This document shows positions 1-64,000 of a stretch of DNA of 64,000 nt, piece by piece (within the stretch, counting starts at the first letter, position 1; every line of letters starts with the position of its first letter). Source of the stretch: Paragonimus westermani (taxonomy: Eukaryota; Platyhelminthes; Trematoda; Plagiorchiida; Troglotrematidae); the NCBI GenBank assembly GCA_008508345.1, contig QNGE01001707.1:73607-137606 (forward strand), in the 5' to 3' direction. Under the pieces are notes generated by a model. That model was not told the origin of the DNA and made no database searches. It worked only from the letters and a program-made list of their open reading frames with translations. The position numbers were made by a program, and so were the translations under genes.

Positions 1-3000
1 GAAGTACTGCCTCGGGGCGCTTCTAAACTTGAACTGCGGATTTTGTACTACAAGGTATCTGAGCGCTGTTCACCGGAGTGAATTGAACACTTCAGTCGAT
101 CATCTGCCTGTTGGTTGGCGATAATAGCACAACAATCTTGTGGAGCGCAGCTATTTTGTTTGCGAGGTTGTCACATACGAGTGATCATTACAATACCTTC
201 TTTTTAGGTCTGATGCAATTCAGCGGTTTTCCGAAATCGATCAGCTCTGGGCATCAGCTGATTACTTGTGATTCGTGTCGCTACTAACAAGCAAACAAAA
301 ATGTTGTACCAAGTCCCCAGTTTTGGTCGACAAGTTTTTCCAGAAAACTGTGTGTAAAAGAGTGACACAAGAACACTCACTAAATTGGTTTAAGAAAATA
401 TCTCATCTGTCAAATATTCCCAACATTTAATGTTCTGTCTTACATTCGCTATTCATTGTCTGATTTATTCCGGTATGCACAGACCTGATTGGTGATGACA
501 ACTAATAAATTCGCGAAATAATGTATACAGTTTTGTAACATACAAGACATCACGTCAAAAAGTTGATTGCTTGGTGTATTTCTCAAGAGTTTCCAGTCAT
601 TAAGTTTACAAGCAAATGTGTCCACATAACGTCTTAACTAGGAACACACAGTGTGTATTGTAAGTCTTTTTGTGTCCTTTAAACTTGTTGAAGTTTTTGT
701 AGGATCAAACACAGTCCTTCAGGAACAGATCTGGTTGTACAGTTGATTCTGACATTTACTTTTTCCGCGTTATAGGCACATAGTTGTGACTAGTTCGAAA
801 CAGAAACTGTCTCCCAGAAAAGCTCAAGCGTGTTTCTTTTTTGGCACTGCAATCTCGGGAAACATTATTTATGTGGATATATGATATACCGAGCATGGCT
901 TCTTGCATAATAACCTACAATCTTGATGTTCACCTATGACAGATAACGAGGTCACATGGGGATTGTTTCACGTGTGTAGATGGACTATCGATCACCCAAG
1001 TGGTTGTGCAATATTTAGTGGCTCCAATTTGCAGCTTCTACCGATCAGTGAATAATCGTAACACGAAATATGAAGAAACGCATGTCGTCAAAAACACTGA
1101 TGCAGCCTAAAAGCAACCGAGCTGAAATGCATAAAGTAAATTGCTTTTAATCAACCAGCTATTGCTGTTTTGTACACAAACGGTTACGAATGGTGTTGAA
1201 TAACTGTAATAGGTTAACGGACAGTAAAGTAACAACGATCCGAACAAACCGTTCACTTCGTTAAGCTAACACTTGTGCGAGTGAATTCCCATGGCAATTC
1301 AAGTCAGATTTAAGCATACGAGGTTAATGTATGAAAATTTTCTACAAACTATTCTGTGTAATTTACTCTGCCGCCCTGTAGTGAATAAACACGTCCAAAT
1401 TCCCGACAGCTGTTTTGTACACCATAACAGTAGGTTTGTTTCTTCACACAGTGTTAATTTTGCGCCATTGTCGTGTTCCATACAGGAAAGTGAATTTTGA
1501 AAGTTATCTAGGTAGAAGCAATTTACCTCTAAGAAAACAGACTCAAAAATTGTTTAATATCATCTGACCTCATTCAATGTTTAACACTTGGTTATTTCAT
1601 TTTGACCGTCTTTCTTGGAAACTCAATTCATTCCTTTATTGAAAGCAACAGAATACTCAAAATGATTTTCTCAGTGTTTTCGATGATACAGCAAATAACG
1701 TTTAGCGCGACTGTCTTTGTAACTCAACGTTTAACTGAAGGAACCTTCTTATAGATTGCTTACCACACGCTGAACTAAGTGACAGTTGTCCATTTCTCCC
1801 AACCATATCTTGCTTTGGTGGTAACTCTCGACGTATCGTTGATTTCATTGTACGGTTGTATTATTGGAGACGAGACTGACAGAATTCAGTAGCCTAAATG
1901 CTCAAACAAGTTTAGTTACAACTGACGATGGACTCAGGTCATTCCATATATATATATATATATACAACAAAAATTAGGTCCGTTTTGTGCGTCCCTTCGG
2001 CTTCACGGTCTAAAAACATCACCTTTCCCTGTTTATCCCAGTCCGTATCTAGCCTTCAAAAGCGTGTGACCAACACAGGTGTTTTTAGGAAAGGTTGGAA
2101 TAAATAAGGGCAGTTTTTCCTTCCTATCAGCTAATTGCTAGAATGACCCAAAATTGACGAAGGTCACGTGGATCAACTTCCCATGGATTATATGAAGGCT
2201 GATTATTAATGCATTGTTCAAAAACATGGATCTGTTCGTTTTGTTTGCCCTTGAACTTGAAAACCATCGGATTATGTGAGCGCCGTGCGTTCAGATTCGC
2301 TTTATTTGACTCCACGGCACGTAACAAGTGTATATCACAGGATTTTGCCTGACTTTAATGAGTCAAATTCATTCAGAATAGTTCTGTTTGTTACATGAAC
2401 TATGGATTTTGATTCAACCAAATACTCTAACATGGTACAAATTGTGTTTGCAGATCGTTGCTATTTGGTAGCAGATGTGAACCTCCTTATTTGACCGAGG
2501 TTCGTGTTCAATAACTGAAGTTACAGTTATTCAATGTGGTATTTCAAAAATACGTGACGGCATTTAGTGATAAGTACGCGTACGCATTTTAAACTGCCGC
2601 TCAAGACAAAGTGGGAGCATACCTGATAAGAATGGCCTAAATGCTGTGACTGATTTCTTGAATCACATGCCCAACAAAATTAAGTTAAAAAAACTCATGG
2701 AAAGTGGTCGAAACAACTTTAAAGACAGAATTTGAGTAACGGAAAATATTGCGGAAATATTACAAAGATTTTATACTAATAACTGTTCGTTGTCGCAAAC
2801 ATCGAACAAAGCCGTTATTTGTATAGCATCTGCCATTTCTGTCGTCTCTGATAGTGGAAAACCGGTAACTTAACAAATACAATTTTCATCTTTGGAATCT
2901 CTACCAACACCCAAAAGGATAGAACATAAAGAATCCAATCTGCTAGAGGCTGGCAAACCCTATTTGAGGACGTCATTTTTTCGAGCAAGGTCTGAATCCA

Positions 3001-3801
3001 ATGAGTGACCGCAACGCACTTGTTTAGGTAGAGATTATGGTGGTCAAAACTGCTGACGATGTATCTTAATCCATGCAGTTTTTCTTTAATTTCGTACATC
3101 TTTTTCGAGCTGTGACTTTTCCGCGCTACGCGAAGAAATGTCTAGTCATCCTTGTTGTCCAGCAGACAATTCGTATGCCCAAGTCTGAATAAGCTCGAAG
3201 ATTATTCGAGTAAAATTTCTCGGAGGGCATTAGATCATGACCTTCACTCATTCGCCCCGCAACCTGTCGGTTGACCAGCATATCTGTTATCACACACGAC
3301 TTCTGTTGAGGTGAAACAGGCTGGTTAAAAGCATTCCATTGGATGACCGCGAGTTCTCATTCACACCCGCCATATGGAAAGTGAGTGCAGTAGTTCTACA
3401 CTGTGTGCGTTTTGGTCGAGGGTCATTCGTCTAAACAAACTTGGTTTTAAACAATACAGCATTAGGTGCTCAAATAATGGGTGATCTACTTTTTGTGTTC
3501 ACCTGGTAGTGAAAACACATTACGAAAAAACACAGCGAAGTATAAGACAGAAATAACTCCCCACGGCATTGTTTCCGTCTATAACAGCCATTGTTTAGCA
3601 GCGACCGGTTTTGTGTTGTAACTAAATGGATTAAGGGAACTCAGTGTTTCAATTTTTTCAAACGAAGACGTCCTGCATGTACTACTCGCGAGTTAGATTG
3701 ACTTCTTACAGTTCGCACCAAAACAGTGGTTGAACGAACATATATAGGATTTTACAAAAACTCTCTGGTATCGCGCCAATTTCAAGCCGCTTTCTAAAGA
3801 C
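1..3801. other. non-coding stretch, no gene recognised
   Basis: Only short open frames (under 100 codons) occur on either strand and none resembles a known family. The DNA is AT-rich, with one TA microsatellite (1946-1964). It may be intergenic or intronic. The last few hundred bases could hold a decayed 5' part of the Penelope-like relic that follows, but I cannot see a boundary. Confidence 0.5.
1946..1964. repeat. TA dinucleotide microsatellite
   Basis: A run of alternating A and T, about nine to ten units, with no interruption. Confidence 0.95.
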
Positions 3802-5560
3802 ATGCTTCCGGTAAACAACGTGAACCTTGTAAGGACTATTAGTTCTCAGATCGAGGCATCCAAAGAAAAATTGGACAAGTTCATCGAGAATCAGCAACGC
3901 TTTGCCAGTTTGCCCAACAACTTATCTTTGGTTTGCTGGGTCAAGTTTGAAAGCTTCATCCGAACTGCACTTCAAGAAACCAAAGCGACGGTATTTCAGA
4001 ACTTGCAAAATTCACTACTTCATAGGCGGATATCAGTTTTTATCACAGACGATTTTGAACACGTACACATTTTTTGGCTACTCACTTTATCAAAGCTCAA
4101 TTGGAGATACTTTCTTTGGATCTAGACTTCAAGATGCCACCGAAACAAGTGAACAAACTACAAACCCAAGTTCAATATGAAAACTTGTATGTGCACGTTA
4201 GGAATCCTGCTTCCACTTCACCAAACAATGTGGATTGGTTTCGTGCAAAGTTGGCTGATACCTCACACAAGTTTCTAACAGCCCCACCACGCCAGTGTTG
4301 TTTTTTGTCTGCAGAACACTATAAAGCCATCAAGGAGCTCAGAGAAATTACTGACTTAGTCTTCCCCAAACCAGACAAGGGCTCTGGCGTCACCATAATA
4401 GAGAAACGGGACTACGTAGCTAAAATGAATCTGGTATTTTCTGAAGCACGGAAATTCCTATCAGATACCACGCATGGTAAAAACTTCCTGGCTGTAAAAC
4501 AGATATCGATGAAACTGCAAATACTGATGCTACATGGGTGTGTTTCGGATATTCGGTAGAATAAACTGAAACCAACAGGCTCACAGACATCGAGGATGAT
4601 AGGTTCACCATAAATCCACAAGACGCGTGTCCCACTACGACCGATATTATTCATGAGCAATTCTGCATACCACAAACTGGCAAGCTGGTTGATGGCATTC
4701 ATTAAACCAGTTCGTGAACTCCTATCCCCCAGCTGTGTCCTCAGTCCCCTTGAGCCATCAGAAATTTCAGAATACAATTCAGCAAATCCACAGACAGTCC
4801 ACAATAAGTCCGCAGACTTTTATTTACTAACGTACTACTGCATGAAAATGTTGAATTTTATGTGATTATATCTCCATTCACAATGTAAATTTAGGTATTC
4901 CATTAAATCTGCTTAAGGATGTCATCTTTGTTTGTACGGAGAACAGTCCGTTGGTATTCGGAGTTGTTAATAGTAAACGGTTTGACGATGTAGCTGTGTG
5001 TAGCCCACTGGGTCCCACTATCCTTCAAAGGCAATTTCAAGAAAGGATTTGGAGGGTTTCGCTTCTCAAACGTTAAGTGGGCGACATTTTAGTTTTTACT
5101 GATAAATGTGGTTTTACCACATTTTATAACTATTTGAACTCCGTCCACACAAGCCTCACTGTATCTTATGAGGTGATGGTTAATAGTTGCTTACTGTTCT
5201 TAGACATTCTTATAACCATACGTCAAGATGGTACATTGCAACGATCCGTTCATCAAGAGCCAACATGAACTGAGCAATATTTGCAGTTTTCCAGTTCCGC
5301 ATCTATTGCTTATGAACTTACGGCTTGCACTATGAATCGATTGTAGAAAGAAGAGTTTACGCTGGTGGATAACGACTATCGTGAAAAGTTTGTGGATATC
5401 CAATTCGTTGAAGATATTGTTACATAATCGCAACCCGAAACTGTTAGCGATTAGTGAGGTGATGCAAAACAACAGTGGTCAGCTTTGTGTGCACAAAAAG
5501 CGCAATCAATCATCTTGCTATGGAATTGATTGCAATATTAGCATGCGAAAGGTCAGACCT
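3802..5560 (+). mobile_element. Penelope-like element (PLE) reverse transcriptase relic
   Basis: This is a decayed Penelope-like reverse transcriptase spread over several frames. The frame 4074-4559 carries the PLE signature KPDKGSGVTIIEKRDYVAKM (about 4362-4430). After a stop the frame changes and shows VPLRPIL (near 4630) and then HKLASWLMAFIKPV, as in the palm of PLE enzymes. Further on, CSPLGPTI (near 5000) matches the SPLGP block. VGDILVFTD (5077-5103) stands where the catalytic YVDD block is expected, with the first aspartate replaced by G. A later DGTLQRSVHQEPT block (near 5230) matches the PLE C-terminal RT region. At least four stops or frameshifts separate these blocks, so no protein can be made. 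The start at 3802 is only the first open frame that looks coding, and the true 5' end is unknown. No intact endonuclease follows it. PLEs are common in trematodes. Confidence 0.75.
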
Positions 5561-7499
5561 CTGTGGTTGGTTCGTTCGGCTATTGTTGCTACGTGCAGTC
5601 TATATAAAATTTGCTGGTTTTAAGTTGGCGACTAATGAAAGCAATGCAAAATGTTAACACCTCGCGATATACCTCTTCTCTCTGTTTTTATTGTAGGGAA
5701 TGGTCAAATTCGATCGAGAACATACTGTAATGAAAGACTTAGAATTCACAATGAACCCTAATTTGATGCGCGAACACATCACAGTGCTTAATACCTAAGT
5801 TTTTTTCCCAGCCACGACTATGTAGCCAGTGTGCCCAATTAACTGTCAGTTTTGGATTATCCGATAGAAGCAGTTTCACGCTAGATCATTTTGAGTAGTT
5901 TTCGAGCAAAGGTGATGGTAGTCATTCTATATATAGATATATATACATATACATATATATATATACATATATATATATAATTCGAAACATTATCAAACCA
6001 ACTTGCGTCCTTCTGAATTATGCTGTGAGTTATGTTGTGAGCAAACCAACAAGTGGCGTTGTGTTCAGTTAAATGTTATATGAACGCCAGAGGTAGTCTT
6101 ACAAGTCTAAATCTATCAAGGTGGGACAATTTAGGGCAGCCTAGATTATTTCGGGTAATATCGTGCAAATACTTCGCGTATATAAATTAGCTGCTTATCA
6201 TAACTGCCCTTGTTCACTTTGAGTAGACTGCTTTTTATCGCTGGTTTTTATCCAACGAAGGATCACGGTATTCGCAATTGGGTCTTTTCATAATTGCGCA
6301 TGTTTGTAAAGATTTATCATCGAAAAGGTGAGTCTACAACTTTCAACGTACAATAAGGAGTAAAGTACTGGATATTGTGCTAGTTTACAGGTAATCCTTC
6401 AGTTATAAATAGAACACAATTGGCATTCGATTGCAGCATTTACAATAAGTAAACGTTTTGACTGCGCCACATCGAAAAATGATCAATTATCTCAAAGATG
6501 CCGAAATATTGAGGACAGTAACGGTGCACTGCCATGCCATGTGTCTCACACTAAGGGGCTTTGCAGAAAAAACTAGGCGTCCGTGGTCAACTGGACGGTG
6601 TTGTAATCTGACTTCAGTGGTTCGCAGGTGAGGAAATTTTGCGATAACGGATAGGCACTGAAACCAACGTAGAATCCAGGGATCGATCTGTTCCTACTAT
6701 GTTCTTTTATTGGACAAGAAGTAGTGCGTACAGCTCCCCAACTGTCCACTACTCTGCCGTGACTGATGTACTTTCGAATTTTGTCAGCTAAAGACAGGGC
6801 TGAGAAATGAGCACTATTGTAACAGAAGTCGTTGGCTTCAATCCTGTCATGGTGATTCTGTCAGAGTTGAATGGTTTGTTGCGTAAAACACAATTTTATT
6901 CCATGGTAATACCAACCAGGTCAACGGAGTCTCTATTTACAGAAAAAGTATTTAGCAGCGCTCACCTTGTACTTGAGATGGCAGTGTCCCAATGCCGGTA
7001 TCTTACATAGGTTGCTGATATTCGATTTCAGTAAACTTATTGTAGTGGTCTATATTGGACAACAGTGTCTAAATGTCACCTGGATTGCAGACGCTTTTAG
7101 CTGTGAAATTCACGGGTTACAAGTTTTGGTAAGTCGGCTGAAATACAACAGTATCTTACGAAGCAGTCAGTATAGGTTTTGAAGATGCCGAGATAAAGTG
7201 ACGTCATTCTTACCAGATAATGCGTAAACCGACACACAGGCCTTATATTTCATAAGAAAAATGAGAACAACGTAATCATTGAGGAAGAACCTGACATGAA
7301 TGAAAATGCATAAGGCGATATTCAGTCTTTTGAACATATTTTAAAGCCATACGTGTGGCATGGGTCGTCAAGAGTTAGAGTCGAATTTACTTACATGACC
7401 TGATCAGAATACACTGAAAGTAAGCGTAACCGCGAGATACAGGATTATGAAGCATTTTAACCGGAAATAAAAGTCTGGATAACAATATTCCGGAGAAAC
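5561..7499. other. non-coding stretch after the PLE relic
   Basis: No gene recognised. The PLE endonuclease would be expected in the first few hundred bases, but I could not find a GIY-YIG block. A TA/CA-rich microsatellite lies at 5927-5980. Confidence 0.5.
5927..5980. repeat. interrupted TA microsatellite
   Basis: Alternating TA units with scattered G and C interruptions (tatatagatatatatacatata type). Confidence 0.95.
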
Positions 7500-7575
7500 G
7501 CCACCCGCGGTGGTTGAAATGTACAGTACCACAACTTGCTCCTGAAGTTGTGTTATTTTCAATCTGTTTATTGAC
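7500..7575 (+). repeat. copy of a small dispersed structured repeat
   Basis: This segment aligns along its length with 16674-16750: gccaccc, then ggtggttgaaa, then acaacttgctc, then gttgtgttatt, then caatctgttta. Within it, ACAACTT and AAGTTGT (near 7530-7553) can pair as a perfect 7-bp stem, and CCACC/GGTGG forms another. The left half of the 16.6 kb copy, with its terminal inverted repeat and strong hairpin, is absent here, so this is a truncated or diverged copy. Confidence 0.75.
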
Positions 7576-10500
7576 TGAGCTCACTAATTATCGACTTTGT
7601 TTTCGTGTGGCAAAAAGATGCATGTTAGCCTTTGGAATGATCCGCTTTTGAGTTGCGAGTTGATGACTGAAAACAAGTTTGATTATGGCATACGGGACTA
7701 TGTCTTTTTACACTGTTTGGATTTGCACAATTCAAAACAAAGCCAACACTGTCTGGAAAATTTTTCCTTGAATGAAGTCAGATCTTAATTTTACGGAAGT
7801 GAAAACTATGGAAGGCCTGGTGACTTGAAGTATACTTTATTTGTGGAGAATAGAGCATGGAATCACATTGCTCTGGAGCGTTGCAGTTTCTACAAATCCA
7901 TACCAGAACGAAAACTGAGGCCACCACAGAGCCGGCTGCAGTGAGGGGAAATATCTATTTTAATGGCTCTCAAAGGTGGTTACTCTGTGCACAGTCTCCC
8001 AGTTCTTTTCTGATAAAACCGTCTCTGTCTTCAGGTCACTCATTTCAGAATATTCTGATAAATGATCTAAGTTCATCTCTTCTAGGCAATGGTCAGAATT
8101 TTCAAGAGGAGCCGGTCGGATTTTAAGGCAAATTGATGAATTATTGCCATAGTAGCAGTTAATAAAAAATACGAAACGATTTTTGAAGAAAAAATGTTGA
8201 GCTTGCGTACCGTTCGTGGTTGATCGCAGCAATCGCATTCCGATAACATTCTATCTCGTGCACTTTGGAAAGCAACAATTGACTGACGTTCAGCTACAAG
8301 TAATGCCGATCGCTAGCACCTAGTCGCATCCAAACTTGACGATGAACATACGACAGTTTAAAAGCACAAACATTCGTTAGTAATCAACCCACTATTGACA
8401 AGAATAACCGAAATAGACTGTCATCTTGAAAGTCGCATTTATTGTTCCACAATTCCCAAAATTTCTATCGAAATTCCAACATTGAAATCAGTTACGAAAG
8501 TATTAGAGTGGTCAACTTTGCTTTTTACAAATGTACCGGTACATTTCACTTTCATATTTAAATTACTGTCTCCGTTCATCTTATTGTCTATGCGCAACTA
8601 CATGGCCGTTTTCAGTTAACGTAGCTATTGGCATTAGAAATTATGGTTTGATTTCAGAATGTTCGTTTTATCATCAACAAAGTTGTTCGTATCTTAGTGG
8701 CGCTGGCTGATTTTGACTTCCCAGTAGGTCTTGTGTAGATTGCATAACAAATGTCTACCTCTCTTCGCTGAATAAACTTTACACCATTTCTGTTACGCGC
8801 AATTCTGACTGTCAGTTGACGCTCGTTGGTGCGGTCACATTCTAACTGTGATCACTGGAGCAATAACCGGATTGTACAACTGACTAACATTGACTTAAGT
8901 CCAACCAGATGTTCTGGTGAATTTGTGTCGTGACTGGTAATCAGCAACCAAGACTCGAATTGGTTTGTTTCCAGCCTGTCTATCGCACAGTAAAACAGCT
9001 CCAAGTGTGAGCTATGTTCACGATGTTCTGAATTAAAAAATACAATTCGTTCATACTTAAACACAGAAGCACCACTTTCGAATTATGGTTATATACAATT
9101 GACTGTCTTCGATCATCAGTGACACTGTCCAAGCAGCTCAGTAGTGCAAGGTCATTTTGACTGTAACTCAGAAGTATACCGTATCTGCGTGATTTCAAGA
9201 GTCCATAACTGGTCTACTGGTAGTCTGACGTGTCTTTCAATTATCTGTAGTAAAGCGTAGCCGCCTTCCAATATTCTTTGTTGCCTCCCAAACTAATCAC
9301 CTACACGACGTGGACAAGAACACGAATATTAAATTTTTCAGTGATTAAGTACTAGCACTCTTACCAAAACTAGACGTTGTATTTGACACTCATCAAACAC
9401 AGATCATACGTGAAAATATTGTGCTGTCATTTGTAAGCTGCGTATGTGAACTTAGCCGAGTGGCAACTGTAAGTAAACTAATTGATTGTCACGGTGACCC
9501 AGACGTCCACCTTCCTACTTTTTAGGCCTTGGTCTATGAACATTTCGAACCAGATAGAATTGTGTTGAACCGGGCATACACCTTAGGCTGTATGAGTAAT
9601 TTTGACTGGATGAAAAAACTATACTTATCACAGTTCATATAAGAGACGCAATTCACAACCAGTGTGTATACTCTGAGTAAGTTGACATTCAGTAAGTGTA
9701 CCATATTAAGATTGGAACGAACCAGAATACATACACATCCGCAACGTGTGTGATAGCCGTTCTAAACCAATCTGAATGTCCTATTTTTTAACACTATCTA
9801 ATGGTTTTTTGATTATTAAACGATTCGTTATTAGACACTATTTTGAGAGCCGGTTGGATTAGACGTATTTAGGCTGAGTGGATTCAAACCTAATTACCTA
9901 CATCGATCCGGATAGGTACAATCACAGTGCACACCTGCCATATGCGAACGTACATCGCTTCTCTTTACTCCCATCTTTATTTGGTCCTATTTGAGTAACG
10001 CCAGCTTACAAGACTTAGAGAGCTTGCCCCCAAATGGTTAGATAAGCCGGGGCTCATCTTGTCGTCAATGTGAACTGTTCACCACTGCATAGGGGCTAAA
10101 TTCAAACCATGCTCCTTCACCTTCCGTCGATGACCAGTTTGCTTACTTCCGCTAATTAAATGAATACGTCATCAGTGTGGTCTGAATCACCTATCACGTT
10201 AGTGCAACAACAAAATCGGTAGATAAAGTAACTTTCTATTACCCAAATCACTCACATACGTCAGCAGTAAGACTGTATCTTGAGAAGAGAATTTCAGCCA
10301 TTTGTACTGAGATTTGTCCTTGAACGTTGTATCCACTTTTATCACACTCTACTAAGTTGGTCGATACTGCTTGCTGTAATTTTCGGTCAATTAGGGCTCA
10401 ATGAAGACTTGACTTCTCGTCGTGTTCGTAATCAACTGGTTTGGGCCTCGGTCTTTCTTCACAACCAACTTAACACATTTAGTTAAATATGGAAGTAACA

Positions 10501-12383
10501 TCGCCACATACATGTTTATCCCATCACAATGTTACGAGCAACACCCTATAATCATTGGCTGAACAGCATCTAGAATTATTTAGTTAACATATCTCCTCAT
10601 GCTCAGTTGGATTTTTTTCCAAACGAACAACAAATTTTAACATGGAAGCTAATCTTCAGAGCGCAAATCCATAAATTGTTTCAGTCGTCCTAGTATTGAC
10701 TGATACGCAAACGATCCCTGACGGATACCGTTTACGTTGAAGCAAATCATGAAAGACCGAAACCTTGCTTTCCATTCCTTCGATCTGTTGTGCCTTGCTT
10801 GTATTGCGGCCGAAATGAGATGAGCTTGGACTGATCGACCCACCCTGTTTCAGTAAGAACACCCACTACCACAAGTCCGATGAGCATCAAGTTTGGTCAC
10901 AGCCAAATTATATGTAGTCCGACATGTATTTATTATAGTGCTGTCTTATTAACATGCTCCTGCTGTGGAATTCACAGCTAGCCGGTTATAGATGTGATGA
11001 TAAGCGTCTCTCATACTTGAGAAATGGTGAAAGTAGAAATTAGACTTAGCACTGGTGTCAAGCTTGCGAGTTCAAACTCATTTCGGTTTGGTCACCTCAC
11101 CTGACGTTTAATAGTTCACAGTCAATTCAATAGGCTACATGGTAGCAAAACTCTGATCAGTTTGGAGTGAAAATGATGTATTTCAAATCAGCGTTGCGTT
11201 ACCAGTTTTTGATTTATTTGTCTGAAAATTTACCCGGCGATCATTGATCTGGAGTATCATCTAGACAGTAGACGACAAATTACAAACTAGTGGGTTACAA
11301 ATAAACGTCGTAGTTTTTCTGTAGTACTTCTTGATGCTTACCCCCAAGCCCGTATTCCACAGCTAAGTTCGTGTTTGGTGACCTGAATACAGGACCAAAC
11401 CGGCTACCGTCCACGTTGCAAGGCAAAGCTCACATAAATCAATCCCATGAATTTTCCCCCAGTTTTTCTCATATATGTGCATGGCAGCGTGAATCATTTC
11501 CAGGTCGGTTAATTCATTTCAGTGGCCTCGACCCGCATAATTGCGTATTACGGGTCATTATGTACCATAGTTTATGTTTAATACAATCTTTATTTAGCAT
11601 CAAAAACTGGTTGGCCTGCTAGTAATCAACAGTTAGGAAATGTTGAATAATCCAGCTTACTCAGGAAATCTAGAACGCCTTTTGCAAAACGGTATCGAAA
11701 TCATCTGCGACTATTGGATTCATTCCACATCAGGCCTACCGTAGTTCACCGTGGTGATTGTTTCTTTAAAACCTATTTATGACCACACAAAGTGCGCATT
11801 ACTTTTGCCGCAAACTGACTGTCGTTTAACCTGCAAGTTTATGTTCCCTTCTATCTCCGTACTGTTTCGAACCCTTAGTAGTTTAATACTCTTTTCATAC
11901 TCTAATTTACGAAGCTTCAGAGGTTCGGCAACAAAAACATTGAACATTTCCTGTTACTAACTAGTATAAGGGATGTGGCTACAATTTGACCAATCAACTT
12001 CTTCGATAAGAATGACGAAGAGCAGTTTGCTGTTACATGGTGTTCGCCCGTATGCCGGTCTTCCCGGACGCAGTATCATGCAAACACATTGGTAGGTGTG
12101 ACTGGTGAGTAGCTGATCAAATACTCTATGATTTCTAAGGTGTAATGTCCAATTAGTTGTACATTATTTTGGAAAAGTCACTGAAGATATTTGATATCCT
12201 ATGTGAATATTACGTTTACTCTCATTGGTCGCTACCCTAAAGTATACATTCTGTCTATTGCCCATAATTTAGGAACATACGACGAGTAGGCACACATTCA
12301 GGACAAGTATTCTGTACTCAGGACCATCGGAGCCAAATGAATTGCTTCGATCACTTCTATGCGTGCAAAGCTAATTGGTGGGT
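7576..12383. other. non-coding stretch, no gene recognised
   Basis: Only short, unconvincing open frames. Near 11050-11100 a segment reads like the 3' half of a tRNA-derived SINE (a gagttcaaactc block), but no matching A box is clear, so it is not listed as a separate element. Confidence 0.45.
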
Positions 12384-12764
12384 TTAGGTCAGCATAAGCC
12401 AATAACTTCGAGGTTCGATTGTAATAAACAGTAGTTTGAATGAGATGAGTCGGATTGGCGAGCTTATCACCTGCTGACGTCGAATTCGAACAGCTGATTC
12501 AGCTTGGGTCTTCTCCGTCATCAGCCGTTTTGTGTATTTCCTAACGTGTTTTGTTACCAGATGATATGGTAGTCGTTCCGTTCTCTCTATGTGAAAATTA
12601 TGGCAGTTGCATGCTAACTGGTATACAACATTTAGATTTTTTTTCAAACAAACCGCGTTCACAAGCACGAACTGAGCCTTTTGTGGTTCGCAAAATGTCG
12701 ACGACGTCACTGCTCGCCTCAACTTTAACTGGTTACTGCCTTCATTAACCAGTATGAACCGCAC
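12384..12764 (-). mobile_element. PLE GIY-YIG endonuclease relic
   Basis: A 126-codon open frame on the minus strand resembles the 3' end of a Penelope-like element. RRAVTSSTFCEPQKAQFVL matches the linker after the reverse transcriptase. VVYQLACNC followed by HIERTER stands where PLE endonucleases have a VYx(I/L)xCxC then YIGxTxR block. The YIG itself has become HIE, so the catalytic tyrosine appears lost while the arginine of TxR remains. The residues after it (KHVRKYTKRL) fit the helix that follows. The reverse transcriptase to its right (upstream on this strand) is not recognisable, so this looks like a 3' fragment. Family assignment rests on motif order recognised by eye. Confidence 0.6.
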
Positions 12765-15700
12765 ACCGCATTTGAATCATTCTACTTAGCGCATGGCTAT
12801 TGTTCTTTCTGTGTAATTCACCGAAGTAACTTATCCGGCAATACTTTGTGTGAATGTTTATGCCTTCACTCGCTATCTGGTTCTATCTGTGCAATATGCA
12901 TAACCTACGTTTTGCGATGGTGATTTAAAAGAGTAAACGAATTGTTGACATCGCAAAATGTCTGTTTTATTGCTGGTCTAGTGACTTTGTGATGTGAGGC
13001 CCAGTGATTCCAATTGAAAAATTTGTCTGCATGAAGTCGTTTCAGATAAACTCATGTCAAGAAAATTTTCCGCAGTAGGTCTTGTGTACACATGACATTT
13101 CAGGAACATAAAGTACGGCTATGTGACTGCAAATCACATGTTGCTGTTAGATGGGAACATTCTGACTGATACACTCCATCTAAGCGAATAGAAACAAATT
13201 AAAGAAAACAAAACACAAAGGAAAGTCTATCTGCTCCACTCGTTGGACGTTTCCGAGAATCTCAGTAATAGTTTAAAGTTGGATTATAAATGAATCAACC
13301 TTTGCCCACTCGACAAAACAGTGACGTTTACGATCCGCAGTTGTTACTCTGCTGATGAGCTTTACGTTATTGATGTTCCAAATGTTGTCTCCATTGGCGC
13401 GTACTGTCGGTTAGATCGAACGGTTCCCAGAAATTGTTGTGGAGATCGTTTGCCAAATTAGGACAGAAAGAAGACAGCACCGTTCCAGTTATTTACTTTG
13501 TATCTGTTTTTATCCTTCTTAATTCACCTTTCTCTCATGCATCACAATGAGTAGAAGTTCTACTTTAATGTCAGGCTTACATTACTGAGAAGGAAGAGAG
13601 TTAAATATTGAAATGTTTTTCGATCAATCATAGTGCACGGTAGAACTCAGTTGTATTTTCCACATTTCAAAACTACGCGGGGGAACAAACTTACAATAAA
13701 TATATTGCTTTTTGAAAAATACCGTCCACTGACTAGCTGAATTTTTCATTCTGTCGTTTACGAAGGTTGAAGTAAAAATATTACTGCCAAATATTGTTTA
13801 TTTGAATTGACTAATTCTAACAGATTCGCTTCACCTACAAGTTTACTGTGGACAACAGAACACCCGCCATGCACAAATTAGATAATTACTGAGTTCCAGC
13901 ACTTCATAACTAGTAGCGAGAGAGCACTAAATATGCAAGGTTGCCTGTCAGTGAGGTTTGAATCGGGGTCATACTCCCTTGTTTTGGAATGGCCTCTCAG
14001 AATAGTTATACACAAGCAGTGCACTTTTGGTTTAAACAACGTCTGCAACGATCACACTAAACTTCCTAAAGGAACTTTTGTTAAGTTTTGTCGTGAATTT
14101 CAGCCAACTGCAAGGACTTCAAGTTATTTTCATTGTATTGATCCATATTTTTCACGAGATCGCCTACAACTTCGTATTTACTCTAATAATTTGTGTGAGT
14201 AGTGGTCGGTGCAAGCAGATAATGAGTAGAAACATTTACTCCCGACTAATATCCGGAAGATGCAAATACACGTGCGAACGCGTTTGAGCGGGCCAGTTAC
14301 TCACACGCATCTGTACTGAGCGTACCTACTGCCTGCTCTCCTGGTTGCCTGATTCATGCTAGTTCATACACTTGACTTTATCCGGACCTACGGAGTTTTT
14401 TGAAGCTAAGACTTATATGTGAAACATTCACCTTTTTAGACTATAACGGTGGAAGACATGTCACGAGGTGCTAACATTTCGTTCACTCTCTTCGGTCACA
14501 AACGTGAAACAAATATATGTATATGTGTATTCTTGCTAACAGCATGTCCGATATATCCTCATGTTTTACGTTCGTGATTGAAAAGAGTGAGCGAAGTGTT
14601 AACATTCCGCTTTATACGTTTCATTTTTCATTGGTGAATTAGAGCCAAGGAACTCATTGGTTTAAATTTCAAACTACGTTTCAATTGTAGGTTAGAATAA
14701 CCTGACGAAAAACTTTAAACCTAGACAGCATGACTAACCAGAAGCAAACTGCAATTTAAAACATTCAATAACACGGTTTTATTCGTAGTCTTTGACTGAC
14801 CTAAGTCACTTCATACATCTCACAACGTATACACCAAAGTGGTAGTGTTATTTATTACGTTTCGGGCTGGTCGTCATCAATGTCCTTTCGGCCTGTCTAA
14901 CTGTACGCCAGAATAATCGTTTTTATATGACCAGTGTCTAAACCTAGATCCCATTTCAACGGAACCATATGAATGTATAAAAAAAATATATGCGTGCCTA
15001 AATTTATCAACTTTGGTTGCATCCATTTTTTGAAATTTTCCAAAGAATTAGCAGAAGCCGACATATTTTGTTGACAAAGGTTTTTGTTACCGTTTATAAC
15101 AAATATTCTCCGTATGGCAAAACGAACATCAGTCACATCTGTTTTTTCCAACTGTCTTCAAATTCACTTTTTCTGTTTAGTTAGAAGTCCAAGTTGTAAG
15201 CTATCCTGTCGTTGGATTTCACCAGGACTATATTTTATTATATGGACTGGAATCTAAACCTAAGTCTCATCTTCTGTCTGACACGCTTGAAAGCAATTGT
15301 TCAAAGACGTGCGTGTCAGACGTTTCCCATATATTTCATAACAACATTTGCTTACAACGTCTTATTTTACCTTGCTGTCATTAACAGAAAAAATAAAGTT
15401 ACGCAGTTCGGAAAACGCAATAAACTCACAAAAGATTTCGTAGCCAACGGTCTCAGTGCACAAATTAACCAGTGTTTCGTTTTTCGCGCGCAACAAATTA
15501 AGTGCAAATGCTGGATGGTTACATCCTTTCTACTCCGGCTTTTTCTTCGAATCTCCGTTTACTTGCTAGGTACTTGCATCTTGATGGGTTAAATTTGAAC
15601 GAAAATTTCTCCCGCGTTGCATCAAAACGACTGACTGACATAGGCAGTATTGACCTATCATTGCTGTTTACTAGTGGTGACATGTAACTTGCGTAATGCT

Positions 15701-16633
15701 GTCGTGTAATACTGCCCAGTAAATCGTATCGATCAAACGTCTATCCAAATCTCGAATCAACAGTTAAACAAATCAATATTTAACCTTCCCATCGCTATTG
15801 CTTTCCACTTCTCAGATACCCCAAAGATAGTCCTTGCTTTCACTGTTTGGCAGCGTCAGTTTGTTTGAAATAACTTTTATCCGTGAAAGGACTGGAGTTG
15901 GGAATTAGTATCATAGTCATCGCAAATCGAGTTGGGAAAGTCAGTAATCACACGGAAGTGAATTTGGAATTCAAGTGACTAAATAACAGGATAACAAGAA
16001 CAACATTCTGACACAACCGAAATTTCATTGTTTAGGCAATAGATAATTTACTTTTAGCAATACTGGAAGACGCAACGAAACGTCATTCTAAAAAAATATT
16101 TTCTTAAACGAAGGTACATACAGACTTCGGTTGGTTTACTGAAAATGTCCAAATCTGTGTTTGAGGCATAACTAACGTATGGAGTGTACACCAACTTAAT
16201 TCAACCTCCACTTCAGCATTTACTTAAAAAGCATTGTCTGTTTATTGATGCAGAACCAGCGAAATACACTTCAGTAATGGTAGACGGCCCAGCGGTCGAT
16301 GATGCTGACGAGAGGTGCTATACGCAATAACTGTGTCCTACTTTGTATGTCAGTAGTGTGTACAGAATTGCCTCAATTCAAGCAGCTTGTTAAGAAACCA
16401 TAATTACGCCAGTGTCAAGGCCTGTTTACTTGCTCATCATTCTACGTTCCCCAAGTGAGTAATATGCTTAAGACTTCGTATCAAAATTTGGGTACACCAG
16501 CATGCTCAACTTCAAGATAATCTTACATGTCGCGTTCTCTATGGGATTCTGCTGAAATACCTTTGAGTTTTAAGATATCCGCACCAAATGTAGTACGAAT
16601 GAAGTTGAATAGTTTGGGCGTCGTGTTTAACAT
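12765..16633. other. non-coding stretch with one ribozyme-like motif
   Basis: No gene recognised. A 54-nt segment at 14840-14893 has a hammerhead-like layout on the minus strand and is listed separately. Confidence 0.45.
14840..14893 (-). repeat. weak hammerhead-like motif
   Basis: On the minus strand the order is TTGATGA, then GACCAGCCC, then GAAACGTA. This resembles the hammerhead layout CTGATGA - stem II - GAAAC, but the first conserved C is T and the stem II pairing is poor. It is probably a degraded relative of the better motifs at 17.1-17.4 kb and 19.9 kb, or a chance resemblance. Confidence 0.3.
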
Positions 16634-16750
16634 GTTATTGATAAACACCTCGGATGGCCTTCCGGAGGAAGGCCACCCGAGGTGGTTGAAACGTAGAGTA
16701 TTACAACTTGCTCGAAACGTTGTGTTATTCCCAATCTGTTTATCAATAAC
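16634..16750. mobile_element. 117-bp MITE-like element with 14-bp terminal inverted repeats and a strong hairpin
   Basis: The outer 14 bases, GTTATTGATAAACA (16634-16647) and TGTTTATCAATAAC (16737-16750), are exact reverse complements. Inside lies a near-perfect hairpin (16646-16684): CACCTCGG, AT, GGCCTTCC, loop GGA, GGAAGGCC, AC, CCGAGGTG, with one mispair in the stem. The right half is homologous to 7500-7575, so it belongs to a dispersed family. No protein is encoded. No clear target-site duplication was found, so the transposition mechanism is open. Confidence 0.7.
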
Positions 16751-17137
16751 TTTGAGTTTTATTTCTTGTCATACGTAGCATTCGTAATCATCAAACAAAA
16801 TGACAGAAAATAAATTTAATTTTTTCCCCCAACTTTCCACTAAACTCTTCTATTCCAGTCACAGTGTTGTTCTAAGGTAACGAAACCAACTCAGTGTAAA
16901 ATCCAACTAGGTGCGCTCATATTATGCAATTTGTTCTAGACAGTAGTTATATAACCTAGAGCCAGACTGCGTTAGTCCATGAAAGCATAATAATTGAGTA
17001 ACCACAAATTGTTTCACTGAACAAGTTTTCGTAAGGATCAAGCAGGTTTCTGATTGTTGGGAACAGTGGTGGTGTTGTTCGTAGCTCGGGTTGATGGTTT
17101 TGGTATTGATATGTTCGCCGAGCTTGGCATTTAGGTT

Positions 17138-17177
17138 GCAAACGTTTCATCACCAAGCGAGGTGACATCATCAGTGC
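17138..17177 (-). ncRNA. hammerhead ribozyme-like motif, best copy
   Basis: Read on the minus strand, the 40 nt give GCA, CTGATGA, T, GTCACC, loop TCGCTT, GGTGAT, GAAAC, GTT, TGC. All conserved core positions of a type I hammerhead are present: CUGAUGA, GAAA, and an NUH cleavage triplet GUU. Stem I would be GCA/UGC (3 bp) and stem II GUCACC/GGUGAU (6 bp with one G-U). One extra U follows the CUGAUGA. Stem III would have no loop in a single molecule, because AAACGTTT is a palindrome, so cleavage would need a dimer. Cleavage activity is inferred only. Confidence 0.45.
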
Positions 17178-17280
17178 GTGAGTGTTTCAGCTCAATTGCG
17201 ACAAAATCAACCAATGGTGGGTCAGGCCAAACACGATAGAAAGCGACCAACCAGAATTCAGACCAGTAGGTCAAACCACT

Positions 17281-17307
17281 CTGCTATATAAGAGCAGGCA
17301 TTGATCC
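17281..17307 (+). promoter_or_regulatory. TATA-like core promoter in the foldback spacer
   Basis: The sequence ctgctatataagagcaggca contains TATATAAG (17285-17292). It lies about 60-70 bp upstream of the ribozyme-like motif of the right arm. This would suit transcription into the right arm, but the position of a start site is only inferred. Confidence 0.35.
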
Positions 17308-17353
17308 AATTTCACTAAACACCACATTCAAGCTTATACGCTGAAACACTCAC

Positions 17354-17393
17354 GCACTGATGATGTCACCTCGCTTGATGATGAAACGTTTGC
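17354..17393 (+). ncRNA. hammerhead ribozyme-like motif
   Basis: Inverted partner of the motif at 17138-17177. The core CTGATGA (17357-17363), GAAAC, GTT and flanking GCA/TGC are unchanged, but the descending side of stem II reads GATGAT instead of GGTGAT, giving five of six pairs. Activity is unproven. Confidence 0.4.
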
Positions 17394-17430
17394 AACCTAA
17401 ATGCCAAGCTCGGCGAACATATCAATATCA

Positions 17431-19532
17431 AGATTAAGCCGGTATTGAAACAGTTAAGTTCACACAACTTGTTATACTTAAATATTATTTTTCGGCTTAG
17501 GTTACCAGAACCTTGGAAACTACTACCTACACCAATGGTTTTCAACGTATTGGTGTCATAACTCTCGTTGCACCACAGAGCGGTCTACACAAGTCAGGCA
17601 GTACTTGGACAGTAGGGCTTTCATATCTAACGCCGTATTCAGTTTGTCAGTTTGCTTGAACAAGTAATTTATCCTGGTGCACCTTTGACTAATTATGAAT
17701 TATTGTTTTTGTTACCATAAACAGTGCAGCTCACAAACTTATTGCATCACGGTTGCAAGTGACGTTCTCAAACCTATCACCTGTCTACATTGCTCACACT
17801 CAACTACGACTGATTTTAACCAATCAGCAAGCAGAATATATAAGTGATCAATACTTGGGGAGGAATGCACTGATTTTCTGGAATGTAGATAGGGAGGAAC
17901 ACTCGCAAACGATTGTCGACGTTAACCAAAGATTGCTTGCCAACTTTCACAAATATGAGCCGATCTTAGTTGACTAAAAAAGCTGCTACTGATTGTGAGC
18001 TAATTTGATGGGCTGGCATGTGCCGTTAAAAATGAACAATCCAAACAATTGGTTCTTTAATGTTTCTTTTCTCCAAGCTTAGAAGAGCAGAAAGATGTAG
18101 CCTGGATTTTCCTCGGACACTAAAGCTTACTAAGCGATTATGTATTGCATTACGTTAAACACTTGAAAGTTCGCAGAATAATTTGCGAATATTTCACGGG
18201 TTTCGCCGTCGAACACACCATGCTCTCTTTTCGTCCTTGTTTGCAGTTATCTAGTAAAGATACCTTTCAATGAGTCTTGACCAGATACCCATTACACTTT
18301 GAACCATATTACACACTGGGGTGTACTGCACCGTCTCTCTGGTTAAGATAGTAGATGAAGTGTCTCAGCCAGCTTCATTAATCTATGTTACACCAATCAA
18401 CGAAAATGATGGAAGATGATTGTCCGTGAAACGTGTTGCTTCCAAAACCAGCGTTGGCAGATTTGGTTTCGGAATGTTTGAACGCCCGTTCAAACTGTGT
18501 TATAGAAGCTTTTTCAGGTCCTAAACCAACACTAGGGTAACTTCACTTGAAGAAATCAAGCTAAGCTCATCTCTGTTGCGTTCCAAGGGCATCCCGGTAC
18601 ACATCTGAGCAAACTTAACAACAAAATATGTTCACGAGCTTAACTTCGGTAAGTTGTGAGAAGGCTACATTCTTTATAGAGATACACCGAGAAGAAATTT
18701 GAGAAATCCAATGTTAATCTCTATTTTTACCTATAGACTTAGCCGTTACTTCAAATATTTGTTACGAAGTCCATTTGGCTATCCAAGTAATGACTCTCTT
18801 TTAAGTCATATGCACATCCTCTTCGTGGCCACCTGGATAGCGAGGTCCACATATCTTCGTAGCCCGGTCGAAGGCTATTGACCTCTTAGAATGTGGTGAC
18901 CTATCCCTAGTATACACAACACACACACACGCATCGTAGAATAAAGCTACCCAACTATCAGGCAAGTTGGACTGAGTACTTTTGGCTTATCTGCCATTCT
19001 ATCTGGTGAACGGGCTCCTGTGCCTTTGAGCACCACTCACTCGGCCTAGTGAGCGATTGTAGCAGCTAACGCCTATCCCTGTTCATTTCGTTGGTAACAG
19101 TTATCTGTCCTAACCAAATTTTGTTAGCATCAGTGTGTAATTCTGTTTTCAAATGAAGTCTGTTTGTTAATAATCCATTTGATCTGACGTCGGTCTCATG
19201 TTAGGATTTAAACATGGCTGTGAAATTCGTCATGGTTGACCAGTTCACAGATTATTCTTAAACCATGTGAGTGTCCAACATGCAACCATGTTCACTATAT
19301 ATGCTTACATTACTAGCTTGAATGCATGAATAATGGGACTGAGCAGGCTTGTGCACTGTACTTGACAGCAATGTTCTTAATGCTTCAACAACATTAAAAG
19401 ATAACAAGAGTAGGGTGATTTGTTTCTGGTTGGACATTATTATGCCCCATTAGGGTATGCACATAGAATGTGCTTTCAGGAAAAAAATCTTTAATCCAAC
19501 TTAAGTTCCGTTCTTGTTTGAGCATGTTACAG
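17431..19532. other. non-coding stretch, no gene recognised
   Basis: Only short open frames. A small AC-rich microsatellite lies near 18910-18930. Nothing else could be assigned. Confidence 0.45.
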
Positions 19533-19559
19533 ATATATATATATATATATATATATATT
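19533..19559. repeat. TA dinucleotide microsatellite
   Basis: A run of alternating A and T, about thirteen units, in AT-rich DNA. Confidence 0.95.
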
Positions 19560-19581
19560 AATCGAAAAATAGGATAGACAC

Positions 19582-19658
19582 TGAGTAGTGAACGATTTAT
19601 TGTGACGTTTCAAATCCACACTAGGATCCGTTATCAAACATATATATATATATATATA
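19582..19658 (-). repeat. hammerhead-like relic next to a TA repeat
   Basis: Positions 19639-19658 are a TA repeat. On the minus strand the following 55 nt read TTGATAA, CGGATCC, tagtgt, GGATTT, GAAACGTC. This is the layout of a hammerhead core with GGATCC/GGATTT as stem II, but two conserved core bases have changed (C3 to T, G8 to A). It is listed as a degraded relative of the foldback motifs or a related repeat. Confidence 0.35.
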
Positions 19659-19853
19659 CTATTCAAGCCACTACCAGGATTTGAATTCCGAACAGGCCTT
19701 TATGAGGCAGTCATGGGACATAATTCAAAATGGTTATTTTCTGAAAGCTCGTCCAAATTCAAAATCTCAGTCGCGCACTACCGATAGTTTCTAAAAAGAA
19801 AAAACCATGGTTCTTTTGGTATTGATATGTTCGCCGAGCTTGGCATTTAGGTT

Positions 19854-19893
19854 GCAAACGTTTCATCACCAAGCGAGGTGACACCATCAGTGC
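19854..19893 (-). ncRNA. hammerhead-like motif with one core change
   Basis: Minus-strand partner in foldback 2. It has the same layout as 17138-17177, with a perfect GTCACC/GGTGAT stem II, but the last base of CTGATGA is G. This position (A9) is conserved in active hammerheads, so this copy is predicted to be inactive. Confidence 0.35.
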
Positions 19894-19941
19894 GTGAGTG
19901 TTCGGGGTATAAAATTATAATAATTATACGCCGAACACTCA

Positions 19942-19981
19942 CGCACTGATGATGTCACCTCGCTTGATGATGAAACGTTTG
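19942..19981 (+). ncRNA. hammerhead ribozyme-like motif
   Basis: CTGATGA (19945-19951), stem II GTCACC with GATGAT (one mispair), GAAAC (19971-19975), GTT, then TGC pairing with GCA (19942-19944). It has the same layout as the right-arm copy in foldback 1. Confidence 0.4.
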
Positions 19982-20078
19982 CAACCCAAATGCCAAGCTC
20001 GGCGAACATATCAATACCAAAACAATCAACCCGAGCTACAAACAACAGCACCACTATTCCCAACCATCAGAAACCACG

Positions 20079-23000
20079 GTTCTAGTGCTTTTTTCGAACG
20101 TTTTTGGCAACACATTTTATAGGAATGAAAAATCCACAACAAATATCGAGTGATTTTCCAGTTATTTCATTTTATCTACGATATAAGCATAATAATGACA
20201 ACCATAATACTGCTGATAAAAAATCATCCTAACGTAAGTGCACCTGTCAGTATCAGTGACCAAATTCTGTTTCAATAGTCTGTGTGTCCTTGAGTTCATC
20301 ATTTTGGATTGTGTATTGTTCGAACAAGTTTTTTTTATAGATTCAGCCGTTAAGTATTAACTTTGTCATTTCATTAGAGCAACGGAAACTAGTGTGTTGT
20401 TTTCAAGTCTACACGTTTTGTGCTTATTATGTCCGCATCTTCATCAATTTCGCCCTTCATAATCTCCTTTAAAAGACCTAGAGGGCGTCACACATCGTTA
20501 GATTCAATAGTGTTAATGGTATTTCATATGTCCTTTGAATACACACTAGGTTAACCACGGAAGTTGATACAGAGTAATGTAAACTTTAAGAAAATCGGGA
20601 CAACCCGACTTATTTCTTAAGGAATATGTTCAGTTTTATCTGTGTATACTCAACAGTGACAGTAGAAAGTAGCTGATTTTGTCCGTTTGTTCACTCAGCA
20701 TATAATGATAACAGGTTTGTTGTTCGAAATGATGACCATCAATTTGTCCAGGAAACTTGTCCATTTTTGTTAATGATCATGTGATATGCCAATATCGGTG
20801 TATTTAAGCCAAAACAACTGACGTATAGTTTCCACTTGACGACCTAGTCTTCAGTGATGCTGAGCATAGTTAGAATTGTTTCTGTTTTTACGCCTTTATA
20901 AGCTTACGGCCACAGAATTGCTAATGATCATATATAGAAATGCATTAAAGTATTAGTAAACAATCGTTCGAGAATGTCCTCGAAACGGATAAATACGTGG
21001 GATGTGCTCTACACCTAGTAGCTTAAGAATTCGAGCTCGTTTTGTTCATCACATAGTCACTCGAATGAACGCTACGCTTGAAATATTTATCAATCAAGTC
21101 AGTTGAAACGTTGCTGATGCTTTGAGCCAGTCGTTAACGATGTCCAGAATGGAATACTTCGCACTATGTGTTTAACTATCTATTTCCTCTAAGATTACCC
21201 AACTTGTTGCAATGCTCAGAGAAAAATTATTCATTTTATAAGATTCTATGAATTCATAAGGTTTCCTTCTATGGCCCTAGTTTCAGTGTACCGGAGAACA
21301 TTTTAAAACTCATCCTTAGTCTTACAACGTATTTCATGAGTCAGACGAAGGTGGATGGTAAAAGACTTCCCGTACGTCGTTAGACTTTCAGAAAAACTAG
21401 TTACTTCACACATAGGACTCACTTTAGAAAAATACCCTCCCACTACATGGTTCATATACTGATATAATGAAATTGTTTTTCAAAAGAACTACTGTTTCTA
21501 CATCCAACTGTCCAACCCTTCACGAAAGCAGAACTGTTACACGTTGCCGCTAATGCGATTAACTGTTTTGATGGTGTCCTAATTTGGTACTATCGAATTG
21601 TAGCAAGGTTTTTGTGCGTAAATGGTCGTGATTAATGTCCAATCAGCCAGCTATACTACAAACTTAAAATGACGATCAATTCGTTTGCATCCAGTTGTTC
21701 ACAATTTGGCAGAGATTTCAACGATTTATTTATTTGCACCCATTGTGCCTTGTGTAAGTCATGAACGTTGTTTCTGTTTATTCGAACATCCCCCTGGGAC
21801 ATCCAAACAAAAAGCTCATTTACTGGTTCACCGGGTTTACGATCCAATGCCTGACCACTTATCTAGCAAGTCCATGTTGGTTTCACGAATGTCATTATCT
21901 TGACAGGATGCTTTCGCAAACTGTCAAAAGGTACCATCAGATCTCTGTGACAGGTTAACTTGTCAGCTGTTTCCTCTGTGTTAACGACCATGGAAGTTGG
22001 TTGGAAAAAATTGAAGGCATAACAAACTCTGGTTCACGGCACATGAGTTTGTACGATAATGAAGTGGGACATTGTGGGAAGATCGTTTCTTCTTCATCTC
22101 AATCGGTTCAGTGACACATTCGTCAGGCAGCTGTTATTGTTATGGCTTATTTCGCACTATCCAACTGAGGGTCAATGTTTGCCGACGGTTAATGTCGAAA
22201 TTTTCTTAATCAGTGCATCTTAAACGAACTTATCGAACTTCGGTGACAATTGGCAAATAACATCAATAATATTAGAAATGCGAGAATGATTTTGCCGCAT
22301 AAACCATAGCGTCAATTAAGGCAACCAGTTTACAAACTGACACTAAAAGTATTTGTTACCTCCTGATCGGCTGCGTTTAAAACTGTACTGATAAAGTGGT
22401 ATGCATGTGAGTTTCGACTATAACACTCCAATTTTTGGCGTTTCAGTTTCCTTTATTTAGGTTATCCTGATGGCTGAAAATTCCTCAAATCTATCCACTA
22501 GAATTGGTTAGCTAGTCGCTTCACTTCACATTATTTCGAAAACACTTTATTAACGCTTGAAGAATTCTCCAGAATGTAAGATGAACTTTATCGGAAAGAC
22601 TGTGATTTTACGTAATACAACTATTATAGTGTAGATGTATCCTAATGTTTAACAGAGCGTATCAGTGAACCTCAGATTATTCTTTGTGTGAAAGTAACCA
22701 TTTACGTTTTCGTAGTTCACTGAGGTCAATGTATTTTACTAGAAAATACTAGTTACTTCGTGTTTGTTAACTCTCACTATCCGAGCGACAAATTGATTTT
22801 TCTTCTTCTGAATGGTTTTCAATTAATCAGCATGTGCTTATTAAAAGTTAATACCATATATTTCATGTAACCGAACCATAAGTAAGCAACATGCTGTTGT
22901 CTCAAAATTCTATGCAGTGATTTGAATATCAATGAAATCAAAATGCATGAAAGTAAACAGCAAAGTATAACTCACCAGATGTCACCTGCCGTGTTTAGAT

Positions 23001-23685
23001 GTAAGCATTTGTAATTGTTTGGCAGTTTCTTGATACCTTACGTAGCGTGTAAAATACCTGTTACAGGATCTCTTATGATTAGGTTGCCACTTTGAACGTC
23101 TTTTTAGATCCACTGAATACAATCCAAAGCTTGTTTTTCAATTTAGCTCGAATAGTGATAATATTTCCATTCACGGCAGCCTGTTTTACTTGTCACATGC
23201 ACCCATGCACATCGTCTTCGTATGAACAAGGCCTCCGGTTGTTCACATCATTGACAAAGAAGATTGAGTTTAGATTTGCATTCTCGTCAAATCACGAAAT
23301 CTTTGAAGCATTAAGTCCCCTAGGACAGTTCAAATAGAATCGTCAGAAAACATCAGTTACGCTATGAATTCACTTTGCATACTCCCATCAGTCGTAAACA
23401 TGTGACTAGCATGAAAACAAAACCGACAAGGCTTAAGTGAAAGGACTGAAAATAAAAATCGGGCTGAATCGTGATCAGTACTCACGGCTAAATCCAAGGT
23501 AAACAAAGATTGATAGTTAGCAGCTCTCGTGCGCACAGAACCGCTTTTAGAAGGCTGATCAACAAAGTTTTGACACACTTGAGAAGTTGTGAGCTGTAAA
23601 CGTTCATCATGCCCCCAGACGAAGATGTGATACTGACATTGTGACTTGTGGCCGATAATTACTTTGCAACAGATGAAGTGGTGTT
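20079..23685. other. non-coding stretch, no gene recognised
   Basis: Short open frames only, none resembling a known protein, and no clear repeat. On the minus strand 23357-23689 is open for 110 codons downstream of the endonuclease relic, but I could not match it to the PLE tail. Confidence 0.45.
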
Positions 23686-23895
23686 TCATCCTCGCTGAGT
23701 GTCACTTATTGGCACGTGAGTCAGTGCAACTCTTAACCACTTTGGGACCTGTTCGTTTGCCCCGGTTTTGAGCATTCTTTCTGTTTTACCAATGTGTTTC
23801 TGCAACTGTAAGAAAACTGGTAGATACAACAGCTGGTAGAAAATGTAGCTTATCCTACCCTCACAAACGACTGCGTTATCTCTAGCCTCGGTCAA
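23686..23895 (-). mobile_element. PLE GIY-YIG endonuclease relic
   Basis: On the minus strand IGKTER, then NEQVPKWLR and THVPISDTQR, match the core of the PLE endonuclease (YIGxTER, then xEHVPKWL). The cysteine-rich block expected before it is frameshifted (LYLPVFLQLQK). The catalytic YIG is reduced to IG with the tyrosine replaced by H. This is a fragment: neither the reverse transcriptase nor a continuing reading frame is recognisable beside it. Confidence 0.6.
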
Positions 23896-26800
23896 AAATC
23901 AATAATGGTAGTATGCTGTGTGGTTTTTCCGTAGCCCTCAAGGTGCAGTCAAATTTGTAAACGCCATTTTTTGATGTAAGTTTGCCGTTAGGCATCATCG
24001 TTGTTACATATTTTGACGGTTCCACATTTTCCTACTACTTCTCACTTGATTTTCAAGAGGAGTTCACAGAAAATCTACGACAAATTTCGAGTGAAAACTA
24101 GAAAACACGAACATCATTTTCCGTTTTATATTTCAGCATATTGTCACCTTCATTTGCATTGCAAGCATATGTGCAAATTAACAACAGTGATTGATGTGTA
24201 AGTCAGTTTTGATGAAATTGGAAGTTTACGCATAATCCTTTGTAAATCACGCATTTGACAAACTTTTTCTATAATCTGTTTCGACAAAAAGTATAGATTA
24301 TATGACTTTTTCTGACCAAGCTTGTCTAAATCTCCGAACTTTCATTAAACACTTCTCAAGAGTGACAGTTTTCATTCTACTGCTGCCATTCACATTCAGG
24401 TAAACCAGGTGATCACATTAGAGTTTTTCGCTGAATTAATTCAGTTTATGTTCGTCTTAAGATTCATCTTGTGATTCTGATGGTAATCCGATAATTAATG
24501 TTGCTATGCTATTTCAACGGTTCACAAAAAACTGCCGAACGGCTCTGTAAGTCAATGTGTTTACGGAGATTTTTGTACCGCTACAACCAAATTGTCCTCC
24601 ACCATCAAGAACAAAGGATAATTTACAGTTTAAACTCTCTTCCGGACCGCCTTGGCGCTCACGCGATATGATTTAGTGTGATGGACACTTAGGCCTAGGG
24701 AAAACGATTAAGTCGATGAATAAAGATAGCGTATCATCAACGTCAATCATGAGAAAAGGAGACAGTGGTTGGGCATTGGTTAACACTCCCGTAACTGCAC
24801 ACTCTAAGGCATGCTCACTTAAGCTGAAGTTTACTGTCAAGCCTGATAAATTGACTGTCCATGACTTTAAGAGACAAAATTAAAAACACCTGATTTTCTC
24901 ACGCAAACCTCATAGATTAGTTGTGGTTTTAATGATTAAAATGAACAGTTACTCATAATGTGATTAACTTGTGTATATAGTTACAAAAGATCACCAAATC
25001 TTCAATCGTTGATAACTCTTACTAGTTCAGAGTAATGCTTACATGAAGCAGAAATTCGTTGATTGAGCTCTTGATCACATTTCAAACACCCCTACTGAAT
25101 CAATGATGTGATGTTTGTTCTAATGCTGTTACTCGCATGTTTGGAAAGCACAGAACGCCTTATTACCATATTACCACAGTTGCGCTGCCTTACGTATAAA
25201 CGTGATAGTTTGTATAGCAGTGTAAATGAGTTGTCGTGATGCCTTTCAAGTACAGCGTTGCCCCGTCTTTCTTCTTTTTCTTAAACCTCAGCAAAACTGG
25301 TTATATCAAGCAAACTCATTGAAATGGGATTTTATAGCAAGGAAAACAGCGTTGTCCCAACAGGTTTTTCCCACAACGTGACTAGTTTTTGAAGAATTAC
25401 CACTATACCAAAGCTCCGATTTTCTGAACGATCTGTACGTTTATCAGAAATCGTCTCTTTTCTGACCAACTTGACTCTGAATTATCCCATATTCATTACA
25501 CTCTCGGAATCTATTGAATTCCTATTGATATGATGTTTATAAAATTAGATCGAAGGTTTCTTTGTTCAGTTCACCAAAACAGTGTGAATCAATAAACGTC
25601 TCACGAAGTGTCCACCATAACGCTGGAACGAGACAGTCAATACCACAAGGGAAGTGTACCAACGTCGTCTAGGTACACAACATCGTTGCGTGATAATCTG
25701 TCTGGTAACATTTTCGGGTTACGACTGGACAATAATATCTCGACCGCATTAACGAAGTGAATCGGTGCAGATATTTGTTAGGCAACCGAGAAAATCGGGT
25801 ATTTTTGGTAATTCCAGCCAACGGTTCGTTACTTGGCATTGCCTAAACCAACTGTGTTAGAGTATGCTTAGACTCATGTTATCACAAGTTTTGGTCTGCA
25901 TTATTCATCTAATCGCCGTTACAGCTGCCTAACACAAGAGACCGATCAGTCGGGGTAGTTAACGGAGCGCAGGAGTGTTAAACAGCTAGTATACCATTGT
26001 ACTGCTGCATAAGTGGACTTAAACGCCCGTATTCGCTGATGACTGTTTCTTAATCAAATCAAAATGACGAAACAAATCAGCCATCTTTGTGCTCTCCATG
26101 GTCAAATAGTTAACCCGTTTTGGAGCTGGAAGAAGTAAACCTAACAGATGGCGGACTGTCCAATCGGTGAACGTTTTGGTCATCTGAGAAAAATTCGCTG
26201 ATTCATAGGTTTACATTCTAGGGGCTCCTACGTCAATTTAAAAATGTTAACTTTAAGCCTCTCACTTTCTCGGGAGTCACGTACCATTTAAAAGCTGAAG
26301 CCTGATCATATTAGTAATAACGATAGCATCCTAGAGATGATATATTCTCAAGTTATAATCGAGAAATGTGCAAGATGTATTCAACAGTCAACTCGAACAC
26401 GGACTAGGGAACAAACGAACTAGTAAGGGTCAGTTAGCACCGTTTGGTCAGAGTTGAAGTGTAAAGGATACGACCCTCACTCTCAAGTCAATACATTTTT
26501 ATTCATGTGCTCTCTATTCTGTACCGAGCTGAGTGAACTATCGACTGGACAAACGGACGTAGTCGGTAGCAGTCACATAATCTATCATCATTTGGAGTTA
26601 GGCTATATCCACAATCACGGCTTGTCTTATTTGCTCAGAATGGGTGAAAATTCGACAGCCGCACACGTAACATTGCAACATGTTACAGGTGAGATTCTAA
26701 CCCATAATGACTCTCCGACTGTTTGCTTATCCATCAGCGCATAATAAATCGGAATACTTAATAACTAGACATTTTGATATATGGATCACTCGTGGTGTGT

Positions 26801-27247
26801 TTTCAGTATTTACGAAATTTTTGAACTAAATGTAACTGTTTACTTGTGTGTGCTTCGTGTTAAATGTACTTTCCTTCAAGGCACGTGTTTACTAACGTGA
26901 GCTGAAACTGAAGAAATGAAAGTTTCACCTTATTACAAATGTTACTTTGCTTGATTTTCTGTCGTCTCTGTTAATACAGGCTTTTTAAAATAAATATTTT
27001 TTCTAACGTGGAAAACATCCACACTTGGCCGCAGTCTTCGCCTTCAGATTAATCTTCCGGCTAGCTCACTTTGAAAAAAAGCACTGGACTCAAGTTTTTC
27101 CCTTATTAGAGCCGATTCGTAGTGCATATCCTTGTCTGGATCGGAGTTTTCACTCTGACCATCGTGCTCGTAAGAACAGTGTGTTAACGGCAATGCTTGT
27201 AATCTCGCAATAAGCATGACCGAATAATCAAATTCAAACGCTCAACA
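23896..27247. other. non-coding stretch upstream of the channel exon
   Basis: No gene recognised. If the channel has its first exon in this window it could lie here or further left, but no open frame with a Shaker N-terminus and a donor site could be identified. Confidence 0.4.
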
Positions 27248-27456
27248 ACAGCCTTGTATGAATAGTGTTCAGCTCACTCGATCATACACTTCTGTTACTA
27301 GTCTAACCCAATCTTTATTATTTCAATGAAGACAGTAACCTCAACCTAACTGATAAGTCCTGACCACGGGGTTATCGATTGGATAGAACAAAGTGGTTCT
27401 GTTTATCCTCCTTTCGAAATGATCTGGCAGGCCGAACACTATTCATACAAGGTTGT
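27248..27456. mobile_element. 209-bp inverted-repeat element upstream of the channel exon
   Basis: The left arm (27248-27273) and right arm (27431-27456) are inverted copies with 24 of 26 bases matching; both contain CCTTGTATGAATAGTGTTC. The 157-bp interior is non-coding. The size and arms suggest a small non-autonomous DNA transposon (MITE). No target duplication was identified. It ends about 485 bp before the splice acceptor of the Kv exon. Confidence 0.6.
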
Positions 27457-27924
27457 GCCCATTTTGAGGTTACAGGTATTGTGGTCAGCAAGCTAGTCCC
27501 ACAAACACGAGGATCGGAGTGCAACTTCAAGCTCGACAAACATATGCGTTACTGATTGGTTCTACGAAGAGCAAAACCCGAGTCTAGTGTTTCCTTTCGA
27601 AGTGAGCTAGCTGAAACGCTCACTTGAATGTGAAGACAGCGATTAAGTGTGGATGGTGTTTAATTGAAATACTCCAGATCCCCGAACTTCTACCACTGAT
27701 GAAAAGATTTTGTTTCCTCGATTATTTCCATATACGCCTTTTGTCACTTTCCAGTTGCGTCGAAGTTGTTTCTGAACTACGCTGCCGCATTTACTGCATA
27801 TTTTTGGTCACGTGATCCATTTTTTGACGTTTAAATTAGTTGTTCACGTATTTGGTGGGCACGGTTAACACTATCACTCTGTATCTATTCGGCTGAAACA
27901 ATTTGGATTTGCGTGTACTGTCAC
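27457..27924. other. non-coding stretch between the inverted-repeat element and the splice acceptor
   Basis: Probably the 3' part of the intron before the channel exon. No promoter elements could be supported. Confidence 0.4.
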
Positions 27925-27941
27925 TCTCTTCTTAATTTCAG
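27925..27941 (+). promoter_or_regulatory. splice acceptor of the Kv channel exon
   Basis: A pyrimidine-rich tract, tctcttcttaatttcag, ends in AG at 27940-27941. The open frame runs through this tract back to 27913 without an ATG, so the first ten codons of the frame are better read as intron. The exon would then begin at 27942, on the third base of a codon, so the preceding exon should end with two bases of that codon. Confidence 0.7.
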
Positions 27942-30600
27942 CTCCTATGGTCCCAGACCGTATGGCGGAATGGTTGGATCTGGTGGGGGAAGTACTGGGC
28001 TGAGCACAACTGCAGGGAGCTGTCCCTATAGTCATACCTCCGTTGGCCTGACCCCTCAAACCGTGGTTCAAGATCAGACATCGTGCGCAGCAGTAAACAA
28101 GGGAAGTTTGCCAAATGCAGAGACTGCTGAAACCATCAAGAAACTCCCGGATCAGGGGTATTTGGATCTGATTGCGTCAGCTGCTCAGAATATCGGCCGT
28201 ACTGCACGCGGCACACTTTTATCAGACACACAATTAACATATCTAAATCGGACTGTAGTAACTAATTCAAATGTGGATCTCACAGGTCACCAACTTGAGT
28301 CCAGTAAACAGCTACCCAAGAAAACAACCTCTCCGGCTTCCGAGATGCGACCTGAAAAACTGCCTGCAAAACCGGACCAAATCGGGTGCACCCGGCATAG
28401 TTCTGAGAGGGTAGTACTTAATATATCCGGTCTACGATTTGAAACGCAATCTAGTACTTTGCGAAAGTTTCCGAACACACTGTTAGGGAATCCACTGAAA
28501 CTGGATCGATATTATGATCCTTTGAGAAACGAGTACTTCTTCGACCGTAACCGACCCAGTTTTGATGCCATTCTTTATTACTATCAGAGTGGTGGACGTC
28601 TTCGAAGGCCTGTCAACGTTCCTATTGATGTGTTCACTGAGGAAATACAGTTTTACGAGATTGACGAAGATGCGATTGAGAAGTATCGTGATGATGAAGG
28701 ATTCATTAGGGAGGAGGTGAAAGTACTTCCAGAAAATGAGTTACAACGTAAAATCTGGCTTTTATTCGAATATCCGGAAAGCTCTATGCCAGCAAGAGTT
28801 ATTGCTGTAATTTCCATACTTGTGATAATTCTTTCGATTGTTATATTTTGCATTGAAACACTTCCACACTTTAAACATTACAAGGTTATCACGTTGGAAA
28901 AGTACGAATTATCCATTGTAGAACAGGTGCCCGTTGGCCCGAATATATCGCAAGCTGAAACAGAACTTACCACAACTCTGCCAAATCAGTACGATCAAAA
29001 TGAATTGGAAAATAATCATTGTATGGCCAGTCAGCATCCTTTGGAGTGTTTAGTTATTACTGATGACGATAGTCCTGGAATCGAAGATCCATTTTTCTTG
29101 GTTGAGACCGTGTGTATTGTTTGGTTTACATTTGACTTGTTGGTAAGATTTGCATCCTCGCCTGAAAAACTCGTGTTCTTTCGAAATATCATGAACTTTA
29201 TTGATATTGTAGCCATCATACCTTATTTTATTACCCTGGGTACTATGCTAGCCGAGGCAAGTCGCACTCAGAATCAAGCGATGTCACTGGCCATCCTACG
29301 TGTTATTCGGCTGGTACGCGTATTTCGTATCTTCAAGCTTTCTCGCCATTCCAAGGGATTACAGATTCTTGGTCAGACCCTAAAGGCAAGCACACGTGAA
29401 TTGGGGTTGCTGGTATTTTTTCTCCTCATATGTGTGATTCTTTTTTCGTCTGCAGTCTACTTCGCTGAGATCGACTCAGACCGCACCTATTTTCGAAGCA
29501 TTCCCGATGCATTCTGGTGGGCTGTCGTCACAATGACCACAGTGGGCTATGGGGACATGCGTCCGGTGACTGTTTGGGGTAAGCTGGTTGGTTCATTGTG
29601 TGCAATCGCCGGCGTGCTTACCATTGCTCTGCCAGTCCCTGTGATTGTTTCTAACTTTAACTATTTCTATCACCGAGAGACCGAAACAGAGGATAAACAG
29701 ACTTTCATTCATGTGCAGTCGTGTGCCAGTTACGCTAGTTCCAGTTCCAGTGAATGCGATGCTTCCGATATACAAAAGAAACCCGTGGACGATGTTGAAG
29801 CTACCTTGTGTTCTGCAGTACCTTACTGCCAGGAAGTTGAAACATTGAACGGACCGGATCTTTCTCCAAAACAAATCAGTTACCCAGACCAGCTTAATTC
29901 GTTTGAACCTCTTTTATCCCCTACCAATGAAGCTTATCTACTAGACACTGGTGGTATTTTCCGATCCAGTACTGCAGATGAAGTTTTGAGAAAGTGCTCA
30001 ATGTCGTTTAAATCCAGAAATGACAAGTCTGATTTTCACACCCGTTCACTCGGGTTGAATCCGTCTGATGATATGGACGTTGGGGAATTTTTCTCCCTAT
30101 CACCTCCATTAAAAACGTCACCAACGTCACAGCAAAAGTCGCAAGAACCTTCAGTGAAGATTTTCAGTGAGGAAGATCTAAGCCTTCGATGTAAAAGCAG
30201 CCATGGGCAAGATAGTTTGGGCGACCTCAAGGTTGTGCTTGGAACGAAAGACACGGAAGTATGTTTATCTTCACCTCCCTATGATCATCAGGAATCTAAG
30301 AAATATGCTCGTGTTACACGCAAAACTTGTGGTAATTGTTTATCATGCATAAAAAATACGGCAAAGGAACCTGCCAAACAATTGGAATTATTCACACAAA
30401 ACCAGCTCGCCAGCTCTGACTCGAATCAGCGATTGGAAATGTGTGCTCCTTGTACGAAAGAAATGTCAAGGGTGTATGTTAGTGCTGATCATATAGGTTC
30501 ACCTCGCCGGGGCACATATAAACCCAAATTACCGGCTGCAGGAGGTCTCACCCAGCCGATACCCCGTTATCTTAAATCACCCATGGAAACTGACGTGTGA
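27942..30600 (+). CDS. Kv1 (Shaker): Shaker-type (Kv1) voltage-gated potassium channel, large 3' exon
   Basis: This encodes the pore-forming subunit of a tetrameric voltage-gated K+ channel of the plasma membrane. Residues are numbered from codon 27913. The T1 tetramerisation domain is at about 165-265 ([15 protein letters not shown]). S1 is about 294-316, S2 393-413, S3 424-446. S4 is 459-480 with arginine or lysine at every third position ([18 protein letters not shown]). S5 is 495-519, the pore with selectivity filter TVGYGD is at 543-548, and S6 with PVPV is 574-577. The C-terminus METDV is a class I PDZ ligand as in Shaker. The S1-S2 loop is long, about 75 residues, with an NIS glycosylation site at 344. 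Arginine 550 sits at the external TEA site. The tail (about 590-895) is serine-rich and has CGNCLSC (806) and CAPC (844). The frame has no in-frame ATG before residue 20, and the acceptor before it suggests an upstream exon, so the N-terminus here is incomplete. Family assignment is very strong. Confidence 0.95.
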
Positions 30601-33600
30601 CGAATGATGTTCAATGCAACAACTTTTCAGGCTGTCCGATTATTTCAACCTCCTAATGAATACACTTTGGCAAGATAATCTGCTTGTTCACATGTCTTTC
30701 AAGTGTAAAACCGGATACTGTACGATTCCCACTGGCAAGTGAACAAACGCGCCAACCTCGACCGAATTTTTCATCTAACCTGAATCACTGTGTAAAATTT
30801 CTCACCAACACAGAGTACACAGAAGACGATCTGATGGAACCAACAACAAACCGTTTGTGTCATTCCATTTGATATTCATGCAAACTATTGATTTTCTAAC
30901 TTTGTGGAAACCAGTAAAAATTCACGTCTTTTTGTGTGATGGCCGAATGATAACCTTACGTCCATGTGTCCACCATAATTAGCATTTTCGTAATTATGTT
31001 GACAAAACTAAAGAAACCAGAGCCATAGATTGACCCAGAAACCTTACTTTCAAAGCAGATGCTTAAACTACAGATTGAAGTTTTGTTTGTTAACCTTTTT
31101 TGTACATACTTATTTAACGTTAGCCTCCTACAGATGTGTGCTTGCTCTCCACTAAAATTCTTATCCAACTTAGATGGCAGGTATCACGTCACGTGCATCT
31201 TTATGCACGAGTGTGCATATAAAAGCATTTACACAACCAATTGTTTTTATGTCTTGAAAACAAACGTTTTAATAAGCTTGAGTGATAATGAGAACTCAGT
31301 TGTTTTTTCTCGGCACACAACAAACTCCTATTCAACAACCCACTTCCACTGTACTATGATTTTTATGTAACAGAACTGAAACCTATCTATTCTGGTGATA
31401 TTATCCCCATACCTCAGGTTGGGAACAGTTCGGTTACTGAAACAAGCCTTTCGTACTTTAGCATACCTGTTAACTCGTTTGCCAACGTTTTCCAAAAGTC
31501 CACGTCCGTATTTACCCCTTCGATGTTCGTGTTTGTACTTTGTACTCTCACAACCAGTACCAACTGTCTCTGCTTCATTCATGTCTTGCAAACTAAACGG
31601 GTCTCACTAAAGTGGTGATGACATGGAAAATCTCACTGAAGACCGACACCAAGAGAGGTCCTACAATCATAGACCTTCTGACCGAGTAAGATCAAGAAAG
31701 GTTGCGTGCACACCACTGAAGGAAAGTTTCACTCACCAATACGGTTTGGGTCACACTGCTGACTCATACGGCGTTGACACTATCTATTCGGTCCGGCCTA
31801 CCATGTGTATACATGGAGTAAACGCATCTGATACTCGGTGAGTTGTGAAGTGTACTCATGGTAGGCTTTTAAACAAGAACGTCAGACTACTTCTTAATAG
31901 TGAAAACATTGGACACCGCTGATAAGCGACCGGGCAAAGGAGATTAACGGTGAGCAGTCCTGTATTAGTTCGACAATTCTGAACACGTTTGCTGTTACCG
32001 TACTATAAGCAGACGTTTTGGCGGCAGTTTGGCTAACACACACAGAGCTTGTGTGTCCTTAGGAAGTGGATACATCGTTTGTGAGTTTGAAATGCTCAAT
32101 AATCGTATAATTTTTTTGTACAGATTTCAACTGCACTTGTGAACCCTTGTGTTATCCTCAGGATTGCTCCTATATGCCAGTTGTAATGGGTCCCACACGA
32201 ACTCAGTGCACATTGCTAAACAATATAAACTACTGTGTATTAGGGCTGCCTGTCACCTCCTGTTAGCCTTATTCTTGATGTTTACCTTTCGTTGATCATC
32301 ACCCCCTACATGTTTTGCACGGTTGTTTGGAATTCGTAAGAGCCTTAAATGCGTCAAACCGCTCAGTCTCAACTGCTTCCGAGTGAGCTGTAGCTCATTT
32401 GTTGTCTTCAACTACACATCGGTGATTGAAATTGACGTTTATTTGTCATACAATGGTATACATAATAGCAAGTCTTATTTTATAAACTGGGGCCGTAAAT
32501 TAGGCCTAATTTTTATCAAAGCCACTGCATACAACCTCGAACATATGTGATTAGAGTGTCCTTACTTTACGGCCGTATAACTAAGTTGATGGTGAAAGCG
32601 AGGTTTTACCGGAATCTTTCTTACTTCGTTCCTCCTATATCATGGTTGCATTAGACTGAATGCATCGAATACTCACGGATATTCAGGTAACTAAATGTTT
32701 TATCGCGAAACTTTGTTATATCCTTGTGGCTTAGAAGATTTCAGATTGAAAAAATGTGATTTCTATATAAAACGAAGATGAAATTATTGTATACTGGACC
32801 ATACAGTGGTTTACCAATCTTACAATTGTATGCCGTCGTATTTACAAAACTTTATACAATAGCTCACTGGCAAGAAGCATTGGTAAGTTTTCCGCAGAAC
32901 ATGTGTTCATCTGCTCCATTGAGATTCTCACTTTGGTCTGACACCGATAATCAAACGTTTTGTCACCAGGTCATGAACATTGACCGAGTTGAGTTCAAAT
33001 GATTGATGGGGTTGGGGTTAAAACGTTTGTTTCCAATGAAAGGTAAAGAATACTTGTTTAGCTCGACGGTTTGCGTATCAACACGATTTGCCTGGCTACA
33101 TTCAAATAGATGTGAATGTCCATCGCATCACATTATTATACAAGCTGAGGAATGGAATAACTATACCCACCATTACGTTGAAAATTGGTAGTTTTGTGTG
33201 TCTCATTGCCGTTCTCTTCAATGGAGACTAGGTGAGTAGATTCCATAAGATGTACAAAGGTGAAACAGTCGATAATTACTGATTACTGGCCGTTCTGACT
33301 GAAAACTTGTTGCGCAGCCTCTTCTAATTCTGTCTTTGGCAGTTCAGTTCACCTTGCTGAGTACCAACAAGAGTAACGACGTATCGTTGCACCAACAAGT
33401 AGAAAAGAAGTCTACAGACTGAATCCCCACAACTATCTTAACTTGTAACTATCGAAGGTTATGACATTTCAAGAATACCGACTGCAACCACTTTTCTTCG
33501 ATTGACTGTTGGGCTGCATACTTCTATGCTGCTCACTATGGGCTGCTCTAAGAAACAACGGGGCTACACCCTTTTGAAATGTGATACACTATTATACAAA

Positions 33601-34215
33601 TAACTGCAGTTTACAAACCAACCTCCAGATTTCGAAATCGTTCAGGAAACGTTGGCCATTTTCGCCCATTCTTTTCCCAAGCTAGTGCAGTGGTTGTTGT
33701 ATAAGCCACCACTAATGGTAGCATTTGTTTCAATCATTCTTGATTACAAAGGGTTTGTTTTGACCGGTCACCAGTAAGCTTAGTCGTATGTTGGGGTCGC
33801 AGGTGAAATGCCGTGCAAGAATACTTTTAATCATCAGGGAGCTCAGGTCGCGCCCGATCTTTTGTGCAAAAACGGAAAAATTGGAACTTAGGAAAGTACC
33901 TTTTGACTTCATTTGTTTATTTGTGCTCCCTGTAATATGTGGAACCCACCTACTCATATGCAGAAACAACCGTCCATCCACAGGTTACCTAAAATTCGTT
34001 CGAGAATCCCCAAAGGCGTTCGTTGAGTGTTTATAATCATGGTACTAATGAGTAGTTCGATACTTAGTATAATTTATCATGGGCTTGGTGTAAAATTGAT
34101 GGAAATGGTCGGAGACATACCAGTGAGGATAAATTGCGCTGCAAGACTAAATGAGTTGAGCTATGCAACCCCAACAAAACGCCCGGAAATTTCGTGTGCG
34201 ACCCTGCGGTCTTCG
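30601..34215. other. non-coding stretch after the channel gene
   Basis: The first part must contain the channel's 3' UTR, but I saw no canonical AATAAA in the first several hundred bases. No other gene recognised. Confidence 0.45.
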
Positions 34216-34720
34216 TAGCCACAGGAGTTAAAAAACACCGTTGGCTTCAACAGAGAAACGCGGCATAAGTTGCGTCAATAGGCTGAGACCAGTGTTCTTT
34301 GGAGAATTATCAGCTGCACTTTTTCTGTCGGTAAACGGCGTTTTTCATTTAGAACCGTCGGTATCAGCGAAAAGCGTTTCGTTCCAAGAATCCCTGTAGT
34401 TGTCAATAATCCTGCGGAGATCCTTTGCTTGAGCTGCCCGTTGCGATATAGGAGGTACGTACCGGAGACCATGTGAACTAACTGAAGGCATCTTACCAAA
34501 GTAGCACCCATTCCCGACCGACCGGTCTCCAAACTTTCACGTTTTGTTTCAAAAATTACGAATATCACAATTCTTCACATGTGTCACCTTAAGACTGTGG
34601 TCACCAGGAAAGCGCAAGCGTTCTTCCCCCCTTCTGGAATAGCGTGGGCATGTGCAATTTCCACCAACCCTCTGGATGAAGCCTGTCAATAGACGTTGCG
34701 AGTGGACTAAGAGTAGCTCG
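34216..34720 (-). repeat. unclassified dispersed repeat, copy A
   Basis: Positions 34235-34657 (423 bp) look identical to 49159-49581 and 49782-50204, with no insertions or deletions between them. After this core the copy continues (34674 on) into a segment like 48977 on (ggatgNagcctgtcaatagacg). All three cores carry the same 97-codon open frame on the minus strand, here 34275-34568. The minus strand after 34674 reads VRATLSPLATSIDRLHPE. This resembles minus-strand peptides at 48.98 kb and 39.0 kb, so the repeat may derive from a coding element. I do not recognise the protein. Confidence 0.75.
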
Positions 34721-37700
34721 AACAAACAGCGGAGGTTCGGCATTAACACACGACTTTCCCACCAGCTTCCTGGAAACGGCGTCTGGGTTTCTCACTGACT
34801 CTGTCTTCGGCTCTCTAAAAGCACCTAATGATGAATCGTTTCGAATTTTCATCACTTTCCTTGGGGCACTTCCGATCAGATGAAACAGTGTAACCTAAAC
34901 CATTACAATGGAAACGTTTTCGGACTGTTGTGCGCAATTCTGGGGTCTGAAGGCAAGTCTGGGACGAGCACCTTTAATAGAGTGGTGAGCAGCCTCAGAT
35001 CAGTGGCCTTGAGTGAAATCGCTCGAAATATATGAGACTGTCACCGTGGTATTCACTTTGGAAACTGGATGAAATTTTGCCCCCAGAACTCACAAGAACC
35101 AAGGAGATCACGCATCACCTCAACAGATGGGATCGGACACATGTCGTTGTTCATGTATTTGATCACCTTCGTCATCTCCAAAGTAATATAAACACGACAA
35201 AAAATAAGGACTACCAGATTTTGCTAATGAACTACCTTTATTCTGCAAGGTAGCATGGATAGCACTGAGGGAAACGCCGGTAGTGCTGATGCCAATTCTT
35301 GGACGTTCTCGACGTATTCGACTATATGTAGTGGCATGACAACATAACCCTGCGAAGAAACTCGTGGTGTGATTAAAGATTGTTAACTAAAAGGCTTCAG
35401 GACCCTAGTACCAACAAAGTAGAACATTCTAGGTAAAAATTAATCTTCGGTTTAGTCTTTAGCATGTCTTTACCAAATAATAAACATGCATTATATCACG
35501 CCTATGCTTAAAGTGATATGATATATTAATATTGGGGAAAGTTTGCTTTCGACATGAACAGTTTAATTTACGAGATATCCTTGAAAATTAACTTAAAAAC
35601 TTGAACTATATTTTTCCGCGCAACGACGGGCTGAAACTTAATTTTGGTCAACATTTCCCCTCCGTATCTGTTCGGTCCATTTCCCTTCAGTGTGTCAATT
35701 CAAGTGAGGTCTCCCAAGGCTGTTGGAACATTTTATATACGCCGACGCTGGTATGTCAGATTATTCGTGGTTTGAGAGTAAATACACTGCCGACAAAAGG
35801 TCACGGTCTTCTTTGTTCTTCGGGGGTTCTCGAGTATTGTGAATCTCTGCGCTACATGTCTGTGATTCGTATATCTTTGCGTTAGCCATTTCTCGTTATC
35901 GATGACCACAGGGTCCTAACAATTAACTACGAAAACCTGTAAATCATCACAAATACAACGCGAAAAGCAAGAAAACCAGAGAAACGTGGCAATTAAATTA
36001 CCCAGAGATGTCGAACTAGTATGGATGAATGACGACCGTTCACTCTCACTTCAGATGTGTCTGTTGCGGTGAAAAGTACCACTGTCACGTTATTCATAAT
36101 CATTACTTCACGGCAAAAACAATTAACCTTATAAAAATACCCCGTTCACCGAAGTTTCTAATTATTGGTCTATCAGTGGAGTAGAAAAGACAGACCGATG
36201 ACTGGCCTAATCCTGGACAACTTGGCCGAGCCGGCCAGCTGGTTACCAGGTCAGTGCTCCTCCGTACTACCCGAATCGTATGGCGAATTCTGCGCCAATG
36301 CTTATATTTATGCGGTATCGTGGTGCTAGTCCCTAAGTTCGTACGCCCAAGGTTTCCCAGCTTTATGTTAACAATTCTCAGTGAGAAGAGGGTGACTGCA
36401 GGAAAACTCCATTTATTGATTTACTCATCGTTCACAAGCGGGCTTCATCGCAACAATTAGTGGCGTTAAGGAGTTGGACGTCAGGGAACCTTGAGCATAA
36501 CCGCACGGCAGCCACCAGAGATGACGAATTTCGACTAAAATTCCAGTCGACCTTCGGAATTTAAACAAGCGTCAGACTGATGGAGCGGCGTTCCCGAAGG
36601 TAGTTGTTATTCTAATGAATGTAGCCTACAGTAGTAGAACTGGCGTGGATTCATCTTACAGCTGCGAGTAAGACTGCGATACCTACACCAACACTAACTT
36701 TGGTACTAGTGGTTTGTAGTAAATTTACATTCACAAGGTAATGTGAGTCGGCGCGGTTGTACTGGCAAGGCAACTCTCACGTCGTAGAGACTTCAAGATT
36801 TTGAGGACGTCGAAAGTAATCTCACTACAGGGGCATTGCTATAAAATCCTCTGAGATTCGCAACAGTACCCTCCTAACCGAGAAGAAATCACACCTTTGG
36901 TAAAAACCTGCAGTTAACCTGCGCATGGAATTCACCTAGTAGTTCACTTATAAATGCCTGGTTTGTTTTTCACCATATTTGTTCCCGGTCCAAACCTTTG
37001 GAAACCATAAGAGCAGAAGTTTATCCATCTTGAGAGGTCGTTGTAGTTCGTCTGGGTGTATCTGATTCCACAGGAAAATACTCGTAAAATGAACAACTTC
37101 CGAGCTGTACATATAAGCCCCTCCTCTGAACTTCCGGGCTGCTTAGGCCATAGCCTGTTCTGCATGCTAGAAACTACGCTGGTAGTGAATTCAACTTCTG
37201 AACGGTTTAGCGTCAGATATGGTTGAGGGTCCACCAAGTGCTTCTCATAGAAGCTTGAGGTTTGTAGACTCCGACGCAATTGTCGGTAGGTAATCGGCTA
37301 GAACATAATTGACGGTTCTCCAAAAGATGCACGAAAACTGGGCATAGTCCAAGTTACCTGTATCGCTCTGAACAAGCTGCCCTGTTTCCAGTATTTACGT
37401 CAGCGACGGCTGCTTGGTTGTTATTAACAGAAGGACCAGCATGCCTACATATGATGGATCAATTAACAGCCGACATTGTGACGTCCACAGCTGACCTCTA
37501 CCAATTGTATGCACCATTTAAATAACTCCACCTGCACAAATGTTCCAAAGTACGTGTTGCTTTTAAAATTGGCCAGTAACCACGAAGAGTTTCGGCATAC
37601 CACTCACTCACCATTTTCTGGTGGACTGTTGGCTGACTGATTGATTGTGCAGAGAAATATTTTGACTCTGCCTGCCTACAGACCTTCTAACGGTCGGCGT

Positions 37701-38421
37701 CCTGCTTAGTACACCGTGTGTGAAAATATTCATCCGAAGTCTCCTGACTCTGCCCTCTGACACCATCTTCTACGTGGCGACCTTTCAACGTAACGAACTT
37801 CAATTTATTCGCAATACCCGAGGATACTACGGCATTGATTGTAAGAAAGAATATAGTGCTGCCTTAAAAACACCCTACTTTTGTGCACAGTGCCTCCGGC
37901 TGTCATTCCACCAGACTGGGGCCGCTCTACACCTTGGTGTATAAAGTCTGAGGACGTAAATGCTTCATATGCGATAAAATGCCTGCTCTCCGATGGTGCA
38001 GTACCGATTAAGGAACTGTTTAGGTGCATTGCTTTTGCTGTTTCCCGCAGCCTTCTAAAAGGAACAGTCGTAAAAGTGCTGAGAAGTTGTGAGCAAATTT
38101 AGTGAATGACTTGCTTAACTCGTCTAAGCTGAGCGGTCCCCTCTAATTCCAAATACTGTCCTACATGAAGTACATTGGGTTCACAGAAGGTGTACAGTGC
38201 TATCTTATGACAACCGTTGAAGCGCAAGTTAGGACCGGTGGTAAAACATGTATTAGCTGCCATGGATGAAGACAGCCTGGTCGACAAGGTAACTGTCCTC
38301 GCAGTTAAAGCTGTTGGAGGGGTTGCCAGTTTTGAGTGTGACGCCTGTTGTGCGTATGGTAGAAATCCAGTGACCACGCCTCCTGCATCTATTTATTTCT
38401 CGTTTTTGATCCTTTCTCCCC

Positions 38422-38886
38422 CTAGGCTGGAATCGCATGCGACTGTTTTCTCATCGACGAACGTCTATTTCGATACATTACTAGGGCTTGATACCGCTTA
38501 ATTCTTGGGCCTTGTTTTCGCGCAGTTATTCTGTCCTTAATTTCTACTGCTGAATCTTTGTTTGTCTTCATCCTTAGTTCCACTTTCGCTTCGTCGCTGT
38601 ACCTCAGCGTGCCTCTTTTTCGTCGGTACCGTCCTCGATTTTGATTGTGAGTCATGTGCACGTCCTGTTGGGACTTCGACAGATGCTTCTTCTTGTTGTC
38701 CCCTTTTATAGGACCACCACCAGGATATCTGCTTTGAAAGAACGCTGTCCCAAGGCGTGCTGATACTGCAAAAAGTTTGTTCACGAGTGTCACAAGTGAG
38801 TGAATCCAGGACGTTCGGCTTGACTGCCACAGTATTTCGTGACTCAATGCATTTTGCCTTGCTCCCGAGAATAGTTGGTCATGCAT
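38422..38886 (-). CDS. unrecognised basic open frame, possible element fragment
   Basis: A 154-codon open frame with an ATG and a strongly basic C-terminal half (for example NRGRYRRKRGTLR) but no motif I recognise. About 120 bp upstream on the same strand is a short peptide, RRATLSLLTAST, resembling the unclassified repeat at 34.7 and 49.0 kb. It might therefore be part of the same kind of element. A second frame is also open for 97 codons here, which weakens the case for real coding. Confidence 0.2.
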   Translation of the reverse strand: MHDQLFSGARQNALSHEILWQSSRTSWIHSLVTLVNKLFAVSARLGTAFFQSRYPGGGPIKGDNKKKHLSKSQQDVHMTHNQNRGRYRRKRGTLRYSDEAKVELRMKTNKDSAVEIKDRITARKQGPRIKRYQALVMYRNRRSSMRKQSHAIPA

Positions 38887-39002
38887 TTTATCAGTCTGGT
38901 AGATTCAATATCGAGGTTTGTCACTCTGTCTGTTGCACGGCGAGCCAAGAGTTTTATTAACGCTGACTGAATTAAGGATGCGACCTTTCGAGATTCAGCG
39001 TA

Positions 39003-39042
39003 TTCGTAGACGCTGTAAGTAGACTAAGCGTAGCTCGCCGAA
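39003..39042 (-). repeat. diverged fragment of the unclassified repeat
   Basis: tagacgctgtaagtagactaagcgtagctcg resembles tagacgttgcgagtggactaagagtagctcg at 34689 and the matching stretch at 48990. Differences are scattered and the minus-strand peptide is partly kept (RATLS in two copies), which suggests old coding homology. Confidence 0.5.
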
Positions 39043-41865
39043 TTAGTTGATGACTTCCATTAATCAGGTCATCTGTTACAGCCAAGCTGTGCAGCAACCA
39101 CAAACGCCCCCTCGCCTTCCACATCACTTCCTGCAACTGGCAACAGCCTAAATATTCGGAGTGAGCAGTTGTGCAGCCGTGTGGGAAGCATTGCAGCGCG
39201 GAATATGGCGCTCAAAAGACATCCGTCCAAAAGACTTGCGCAATCGAACCTCGGCGGCTTATCAGGATGATGCTGATACCATCAAACTTTGCGACGCAAA
39301 GCATAGAAGTGTATCGAACTGTGTGAGTTCCCATCTTACAAAACACGGTCGTCAAACCAGCAGACTAGTCAGCAGGACTAGAGGCACCGGAACTTACGTG
39401 TGAATGGCGTTATTTTTCCTCTGGTAACGTACTAAGTCAATAAGTATTGCATCATCTGCAGCTCATCCCATCCGCATGTCGAAGAGCTGAAAGTTCAATG
39501 GTCGGCCTACACTGTCCGTTTCCGATTGGAGGTGACTCGAATCAGATTCATCCATGCTGGAATTCAGCAGACACTTTCTGAGGCAGCCAGCCCTCGCAGT
39601 CGTTAAGCAGGCAAAATATTCATGCAAAAAGACATGTATTGTCGTGCGTTTCAAAAGTGAATCGACTTCAAGCGTATTAGAGCTCTCGGACGAGACGACG
39701 GGCTGAAGAATAGACAGCTGGTTTAATACTTCAAACATCACATTTTTGCCTCCGAAGAGACCTGACCTACATGTGACATAGGTGGCTCAATTAACCCTTA
39801 ATTTACAGAGCTGATGCCACACGACTGATGATGATGTTTCCACGATCCACCTCAATCACAGTACTCCGACACTCATGACATTCGAAAAATTTTGGTTTTC
39901 TGAAATATCTGATGCTCTTTACCGTCGAATAACTCCATGTGGTCGGAACACACTTCCACTGGTGGCTGTTGTCGTTGTCTCCTGCTAAATTTCTGATGAT
40001 TACGGTCTTCCTGTCGGCCCAGGAGAATTTCTAGGACTACTGTGCTCTCTTGACTTTACATTTTGGATTAATTCAGTCGGCTCAAGTCCAACCGTCTATT
40101 ATCAGGACCACAAAAAGTATCCCCGACTTCGTTGTTATTTTTGGTAAAACAGAAATTATGGACAACATGTTAGCGCCCCGAAACGGATTCGCTCAGGCGA
40201 GATATTATTTTTTATACTCGGTCATCATTAATGAAGGCTAGACGGAAGAACGGAATTTGGAAATAGTGATCACTGTCTACTCGTCTGTGATCTTACTTTG
40301 TACTGACTGCGGAAACCGGCAAAAGACTGGCAGCCTGAAACTTCAGTCACACTGATTTTAAACAGAATGGAAAGCAGAGTTGTTCCAATCCCTCCCGAAC
40401 ACTGTTCCATGAGTCAGAATCAGTATGCGTTTCGAAATGCAATTCATAAAATAGGGAGTTCATTCGTGTTTTGCAAACTGTGAGCCACAAAGTTTTGCGC
40501 ACCCACTCCTCGGGTAATAAGCTGTCTGTTTGGTGACCGTCCTCATATGTTCACGGAACAAGCTCGCTAGAAATTTGGAAAATCTAAGCGCCTTTCGCAC
40601 TTTTCGGAATAATTATTGGCAAGTTATTCGTGAACACAGCGAACTCGCGTAAGAAGGGTTCCAATAATGGTTTGCGAAAGCGAAACACCTCATTCGAGCA
40701 TATGCGTCGTCTGAGCGACAATACGAGCTCATCTCTTTCTGCTTGACGGGGTGACCCTTTTTTGCTCCCTGATTGACGCTCACCTACTGAGAAAGTACCA
40801 TTCAGTGGACTTTAACGCAGTACCGCACAAGTGACACCAACGGCTGCCGCAAAGCTCTCAGCACTCACTTTCTACAACTGGTTTTCCTCCACCATATGTT
40901 AGAGACCTTTCATTCAAGGTTTATACAGAGTGCTATAGACTCATGTGAGATTCGTCAAAGAATCCTCTGTGGAACAGTGATTGGTCTTGCAGGACCATTT
41001 TATAAGTTCTCTGAATGGACACTTCAGATTATCATCCCTTTCGATGTCAGGAAATAGACTACCGTCAAGCCGACAGCCTCCGGCTAGCTACCGGCCACCA
41101 GCTTAGCCGGATTTCCGTGCAATTTGACGGGGCGTTCAGTGAATATGTCATTTTTACCCACTTAACAACGATTTAATTTTTCATCTATTCAGCGTAACTT
41201 CCTTCCTACGCGGTCATGCTCAATAATTATGCTGGTTTGCATAGATAGCCTAACAGAAGCTTGAGACAAAGGCCTCATCTCAGGCGCAGCCACCTCCGAC
41301 CGCATCACAATGTTCGCCCGCTTACAACACGGTCACAGTGAACACAAACTTGGGGCTTATGACATTTGAAAATAGTTCCTATACTGAACTTCCCTTTTTC
41401 TCGGTGGAACATTTTTTGTGTTGAGACCGCATCTTTCATCTCCCTCCTTGATCAGTTTATCGTTTCGCGAAGGTTAATGTTGCGTCTTCTGTCACGTCTT
41501 ACCCATGTCAAGGGCTTACCGGACTACAGTTAGAGCAACGTTTATTTCGACGCGAAGGATTTAAAAACCAAGACTGATAATGGTCATAGTGCAACGCAGG
41601 TTGATCTCGGCTACATTACCCACTGCATACGTGGTATTCGATGGAGAATCTAATTACACCATCATGATTCATGGCATGCTCGGCGGTGAAAACAACACAG
41701 GAACCGATCTGAATAAAGACCTGGGCATTTACATGTCTTCCAAGTAATCATTCAAGTATCATCTCTAGGCGATAGCCAAACGGGAATTCGCCACTCCTAG
41801 AATTGTCAGCCAACTTTCTGTTAAATAGGCGAAAATGCGCCGTAAATGCACCATGTGGTTTGTTT

Positions 41866-42200
41866 AGGGATGCTTCAAGGGTGTGCTAACCAGGTCGCGT
41901 ACACAGAACTGACGAAGGTTCTACTCACTTTAGAGGCTGTAACGCTCACGGATACCAAACCAGCCGCAGGCCTGAGACATGCCATATATGGGCCGCGACT
42001 TGAAATTCTTGATCTGTATTCACTTGAATTTCGGTGACTATGCAGTGATTCAAATTGAACGCTACTTCCTCGGAACAGATCTCTCAGGACAGCTCTCTGT
42101 CAGGAAGAATGATGACGGGTGGGGACGTTCCAGGAGGCTTTACAAGCTCCGTTCTCAGACCCCCCCTAAAGCATTAGGGCTATCGAACACTGTAGCAACT
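41866..42200 (+). mobile_element. CR1-like LINE, C-terminal reverse transcriptase fragment
   Basis: The + strand frame reads LEAV, then AGLRHAIYGPRLEILDLYSLEF. This is the block that ends CR1/jockey-type reverse transcriptases (LExVQRRxTKxxxGLxxxxYxxRLxxLxLxxLExRR). It aligns at the DNA level with about 56930-57220, including gatctgtNtNcacttgaattNcg and the later gaatgatga block, so both belong to one LINE family. Stops follow immediately after the block. The upstream reverse transcriptase core is not recognisable here. Confidence 0.65.
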
Positions 42201-42923
42201 TCCCTTCTGAGGCCATTGGCTAATTTGCCGGAGACTGTTGCAAAGCATTGCTGGAGTTTTGCTTTCTTGAAACAGAGTCAGACTGCCAAACTAACTCTGT
42301 TAAAAGTATTTGTCATAATCCCCAAGGGCGGCGAAATACCCCGTTTTAAGTTATATCATTTCGGATACCTGCTTGTTATCGAGTAAGACAAACGGGCTTG
42401 GTCTGGCCACTCCGGACAGTCTACCTTCAACCCATGTGCTAATGGCTGAGAGTGTTGAAGATTTGCCGCGACACAGTGTCGTTGTAGTTTGCTTTCAGTG
42501 CGTTTGCACGCGTCATCCACTACCCATAACCAAAACCAGTGGACAAAATCAGCGGAAAAATTGGCGTGAATCGGAATGGAAATATTTTTGCGACGCCTAT
42601 TAAATGTGACTGACCACATTCTGTCACTTAGGCAATGCAGCCACTAGATAGTAGAAGAATGGTCAACGAAATTATTTAACCGGTGATGACGGCTGGAGAG
42701 ACTCAATCAACTTGCTTCCATCGACTAGATGGACAAGTTAGGTCATGTGGTTTTCGTTGTGCGATCTTTTCCAAAGACGCTGAACACCGCGTGACGATAA
42801 ACCAACGATTCCAAACACTAAAAAACAGGATTCAGTCGCAATGCCATGGCATTACCGAACAACTTAACAAAGCGAACAATTAGACAACCTCTGCAGTTTT
42901 GATTGACGGGTCGGTTCTGAAGA
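42201..42923. other. stretch after the LINE fragment
   Basis: Contains short open frames that may be decayed LINE tail (42201-42390). Nothing further can be assigned. Confidence 0.35.
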
Positions 42924-43463
42924 ATGAATTACGACTTGGAGCTAAATAGGCTGAAGATAAACTACAGTCACGCAATGATGAGTTCGTACCCAAAGGATCT
43001 CTTTCGAGCAGTCGACAGGTTCAAAAACAGTGAGGGCAAGCCGCACTACAAAAAGGTGATGCACGCACCACTCAAGCAAAGTACAATGACAGGCAACTTG
43101 CTTTCCACATACCTAGCAAATTTACGCGATACAACAAAACGTCCAGGTAAAGGTTCAACTAGCGGTCAGAAACAGGGGTTGATTGTACAAGGACATGGTT
43201 GGGTCGATTTTTCTGATAATTGTACTTCAAAAATCGGCAAATCCATTGCGAATTACATAAATTCAGAAGTCGATAAACCTGTCAGCATAAGTTGTCTGAG
43301 ATCCCTACATTTACTCACTTTTGACGAACACCTGCGCTTTAATTATCACGGTAAGTTGGTTGCTGCGCGTGGCCTTTTATCTCATGCGTCAATGTGTTAT
43401 ATCTCTGAACAAATTCGCAATGAACTGTGTGCAAATCAAATCGGCAATAATGAGACGTGTTAG
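42924..43463 (+). CDS. unrecognised 179-residue open frame
   Basis: An ATG-initiated frame of 179 codons, the longest open frame in the middle region outside the channel and unlike anything I recognise. It has no signal peptide, no membrane segment and no cysteine pattern. The composition is ordinary, with a basic patch around residues 70-85 (RDTTKRPGKGSTSGQKQG). It follows a LINE fragment by about 700 bp. It could be a chance open frame, a mobile-element remnant or one exon of a host gene. Confidence 0.2.
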   Translation: MNYDLELNRLKINYSHAMMSSYPKDLFRAVDRFKNSEGKPHYKKVMHAPLKQSTMTGNLLSTYLANLRDTTKRPGKGSTSGQKQGLIVQGHGWVDFSDNCTSKIGKSIANYINSEVDKPVSISCLRSLHLLTFDEHLRFNYHGKLVAARGLLSHASMCYISEQIRNELCANQIGNNETC

Positions 43464-46400
43464 TAAGAAATGCTCTGTAATGAGTCTATGGAAGTATGTG
43501 CGATGCATGTAGTTCATGTTTTATTTAACATATATCATGTACTCAGTAGCTAAGTATGGTTTCTTTTGAGCAGGGTACGATGTTCTTCTGGATGTTGACT
43601 CACTTCGTATTCTGTTCGATCCGCGTTGAGCTCTCACTTTTGTTATTTCGAACAGTCACTCGGAACCGTTCGAACATAGAAAACCGCAGGGATTCTTCAC
43701 AACCGTCATCTAAGAGGACTATTGGTTGCTGCAATCGGCGATGCATGCCTACAGTGAGAAACAGTGAGTAATCTTGGACAGGCGTCTTTGAAGACACCAT
43801 GAAGGAGAGTGAGCGATTTTGTGCGATAGTTTTTCACCAGATGTGATATTTTTGCGATACCACGGGTATTAGTAGTTCACCAGACACAAGTGAACCATGT
43901 GGGTGTGAAACGGTTCGCGGTGTGTCAGAATGCTCAGGGGAGCGGGCATCAGAATATGCGACGCTCAAACAGGTAATACCAGAGCTGTTGTTCAGTAATA
44001 TTTCTTCGGTGGCATCTGCACCAAGTGTTGTTAGCTTTTTGGTTGACATACCCCGCGGAGGTTGCGCTGAAGTGACACGTTTTGGAAGCCCGGCATATTT
44101 CCGCTTAATGGATGTCCTTGAACACCAGCGAAATAATGCACCACTACTGAACGCTAACAACACGACGATTCGGCTTCACGCTGGCGGTGTCGTGCCTTTC
44201 AAGCCATATAAGCTAAAATTGCTGCTTGTACTTTATAGAATGGCATGGTCCAGGATGTCCACTGTTTTCAAGGCCGAATTTTGCCGGTCTTAAAAACCGT
44301 AGGACGTCAACTGCCGACGTTACTATTACACGGCGTGACGTCTGCTAACTTTGGAAATGATAAGAACTTGATCAATGACAGTGTCACGCGCGACTCACTT
44401 GCATGGACGTTTGTAAAACGGACGCCTGGGCAAGCTGTCCACGACGGCTGTGATCGGTGCACTCATAGATGTTTATATAGACCGCAAATTTACCCATCAT
44501 CTGAATGGATGTCTCAAGGGTGTCGATGAGTCGTCCAGATATGCCGAGAGACAGAGTTAATCACCATTCCAAATCCACTGAAAACTAGGCTACGTCAATA
44601 TCCTCAGGACTGTGTGCATTCTGTTTGCCCTGGTGCTGTTCAAACAATGGTGCCACTGTGGAAGAGGTCCTTTGCCAAAAGGGCACGCGGATGAAACAAA
44701 ATACGGTTGAAATGGTTAAGTCGTGGCTAACCTGCATAATCCTCCTACTTATCAGTGATTTTCCACAGTTTTTTCAAAGTTTGCAATAATTCAGGAACTT
44801 GAGGACTCGTGAGTGTGGAGAGTTTCTTCCACATATTGGACCTTGTGTATCGAAAAACAGCACACACCCCACGAAGTACTCACATTGTCTTGAGTCGCTC
44901 ACTGTCACCTCTGTTCTAGCTCCTTCCGATTTTTAATGTTGCTCCACTTTGGTATGAAAATTCACGCATGCAAACGGTTGTATACTGCTTTCTGCACGCT
45001 CACGGTGTTCGCAGAGATGACAACGTTCATTCGTCGGCACATATGGAGAACGACAGTGCACAAACTGATGTGTTAGATAAGTGTCAACGCCTTTGTCTGT
45101 GCTCTGTATCTAAAGTTTCGCCGTATAATTTGCTAAGTTGCACTTAAAATAGAAGAAGGAGTATGACATGGCAAAGGAGGTCCACACTGATGGGTTGTCA
45201 AGTTTTGAAATAAACAGATGTCAACGCAAGCAACAGTGGTTGAGTTTAAGTGCAACATATCTTACACATGCCCGCACTACCACAGTCATCACATCGCTTG
45301 GTTGTTGAATCCGCTAGGAAGTTCAACGTGAAAGTTTCTTATTTCCGAATTTTGTATTTGGTTTCGCTTTTTATGGCTTTCTCCTAATTATGCAACCTAA
45401 CCAATAATACTCACCAGTACATACTGTTTTGCAGTTTAGAGGGCATTGAATAAAAAATCGGCTTTTATTTTGCGTGTCTCACAGCAAGCAATATTTTTTT
45501 CTATCTGGTGCATCAAAGAGAATTGTGTGGTGAACGAAAGAAATACCCTGACAGCAACTTTGGTTATGGTATTCAGAAATATACAATTGTGTTCGGAAGT
45601 GTGCTTAGCTCTAACCCACAGCTAGTTTATACGCAGTTGTGATTACGCATCACGTTAGCGAACGAAATCGAAATATAATTTGCATTTGTAGAACGCAAAT
45701 ACTCCTGCTACGAAACAAAAATAGCACACAATATTCAGTTATAAATTACAAATGCAACAGTCAACCATTCGCACCGATCTATAACATTTATTTAGCATTG
45801 GGCAACCGGGTTGGTTCCCTGTGCCATATTTCTGTTGTTGATTATGACTGCTGTAGATGAGGCATGTAGCTACTTATTTTGCATATTCTGCTGGTTACCA
45901 AGCAATACCCTATAATCCTTGATCAATCTCGTTCTACATTCGATGGCTGTTATCCGTCTGCGCGTTGCTGGAATACGGCCTGGTTTTGGCAGTCTGGACA
46001 AAGCGCGCTTCACATGATGGTTCACGTTAACAGTGTGAGCCAAACAAACTTTCAATGTTGCAGACTTTATGGAACCGTTGCTGATTTTTGTGTGTCAGCG
46101 GACAATCCACATTGTGCCTCCTCAGTGTTGGTAACCTTGGGGATCAGTTAAATGATGCTCTGCTCTCTGATATAACTTGCGAATGTGCTCATTTTCATCG
46201 GTGTTCGGTTTGACCGCTATTCCACTATAAGACATACTGAGTAAAACATTAATGTGCACGCACTGTTTGACTGTGTATTTCGTTGTCTCATTTCAAGAGA
46301 TACACAGTCGTATTTGCCAAAAGGAACTTATTAAAAGTTTCGGATCTGGTCTCAACGAAGGTACAATTACTAATAAGTAGTGTGGCGAATTTATGATTTT
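43464..46400. other. non-coding stretch, no gene recognised
   Basis: A 123-codon open frame at 43922-44293 (+) is antisense to a 109-codon frame, and neither resembles a known family. No repeat boundary was seen. Confidence 0.4.
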
Positions 46401-46656
46401 AGATGAGACCCAACTGTGAAAAGTCAGGGCTTCGGCTGGATTCGAACCAGCGACAGACACAGCATGCCTCAACGCGGCAAGCGCTCTACCAGCTGAGCTA
46501 CGGAACCACACCGGGAGCTCGGAACTTTCACATTTGGACTCTGTTACCCACCCGTCCCACTGTCTCATATGGAATCCACCAAATGATTCAGGGGATCGAC
46601 TGCCCCTGACTTTTCACAGTTGAGTNGCGCTGACTTTTCACAGTTGGGTCTCATCT
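46401..46656 (-). mobile_element. tRNA-derived element bounded by 27-bp inverted repeats
   Basis: The left end 46401-46427 and right end 46630-46656 are exact inverted copies (agatgagacccaactgtgaa and its complement). A further partial copy of the right arm lies at 46603-46625, followed by an ambiguous base (N at 46626), so the right end may be duplicated. A tRNA-like unit lies against the left arm. This looks like a SINE or a non-autonomous element that has captured a pol III promoter. No protein is encoded. Confidence 0.6.
46428..46507 (-). tRNA. tRNA-like sequence (pseudo-tRNA or SINE head)
   Basis: On the minus strand the 80 nt begin GGTTCCG and end CGAAGCC, giving a 7-bp acceptor stem with one mismatch and one G-U. 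The D arm is GCTC/GAGC with loop AGCTGGTA. The T arm is perfect (GCTGG, TTCGAAT, CCAGC). The A box (TAGCTCAGCTGG) and B box (GGTTCGAATCC) match the pol III consensus. The anticodon arm is irregular: loop GCGTTGA, no U33, a T-T mispair, and a longer variable region. If read literally the anticodon would be GTT. The missing U33 and the flanking inverted repeats favour a tRNA-derived repeat over a working tRNA gene. Confidence 0.55.
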
Positions 46657-48260
46657 GAAGGTAGAATCAGTTTGAACCTTAAATGCCCCCACCTGAATGA
46701 CATTTCGGCGGCTGGTCCTTCATAACAGGAATATCTTACGCACCTACGTACTTTACTAGAGCGCTCGTCTGAAAGTGATATCACAGTTGGCCCGGCCAAA
46801 TATGAGCTAGCTATGACTACAGCTAAGTTTGTGGTATGCAGAATTACATAAAACGGAATCGCTGCACTAACTGAAAAGGTCAGTACGCTCCGTGAATACA
46901 TCAGGCCGAATTTCCCCAATAAAATTCCCATTTTCAGTGGCCTGATCAACTACCTAAGGCGTTTCAAACCCCTCTACACTAACACAATGAGGCTGATGAT
47001 TAGTCCTCTTAGTGGAGAGGAATATTAATTCCAGTTCACAGGACCTGTACGCACTGGGTTTGTTGAGCTCAAATATGCCACCGATGTCTTGGCTCTCAGT
47101 TTTCATCCCACTCTGAACGCATGGCAGTCAACTGTGACCGGCGTTTCGGGGACAGCTGTCGACACGATGTTACAGCTGTTTGCTGGTAATCCGTGGTATC
47201 CTGAGACTTTGTTCCACAGACGTTTACAATCTGTCGGATCCCACCGTAACACGGCTGAAAGAGAGCTACGCGTAATCGTTTTGGGCATCAGCCACTTACT
47301 TCATTTGGTGGGAAGCAGCACCTTCAAGTTCTTCAGTGTTTCTTAAATGCATCATCAAATAAACAATCACTAAAGGAGGTTGAGCACCAGGAAAACATCT
47401 CCCGGTTCAGGAACGTCATACACAGTCACAGAAATTGTAACCAGCGTCGTGGACACCATTTCACACTTCAATAATCTCGGTGTATCTACTGACGACGGTA
47501 CTGATTTAGCAACCACTCTAGCCACCGTTTCGGGGATCGAGCACAGTCTTCAAGGAAACGACCTCACAAGCAATCCTGTGCTATACTGTCCTCATAGGAA
47601 ACGGCCTTCCACGAAATATCCCAGGGCATAGCAAGCCCCTAAGCGCCTACATATTTTCACCTCCAGTGCGCCCTATACACCTCACATATTTTCTTACCCA
47701 AACACAAGCACTTCATTCGCACTGGCCACTGGGTGTTTTTATTATTTAAGGTAAACCATGATGTCCGCAACTGTTTGTAATGCCAACGTCATAAAGACTA
47801 GCGTCGTTAGAACAGCCCCCGTAACACCTCCGTTCAGTCAGACGTGGGTCATCATTAAGTGCACGTTGACCTGATGGGCTGCTCACCGCTCTGAAATTGT
47901 TTGATCTATCTGTTACCGTGTGCCGACCTTTTTGCAAAATGGCATACAGCTATATCTATGCCTAACAGCCCCTCGGAAACGGTGATCAGCGACCCCATGG
48001 AACGTCATCTCATACAAACTGGCGTCCAGAAGCTATTACCACAAATTATGGACCGCACAGTGACAAATTTCGCGGCCCAACGAACCGCTTTAGGAGGCAA
48101 ATGCATTTGTGCCGTGGCTCACAGTGCGGCAGCAAAGTGAATAGTTGAACGTTTTTCTTATCATCTGGAAGTCTGTCCTTTTGCACGTGCTAATCTTTCA
48201 TGGAAAGAGGCACTCTCGTTAGTAAATTCCGGTCTACAGAGCAATGCTGGGTAGAATATT
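46657..48260 (+). mobile_element. decayed Ty3/gypsy pol relic
   Basis: Order on the + strand is as in gypsy pol. The end of the reverse transcriptase comes first (ALTEKVSTLREYIRPNFPNK, then FSGLINYLRRFKPLYTN, near 46865-46985). The RNase H follows (FHRRLQSVGSHRNTAERELR, then SHLLHLVG, up to 47345). The integrase core is at about 47858-48230 (HVDLMGCSPL, stop, then IYLLPCADLFAKW, and later IVERFSYHLEVC). Several stops and frameshifts break it, and the RNase H catalytic aspartate appears changed. No LTRs were found for it. The tRNA-derived element at 46401-46656 directly abuts its left end, possibly interrupting it. It is much older than the element at 51.3 kb. Confidence 0.7.
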
Positions 48261-48976
48261 AAAATACTTCAGCCGTACTAGGTTTTATTTGTCCACTTCG
48301 ACTTCCACACTTAATCCTTGCACCCACACTTGCGGCACCTCAGCGTTAAGGCAGCTATAAGGCTCGTATGGCACACCACATATCATGGCTGTTAAAGTGT
48401 GTGCTTACGTTGAGAGTCTGAAGATTGTTATGTGGTATATAGAAAGTCAGTGAGCACGTTGCTTGTCAACACTTATTTTCTCCTAATTGATGTTTCTTCC
48501 TGTACTGGAACTCTTCTTGACAGCGATTATGAGCCTTCCCTGCAAAAACTGACACGACAACTCAGGTTACGTGCGCAGCAAATCATTTCTCCCACGAACG
48601 TTTTTCTCGATGCATTAACAAACTTTGATGTCGTCCACCTGTGGAAACTTGCTCTCGTGCAGCTTTTCGCCCTTAATTTCCATCACCACAACGTTGCTTC
48701 TATGTACCCCAGCTTCATTTCGCGCCTGATCGCTTCGCGATTACGTGACTCTCGCATTTGGTCATACCGTTTGTCTCGGAACCCGTGCATTTGGCGAAAT
48801 CAATCTCGAAGTTTGTTGGTATCATCCTCTATTTAGTTCATCATAATTCTCTTGAACACTGGCACCTCGTCAATACCAAACTCGCCAGTACGACCGTCTT
48901 CCCTTTAAGATCCGGATGGGTTGCTCGACGACCTCGGAATTCACAGACGCTTGTTGCTTACAGACTCGACTACACT
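48261..48976. other. stretch after the gypsy relic
   Basis: A 134-codon open frame (48432-48836, +) may be decayed downstream sequence of the gypsy relic, but no motif supports this. Confidence 0.3.
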
Positions 48977-50220
48977 GGATGCAGCCTGTCAATAGACGCT
49001 GTGAGTGAACTAAGCTTTGCTCCGACAGCCACTAGACGTCCGGGATTATCGAAGGCGTGCCCCTCGTAGCCCAGTGGGCAACTGTCACCCGTGAACGCGC
49101 GCGCCAAACTGTCTTCTTATACCGTCATCTTCACGTACCCACAGGAGTTAGAAAACTTACACCGTTGGCTTCAACAGAGAAACGCGGCATAAGTTGCGTC
49201 AATAGGCTGAGACCAGTGTTCTTTGGAGAATTATCAGCTGCACTTTTTCTGTCGGTAAACGGCGTTTTTCATTTAGAACCGTCGGTATCAGCGAAAAGCG
49301 TTTCGTTCCAAGAATCCCTGTAGTTGTCAATAATCCTGCGGAGATCCTTTGCTTGAGCTGCCCGTTGCGATATAGGAGGTACGTACCGGAGACCATGTGA
49401 ACTAACTGAAGGCATCTTACCAAAGTAGCACCCATTCCCGACCGACCGGTCTCCAAACTTTCACGTTTTGTTTCAAAAATTACGAATATCACAATTCTTC
49501 ACATGTGTCACCTTAAGACTGTGGTCACCAGGAAAGCGCAAGCGTTCTTCCCCCCTTCTGGAATAGCGTGGGCATGTGCAANNNNNNNNNNNNNNNNNNN
49601 NNNNNNNNNNNNNNNNNNNNNNNNNNNNNNNNNNNNNNNNNNNNNNNNNNNNNNNNNNNNNNNNNNNNNNNNNNNNNNNNNNNNNNNNNNNNNNNNNNNN
49701 NNNNNNNNNNNNNNNNNNNNNNNNNNNNNNNNNNNNNNNNNNNNNNNNNNNNNNNNNNNNNNNNNNNNNNNNNNNNNNNNNACACCGTTGGCTTCAACAG
49801 AGAAACGCGGCATAAGTTGCGTCAATAGGCTGAGACCAGTGTTCTTTGGAGAATTATCAGCTGCACTTTTTCTGTCGGTAAACGGCGTTTTTCATTTAGA
49901 ACCGTCGGTATCAGCGAAAAGCGTTTCGTTCCAAGAATCCCTGTAGTTGTCAATAATCCTGCGGAGATCCTTTGCTTGAGCTGCCCGTTGCGATATAGGA
50001 GGTACGTACCGGAGACCATGTGAACTAACTGAAGGCATCTTACCAAAGTAGCACCCATTCCCGACCGACCGGTCTCCAAACTTTCACGTTTTGTTTCAAA
50101 AATTACGAATATCACAATTCTTCACATGTGTCACCTTAAGACTGTGGTCACCAGGAAAGCGCAAGCGTTCTTCCCCCCTTCTGGAATAGCGTGGGCATGT
50201 GCAACTCCCACCAACCCTCT
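48977..50220 (-). repeat. unclassified repeat in tandem, copies B and B', period 623 bp
   Basis: Segment Q (48977-49158) is followed by core P (49159-49581), then 200 N, then P again (49782-50204) plus 16 more bases to 50220. The distance between the two cores is 623 bp. The part expected between them, 16 bases of P end plus the 182 bases of Q, adds up to 198, which fits the 200-N gap. The two cores look identical to each other and to copy A at 34.2 kb. The minus strand carries the same 97-codon frame in each (49199-49492 and 49822-50115). Confidence 0.75.
49582..49781. other. assembly gap, 200 N
   Basis: Exactly 200 undetermined bases between two identical repeat cores. Any open frame drawn through it is meaningless. 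Confidence 0.99.
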
Positions 50221-50989
50221 TGAGTGCGAGCTGTGGCGACCACAATGAGCGATATTGCTGTCGGCCGAGTTCGATTACACATGTTTTCTGTCTTTAGGTT
50301 CCCTCATTATTCTGTATTAGTCAGGCCCCTAATTTGAAAGTTTTGTCCCGGACCATAAAATGCAACTTGTTTGCTGTTCTGCTAGCTTGACATGCCTCTT
50401 TTGCCCATTATCTTTCCGCGTTCATAATCATACAGCGGGTCAGCGTACTGAATCCTGTTTTTCAGCGTCGCACGTGGTTTGTTGTTAGGAAGCATATTGG
50501 ACCTTATTCTGTAGGTCCCTCCAAAACCCGTGACACTAATCCTAATAGCGTTTTGTTCGAGAAGCCTGAGAAGTGTGGTGCAATGGATACTGATATGCTG
50601 CGTTTACATTTGCATTTGCAGACTTGGGGCAATTGTACCCTGTTTCACCTTCAATGATCTGCATATATTAGCCACTGTCGATGTCTCAACAGCCTTTAAC
50701 ATTACTACATCAATTGCATCTCCAGAGCTCAACAAACAGCCAAGTCAGCCGCGTTGCCGTATTTTAAATGCAGCCCCGATGGAACAAAGTACCAGGATGA
50801 GCTGTCAATTATCTGGACTGGAAGATCGGAATGAGTATACAATTATCCGTAGTCGTTTCACTCCGTTCACTTGTATTGGCTAGCTTCACTATCGACAGAG
50901 GCTTACTGAACGCTTTGTTGTCTAGATGAAATCCCACTTCGGTTCACACCGACAGCCAATATGGCTAACAAGGTAGTGCCTCATCTCAT
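50221..50989. other. non-coding stretch before the LINE
   Basis: No recognised gene. The LINE's upstream coding part (endonuclease) should lie here or further left if it was ever present, but I could not recognise it. Confidence 0.35.
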
Positions 50990-51276
50990 CGTCTTGACAG
51001 GACCCACAAATTCCGACAGTATTCGGGCAAGGCTTTGCAACAGTACTGTTGCTCGCACACCTTCCTTCCTCAGGCTTCACCTGTTGTCTAATTTGAAGAC
51101 GTGAACGCTGCGGCCATCTTCAATCTCGGTGAAGGCCACACCCGGCCTCTTTCCGGCCAATCGGCCTTACCAGCACTCCATATAATGTAACGAAACGGTT
51201 CATGAAGTGCACATTCCTTGCACACTTTCAACTAAACAGCTCCTCCTGTCTCACAGACCACGACTTTCTTACCAGA
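50990..51276 (+). mobile_element. CR1-like LINE reverse transcriptase, part left of the insertion
   Basis: In shifting frames, this reads GPTNSDSIRARL (the GPDxIP block), AAIFNLGEGHTRP (the WKxAxIxPLxKGG block), then PIGLTSTPYNVTKRFMKC (the YRPIxLTSxPxKVxE block) and LTDHDFLTR. These are reverse transcriptase motifs of CR1/jockey LINEs. The sequence is cut at 51276 by the LTR retrotransposon and resumes at 56253. Two or more frameshifts show it was, or has become, inactive. Confidence 0.7.
51272..51276. other. target-site duplication, left copy (CCAGA)
   Basis: CCAGA directly precedes the 5' LTR and recurs at 56248-56252 directly after the 3' LTR. The exact length (four to six bases) depends on where the LTR ends. 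Confidence 0.65.
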
Positions 51277-51670
51277 TGTTGGGAGATGAATCTCCTAACG
51301 AGACAGCCAGGACGCATCACGCCACATTGATCGGCCGGTTCAGCTCGGATGCTATGGTCGTGGGTGGTGGTATGGTCCCACTCAGCCAATCAGATTGCAG
51401 GTGTACGGTTGAACGCCTGAGCGCTATCTGGTCGGTGTCTTTCCTCGCATTACTCTCTGATACCCCCTGTAACGTGATCTGTTCTGACTCCTTGATCGCT
51501 ATACATGACCGTCTCATTTGCCTCTTTCGTGCCAGTCGACCGTCTACGGTACCCGTTTTGTCCTACAAATCTAGAGTTCCTGTGGCCCAAGTTTTGCCTC
51601 GCTCGTTCAATAAACAGTACGGTCGCGTCTCCTGATTTCTTGTTTTTGGGGTCAAGCGACTGAGCGCGTA
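51277..51670 (+). repeat. 5' LTR
   Basis: 394 bp, starting TGTTGGGAGATGAATCTCC and ending gcgcgta. It matches 55854-56247. Between 51284 and 51670 I count four substitutions, three of them within ten bases of an end. A candidate polyadenylation signal AATAAA lies near 51609. The first seven bases differ more between the two LTRs (TGTTGGG and TTTAAGA), so the 5' boundary is less certain than the rest. Confidence 0.85.
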
Positions 51671-51692
51671 TCAAAAGGAACGATCATATAAC

Positions 51693-51704
51693 TGGCGACT
51701 TTGA
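51693..51704 (+). promoter_or_regulatory. candidate primer binding region
   Basis: TGGCGACTTTGA lies about 22 bases after the 5' LTR, beginning with TGG as primer sites complementary to a tRNA 3' CCA do. The tRNA species is not identified. Confidence 0.3.
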
Positions 51705-51731
51705 GTACTACACATGTGACCTATGCGGAAA

Positions 51732-52699
51732 ATGGCAATTTCAGTGGAGGAAATTAAACTGATCCTGCAGCAGCAGCGGGCGCATTTTGGTGAGGCTCGA
51801 CTGAAATTGATCAAAACTAACGCGCATCTTATTTCTGTTGTTAGCAAATTCAGACGTCAAACCGGGTTCGACGGTGAACGCAATCACGAACAGCATAAAT
51901 GAGGCCGGAGTGACATTCGAACCCTAATTCAGCCGATACGAAGATGTCTTCCAAGTGAAGTTGGTTGACATGGATGATGCTGAAAAATTGCGATTGCTTC
52001 TTCGCAAACTCAGTACGACCGAACATTCGAGGTTTACTGATTTCATTCTGCCAAAGAAACCTCGTGATCTTACTTTTGAAGAAACGCTGAAGATGCTGAC
52101 GAATAGTTTCGGAGAGCGGTCATCCTTATTCAACATCCGGTGCCAATGCCTCAAGTTGGTGAAAACTGAACATGGAGGTTTTTTCACTTACGCCAGTACA
52201 GACAACAGGGAATGTGAAAATTTCAAGTTGAGACACTGACACAGGATCAGTTCAAGTGTCTTATATCTGTCTGCGGTCTACAATCCACTGAAGATGCTGA
52301 CGTTCGAACGGGAATTTTTTAACAAGATTGAGCAGGACCCTGACATGACTTTGGAACCCGTGACCGCAGAGTGCCAACGGCTGATCAATTAGAAACATTG
52401 CACGGCCATGATCAAACAATCAGGGTTACCTGCGTTCCACATCGTTTTGCAACGGCCACGTAACCGAGAAGCGAGGTGAAAAACCCTTACCAAGGCCTCC
52501 AACGGCATGTTGGCAATGCGGTGGGTGACATTTTTTGGGGTTTTGTTCATTCGAGCACCACAACTTCCAGAAGTGCAAAAAATTCGGACATAAGGAGACG
52601 TGCTACCATTCAGCTCTGTCAATCAGAATTCTGCTGTCGTTTTCAAGAAACCACCGGAAGAAACCGAAGAATCGCGGAACAATGCTGAATTTCTTATTG
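51732..52699 (+). pseudogene. gag of the CsRn1-like element, broken
   Basis: ATG at 51732 opens a frame (MAISVEEIKLILQQQ) that stops after about 55 codons. The capsid-like part continues in another frame (MDDAEKLRLLLRKLS, 51955-52239) and ends at a stop after CQRLIN. The nucleic-acid-binding part (52508-52606) shows the paired knuckle CX2C...H...C then HHX4CX2CX4HX4C (FQKCKKFGHKETC), interrupted by one TGA after CWQCGG. This paired C/H arrangement, in place of a single CCHC knuckle, is characteristic of CsRn1-type elements. Three or more disabling changes are visible. Confidence 0.75.
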
Positions 52700-53040
52700 G
52701 CCACATTTAACCCCAGCTTCGCTGCACGCCGAAGGTGTGTGTTGGTAAAAGTTAACGGCTGTCCGGCACGCCTACAGCTAGACACTGATTCTAACATCAC
52801 GTTGGTTTCGCGACAAATGTGGAAGAGCATTGGTTGTCCGACGTAAAAGAAAACAGTACATTCAGCTCAGAATGCATCTGAGGAAAAACTGGCGCCGGGT
52901 GGTGAGTTAGACTGTGATATCGAATGCGGCGATGTCCATACAAGTGGCACAATTTATCTTACCGAGCATTCAAAATTGAATCTTCTGGACTTGGGTTGGA
53001 TTGAACCTCTGAAACTTCTGGACGTGCTACTCAGCCAGTT
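52700..53040 (+). pseudogene. aspartic protease region, broken
   Basis: VKVNGCPARLQLDTDSNITL (near 52750-52810) is the retropepsin core. The catalytic D-T/S-G triad reads DTD (52781-52789), so the conserved glycine is replaced. A stop follows about 20 residues later. Confidence 0.7.
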
Positions 53041-54480
53041 ATGAAAACATGTGAAGGTGCAAGATCCACTAACAGACCGGAAACGACATCACATCCGTCA
53101 GAACCTGACAGAGAAGTTGGTAAACAAATTTGTCAATGTGTTCCAGAAAAACCTAGGTTGGTGTACCAAAGCGAAAGCAATATTAAACCTACGTGCAGAC
53201 GCCAGACCTGTTTCCCGGCCAAAGCGACCCCTGCCACATGCCGCTCTACCAACTGTGGATGAAGAGTTGGACAGACTTCAAATATCCGGGGTTATCCAGC
53301 CAGTCAATTACTCCCTTTGGGCAGCCTCTATTTTAGTTTTTGAGAAGGCTAACAGCTTCATCAGACTGTGTGCAGATTTTTCTACAGGATTAAACGCCGT
53401 GCCAGAGGACCATTAGTATCCTATTCCAGTCTCTTAAGGCTTGTTCGCTGATGTTTGTTGGTAGATGTTTCACCAGACTCGATCTGGCCAAAGCCTACCT
53501 GCAAGTTGACGTTGATGAGAGTTCCAGAGAATTACTGACCATCAACACTCATACGGGATCATTCCAGTATCGCTGTCTACGTTTTGGAGTGAAATCATCG
53601 CCGGCAATCTTCCAACAGATCATGGACACGACACTGACTGACGTCCCTGGAGTAGCAGCATATCTCGACGATACCACTGTTATGGGCACTGGTCCCGATG
53701 ATTTGTACGAAAAACTGCATCGCGTCCTCAGCCAAATTCGAGACTTTGAATTTCATCTTCGTTCTGAAAAATGCAACATGTTTATGCAGCCGATCGAGTA
53801 TTTGTGATTACTAATCGGCCAGCATGGCCACCGCCCTGATCCATCCAATATCGACGCGATCATATGAATGCCTCAGCCAACTGGTGTCCCAAATTTGCGG
53901 TCATTCCTAGGATTGGTGAGTCACTACAGTGCCCGATTACTTGCAATACACCATATCCGAGGGCCGCTAAACACAATTGTGAGAAGGGATGCAGTGTAGA
54001 ACTGGTACGTTGAATGCCGAAATGCCTTTGGTCGTGTTAAGGCTATGCTTGTTTCAGATCTGCTCCTTACTCACTTCGACACTACCTTGGAGATTGCGGT
54101 AGCATCAGATGACTCAAGCTACCGTATTGGCGCCGTCATATCCTATCGGTTTTCGGATGGTTCTTAAATGGCAACAGCTCACGCATCCAGAACGTTGGCG
54201 GGGGCAGAGAAGAATTCCAGACAAATCGGAAAGGAAGTAATGGCAATTGTATTCGCAATAAATAAATTTCACAAAATGCTATATGGACGTCACTTCATTC
54301 TGTTGACCGATCACAAACCGCTGCTTGTAGTTTCCAGATCGAAGGAAGGCGTTCCAGTGTGTACGCAAACGGACTACAGCGTTGGGCAACTATGCTCCTT
54401 GGCCACGATTTTGCAATCAGTAAGCAGTCAACAACCAGCATCCGGCCAGCGAACGCTTTATCGCGACTGAGTGCTTCGAG
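53041..54480 (+). pseudogene. reverse transcriptase and RNase H region, broken
   Basis: The reverse transcriptase runs from a fingers block (PLPHAALPTVDEELDRLQ, near 53230) through IRLCADFSTGLN and FTRLDLAKAYLQVDVDE to the catalytic YLDD (53661-53672). Its palm core is open from 53451 to 53807. Stops fall just after CADFSTGLNAVPEDH and after the thumb block. RNase H follows in another frame (EIAVASDDSSYRIGAV, stop, then AHASRTLAGAEKNSRQIGKE and LLTDHKPLL, 54168-54330). Key catalytic residues of the reverse transcriptase survive, but the reading frame does not. Confidence 0.85.
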
Positions 54481-54579
54481 GACCACAAAAAAACGAGGAC
54501 ATTGTGGTTGCGGCTATTTCGGTAGACCACGATGTGAACTAGGTGGCAGCACAAGCGAGAAAAAAACCTTCCCGTAACT

Positions 54580-55750
54580 GTGTCAATGATCCAACAGTCG
54601 ACAAGACGACACCCAGTTCTGCAGAATCTTCAGCGCTGTCTTCGCAACGGATGGCTTCAGAATCGCATTGATGGTGAGATGAAGCAGTACTTCCAGCGAA
54701 GAGACTGTCTTTCTACTGTCGATTCTGCATCTTGTTCGGTGAACGTGTGATCGTCCTACCTAGTCTCAAAACACGGGTTGTGCAGCAATTTTGTCGCGGC
54801 CATCCCGGAATCATTCGGATAAATGCTTTGGCACGCACTTATGTGTACTGACCTTACATGGATTCCGACATACCGAAACTTTGCAGAAGCTTTTCTGCTT
54901 GTGTACTGGCTGACAAATCCCCAATGAAAGCCCAATTGCAATCGTAATCAACGCTAGAGAAGCCGTGGACGCGCGTGCACATCGACTTCGCCGGACCAAT
55001 AGACGGTCAACACTACTTGGTACTTGTTGACTCATACAGCAAATGGCCAGAAGTTTGCCTGACGGAAGCAGCGTCGGCACCTGCAAGGGGGCAAAAACTT
55101 GGTCAAATATTCCGTTGTTTCGGAGTGCCGACGATAATCTTGTCGGACAACGGAAGTCAGTCAACTTCCGGCACATTTGTGGACTGCTGCGAGCGGAACA
55201 GCAGTAATCACATACGGTCACCGTCTTACCATCCGCAATCAAATGACCAGGCTGGGTGACTTGTGGACACGATCAAAAGAGCTCTTTAAAAAGCCATCCT
55301 CGAAACGTTCTTCCTCATTCACCGAACTACTTCGAATCGAAGGTGCCGGGAAGGAAATCTCCAGTTGAAGTTCTGATGAGACGCAGACTGCGAACATCGA
55401 ATGGTCTCCTATGTCCTTCCAGGCCACCGGCGGCTAATAGGAATTTTCCTATGGAACAACAGTTCATTAGAAAAAATGGAGCTCAATTCCGTTCCTTCAA
55501 AATTGATCAACCGGTACTGGCCAGAGACCACCGGTGTGGAAGGGTTGCATGGACACCCGGGAGAAGTTGAATACATCGGGGCACAGTACTATATGAAGTT
55601 CAAGTTGACCCACTTACGTGGATACGACATGCTAACCGGAACAGATCGACTAGAAGACAAACAGCCCATTCGGAGAGTTGAGGCCTGGCTCTCAAAAAGC
55701 CAATGGACAATGTCAAAGGTCAAGAGACACGCCAGAGACGCAGAACGCTG
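54580..55750 (+). pseudogene. integrase region, broken
   Basis: A zinc-binding block with GHPGIIRINALARTYVY (about 54800-54850) precedes the catalytic core VHIDFAGPIDGQHYLVLVDS (near 54975), IILSDNGSQ (near 55133) and SYHPQSNDQAG (near 55218). Two of the three acidic catalytic residues are visible. The third (Glu, normally after HPQSNGQAE) reads G and is followed by a stop. The C-terminal part continues in other frames (HPGEVEYIGAQYY near 55560). Confidence 0.8.
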
Positions 55751-55843
55751 AGGTTCACGAGAAGTCACCAAATGCTGCCGAAACCTAAACGATCAAGCCG
55801 CACACGGACCGCTGTGACACACTTCAAGTGGATCAACGGGCTT

Positions 55844-55853
55844 AAAAGGGAGA
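55844..55853 (+). promoter_or_regulatory. polypurine tract of the CsRn1-like element
   Basis: AAAAGGGAGA directly precedes the 3' LTR, as expected of the plus-strand primer site. Confidence 0.7.
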
Positions 55854-56247
55854 TTTAAGAAGATGAGTCTCCTAACGAGACAGCCAGGACGCATCACGCC
55901 ACATTGATCGGCCGGTTCAGCTCGGATGCTATGGTCGTGGGTGGTGGTATGGTCCCACTCAGCCAATCAGATTGCAGGTGTACGGTTGAACGCCTGAGCG
56001 CTATCTGGTCGGTGTCTTTCCTCGCATTACTCTCTGATACCCCCTGTAACGTGATCTGTTCTGACTCCTTGATCGCTATACATGACCGTCTCATTTGCCT
56101 CTTTCGTGCCAGTCGACCGTCTACGGTACCCGTTTTGTCCTACAAATCTAGAGTTCCTGTGGCCCAAGTTTTGCCTCGCTCGTTCAATAAACAGTACGGC
56201 CGCGTCTCCTGATTTCTTGTTTTTGGGGTCAAGCGACTAAGCGCTTA
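55854..56247 (+). repeat. 3' LTR
   Basis: 394 bp matching the 5' LTR base for base except for a few positions near its ends and one T/C change inside. It starts TTTAAGA where the 5' LTR has TGTTGGG, so the 5' terminus has changed in one of them. Confidence 0.85.
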
Positions 56248-56252
56248 CCAGA
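56248..56252. other. target-site duplication, right copy (CCAGA)
   Basis: Matches 51272-51276. If the LTR ended at 56250 (...TTACCA) the duplication would be shifted, but only the CCAGA reading gives identical flanks. Confidence 0.65.
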
Positions 56253-57220
56253 AGAGATGATCCAATGCCAGTCAGTCGTCCACAACGAATATTCTTATCC
56301 CCATGCACAGTCTGGCGGAGACAAAACACAGTGGTCTGTTCTCAGATGGCATCTCTGTCGAATTATCCAAGGCCTCTGAAATTTTACCACACAGCCTTCA
56401 GACACAAGCTGGAGGTATATCATACCCGGATGAAGGTTGTTCTTCGCGCTGCCTACTTTCTGGATAGTAAAACTGAAGTAGTAATGGATCAGACCCTTCG
56501 TCCCTCTCTTCTAGTCTCTGAGACGTTTTCAAGGGGGTCGATGTCGAGTTCTCTCTCCGGACAATATATCCAACAACTCTTCTCTATCCGCCACTAACAA
56601 AAGTCCAGAGTGTCAGTAACCTCAGCGCGCTACAGATTGACCATGACGGGATCTTGCGCTGATCGGACCGTCGAGGTCCCCGCCAAGTGTCAGTTAGTGC
56701 GTTCACGTGTTGCTCGGTGTGACCCCGGCAGAATGTTTAGCGTGTGTCGTGCACTGAACACAGCAGACATTACACAGTTCAATTGAGCATCTGTATGTAA
56801 TGCAATTTATCTTCTGGGTATTTTCACAGGATTGCGTCTGAAAAGTGACTCACCACTCCCAGAATGACTGAGCGCACATTTTCCACGTAGACAATAAAGT
56901 GTTTCAAACGCATCGTGGGATTTGCTTGGGGCTGCTACTCTTATATGCTGACCAGGTAGTGTAAGCCGGACCAACGAAAGAAATACGCACTCTTGAGCAG
57001 ATGCCGCTCACGGTTACTCAACTAGTCACGGGCCTAAGAAGTGTTCTGTACAAGTATCGACTTGATATACTTGATCTATGTCCACTTGAATTCCGATTAT
57101 TGTACGATGATTCGACTCACACGCCTCTTTGGGACAGGTTTCTTAGAAAAGTTCTTCGTAGTACCGAATGATGAGGATTGACGAAGGAAAATCAGGGAGC
57201 TTTACGGGCCATATCGAGTT
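56253..57220 (+). mobile_element. CR1-like LINE reverse transcriptase, part right of the insertion
   Basis: The LINE resumes here. DGISVELSKASEILPHSL (near 56345-56400) is the VDxxFxDxSKAFDxVPH block that follows the LTSxP block in CR1-type enzymes. Near 57030-57110, VTGLRSVLYKYRLDILDLC is the C-terminal block. The distance from the LTS block to this block, excluding the LTR element, is about 1 kb, as in an intact LINE. Multiple stops lie between. It aligns with the fragment at 41.9-42.2 kb. Confidence 0.7.
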
Positions 57221-60200
57221 ATCCGCTGGCGACTCCGGTTCACACAGACTTCGGAGTGAATTTGCGATCTAACGAACGCCGTTCTCAGTATCCAACGACA
57301 GAAGGGGTGGTGTATTGTTGAAAGGTTTAGTGAGAGTACGCTCCCAAAAACCATGTTTAATAGGGTAGCAGTTGAGTAAGTACAAAAGAAAGCCAATTCT
57401 CTCGCCGCGAGAGTGAGAAATCCTCAAAAAGGTGGCCAAGGGGTGTGCCCGTTCAAAGAAGTGCGCAACCAGGCGTCGCTCAGTAATGGGGGACGTCAAA
57501 ATGGAACTCAGCTCACTTGTACGAATGGCCATTGTTTGCGTCAGAACAAAACCACGGTTCGAATATTCAAAAATGATGAGAGTTATACGTTACTCGAGAA
57601 ATAATACAGAAGTTTACGGGGCCCAGAACGAATACTAGTATAGGAATGGTAGCAGTAGAAGAGGTAGGAGTGAAGATGAGTAGCACAGTTTATTGCGACA
57701 GACTGTTAGGCGCAAGGGTGTCTTTCGAAGGTAATCAACCCAACAGCATCCGTCTCAAAATAATCCAACAGACCTCAACAAAATGAACAGGCTCTGTCCC
57801 CGGAACTTCCCAGGGTAATAACTTCTTTCTCACAGGTTCATTGGCCACTGGAACAGTCTTCCCTCGTAGCGCATCCGCTGAGTTATTAGAGACCGCTTCT
57901 AAACATTATTGGAACTTAACTCGGGCGTAGAAGAGTTGGAGTGGATAAGTAACTATGTTCTCGACATTTGTCGTAATCCTCAAGGACTTTACTACACTCC
58001 ATTTTCAATTATCGCCTCTTACCTCCGCAGATGCCCGCTTAACGGAGATCTCAACAAAACGACGGGAACCGGGTGCCTTGAACTCCCTACCTCAGACCGA
58101 CACATCAAGCCCCGGAGGTTTCCTTGGAGGGAATGAATGCGACACAACCACAAAAATCATGAAGCCAGCTCATAGGGCCCGAAAAGCACGTTGGCAAATA
58201 CATCCAGCCGGTTTAATAAAAGGGACGAGCTCTGAACAAGGGGGCACTCTGTAGACACTTGCTTGCTCCCCCAAACGTCGCTCCAGAGAGAAGTAGGTTT
58301 AACATATTAGTTGTGTCGCTTCCAGTGGCATCCTAATGATGGCAGCAATTCTCCTGCAGGTTGTCTTCTATTGATCTCAGGTTGAACTGTTGCTATAGTT
58401 GCCTGAGTGTACAAATCGCAACCGGCTTTCTTCATACCAACCTCATAATGAGTTTTACTGGGGCATATCGAGGTCCAGATTTAACACAATAGAAGGAAGA
58501 AGTATTGCAGAAATCACTCTAGTTGGTTTGTCAATCAGATTGTCGCCTGTTTGTTCAGGGAAGGTGTAACGTTGAGGAAGCCAATTGGCTATCTTGCTCT
58601 GTTCTTGGCGAATGTCATGATCAGAAAGCGGAATTATCCATGCATAGAATATAGAAATATTTGATCATCCGCCGAGAAACACTTCAGCGACATTTGCAGA
58701 CCAAACGACTGTCAGCCTTATTCAAATCTTCGAGAGGATATCTGGCAGGAACGAAATGCTGGAAACGCCATTAGCAACCTGTTGTTCACCTTTCCTCAAG
58801 CAGAAATGTTGTCACTGATACAATGCCCTCTGCCTCACTAGTGTGGAAAATGAAACCACTAACTTTCGATGGAAGCGCGGGGTTGCGAAACCAATTATAG
58901 ACACACAATATAGTCGATTTGGATATGAACAGCGTCCAAGTATGCAGCTTAAACTGACAGCAGTGGATGCTTCTGCTAGGTAGCTCAAGCTATGTGCAAC
59001 ATTGAAAACACAACAATCATCAAGATAAAATTGCATTTCAACCGCTCATTTTATATTATACTTATATTCTTGTTATCTTGAGTGATATCGTGGTGGGGTT
59101 TTTCTTAATCACCTGGGTAGATAGTTGGCATGCGTGTCATCTACAAGTTACATGTCGAGAAATGAAACTTCCATTGATGAGCCTTTGCGTTATTATGAGG
59201 AATGCTACGAAAACTGGAAAACTCACTGATAAGTTTTACCGGAGTCTACAACTGGGGAAAACTGACCAACAATCAGAGTCCCAGGTTTTTATATTATGAA
59301 GCTTGAACTGATGTAGCTAAAGCGGTGCAAGTGGGAATCGGTACTATCGTTGGGGAAATAAAGATCCTAAAATTTTGCCATCAGCTGTCAGGTGCGTATT
59401 GGGTTGAGTGCCAGTGGTAGGCTGCATTCAAACATAGCCGGCAACCAACAAACTGGAGAGCACGTAGATTATCAGTGATGGATGGAGACATACTAGCCAT
59501 TTTTATACCGTCCGATGAGAACCGAAAGTAGAAACAACCACTCAACACCTTCGTGTGTAACTGTTTTCAGGAATTCCACTTCGTCGACCGGTATCTGTCT
59601 GTGGTATTGACAGACAAGCAAACCGAACTTCTTATTCGGATGGACAATTAACCCACAAATGTGGCAGTGTGGGTGTGATAGTAAAGCACCGATATTTGGG
59701 ATGAAGTATAATGCAAACGCAATACGGCGAGGAATTAAAAACGCGCGTACATCTCCGAAAATACGCAAAATTTAGCGTTACTGCAAGAATGAAACGTGTA
59801 TTGTGCAACGAAAATTCGACGGAAGGATCTCCACAACGTAGAATCTATTACAGAGACCAACAGAACGCCTTTTTATATTAAAAAATGCCTGAAGTTTTTC
59901 ATCACAAGTGCAAATATGAGCTATTTTTAGATAAGGCTATTCTTCCAATTGCAACAGCTATTACATCCAATGGAATATATATTCGTCCTGAAATACGCAT
60001 TCATACGTTCGGCGAAATATCAAACAATATCCCTTCTCACCTAAATGGCCGTTTTAAACTAGCTCTGGACATAGAACACCGTACCTACAAATTCACGATG
60101 ATAGCGAGTAACCGAAGTGTACACGGCAGCGTTCTGTTAACTTCGTGTCAACTGGTCAAATACTGGAAGACTCCGGGGAAGATCAGTCAACATATTCATC

Positions 60201-61137
60201 TTCATTGGTTAACCTCTACATTAGGCGTCACCTGTCATACAAACATTCTAATTTGAACTCTGTCTTCCGTCTTCGCACTTACACACTACATCTGATGACC
60301 TTACCTTAATGCTGAAACATCCTCCTAATGAGCACAAGTTGCTGTTTGGCTCCGTTGCAGAGATTATTTGAAAAAAACACCAGACATTTTGCAGTTGATT
60401 GTTCGTTGAGGATACATCATAGTAAAAAGCCATCTTACAGTGTCGCGTGGAATCTTATACTTCCCGGATCAACCCACTGGAAACCTTTCCACTTTCCCTT
60501 ATCAGGTGAGTATCACCTGCCATAATCACAATGTACTGACCAGCGATCGCGTTTCTTTTCCAAGAATCCAAGCTACAGCCGTGCCTTCTCGCTTGTTGTA
60601 GGAGGCATAATACGAGTGCAGTGCCCCTACCTCCAGTCACGCAACTAATTTCGCTAGTCGGATGTTTGCATTTTTCCTAACGTTTCATTCAGTATTCTCA
60701 TCTTCAAGGTCATTTCCCCCCACCCTTTTGCAGCGCGCAGTCGAAACCAACAAGCGCCCACGGGTTGATTTTGAATTGCGTAAAGCAGCATGATGTCGGC
60801 AACTGGTTTCCTCTCCTCCAAAGAAACACTTACTTTGAGCTGCCTGTAACATGCAGGCCAGCCTATTCTACTCTGGATCCCCGTGACTTCGCGGACCAAT
60901 CTTCGGGCAACGTGGACGCACCAGGGGACAACGCTATTGGGAATTAGGGGTTCAAACAACTGTTCTGAAAAGAGAAACAATACGAACAAACATGAGCCGA
61001 AGACCCAGTAAGCCATGCACACGACTTACACAAACGAAAGATAAAACGGCACCGACAACACAGCAGCACGTCCCGTCACACAACTCAAATTCAATTGGTG
61101 CGCGCTCGCTGGTTTCGGTTGAGCATTACACTGCCCC
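57221..61137. other. stretch without a recognised gene
   Basis: Short open frames only. The longest with an ATG is listed at 59885. From about 60650 to 61130 the sequence may belong to retroelement LTRs: on the minus strand from 61130, TGTAATGCTCAACCGAAACC resembles the start of the LTR at 61404. Confidence 0.4.
59885..60256 (+). CDS. unrecognised 123-residue open frame
   Basis: ATG-initiated, 123 codons, beginning MPEVFHHKCKYELFLDKAIL. No motif, signal peptide or membrane segment is recognised, and no splice context supports it. It may be a chance frame. Confidence 0.15.
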   Translation: MPEVFHHKCKYELFLDKAILPIATAITSNGIYIRPEIRIHTFGEISNNIPSHLNGRFKLALDIEHRTYKFTMIASNRSVHGSVLLTSCQLVKYWKTPGKISQHIHLHWLTSTLGVTCHTNILI

Positions 61138-61404
61138 TGTAATATGCTAGTGAAGAGGGAGAACAGGGGTGTGTTGGTAACCGTTTATGGAAAACACGTA
61201 ACACTACTACAAAAGTAAGGAAACGGTAAGAAACGATATAGGGCATTACGTCACGGTTCGAACAGTTAAGTTGTCCTCAATTTGGGTCTCTTCCTCGGCG
61301 ACTGTACAAACCACCGGCTCTGTAACACAATGGAGAGGGAGAGTGATTGACCGCAGTTTTAAAACGTACTACGCGCGTCCACTTAGTTTCGGTTTCACTT
61401 TACA
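61138..61404 (-). repeat. candidate 3' LTR of the minus-strand gypsy element
   Basis: On the minus strand it starts TGTAAAGTGAAACCG at 61404, directly after a polypurine tract, and ends CATATTACA at 61138, giving TGTAA...TTACA termini over 267 bp. The right boundary is well supported by the stop-PPT-LTR order. The left boundary is inferred from the terminal repeat only. The 5' LTR lies outside the window and could not be compared. Confidence 0.55.
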
Positions 61405-61417
61405 CCATCCCCTACTG
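61405..61417 (-). promoter_or_regulatory. polypurine tract of the minus-strand gypsy element
   Basis: Minus-strand CAGTAGGGGATGG sits between the integrase stop codon (61419-61421) and the LTR start TGTAAAG. Confidence 0.7.
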
Positions 61418-61418
61418 C

Positions 61419-64000
61419 TTAAGACAGCGTCTTCGCTGTCACACGCAAGCCCCCGTCTGGCTGAACCTCGACCTCTGACCCTAACTCTGGCACATTGTCT
61501 TCAGCTCCTCCTGGCAAATCATTGTCCATGCTATCCATGAATGGTTTCAGGCGGTTATAATGGACGACCATAGGAAGACTATTTGGTGATGTCGGATCTC
61601 TTATTGAACAAGTTGAGTCAGATGTTACACGTCCTACGACAAACGGTTCTTTCCATTGTGTCTGCAGTTTTGCAGGGATGCCTGGGCGCATCGTCTCCCT
61701 GTGCAACCATACCTTATCCCCGGGTTTCAAAGGGGCCCCAAATACCTTTTTATCATAGTATTCCTTCTGATGCCGGTGTGCACTCTGTAAGTGTGTTCTC
61801 GCCATTTCGTGTGCTGACCGTAACGTATCGATTAGCTTGCAAACATATTCCGCTACCGTGGGCTGTATTCGGACGGCCGAGGGCAGGCAGATATCGGAAG
61901 GTAGTCGGATTTCTCGGCCAGTCCACAGGAAGTGAGGCGTTTGTTTAGTAGACGCGTGAACACAGCTGTGATAGGCTAGTACACACTTTGGGATCGCCAG
62001 ATCCCAATCGAGCGGGTTGCGATCTACAAACGCTTTTAGCAATTGCAAAAGTGAGCGATTGGTCCTTTCCACTTGTCCATTGCTTTGAGGGTGATAGGCG
62101 GTCGTTCGGGTTTTGTCAATTCCCAAGATTCGACAGATTTCTTGCAATAACGTGCTTTCGAAATTGGAGCCCTGGTCAGAGTGCAGCTGCCCCGGCGCTC
62201 CCCAGTGGCACACCCAGTGCTCAACGATCGCATTGCCAACCGTTTTCGCATCAATGTGGGATAAGGGTACTGCTTCACACCATTTTGTAAAATAGTCCAC
62301 CAACACAAGGACATATCGTTTGCCTCTTGAAGTTTCTGTTAGGGGGCCTATGGTGTCTACACCAACTAATTCATTTGGATAGCCAGTATGTATTGGTTGA
62401 AGTGGGGCTTTCGTTTTGTTCTTTGGATCCTTGAAACTGCCTCATTGTTCACACCGATGGCAGAAGTTCGTTACATCACGGCGCAAATGTGACCACCAAA
62501 AACGTTGTCTGGCTGCTGCCTCCAGTTTGTTTATTCCGGCATGTCCCAGCTCTCTATGGAGGTCTCCAAAAAACTTTGTCTAACACTGATCGTGAAACAA
62601 CGATTCTTTTGCCATAGTTAGGCCCGTAATCGAAAAACAACACACCCTCGCACATCGCCAAGTGGTCCCACATCGCCCACAGTCAGCGACTTTCGTAACT
62701 TTTCCCCTCCATCTCTTTACTTGTGGGTCAACTACCTTCGTTCCGTTTTCTCTCGTAAATAAAGGCAGTTTCGGGGTCGGACGCTTGGGCTGTCTGCCGT
62801 CGTCCATAGTCCGCGCCTTGCAGTGTGACTGGTGTTACGTGTTGCGTACTACAAGCCGGGCAGTCTCCATGAGCACGCCCGGGTCTTTTGGATAACGCAT
62901 CTGCATTAGCGTGACTTTTTCCAGCTCTATTTTCCCAGCTTTATGTTCACACTCGAAGTCATATTCCTGAAGAATCCCCTGCCACCGCGCAATCTGGCCT
63001 TCCGAGTACTTAAAGTTTTGAAGCCAACAGAGTGATTGCTGGTCAGTGCGAACGGTAAACCGCCTGGCCAACAAGTAGTGCCGGAAATGTTTTACGGAGA
63101 AAATCAGGGCTAGCATCTCCTTCCTAGTCGTTCAATAATTGCGTTCTCTTTTGCTAAGAACGCGGCTCCCGTAAGCGATCACTCTCTCTTGTCCGTCAGT
63201 ATTTTTGTGATGATACGGCCCCAATGGCATAGTCACTGGCATCAGTGTCTAAAATGTAACCACCGGCTGCAGGCGACAAGTCTGGTAGTGACATGATGGG
63301 CGCGGAACATAAAGAGCGTCGGAGGGTCCCGAACGCTGCTTCGCATTTTTTGGACCATTCAAACTTTCGATTTTTTTAGGAGGGTGTGCAGTGGGCTGGC
63401 GATAAGTGCGAATCCCGGTATGAATCTTCTATAATACGAGGTGAGGCCCAGAAAACTACGTACCTCCTCCGTGTTTTGCGGTGTAGGCCAGGTCATAACC
63501 TGCTCAACATTCTTAGGGTCTGTCCGAATATCGCCCCCGAAAATCACATGTCCCAGATATGTCACTTCTTTCCGCATTAACTGACACTTTGAAGGGTTGA
63601 GCGTTAGGCCTACTTGTGACAGCCTTTTCAAAAAGGTTGGCTAAATTTTTCAGGTGTTCCTCGCTTGTCTTCCCGTGGACGATAACATCATCCAGGTAAA
63701 CGAGGCACCGATGGGGAATGAGGTCGCTCAATACCCGCTGCATTAGACGTTGGAATGTGGCGGGGGCATTTGATAACCCAAAGGGCATTGTTTGGAACTC
63801 ATATAGTCCCGTGGGGACCACGAACGCCGTTTTAGCCCGGTCTGCTTCTTCTACTTCTACCTGCCAATAGCCTGAGGCTAAATCCAAAGTGCTAAAATAG
63901 ATGGAACTTCCCAGAGCGTCAAACAAATCATCGATGCGGGGCAATGGGAACGCATCATTAATGGTAACTTTGTTTAATTTCCTATAATCAACACATAGTC
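61419..64000 (-). pseudogene. Ty3/gypsy pol, near-complete but disabled, cut by the window edge
   Basis: Read from 64000 leftwards, the reverse transcriptase comes first (FSTLDLASGYWQVEVEEADR; catalytic YLDD at 63698-63687; then VTYLGHVIFGGDIRTDP). RNase H follows (LDTDASDYAIGAV near 63240; FTVRTDQQSLCWL near 63050). The integrase zinc-binding region is LHRELGHAGINKLEAAARQR then CHRCEQ. The integrase core is open from 62306 to 61419 and has GAPGQLHSDQGSNFESTL, AYHPQSNGQVERTNRSL and a C-terminal domain (LKPGDKVWLHRE). All three catalytic acidic residues of integrase appear kept. Disabling changes are a frameshift near 63630 at an A/T run, another near 63200, stops near 62834 and 62580, and a TGA at 62442-62444. 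It belongs to a different gypsy lineage from the element at 51.3 kb. Gag and protease lie beyond the window. Confidence 0.9.

Follow-up and report, generated by a model that had tools for sequence, protein, structure and literature searches.

Two foldback elements of the lung fluke Paragonimus westermani, both in the 64-kb stretch of DNA that was analysed here (the window), carry hammerhead ribozyme-like blocks, and the question is whether they constitute a new self-cleaving element, as the earlier note had proposed, or copies of a known kind of mobile DNA. The four blocks were found, in opposite orientation as that note had described, and each is directed outward from the spacer of its foldback. 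The coordinates of three blocks agreed with those given before, whereas the fourth lies one base on, at 19943-19982 rather than 19942-19981.

Layout and ends of the two elements

Head-to-head terminal repeats are present in both elements, as inverted arms at 17100-17191 and 17340-17431 in E1 and at 19808-19912 and 19924-20028 in E2, the E2 arms being a computed extension that includes some flanking DNA. The spacers differ in length (148 nt in E1 and 11 nt in E2), which is expected if each element arose anew. No coding sequence of a Penelope-like element (PLE) lies between the arms in either spacer, and E1 and E2 are not classed as complete PLEs because there is no reverse transcriptase plus GIY-YIG ORF between the repeats. 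The layout and the two ends are the same in both copies, and only one arm of each bears a tail, about 52 nt long. The A+C content of the tails is 79-81%, while just 0.46% of the 52-mers in the window, on either strand, reach at least 73%. If the count stops at the last base ahead of the shared duplication, the elements end 119 nt (E2) and 121 nt (E1) from the second ATG of the core and, by arithmetic on the coordinates, 122 nt (E2) and 124 nt (E1) from the first.

Table 1. Coordinates of the features of E1 and E2 within the window.
Feature	Position	Strand	Remarks
Element E1	17048..17431	-	No-tail arm', 148-nt spacer, arm, tail; read as head-to-head pLTR pair of a PLE
Element E2	19815..20070	+	No-tail arm', 11-nt spacer, arm, tail; read as head-to-head pLTR pair with palindromic junction
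Left target-site duplication of E1, GATCAAGCAGGT	17036..17047	+	Equals right copy at 10/12
Right target-site duplication of E1, GATTAAGCCGGT	17432..17443	+	
Left target-site duplication of E2, AAACCATGGTTCT	19802..19814	+	Equals right copy at 12/13
Right target-site duplication of E2, AAACCACGGTTCT	20071..20083	+	
A+C-rich tail of E1	17045..17097	-	79% A+C, one arm only; final 3 bases overlap target duplication
A+C-rich tail of E2	20022..20073	+	81% A+C, one arm only; final 3 bases overlap target duplication
Block of E1 tail arm	17138..17177	-	Sole block of four in which the core is complete and stem II has six pairs
Block of E1 no-tail arm	17354..17393	+	C.A mismatch in stem II
Block of E2 no-tail arm	19854..19893	-	CUGAUGG, A9 lost
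Block of E2 tail arm	19943..19982	+	C.A mismatch in stem II
ATGATG in E1 tail arm	17166..17171	-	Open frame MMSPRLVMKRLQPKCQARRTYQYQNHQPELRTTPPLFPTIRN; candidate PLE ORF start
ATGATG (two consecutive AUG codons) within E2 hammerhead core	19949..19954	+	Frame open to element end (MMSPRLMMKRLQPK...); candidate PLE ORF start
TATA box TATATAAG in E1 spacer	17285..17292	+	Directed at no-tail arm
Initiator-like TCACT	17312..17316	+	19 nt past TATATAAG

Both elements are probably flanked by short target-site duplications (TSDs). With lengths and offsets picked after the flanks were inspected, the match between the E2 copies was reached by none of 5,000 random pairs, whereas that of E1 was reached by 18 of 5,000 and is weaker; taken as a 9-mer (7/9 matches), the E1 duplication is not significant (378 of 5,000).

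The long inverted repeats and the probable duplications of about 8-13 bp, along with the lack of an Rfam hammerhead match, would suit a DNA transposon of the foldback or MITE type, such as a MULE-like one, whose resemblance to hammerheads is accidental. However, the outermost ends are not mutual inverted repeats and the 52-nt tail is one-sided in both copies. The hammerhead, the AUG, the A+C-rich end and the TATA/TCACT spacing, moreover, all fit PLEs. A DNA transposon is an improbable source of E1 and E2. The region 27016-27655, considered as a third related foldback, displayed only short arm matches (best 16/18) and no core, and was rejected.

The hammerhead-like blocks

The best copy, 17138-17177 on the minus strand, reads GCA-CUGAUGA-U-GUCACC-UCGCUU-GGUGAU-GAA-ACGU-U-UGC and bears out the description in the earlier note: no core base is missing, stem II has six pairs and stem I has three. 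The motif that had been attributed to all four blocks is not fully shared, since three of them keep CUGAUGA and only one has the complete motif; the extra U that follows CUGAUGA, between A9 and stem II, was indeed seen in all four. Both plus-strand blocks retain four contiguous stem II pairs. The minimal PLE-type arrangement, in which a CUGANGA...GAAA core is joined by stems I and II but by no helix III loop, is complete in one block out of four.

The search with covariance models, which the earlier note had named among the tests that could refute its reading, gave no hammerhead match. No Rfam hammerhead model reached E<=5 over 14000-23000, a region that includes all four blocks, or E<=10 over 17126-17190, which holds one of them, and none reached gathering score anywhere in the 64-kb window. 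A canonical hammerhead family was rejected on this ground. A second such test, whether the core is more conserved than its surroundings, showed no enrichment among the four arms: of the four variable columns, two lie in the 40-nt block, including one at the essential A9.

The descriptor of the motif was composed after the motif had been seen, and the following chance figures are therefore biased in its favour. With a stem II of at least 4 bp, there were three matches in the window and none in 150 dinucleotide shuffles; when a stem II of 3 bp was allowed, the form with a palindromic stem III was present in two of 150 shuffles. In 120 Mb of first-order Markov sequence, the descriptor matched 7, 4, 2 and 2 times for a stem II of at least 3, 4, 5 and 6 bp, respectively, which corresponds to 0.0037, 0.0021, 0.0011 and 0.0011 matches per 64 kb. 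Exact-pattern scans of viral contigs and prokaryote genomes gave no matches.

Reading frame, promoter motif and predicted folding

The predicted cut and the first base of the second ATG are 28 nt apart. An open frame of 42 codons is expected by chance about once in eight cases (estimated as (61/64)^42) and is weak evidence. Within the frame, E1 and E2 differ by four amino-acid-changing and three silent substitutions, i.e. there is no sign of coding constraint, and no homologue of the first 44 residues was found among proteins of about 300-960 aa sharing exact 5-residue words.

The TATA box that had been reported from the E1 spacer is present at 17285. The pattern TATATA-18..24-TCACT occurs a single time on both strands of the window, in this spacer, and the looser TATAWA-15..25-TCACT occurs five times. 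The stretch that holds TATA and TCACT in E1 is missing from E2.

These features bear on the proposal of a new, bidirectional, self-cleaving and non-autonomous element, a propagating foldback whose arms would be transcribed outward from the spacer and whose RNA would be processed by dimeric hammerheads. The outward-facing blocks and the TATA box of E1 agree with it, a dimeric hammerhead can be computed for the E1 tail-arm block 17138-17177 (-18.1 kcal/mol), and hammerhead-bearing non-autonomous retrozymes occur in animals (PMC7229834). However, the unlike spacers reveal no common unit, and TATATA-TCACT aims at one arm. When the opposite strand of E1 was read for 40 nt past the TATA, the reverse initiator ACATT, as described for a rotifer pLTR, was not seen. 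The intact block prefers another fold (-26.1 kcal/mol), and the plus-strand blocks reach only -0.9 kcal/mol as dimeric hammerheads. The full element transcripts fold into a long hairpin with a duplex of about 100 bp (-172.3 and -210.1 kcal/mol), the element ends do not coincide with the predicted cleavage site and three of the four blocks are damaged. The proposal is not supported by these results, and we regard such an element as improbable.

A hairpin-RNA or microRNA-type locus, in which the inverted repeat would be retained for double-stranded RNA, could draw on the match of Rfam MIR6140 to E2 at 91.7 bits. This score is below the MIR6140 cut-off of 140, on which account a microRNA gene was rejected, and several more miRNA families give sub-threshold matches to this hairpin, which is true of any long hairpin. 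A pair of insertions, each with a duplication of its own, resembles mobile DNA instead, and a locus of this type is scarcely credible.

Relation to Penelope-like elements

Judged by their anatomy, E1 and E2 are likely to be independent insertions made by PLE machinery, each a solo pair of head-to-head pseudo-LTRs (pLTRs) that consists of two opposed copies of a pLTR/ORF junction. This reading draws on the layout and ends that the two copies share, including the one-sided tail, which resemble those of rotifer PLEs, and on the PAc-like geometry, with the ATG in the core, the cut 28 nt on and the A+C-rich end at 119-124 nt. It is further supported by the single TATATA-18..24-TCACT within the E1 spacer, by the TSD matches (12/13 and 10/12), and by a PLE reverse-transcriptase relic in the window together with the chance rarity of the motif. 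Against it stand the lack of PLE coding sequence between the arms, of a homologue of the 44-residue frame start and of an Rfam hammerhead match, and a tail of 52 nt that exceeds the reported 30-40. Of the three PLE relics previously noted in the window, the reverse-transcriptase relic was recovered at 4092-5397 (+) by tblastn, in two pieces with E values of 1.8e-27 and 5.6e-9. The match of a GIY-YIG-like fragment at 12629-12510 (-) is weak (E 0.18), and the third relic was unconfirmed. A regular-expression scan for PLE words returned six ORF pieces, of which only those at 4059 and 4614 were convincing.

As described in PMC3846280, Penelope elements of the rotifer Adineta vaga (Pen2a_Av and kin) similarly have adjacent head-to-head inverted pLTRs, palindromes at inverted junctions, a TATA-20 bp-TCACT promoter motif and an optional tail on one pLTR, of 31 bp as compared to about 52 in E1 and E2. 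The rotifer pLTRs include the ORF start, for which ATGATG is the candidate in E1 and E2. Their TSDs are likewise short (three cases of 8, 9 or 10 bp are reported, and other insertions had none), and solo pLTRs are also known. Unlike E1 and E2, which have no ORF, the elements described there are mostly whole or truncated with the ORF between the pLTRs.

In PAc (Poseidon, Anolis carolinensis; PMC11167929), the hammerhead lies at the pLTR/ORF junction and the ORF begins at stem II, which is also where the candidate start codon of E1 and E2 is placed. The cut is 26 bp after the start codon, as compared to 28 nt here, and the most frequent starting place of reverse transcription is an AC-rich stem-loop that lies 111-118 bp into the ORF, as compared to element ends at 119-124. 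However, PAc is a whole active element, the hammerhead of which cut only when its protein was added, whereas E1 and E2 would be mere junction fragments with an extra U after A9, the PAc core being compared by description (PMC11167929).

The tie to PLE terminal repeats drawn in the earlier note was right, and its view that stem III could close only between two molecules is supported: PLE pLTRs have already been reported to carry minimal hammerheads that lack helix III and for which cleavage as dimers has been suggested (PMC7761336 and PMC6155905). Like these (Cervera and de la Pena 2014; Lunse et al. 2017, as cited in PMC7761336, PMC6155905 and PMC8490949), the putative ribozyme of E1 and E2 is of type I, with no non-conserved helix III nucleotides and possible action as a dimer, but it has the extra U between A9 and stem II. 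Smalpha and the W-element of Schistosoma mansoni are likewise fluke repeats with type I hammerheads, in which stem III is very short and some copies are damaged; likened by description (PMC8490949), they are satellite-like or SINE-like rather than head-to-head pLTR pairs. The sequence in E1 and E2 looks like a decaying example of the kind already described for PLEs, with three of four blocks damaged. The hammerhead is mostly decayed (one block in four intact), and it is not required to account for the structure.

In the proposed PLE origin, each arm would represent the end of the 5' leader and a minimal hammerhead without helix III, with the ORF start codon inside the hammerhead, followed by about 70 nt (no-tail arm) or 120 nt (tail arm) of reading frame. 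The PLE protein would cut both target strands, and reverse transcription would have two start points within the template RNA, located in the A+C-rich stretch or ahead of it, producing one tailed and one untailed end. The two products would then join head to head, giving an inverted repeat flanked by target duplications. The hammerhead may have been carried along as part of the template, whether or not it had once cleaved.

No report of a PLE-type hammerhead was found among the titles of the literature on Paragonimus and hammerheads, nor of such a hammerhead or tail among the titles and abstract openings for Paragonimus and Penelope. The present reading places a minimal hammerhead of the PLE type, along with the "tail" typical of PLEs, in a lung fluke. 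If this is confirmed, anatomy alone would support the view that the ends of PLEs correspond to two sites at which reverse transcription starts internally. Hammerhead-like cores within foldbacks can also be leftovers of retroelement ends rather than evidence for a new ribozyme element.

We attach little probability to a further role of the core. Sister transcripts paired through ACGU would cut each other 28 nt into the frame and remove the start codon, which would lie inside the core (CUGAUG-AUG, which uses A9 and the extra U), switching the RNA from translation to template. The intact copy at 17138-17177, with a core of a form not described for PLEs in the literature surveyed, would then be a working instance.

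Layout of the foldback insertions

The foldback insertions E1 and E2 lie 2.4 kb apart, and an extra stretch of 50-odd nt (the tail) stands outside a single arm of each, on the left side of E1 and on the right side of E2. Set in a common orientation, both read untailed arm, spacer, arm, tail, and both ends are common to the two. The A+C content of the tails is 79–81%; just 0.46% of the 52-mers in the window, on either strand, attain 73%. Taken as a 9-mer, the E1 target-site duplication (TSD) is equal at 7/9 positions, which is not significant (378/5000 random pairs). The first bases of the right E2 copy and the last bases of the left E1 copy may be part of the element end itself.

Features of the window; TSD lengths and offsets were picked after the flanks had been inspected
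Feature	Position	Strand	Properties
Penelope-like reverse-transcriptase relic	4092-5397		
GIY-YIG-endonuclease-like fragment	12510-12629	-	weak, E 0.18
Further hairpin	14452-14618		
E1	17048-17431		
E1 arms	17100-17191, 17340-17431		92 nt each, 98% complementary, 148 nt between
E1 probable TSD			GATCAAGCAGGT/GATTAAGCCGGT; 10/12 equal; 18/5000 random window pairs as good
Hammerhead-like blocks, E1	17138-17177; 17354-17393	-; +	
E1 TATA box; TCACT	17285; 17312		
E2	19815-20070		
E2 arms	19808-19912, 19924-20028		105 nt as tool-extended, 94% complementary, 11 nt between
E2 probable TSD			AAACCATGGTTCT/AAACCACGGTTCT; 12/13 equal; 0/5000 random window pairs as good
Hammerhead-like blocks, E2	19854-19893; 19943-19982	-; +	
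Arm column 34	17153, 17378, 19869, 19967		
Degenerate old foldback	27016-27655		133-nt arms, 71% complementary
Shaker ORF	27835-30600		stop to stop
K_chan_RES	29542-29655		99.4 bits
Inverted repeat	46398-46659		33 nt
tRNA-Asn (GTT) gene	46427-46507	-	
Reverse transcriptase domain	53394-53807	+	
Integrase core domain	61419-62441	-	

The degenerate foldback, immediately 5' of the Shaker potassium-channel ORF, includes an inner 38-nt inverted repeat; it showed short matches only to the E1 and E2 arms, and the hammerhead core was not found in it. The left arm of the 33-nt inverted repeat overlaps the end of the tRNA-Asn gene, and the further hairpin matches plant miRNA families below cut-offs (MIR1023, 42.1 bits vs 90).

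Hammerhead-like cores and their predicted folding

All four 40-nt blocks named in the earlier note are present, the fourth starting one base past the position given there. The best block, that on the minus strand of E1, is alone among the four in combining a complete set of core bases with six pairs in stem II and three in stem I. Both plus-strand blocks contain a C.A mismatch within stem II, and the minus-strand block of E2 is missing A9. A descriptor drawn up post hoc, after the motif was known, found three sites in the window with four or more base pairs in stem II, as compared to 0/150 dinucleotide shuffles; with a 3-bp stem II, the palindromic form was present in 2/150 shuffles. In 120 Mb of Markov sequence, stem II comprised four or more base pairs at four sites (0.0021 per 64 kb) and six at two sites (0.0011 per 64 kb).

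None of the Rfam hammerhead covariance models, the check proposed in the earlier note, matched the blocks. The core was also not preferentially conserved, since two of the four variable columns (87 columns, four arms) fall inside the 40-nt block, so that it is no better kept than its flanks. At the variable stem II site, arm column 34, the minus arms have G and the plus arms A in hammerhead direction, a split that follows the strand although the tail is on the minus arm in E1 and on the plus arm in E2; this pattern is possibly due to chance.

According to the reviews PMC7761336 and PMC6155905, the pseudo-LTRs (pLTRs) of Penelope-like elements (PLEs) carry minimal type I hammerheads, usually without non-conserved helix III nucleotides, that possibly cut as dimers. 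Because such hammerheads have already been described, the E1 and E2 cores belong to a known kind. The primary sources are reportedly Cervera and de la Pena 2014 and Lunse et al. 2017, and de la Pena and Flores 2001 is said, by its title, to concern a viroid hammerhead with an extra core nucleotide.

By computed energies, which leave out tertiary contacts and protein help, whole-pair transcripts fold to long hairpins (-210.1 kcal/mol for E1, -172.3 for E2) and single arms reach -20.6 to -29.0 kcal/mol; as a dimeric hammerhead, the best block gave -18.1 kcal/mol, against -26.1 for its most stable dimer fold; for the plus-strand blocks the two values were -0.9 and -12.7. In a whole-pair transcript both cores are predicted to be hidden in the hairpin. 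In RNA transcribed from the predicted E1 promoter, stem II of the core would be broken.

Likeness to Penelope-like elements

E1 and E2 fit solo head-to-head pLTR pairs of a PLE, an assignment made on anatomy and not on sequence homology. According to PMC3846280, the rotifer Penelope ORF lies between pLTRs, completed by an adjoining inverted pLTR. A pLTR takes in the first 12 codons, or 22 with the tail, which is optional, 31 bp long and present on one of the inverted pLTRs. Inverted junctions with palindromes and solo pLTRs occur, TSDs are 9 bp in one case and 10 and 8 bp elsewhere, with some copies lacking them, and a TATA box stands 20 bp ahead of TCACT. The E1 TATA box and TCACT form the sole TATATA-18..24-TCACT pair in the window; the looser TATAWA-15..25-TCACT occurs five times.

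For the anole PLE, PMC11167929 reports an ORF that starts at hammerhead stem II and a cut 26 bp past the start codon. Reverse transcription starts within the RNA, mostly at an AC-rich stem-loop 111–118 bp into the ORF. Cutting and extension affect both strands of the target, and the tail is the interval between two internal start sites; the hammerhead cut only with its protein, and insertion in vitro did not need cutting. E1 and E2 agree with this anatomy: ATGATG begins within the core. By arithmetic from coordinates, counted from the start of the second ATG, the expected cut comes after 28 nt, the untailed end after ~70 nt and the tailed end, to the shared TSD, after 119 nt (E2) or 121 nt (E1). 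The tail is longer than those on record.

The frame from ATGATG is open up to the element end in both, a 42-codon open frame not being rare (estimated chance ~1 in 8). By reading, E1 and E2 differ within it by four changing and three silent substitutions, and thus show no sign of coding constraint. Its 44-residue start found no homologue among proteins of ~300–960 aa sharing exact words, and no whole element is attached to E1 or E2. The start codon overlapping the hammerhead core is the single feature that merits a direct test. The PLE relic elsewhere in the window has a broken ORF, the sole relative found being P0121, to which it is 28% identical across 73% of the scored region. The integrase and reverse transcriptase domains are probably from LTR-type retrotransposons.

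The inverted pairs would form if the PLE protein begins copying its template at both cut target ends, one event including the tail and the other omitting it. The two products would then join head to head, and the hammerhead would be a passenger carried along with the template. The unlike junctions suggest that each pair was formed anew and arose separately. In the part of PMC3846280 that treats such structures, the authors prefer self-priming on an antisense template; the data here are compatible with both routes and do not rank them.

Origin of the window DNA

The Shaker ORF was compared at the protein level with a query taken from 28000 on. The top two matches were proteins of Paragonimus westermani, one with 92% identity across 100% of the query and the other with 100% identity across 87%; P. 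heterotremus and P. kellicotti came next. Judged from these matches, the window is therefore lung-fluke DNA, from P. westermani or a very close relative. The ORF also contains the Rfam potassium-channel RNA-editing signal, K_chan_RES.
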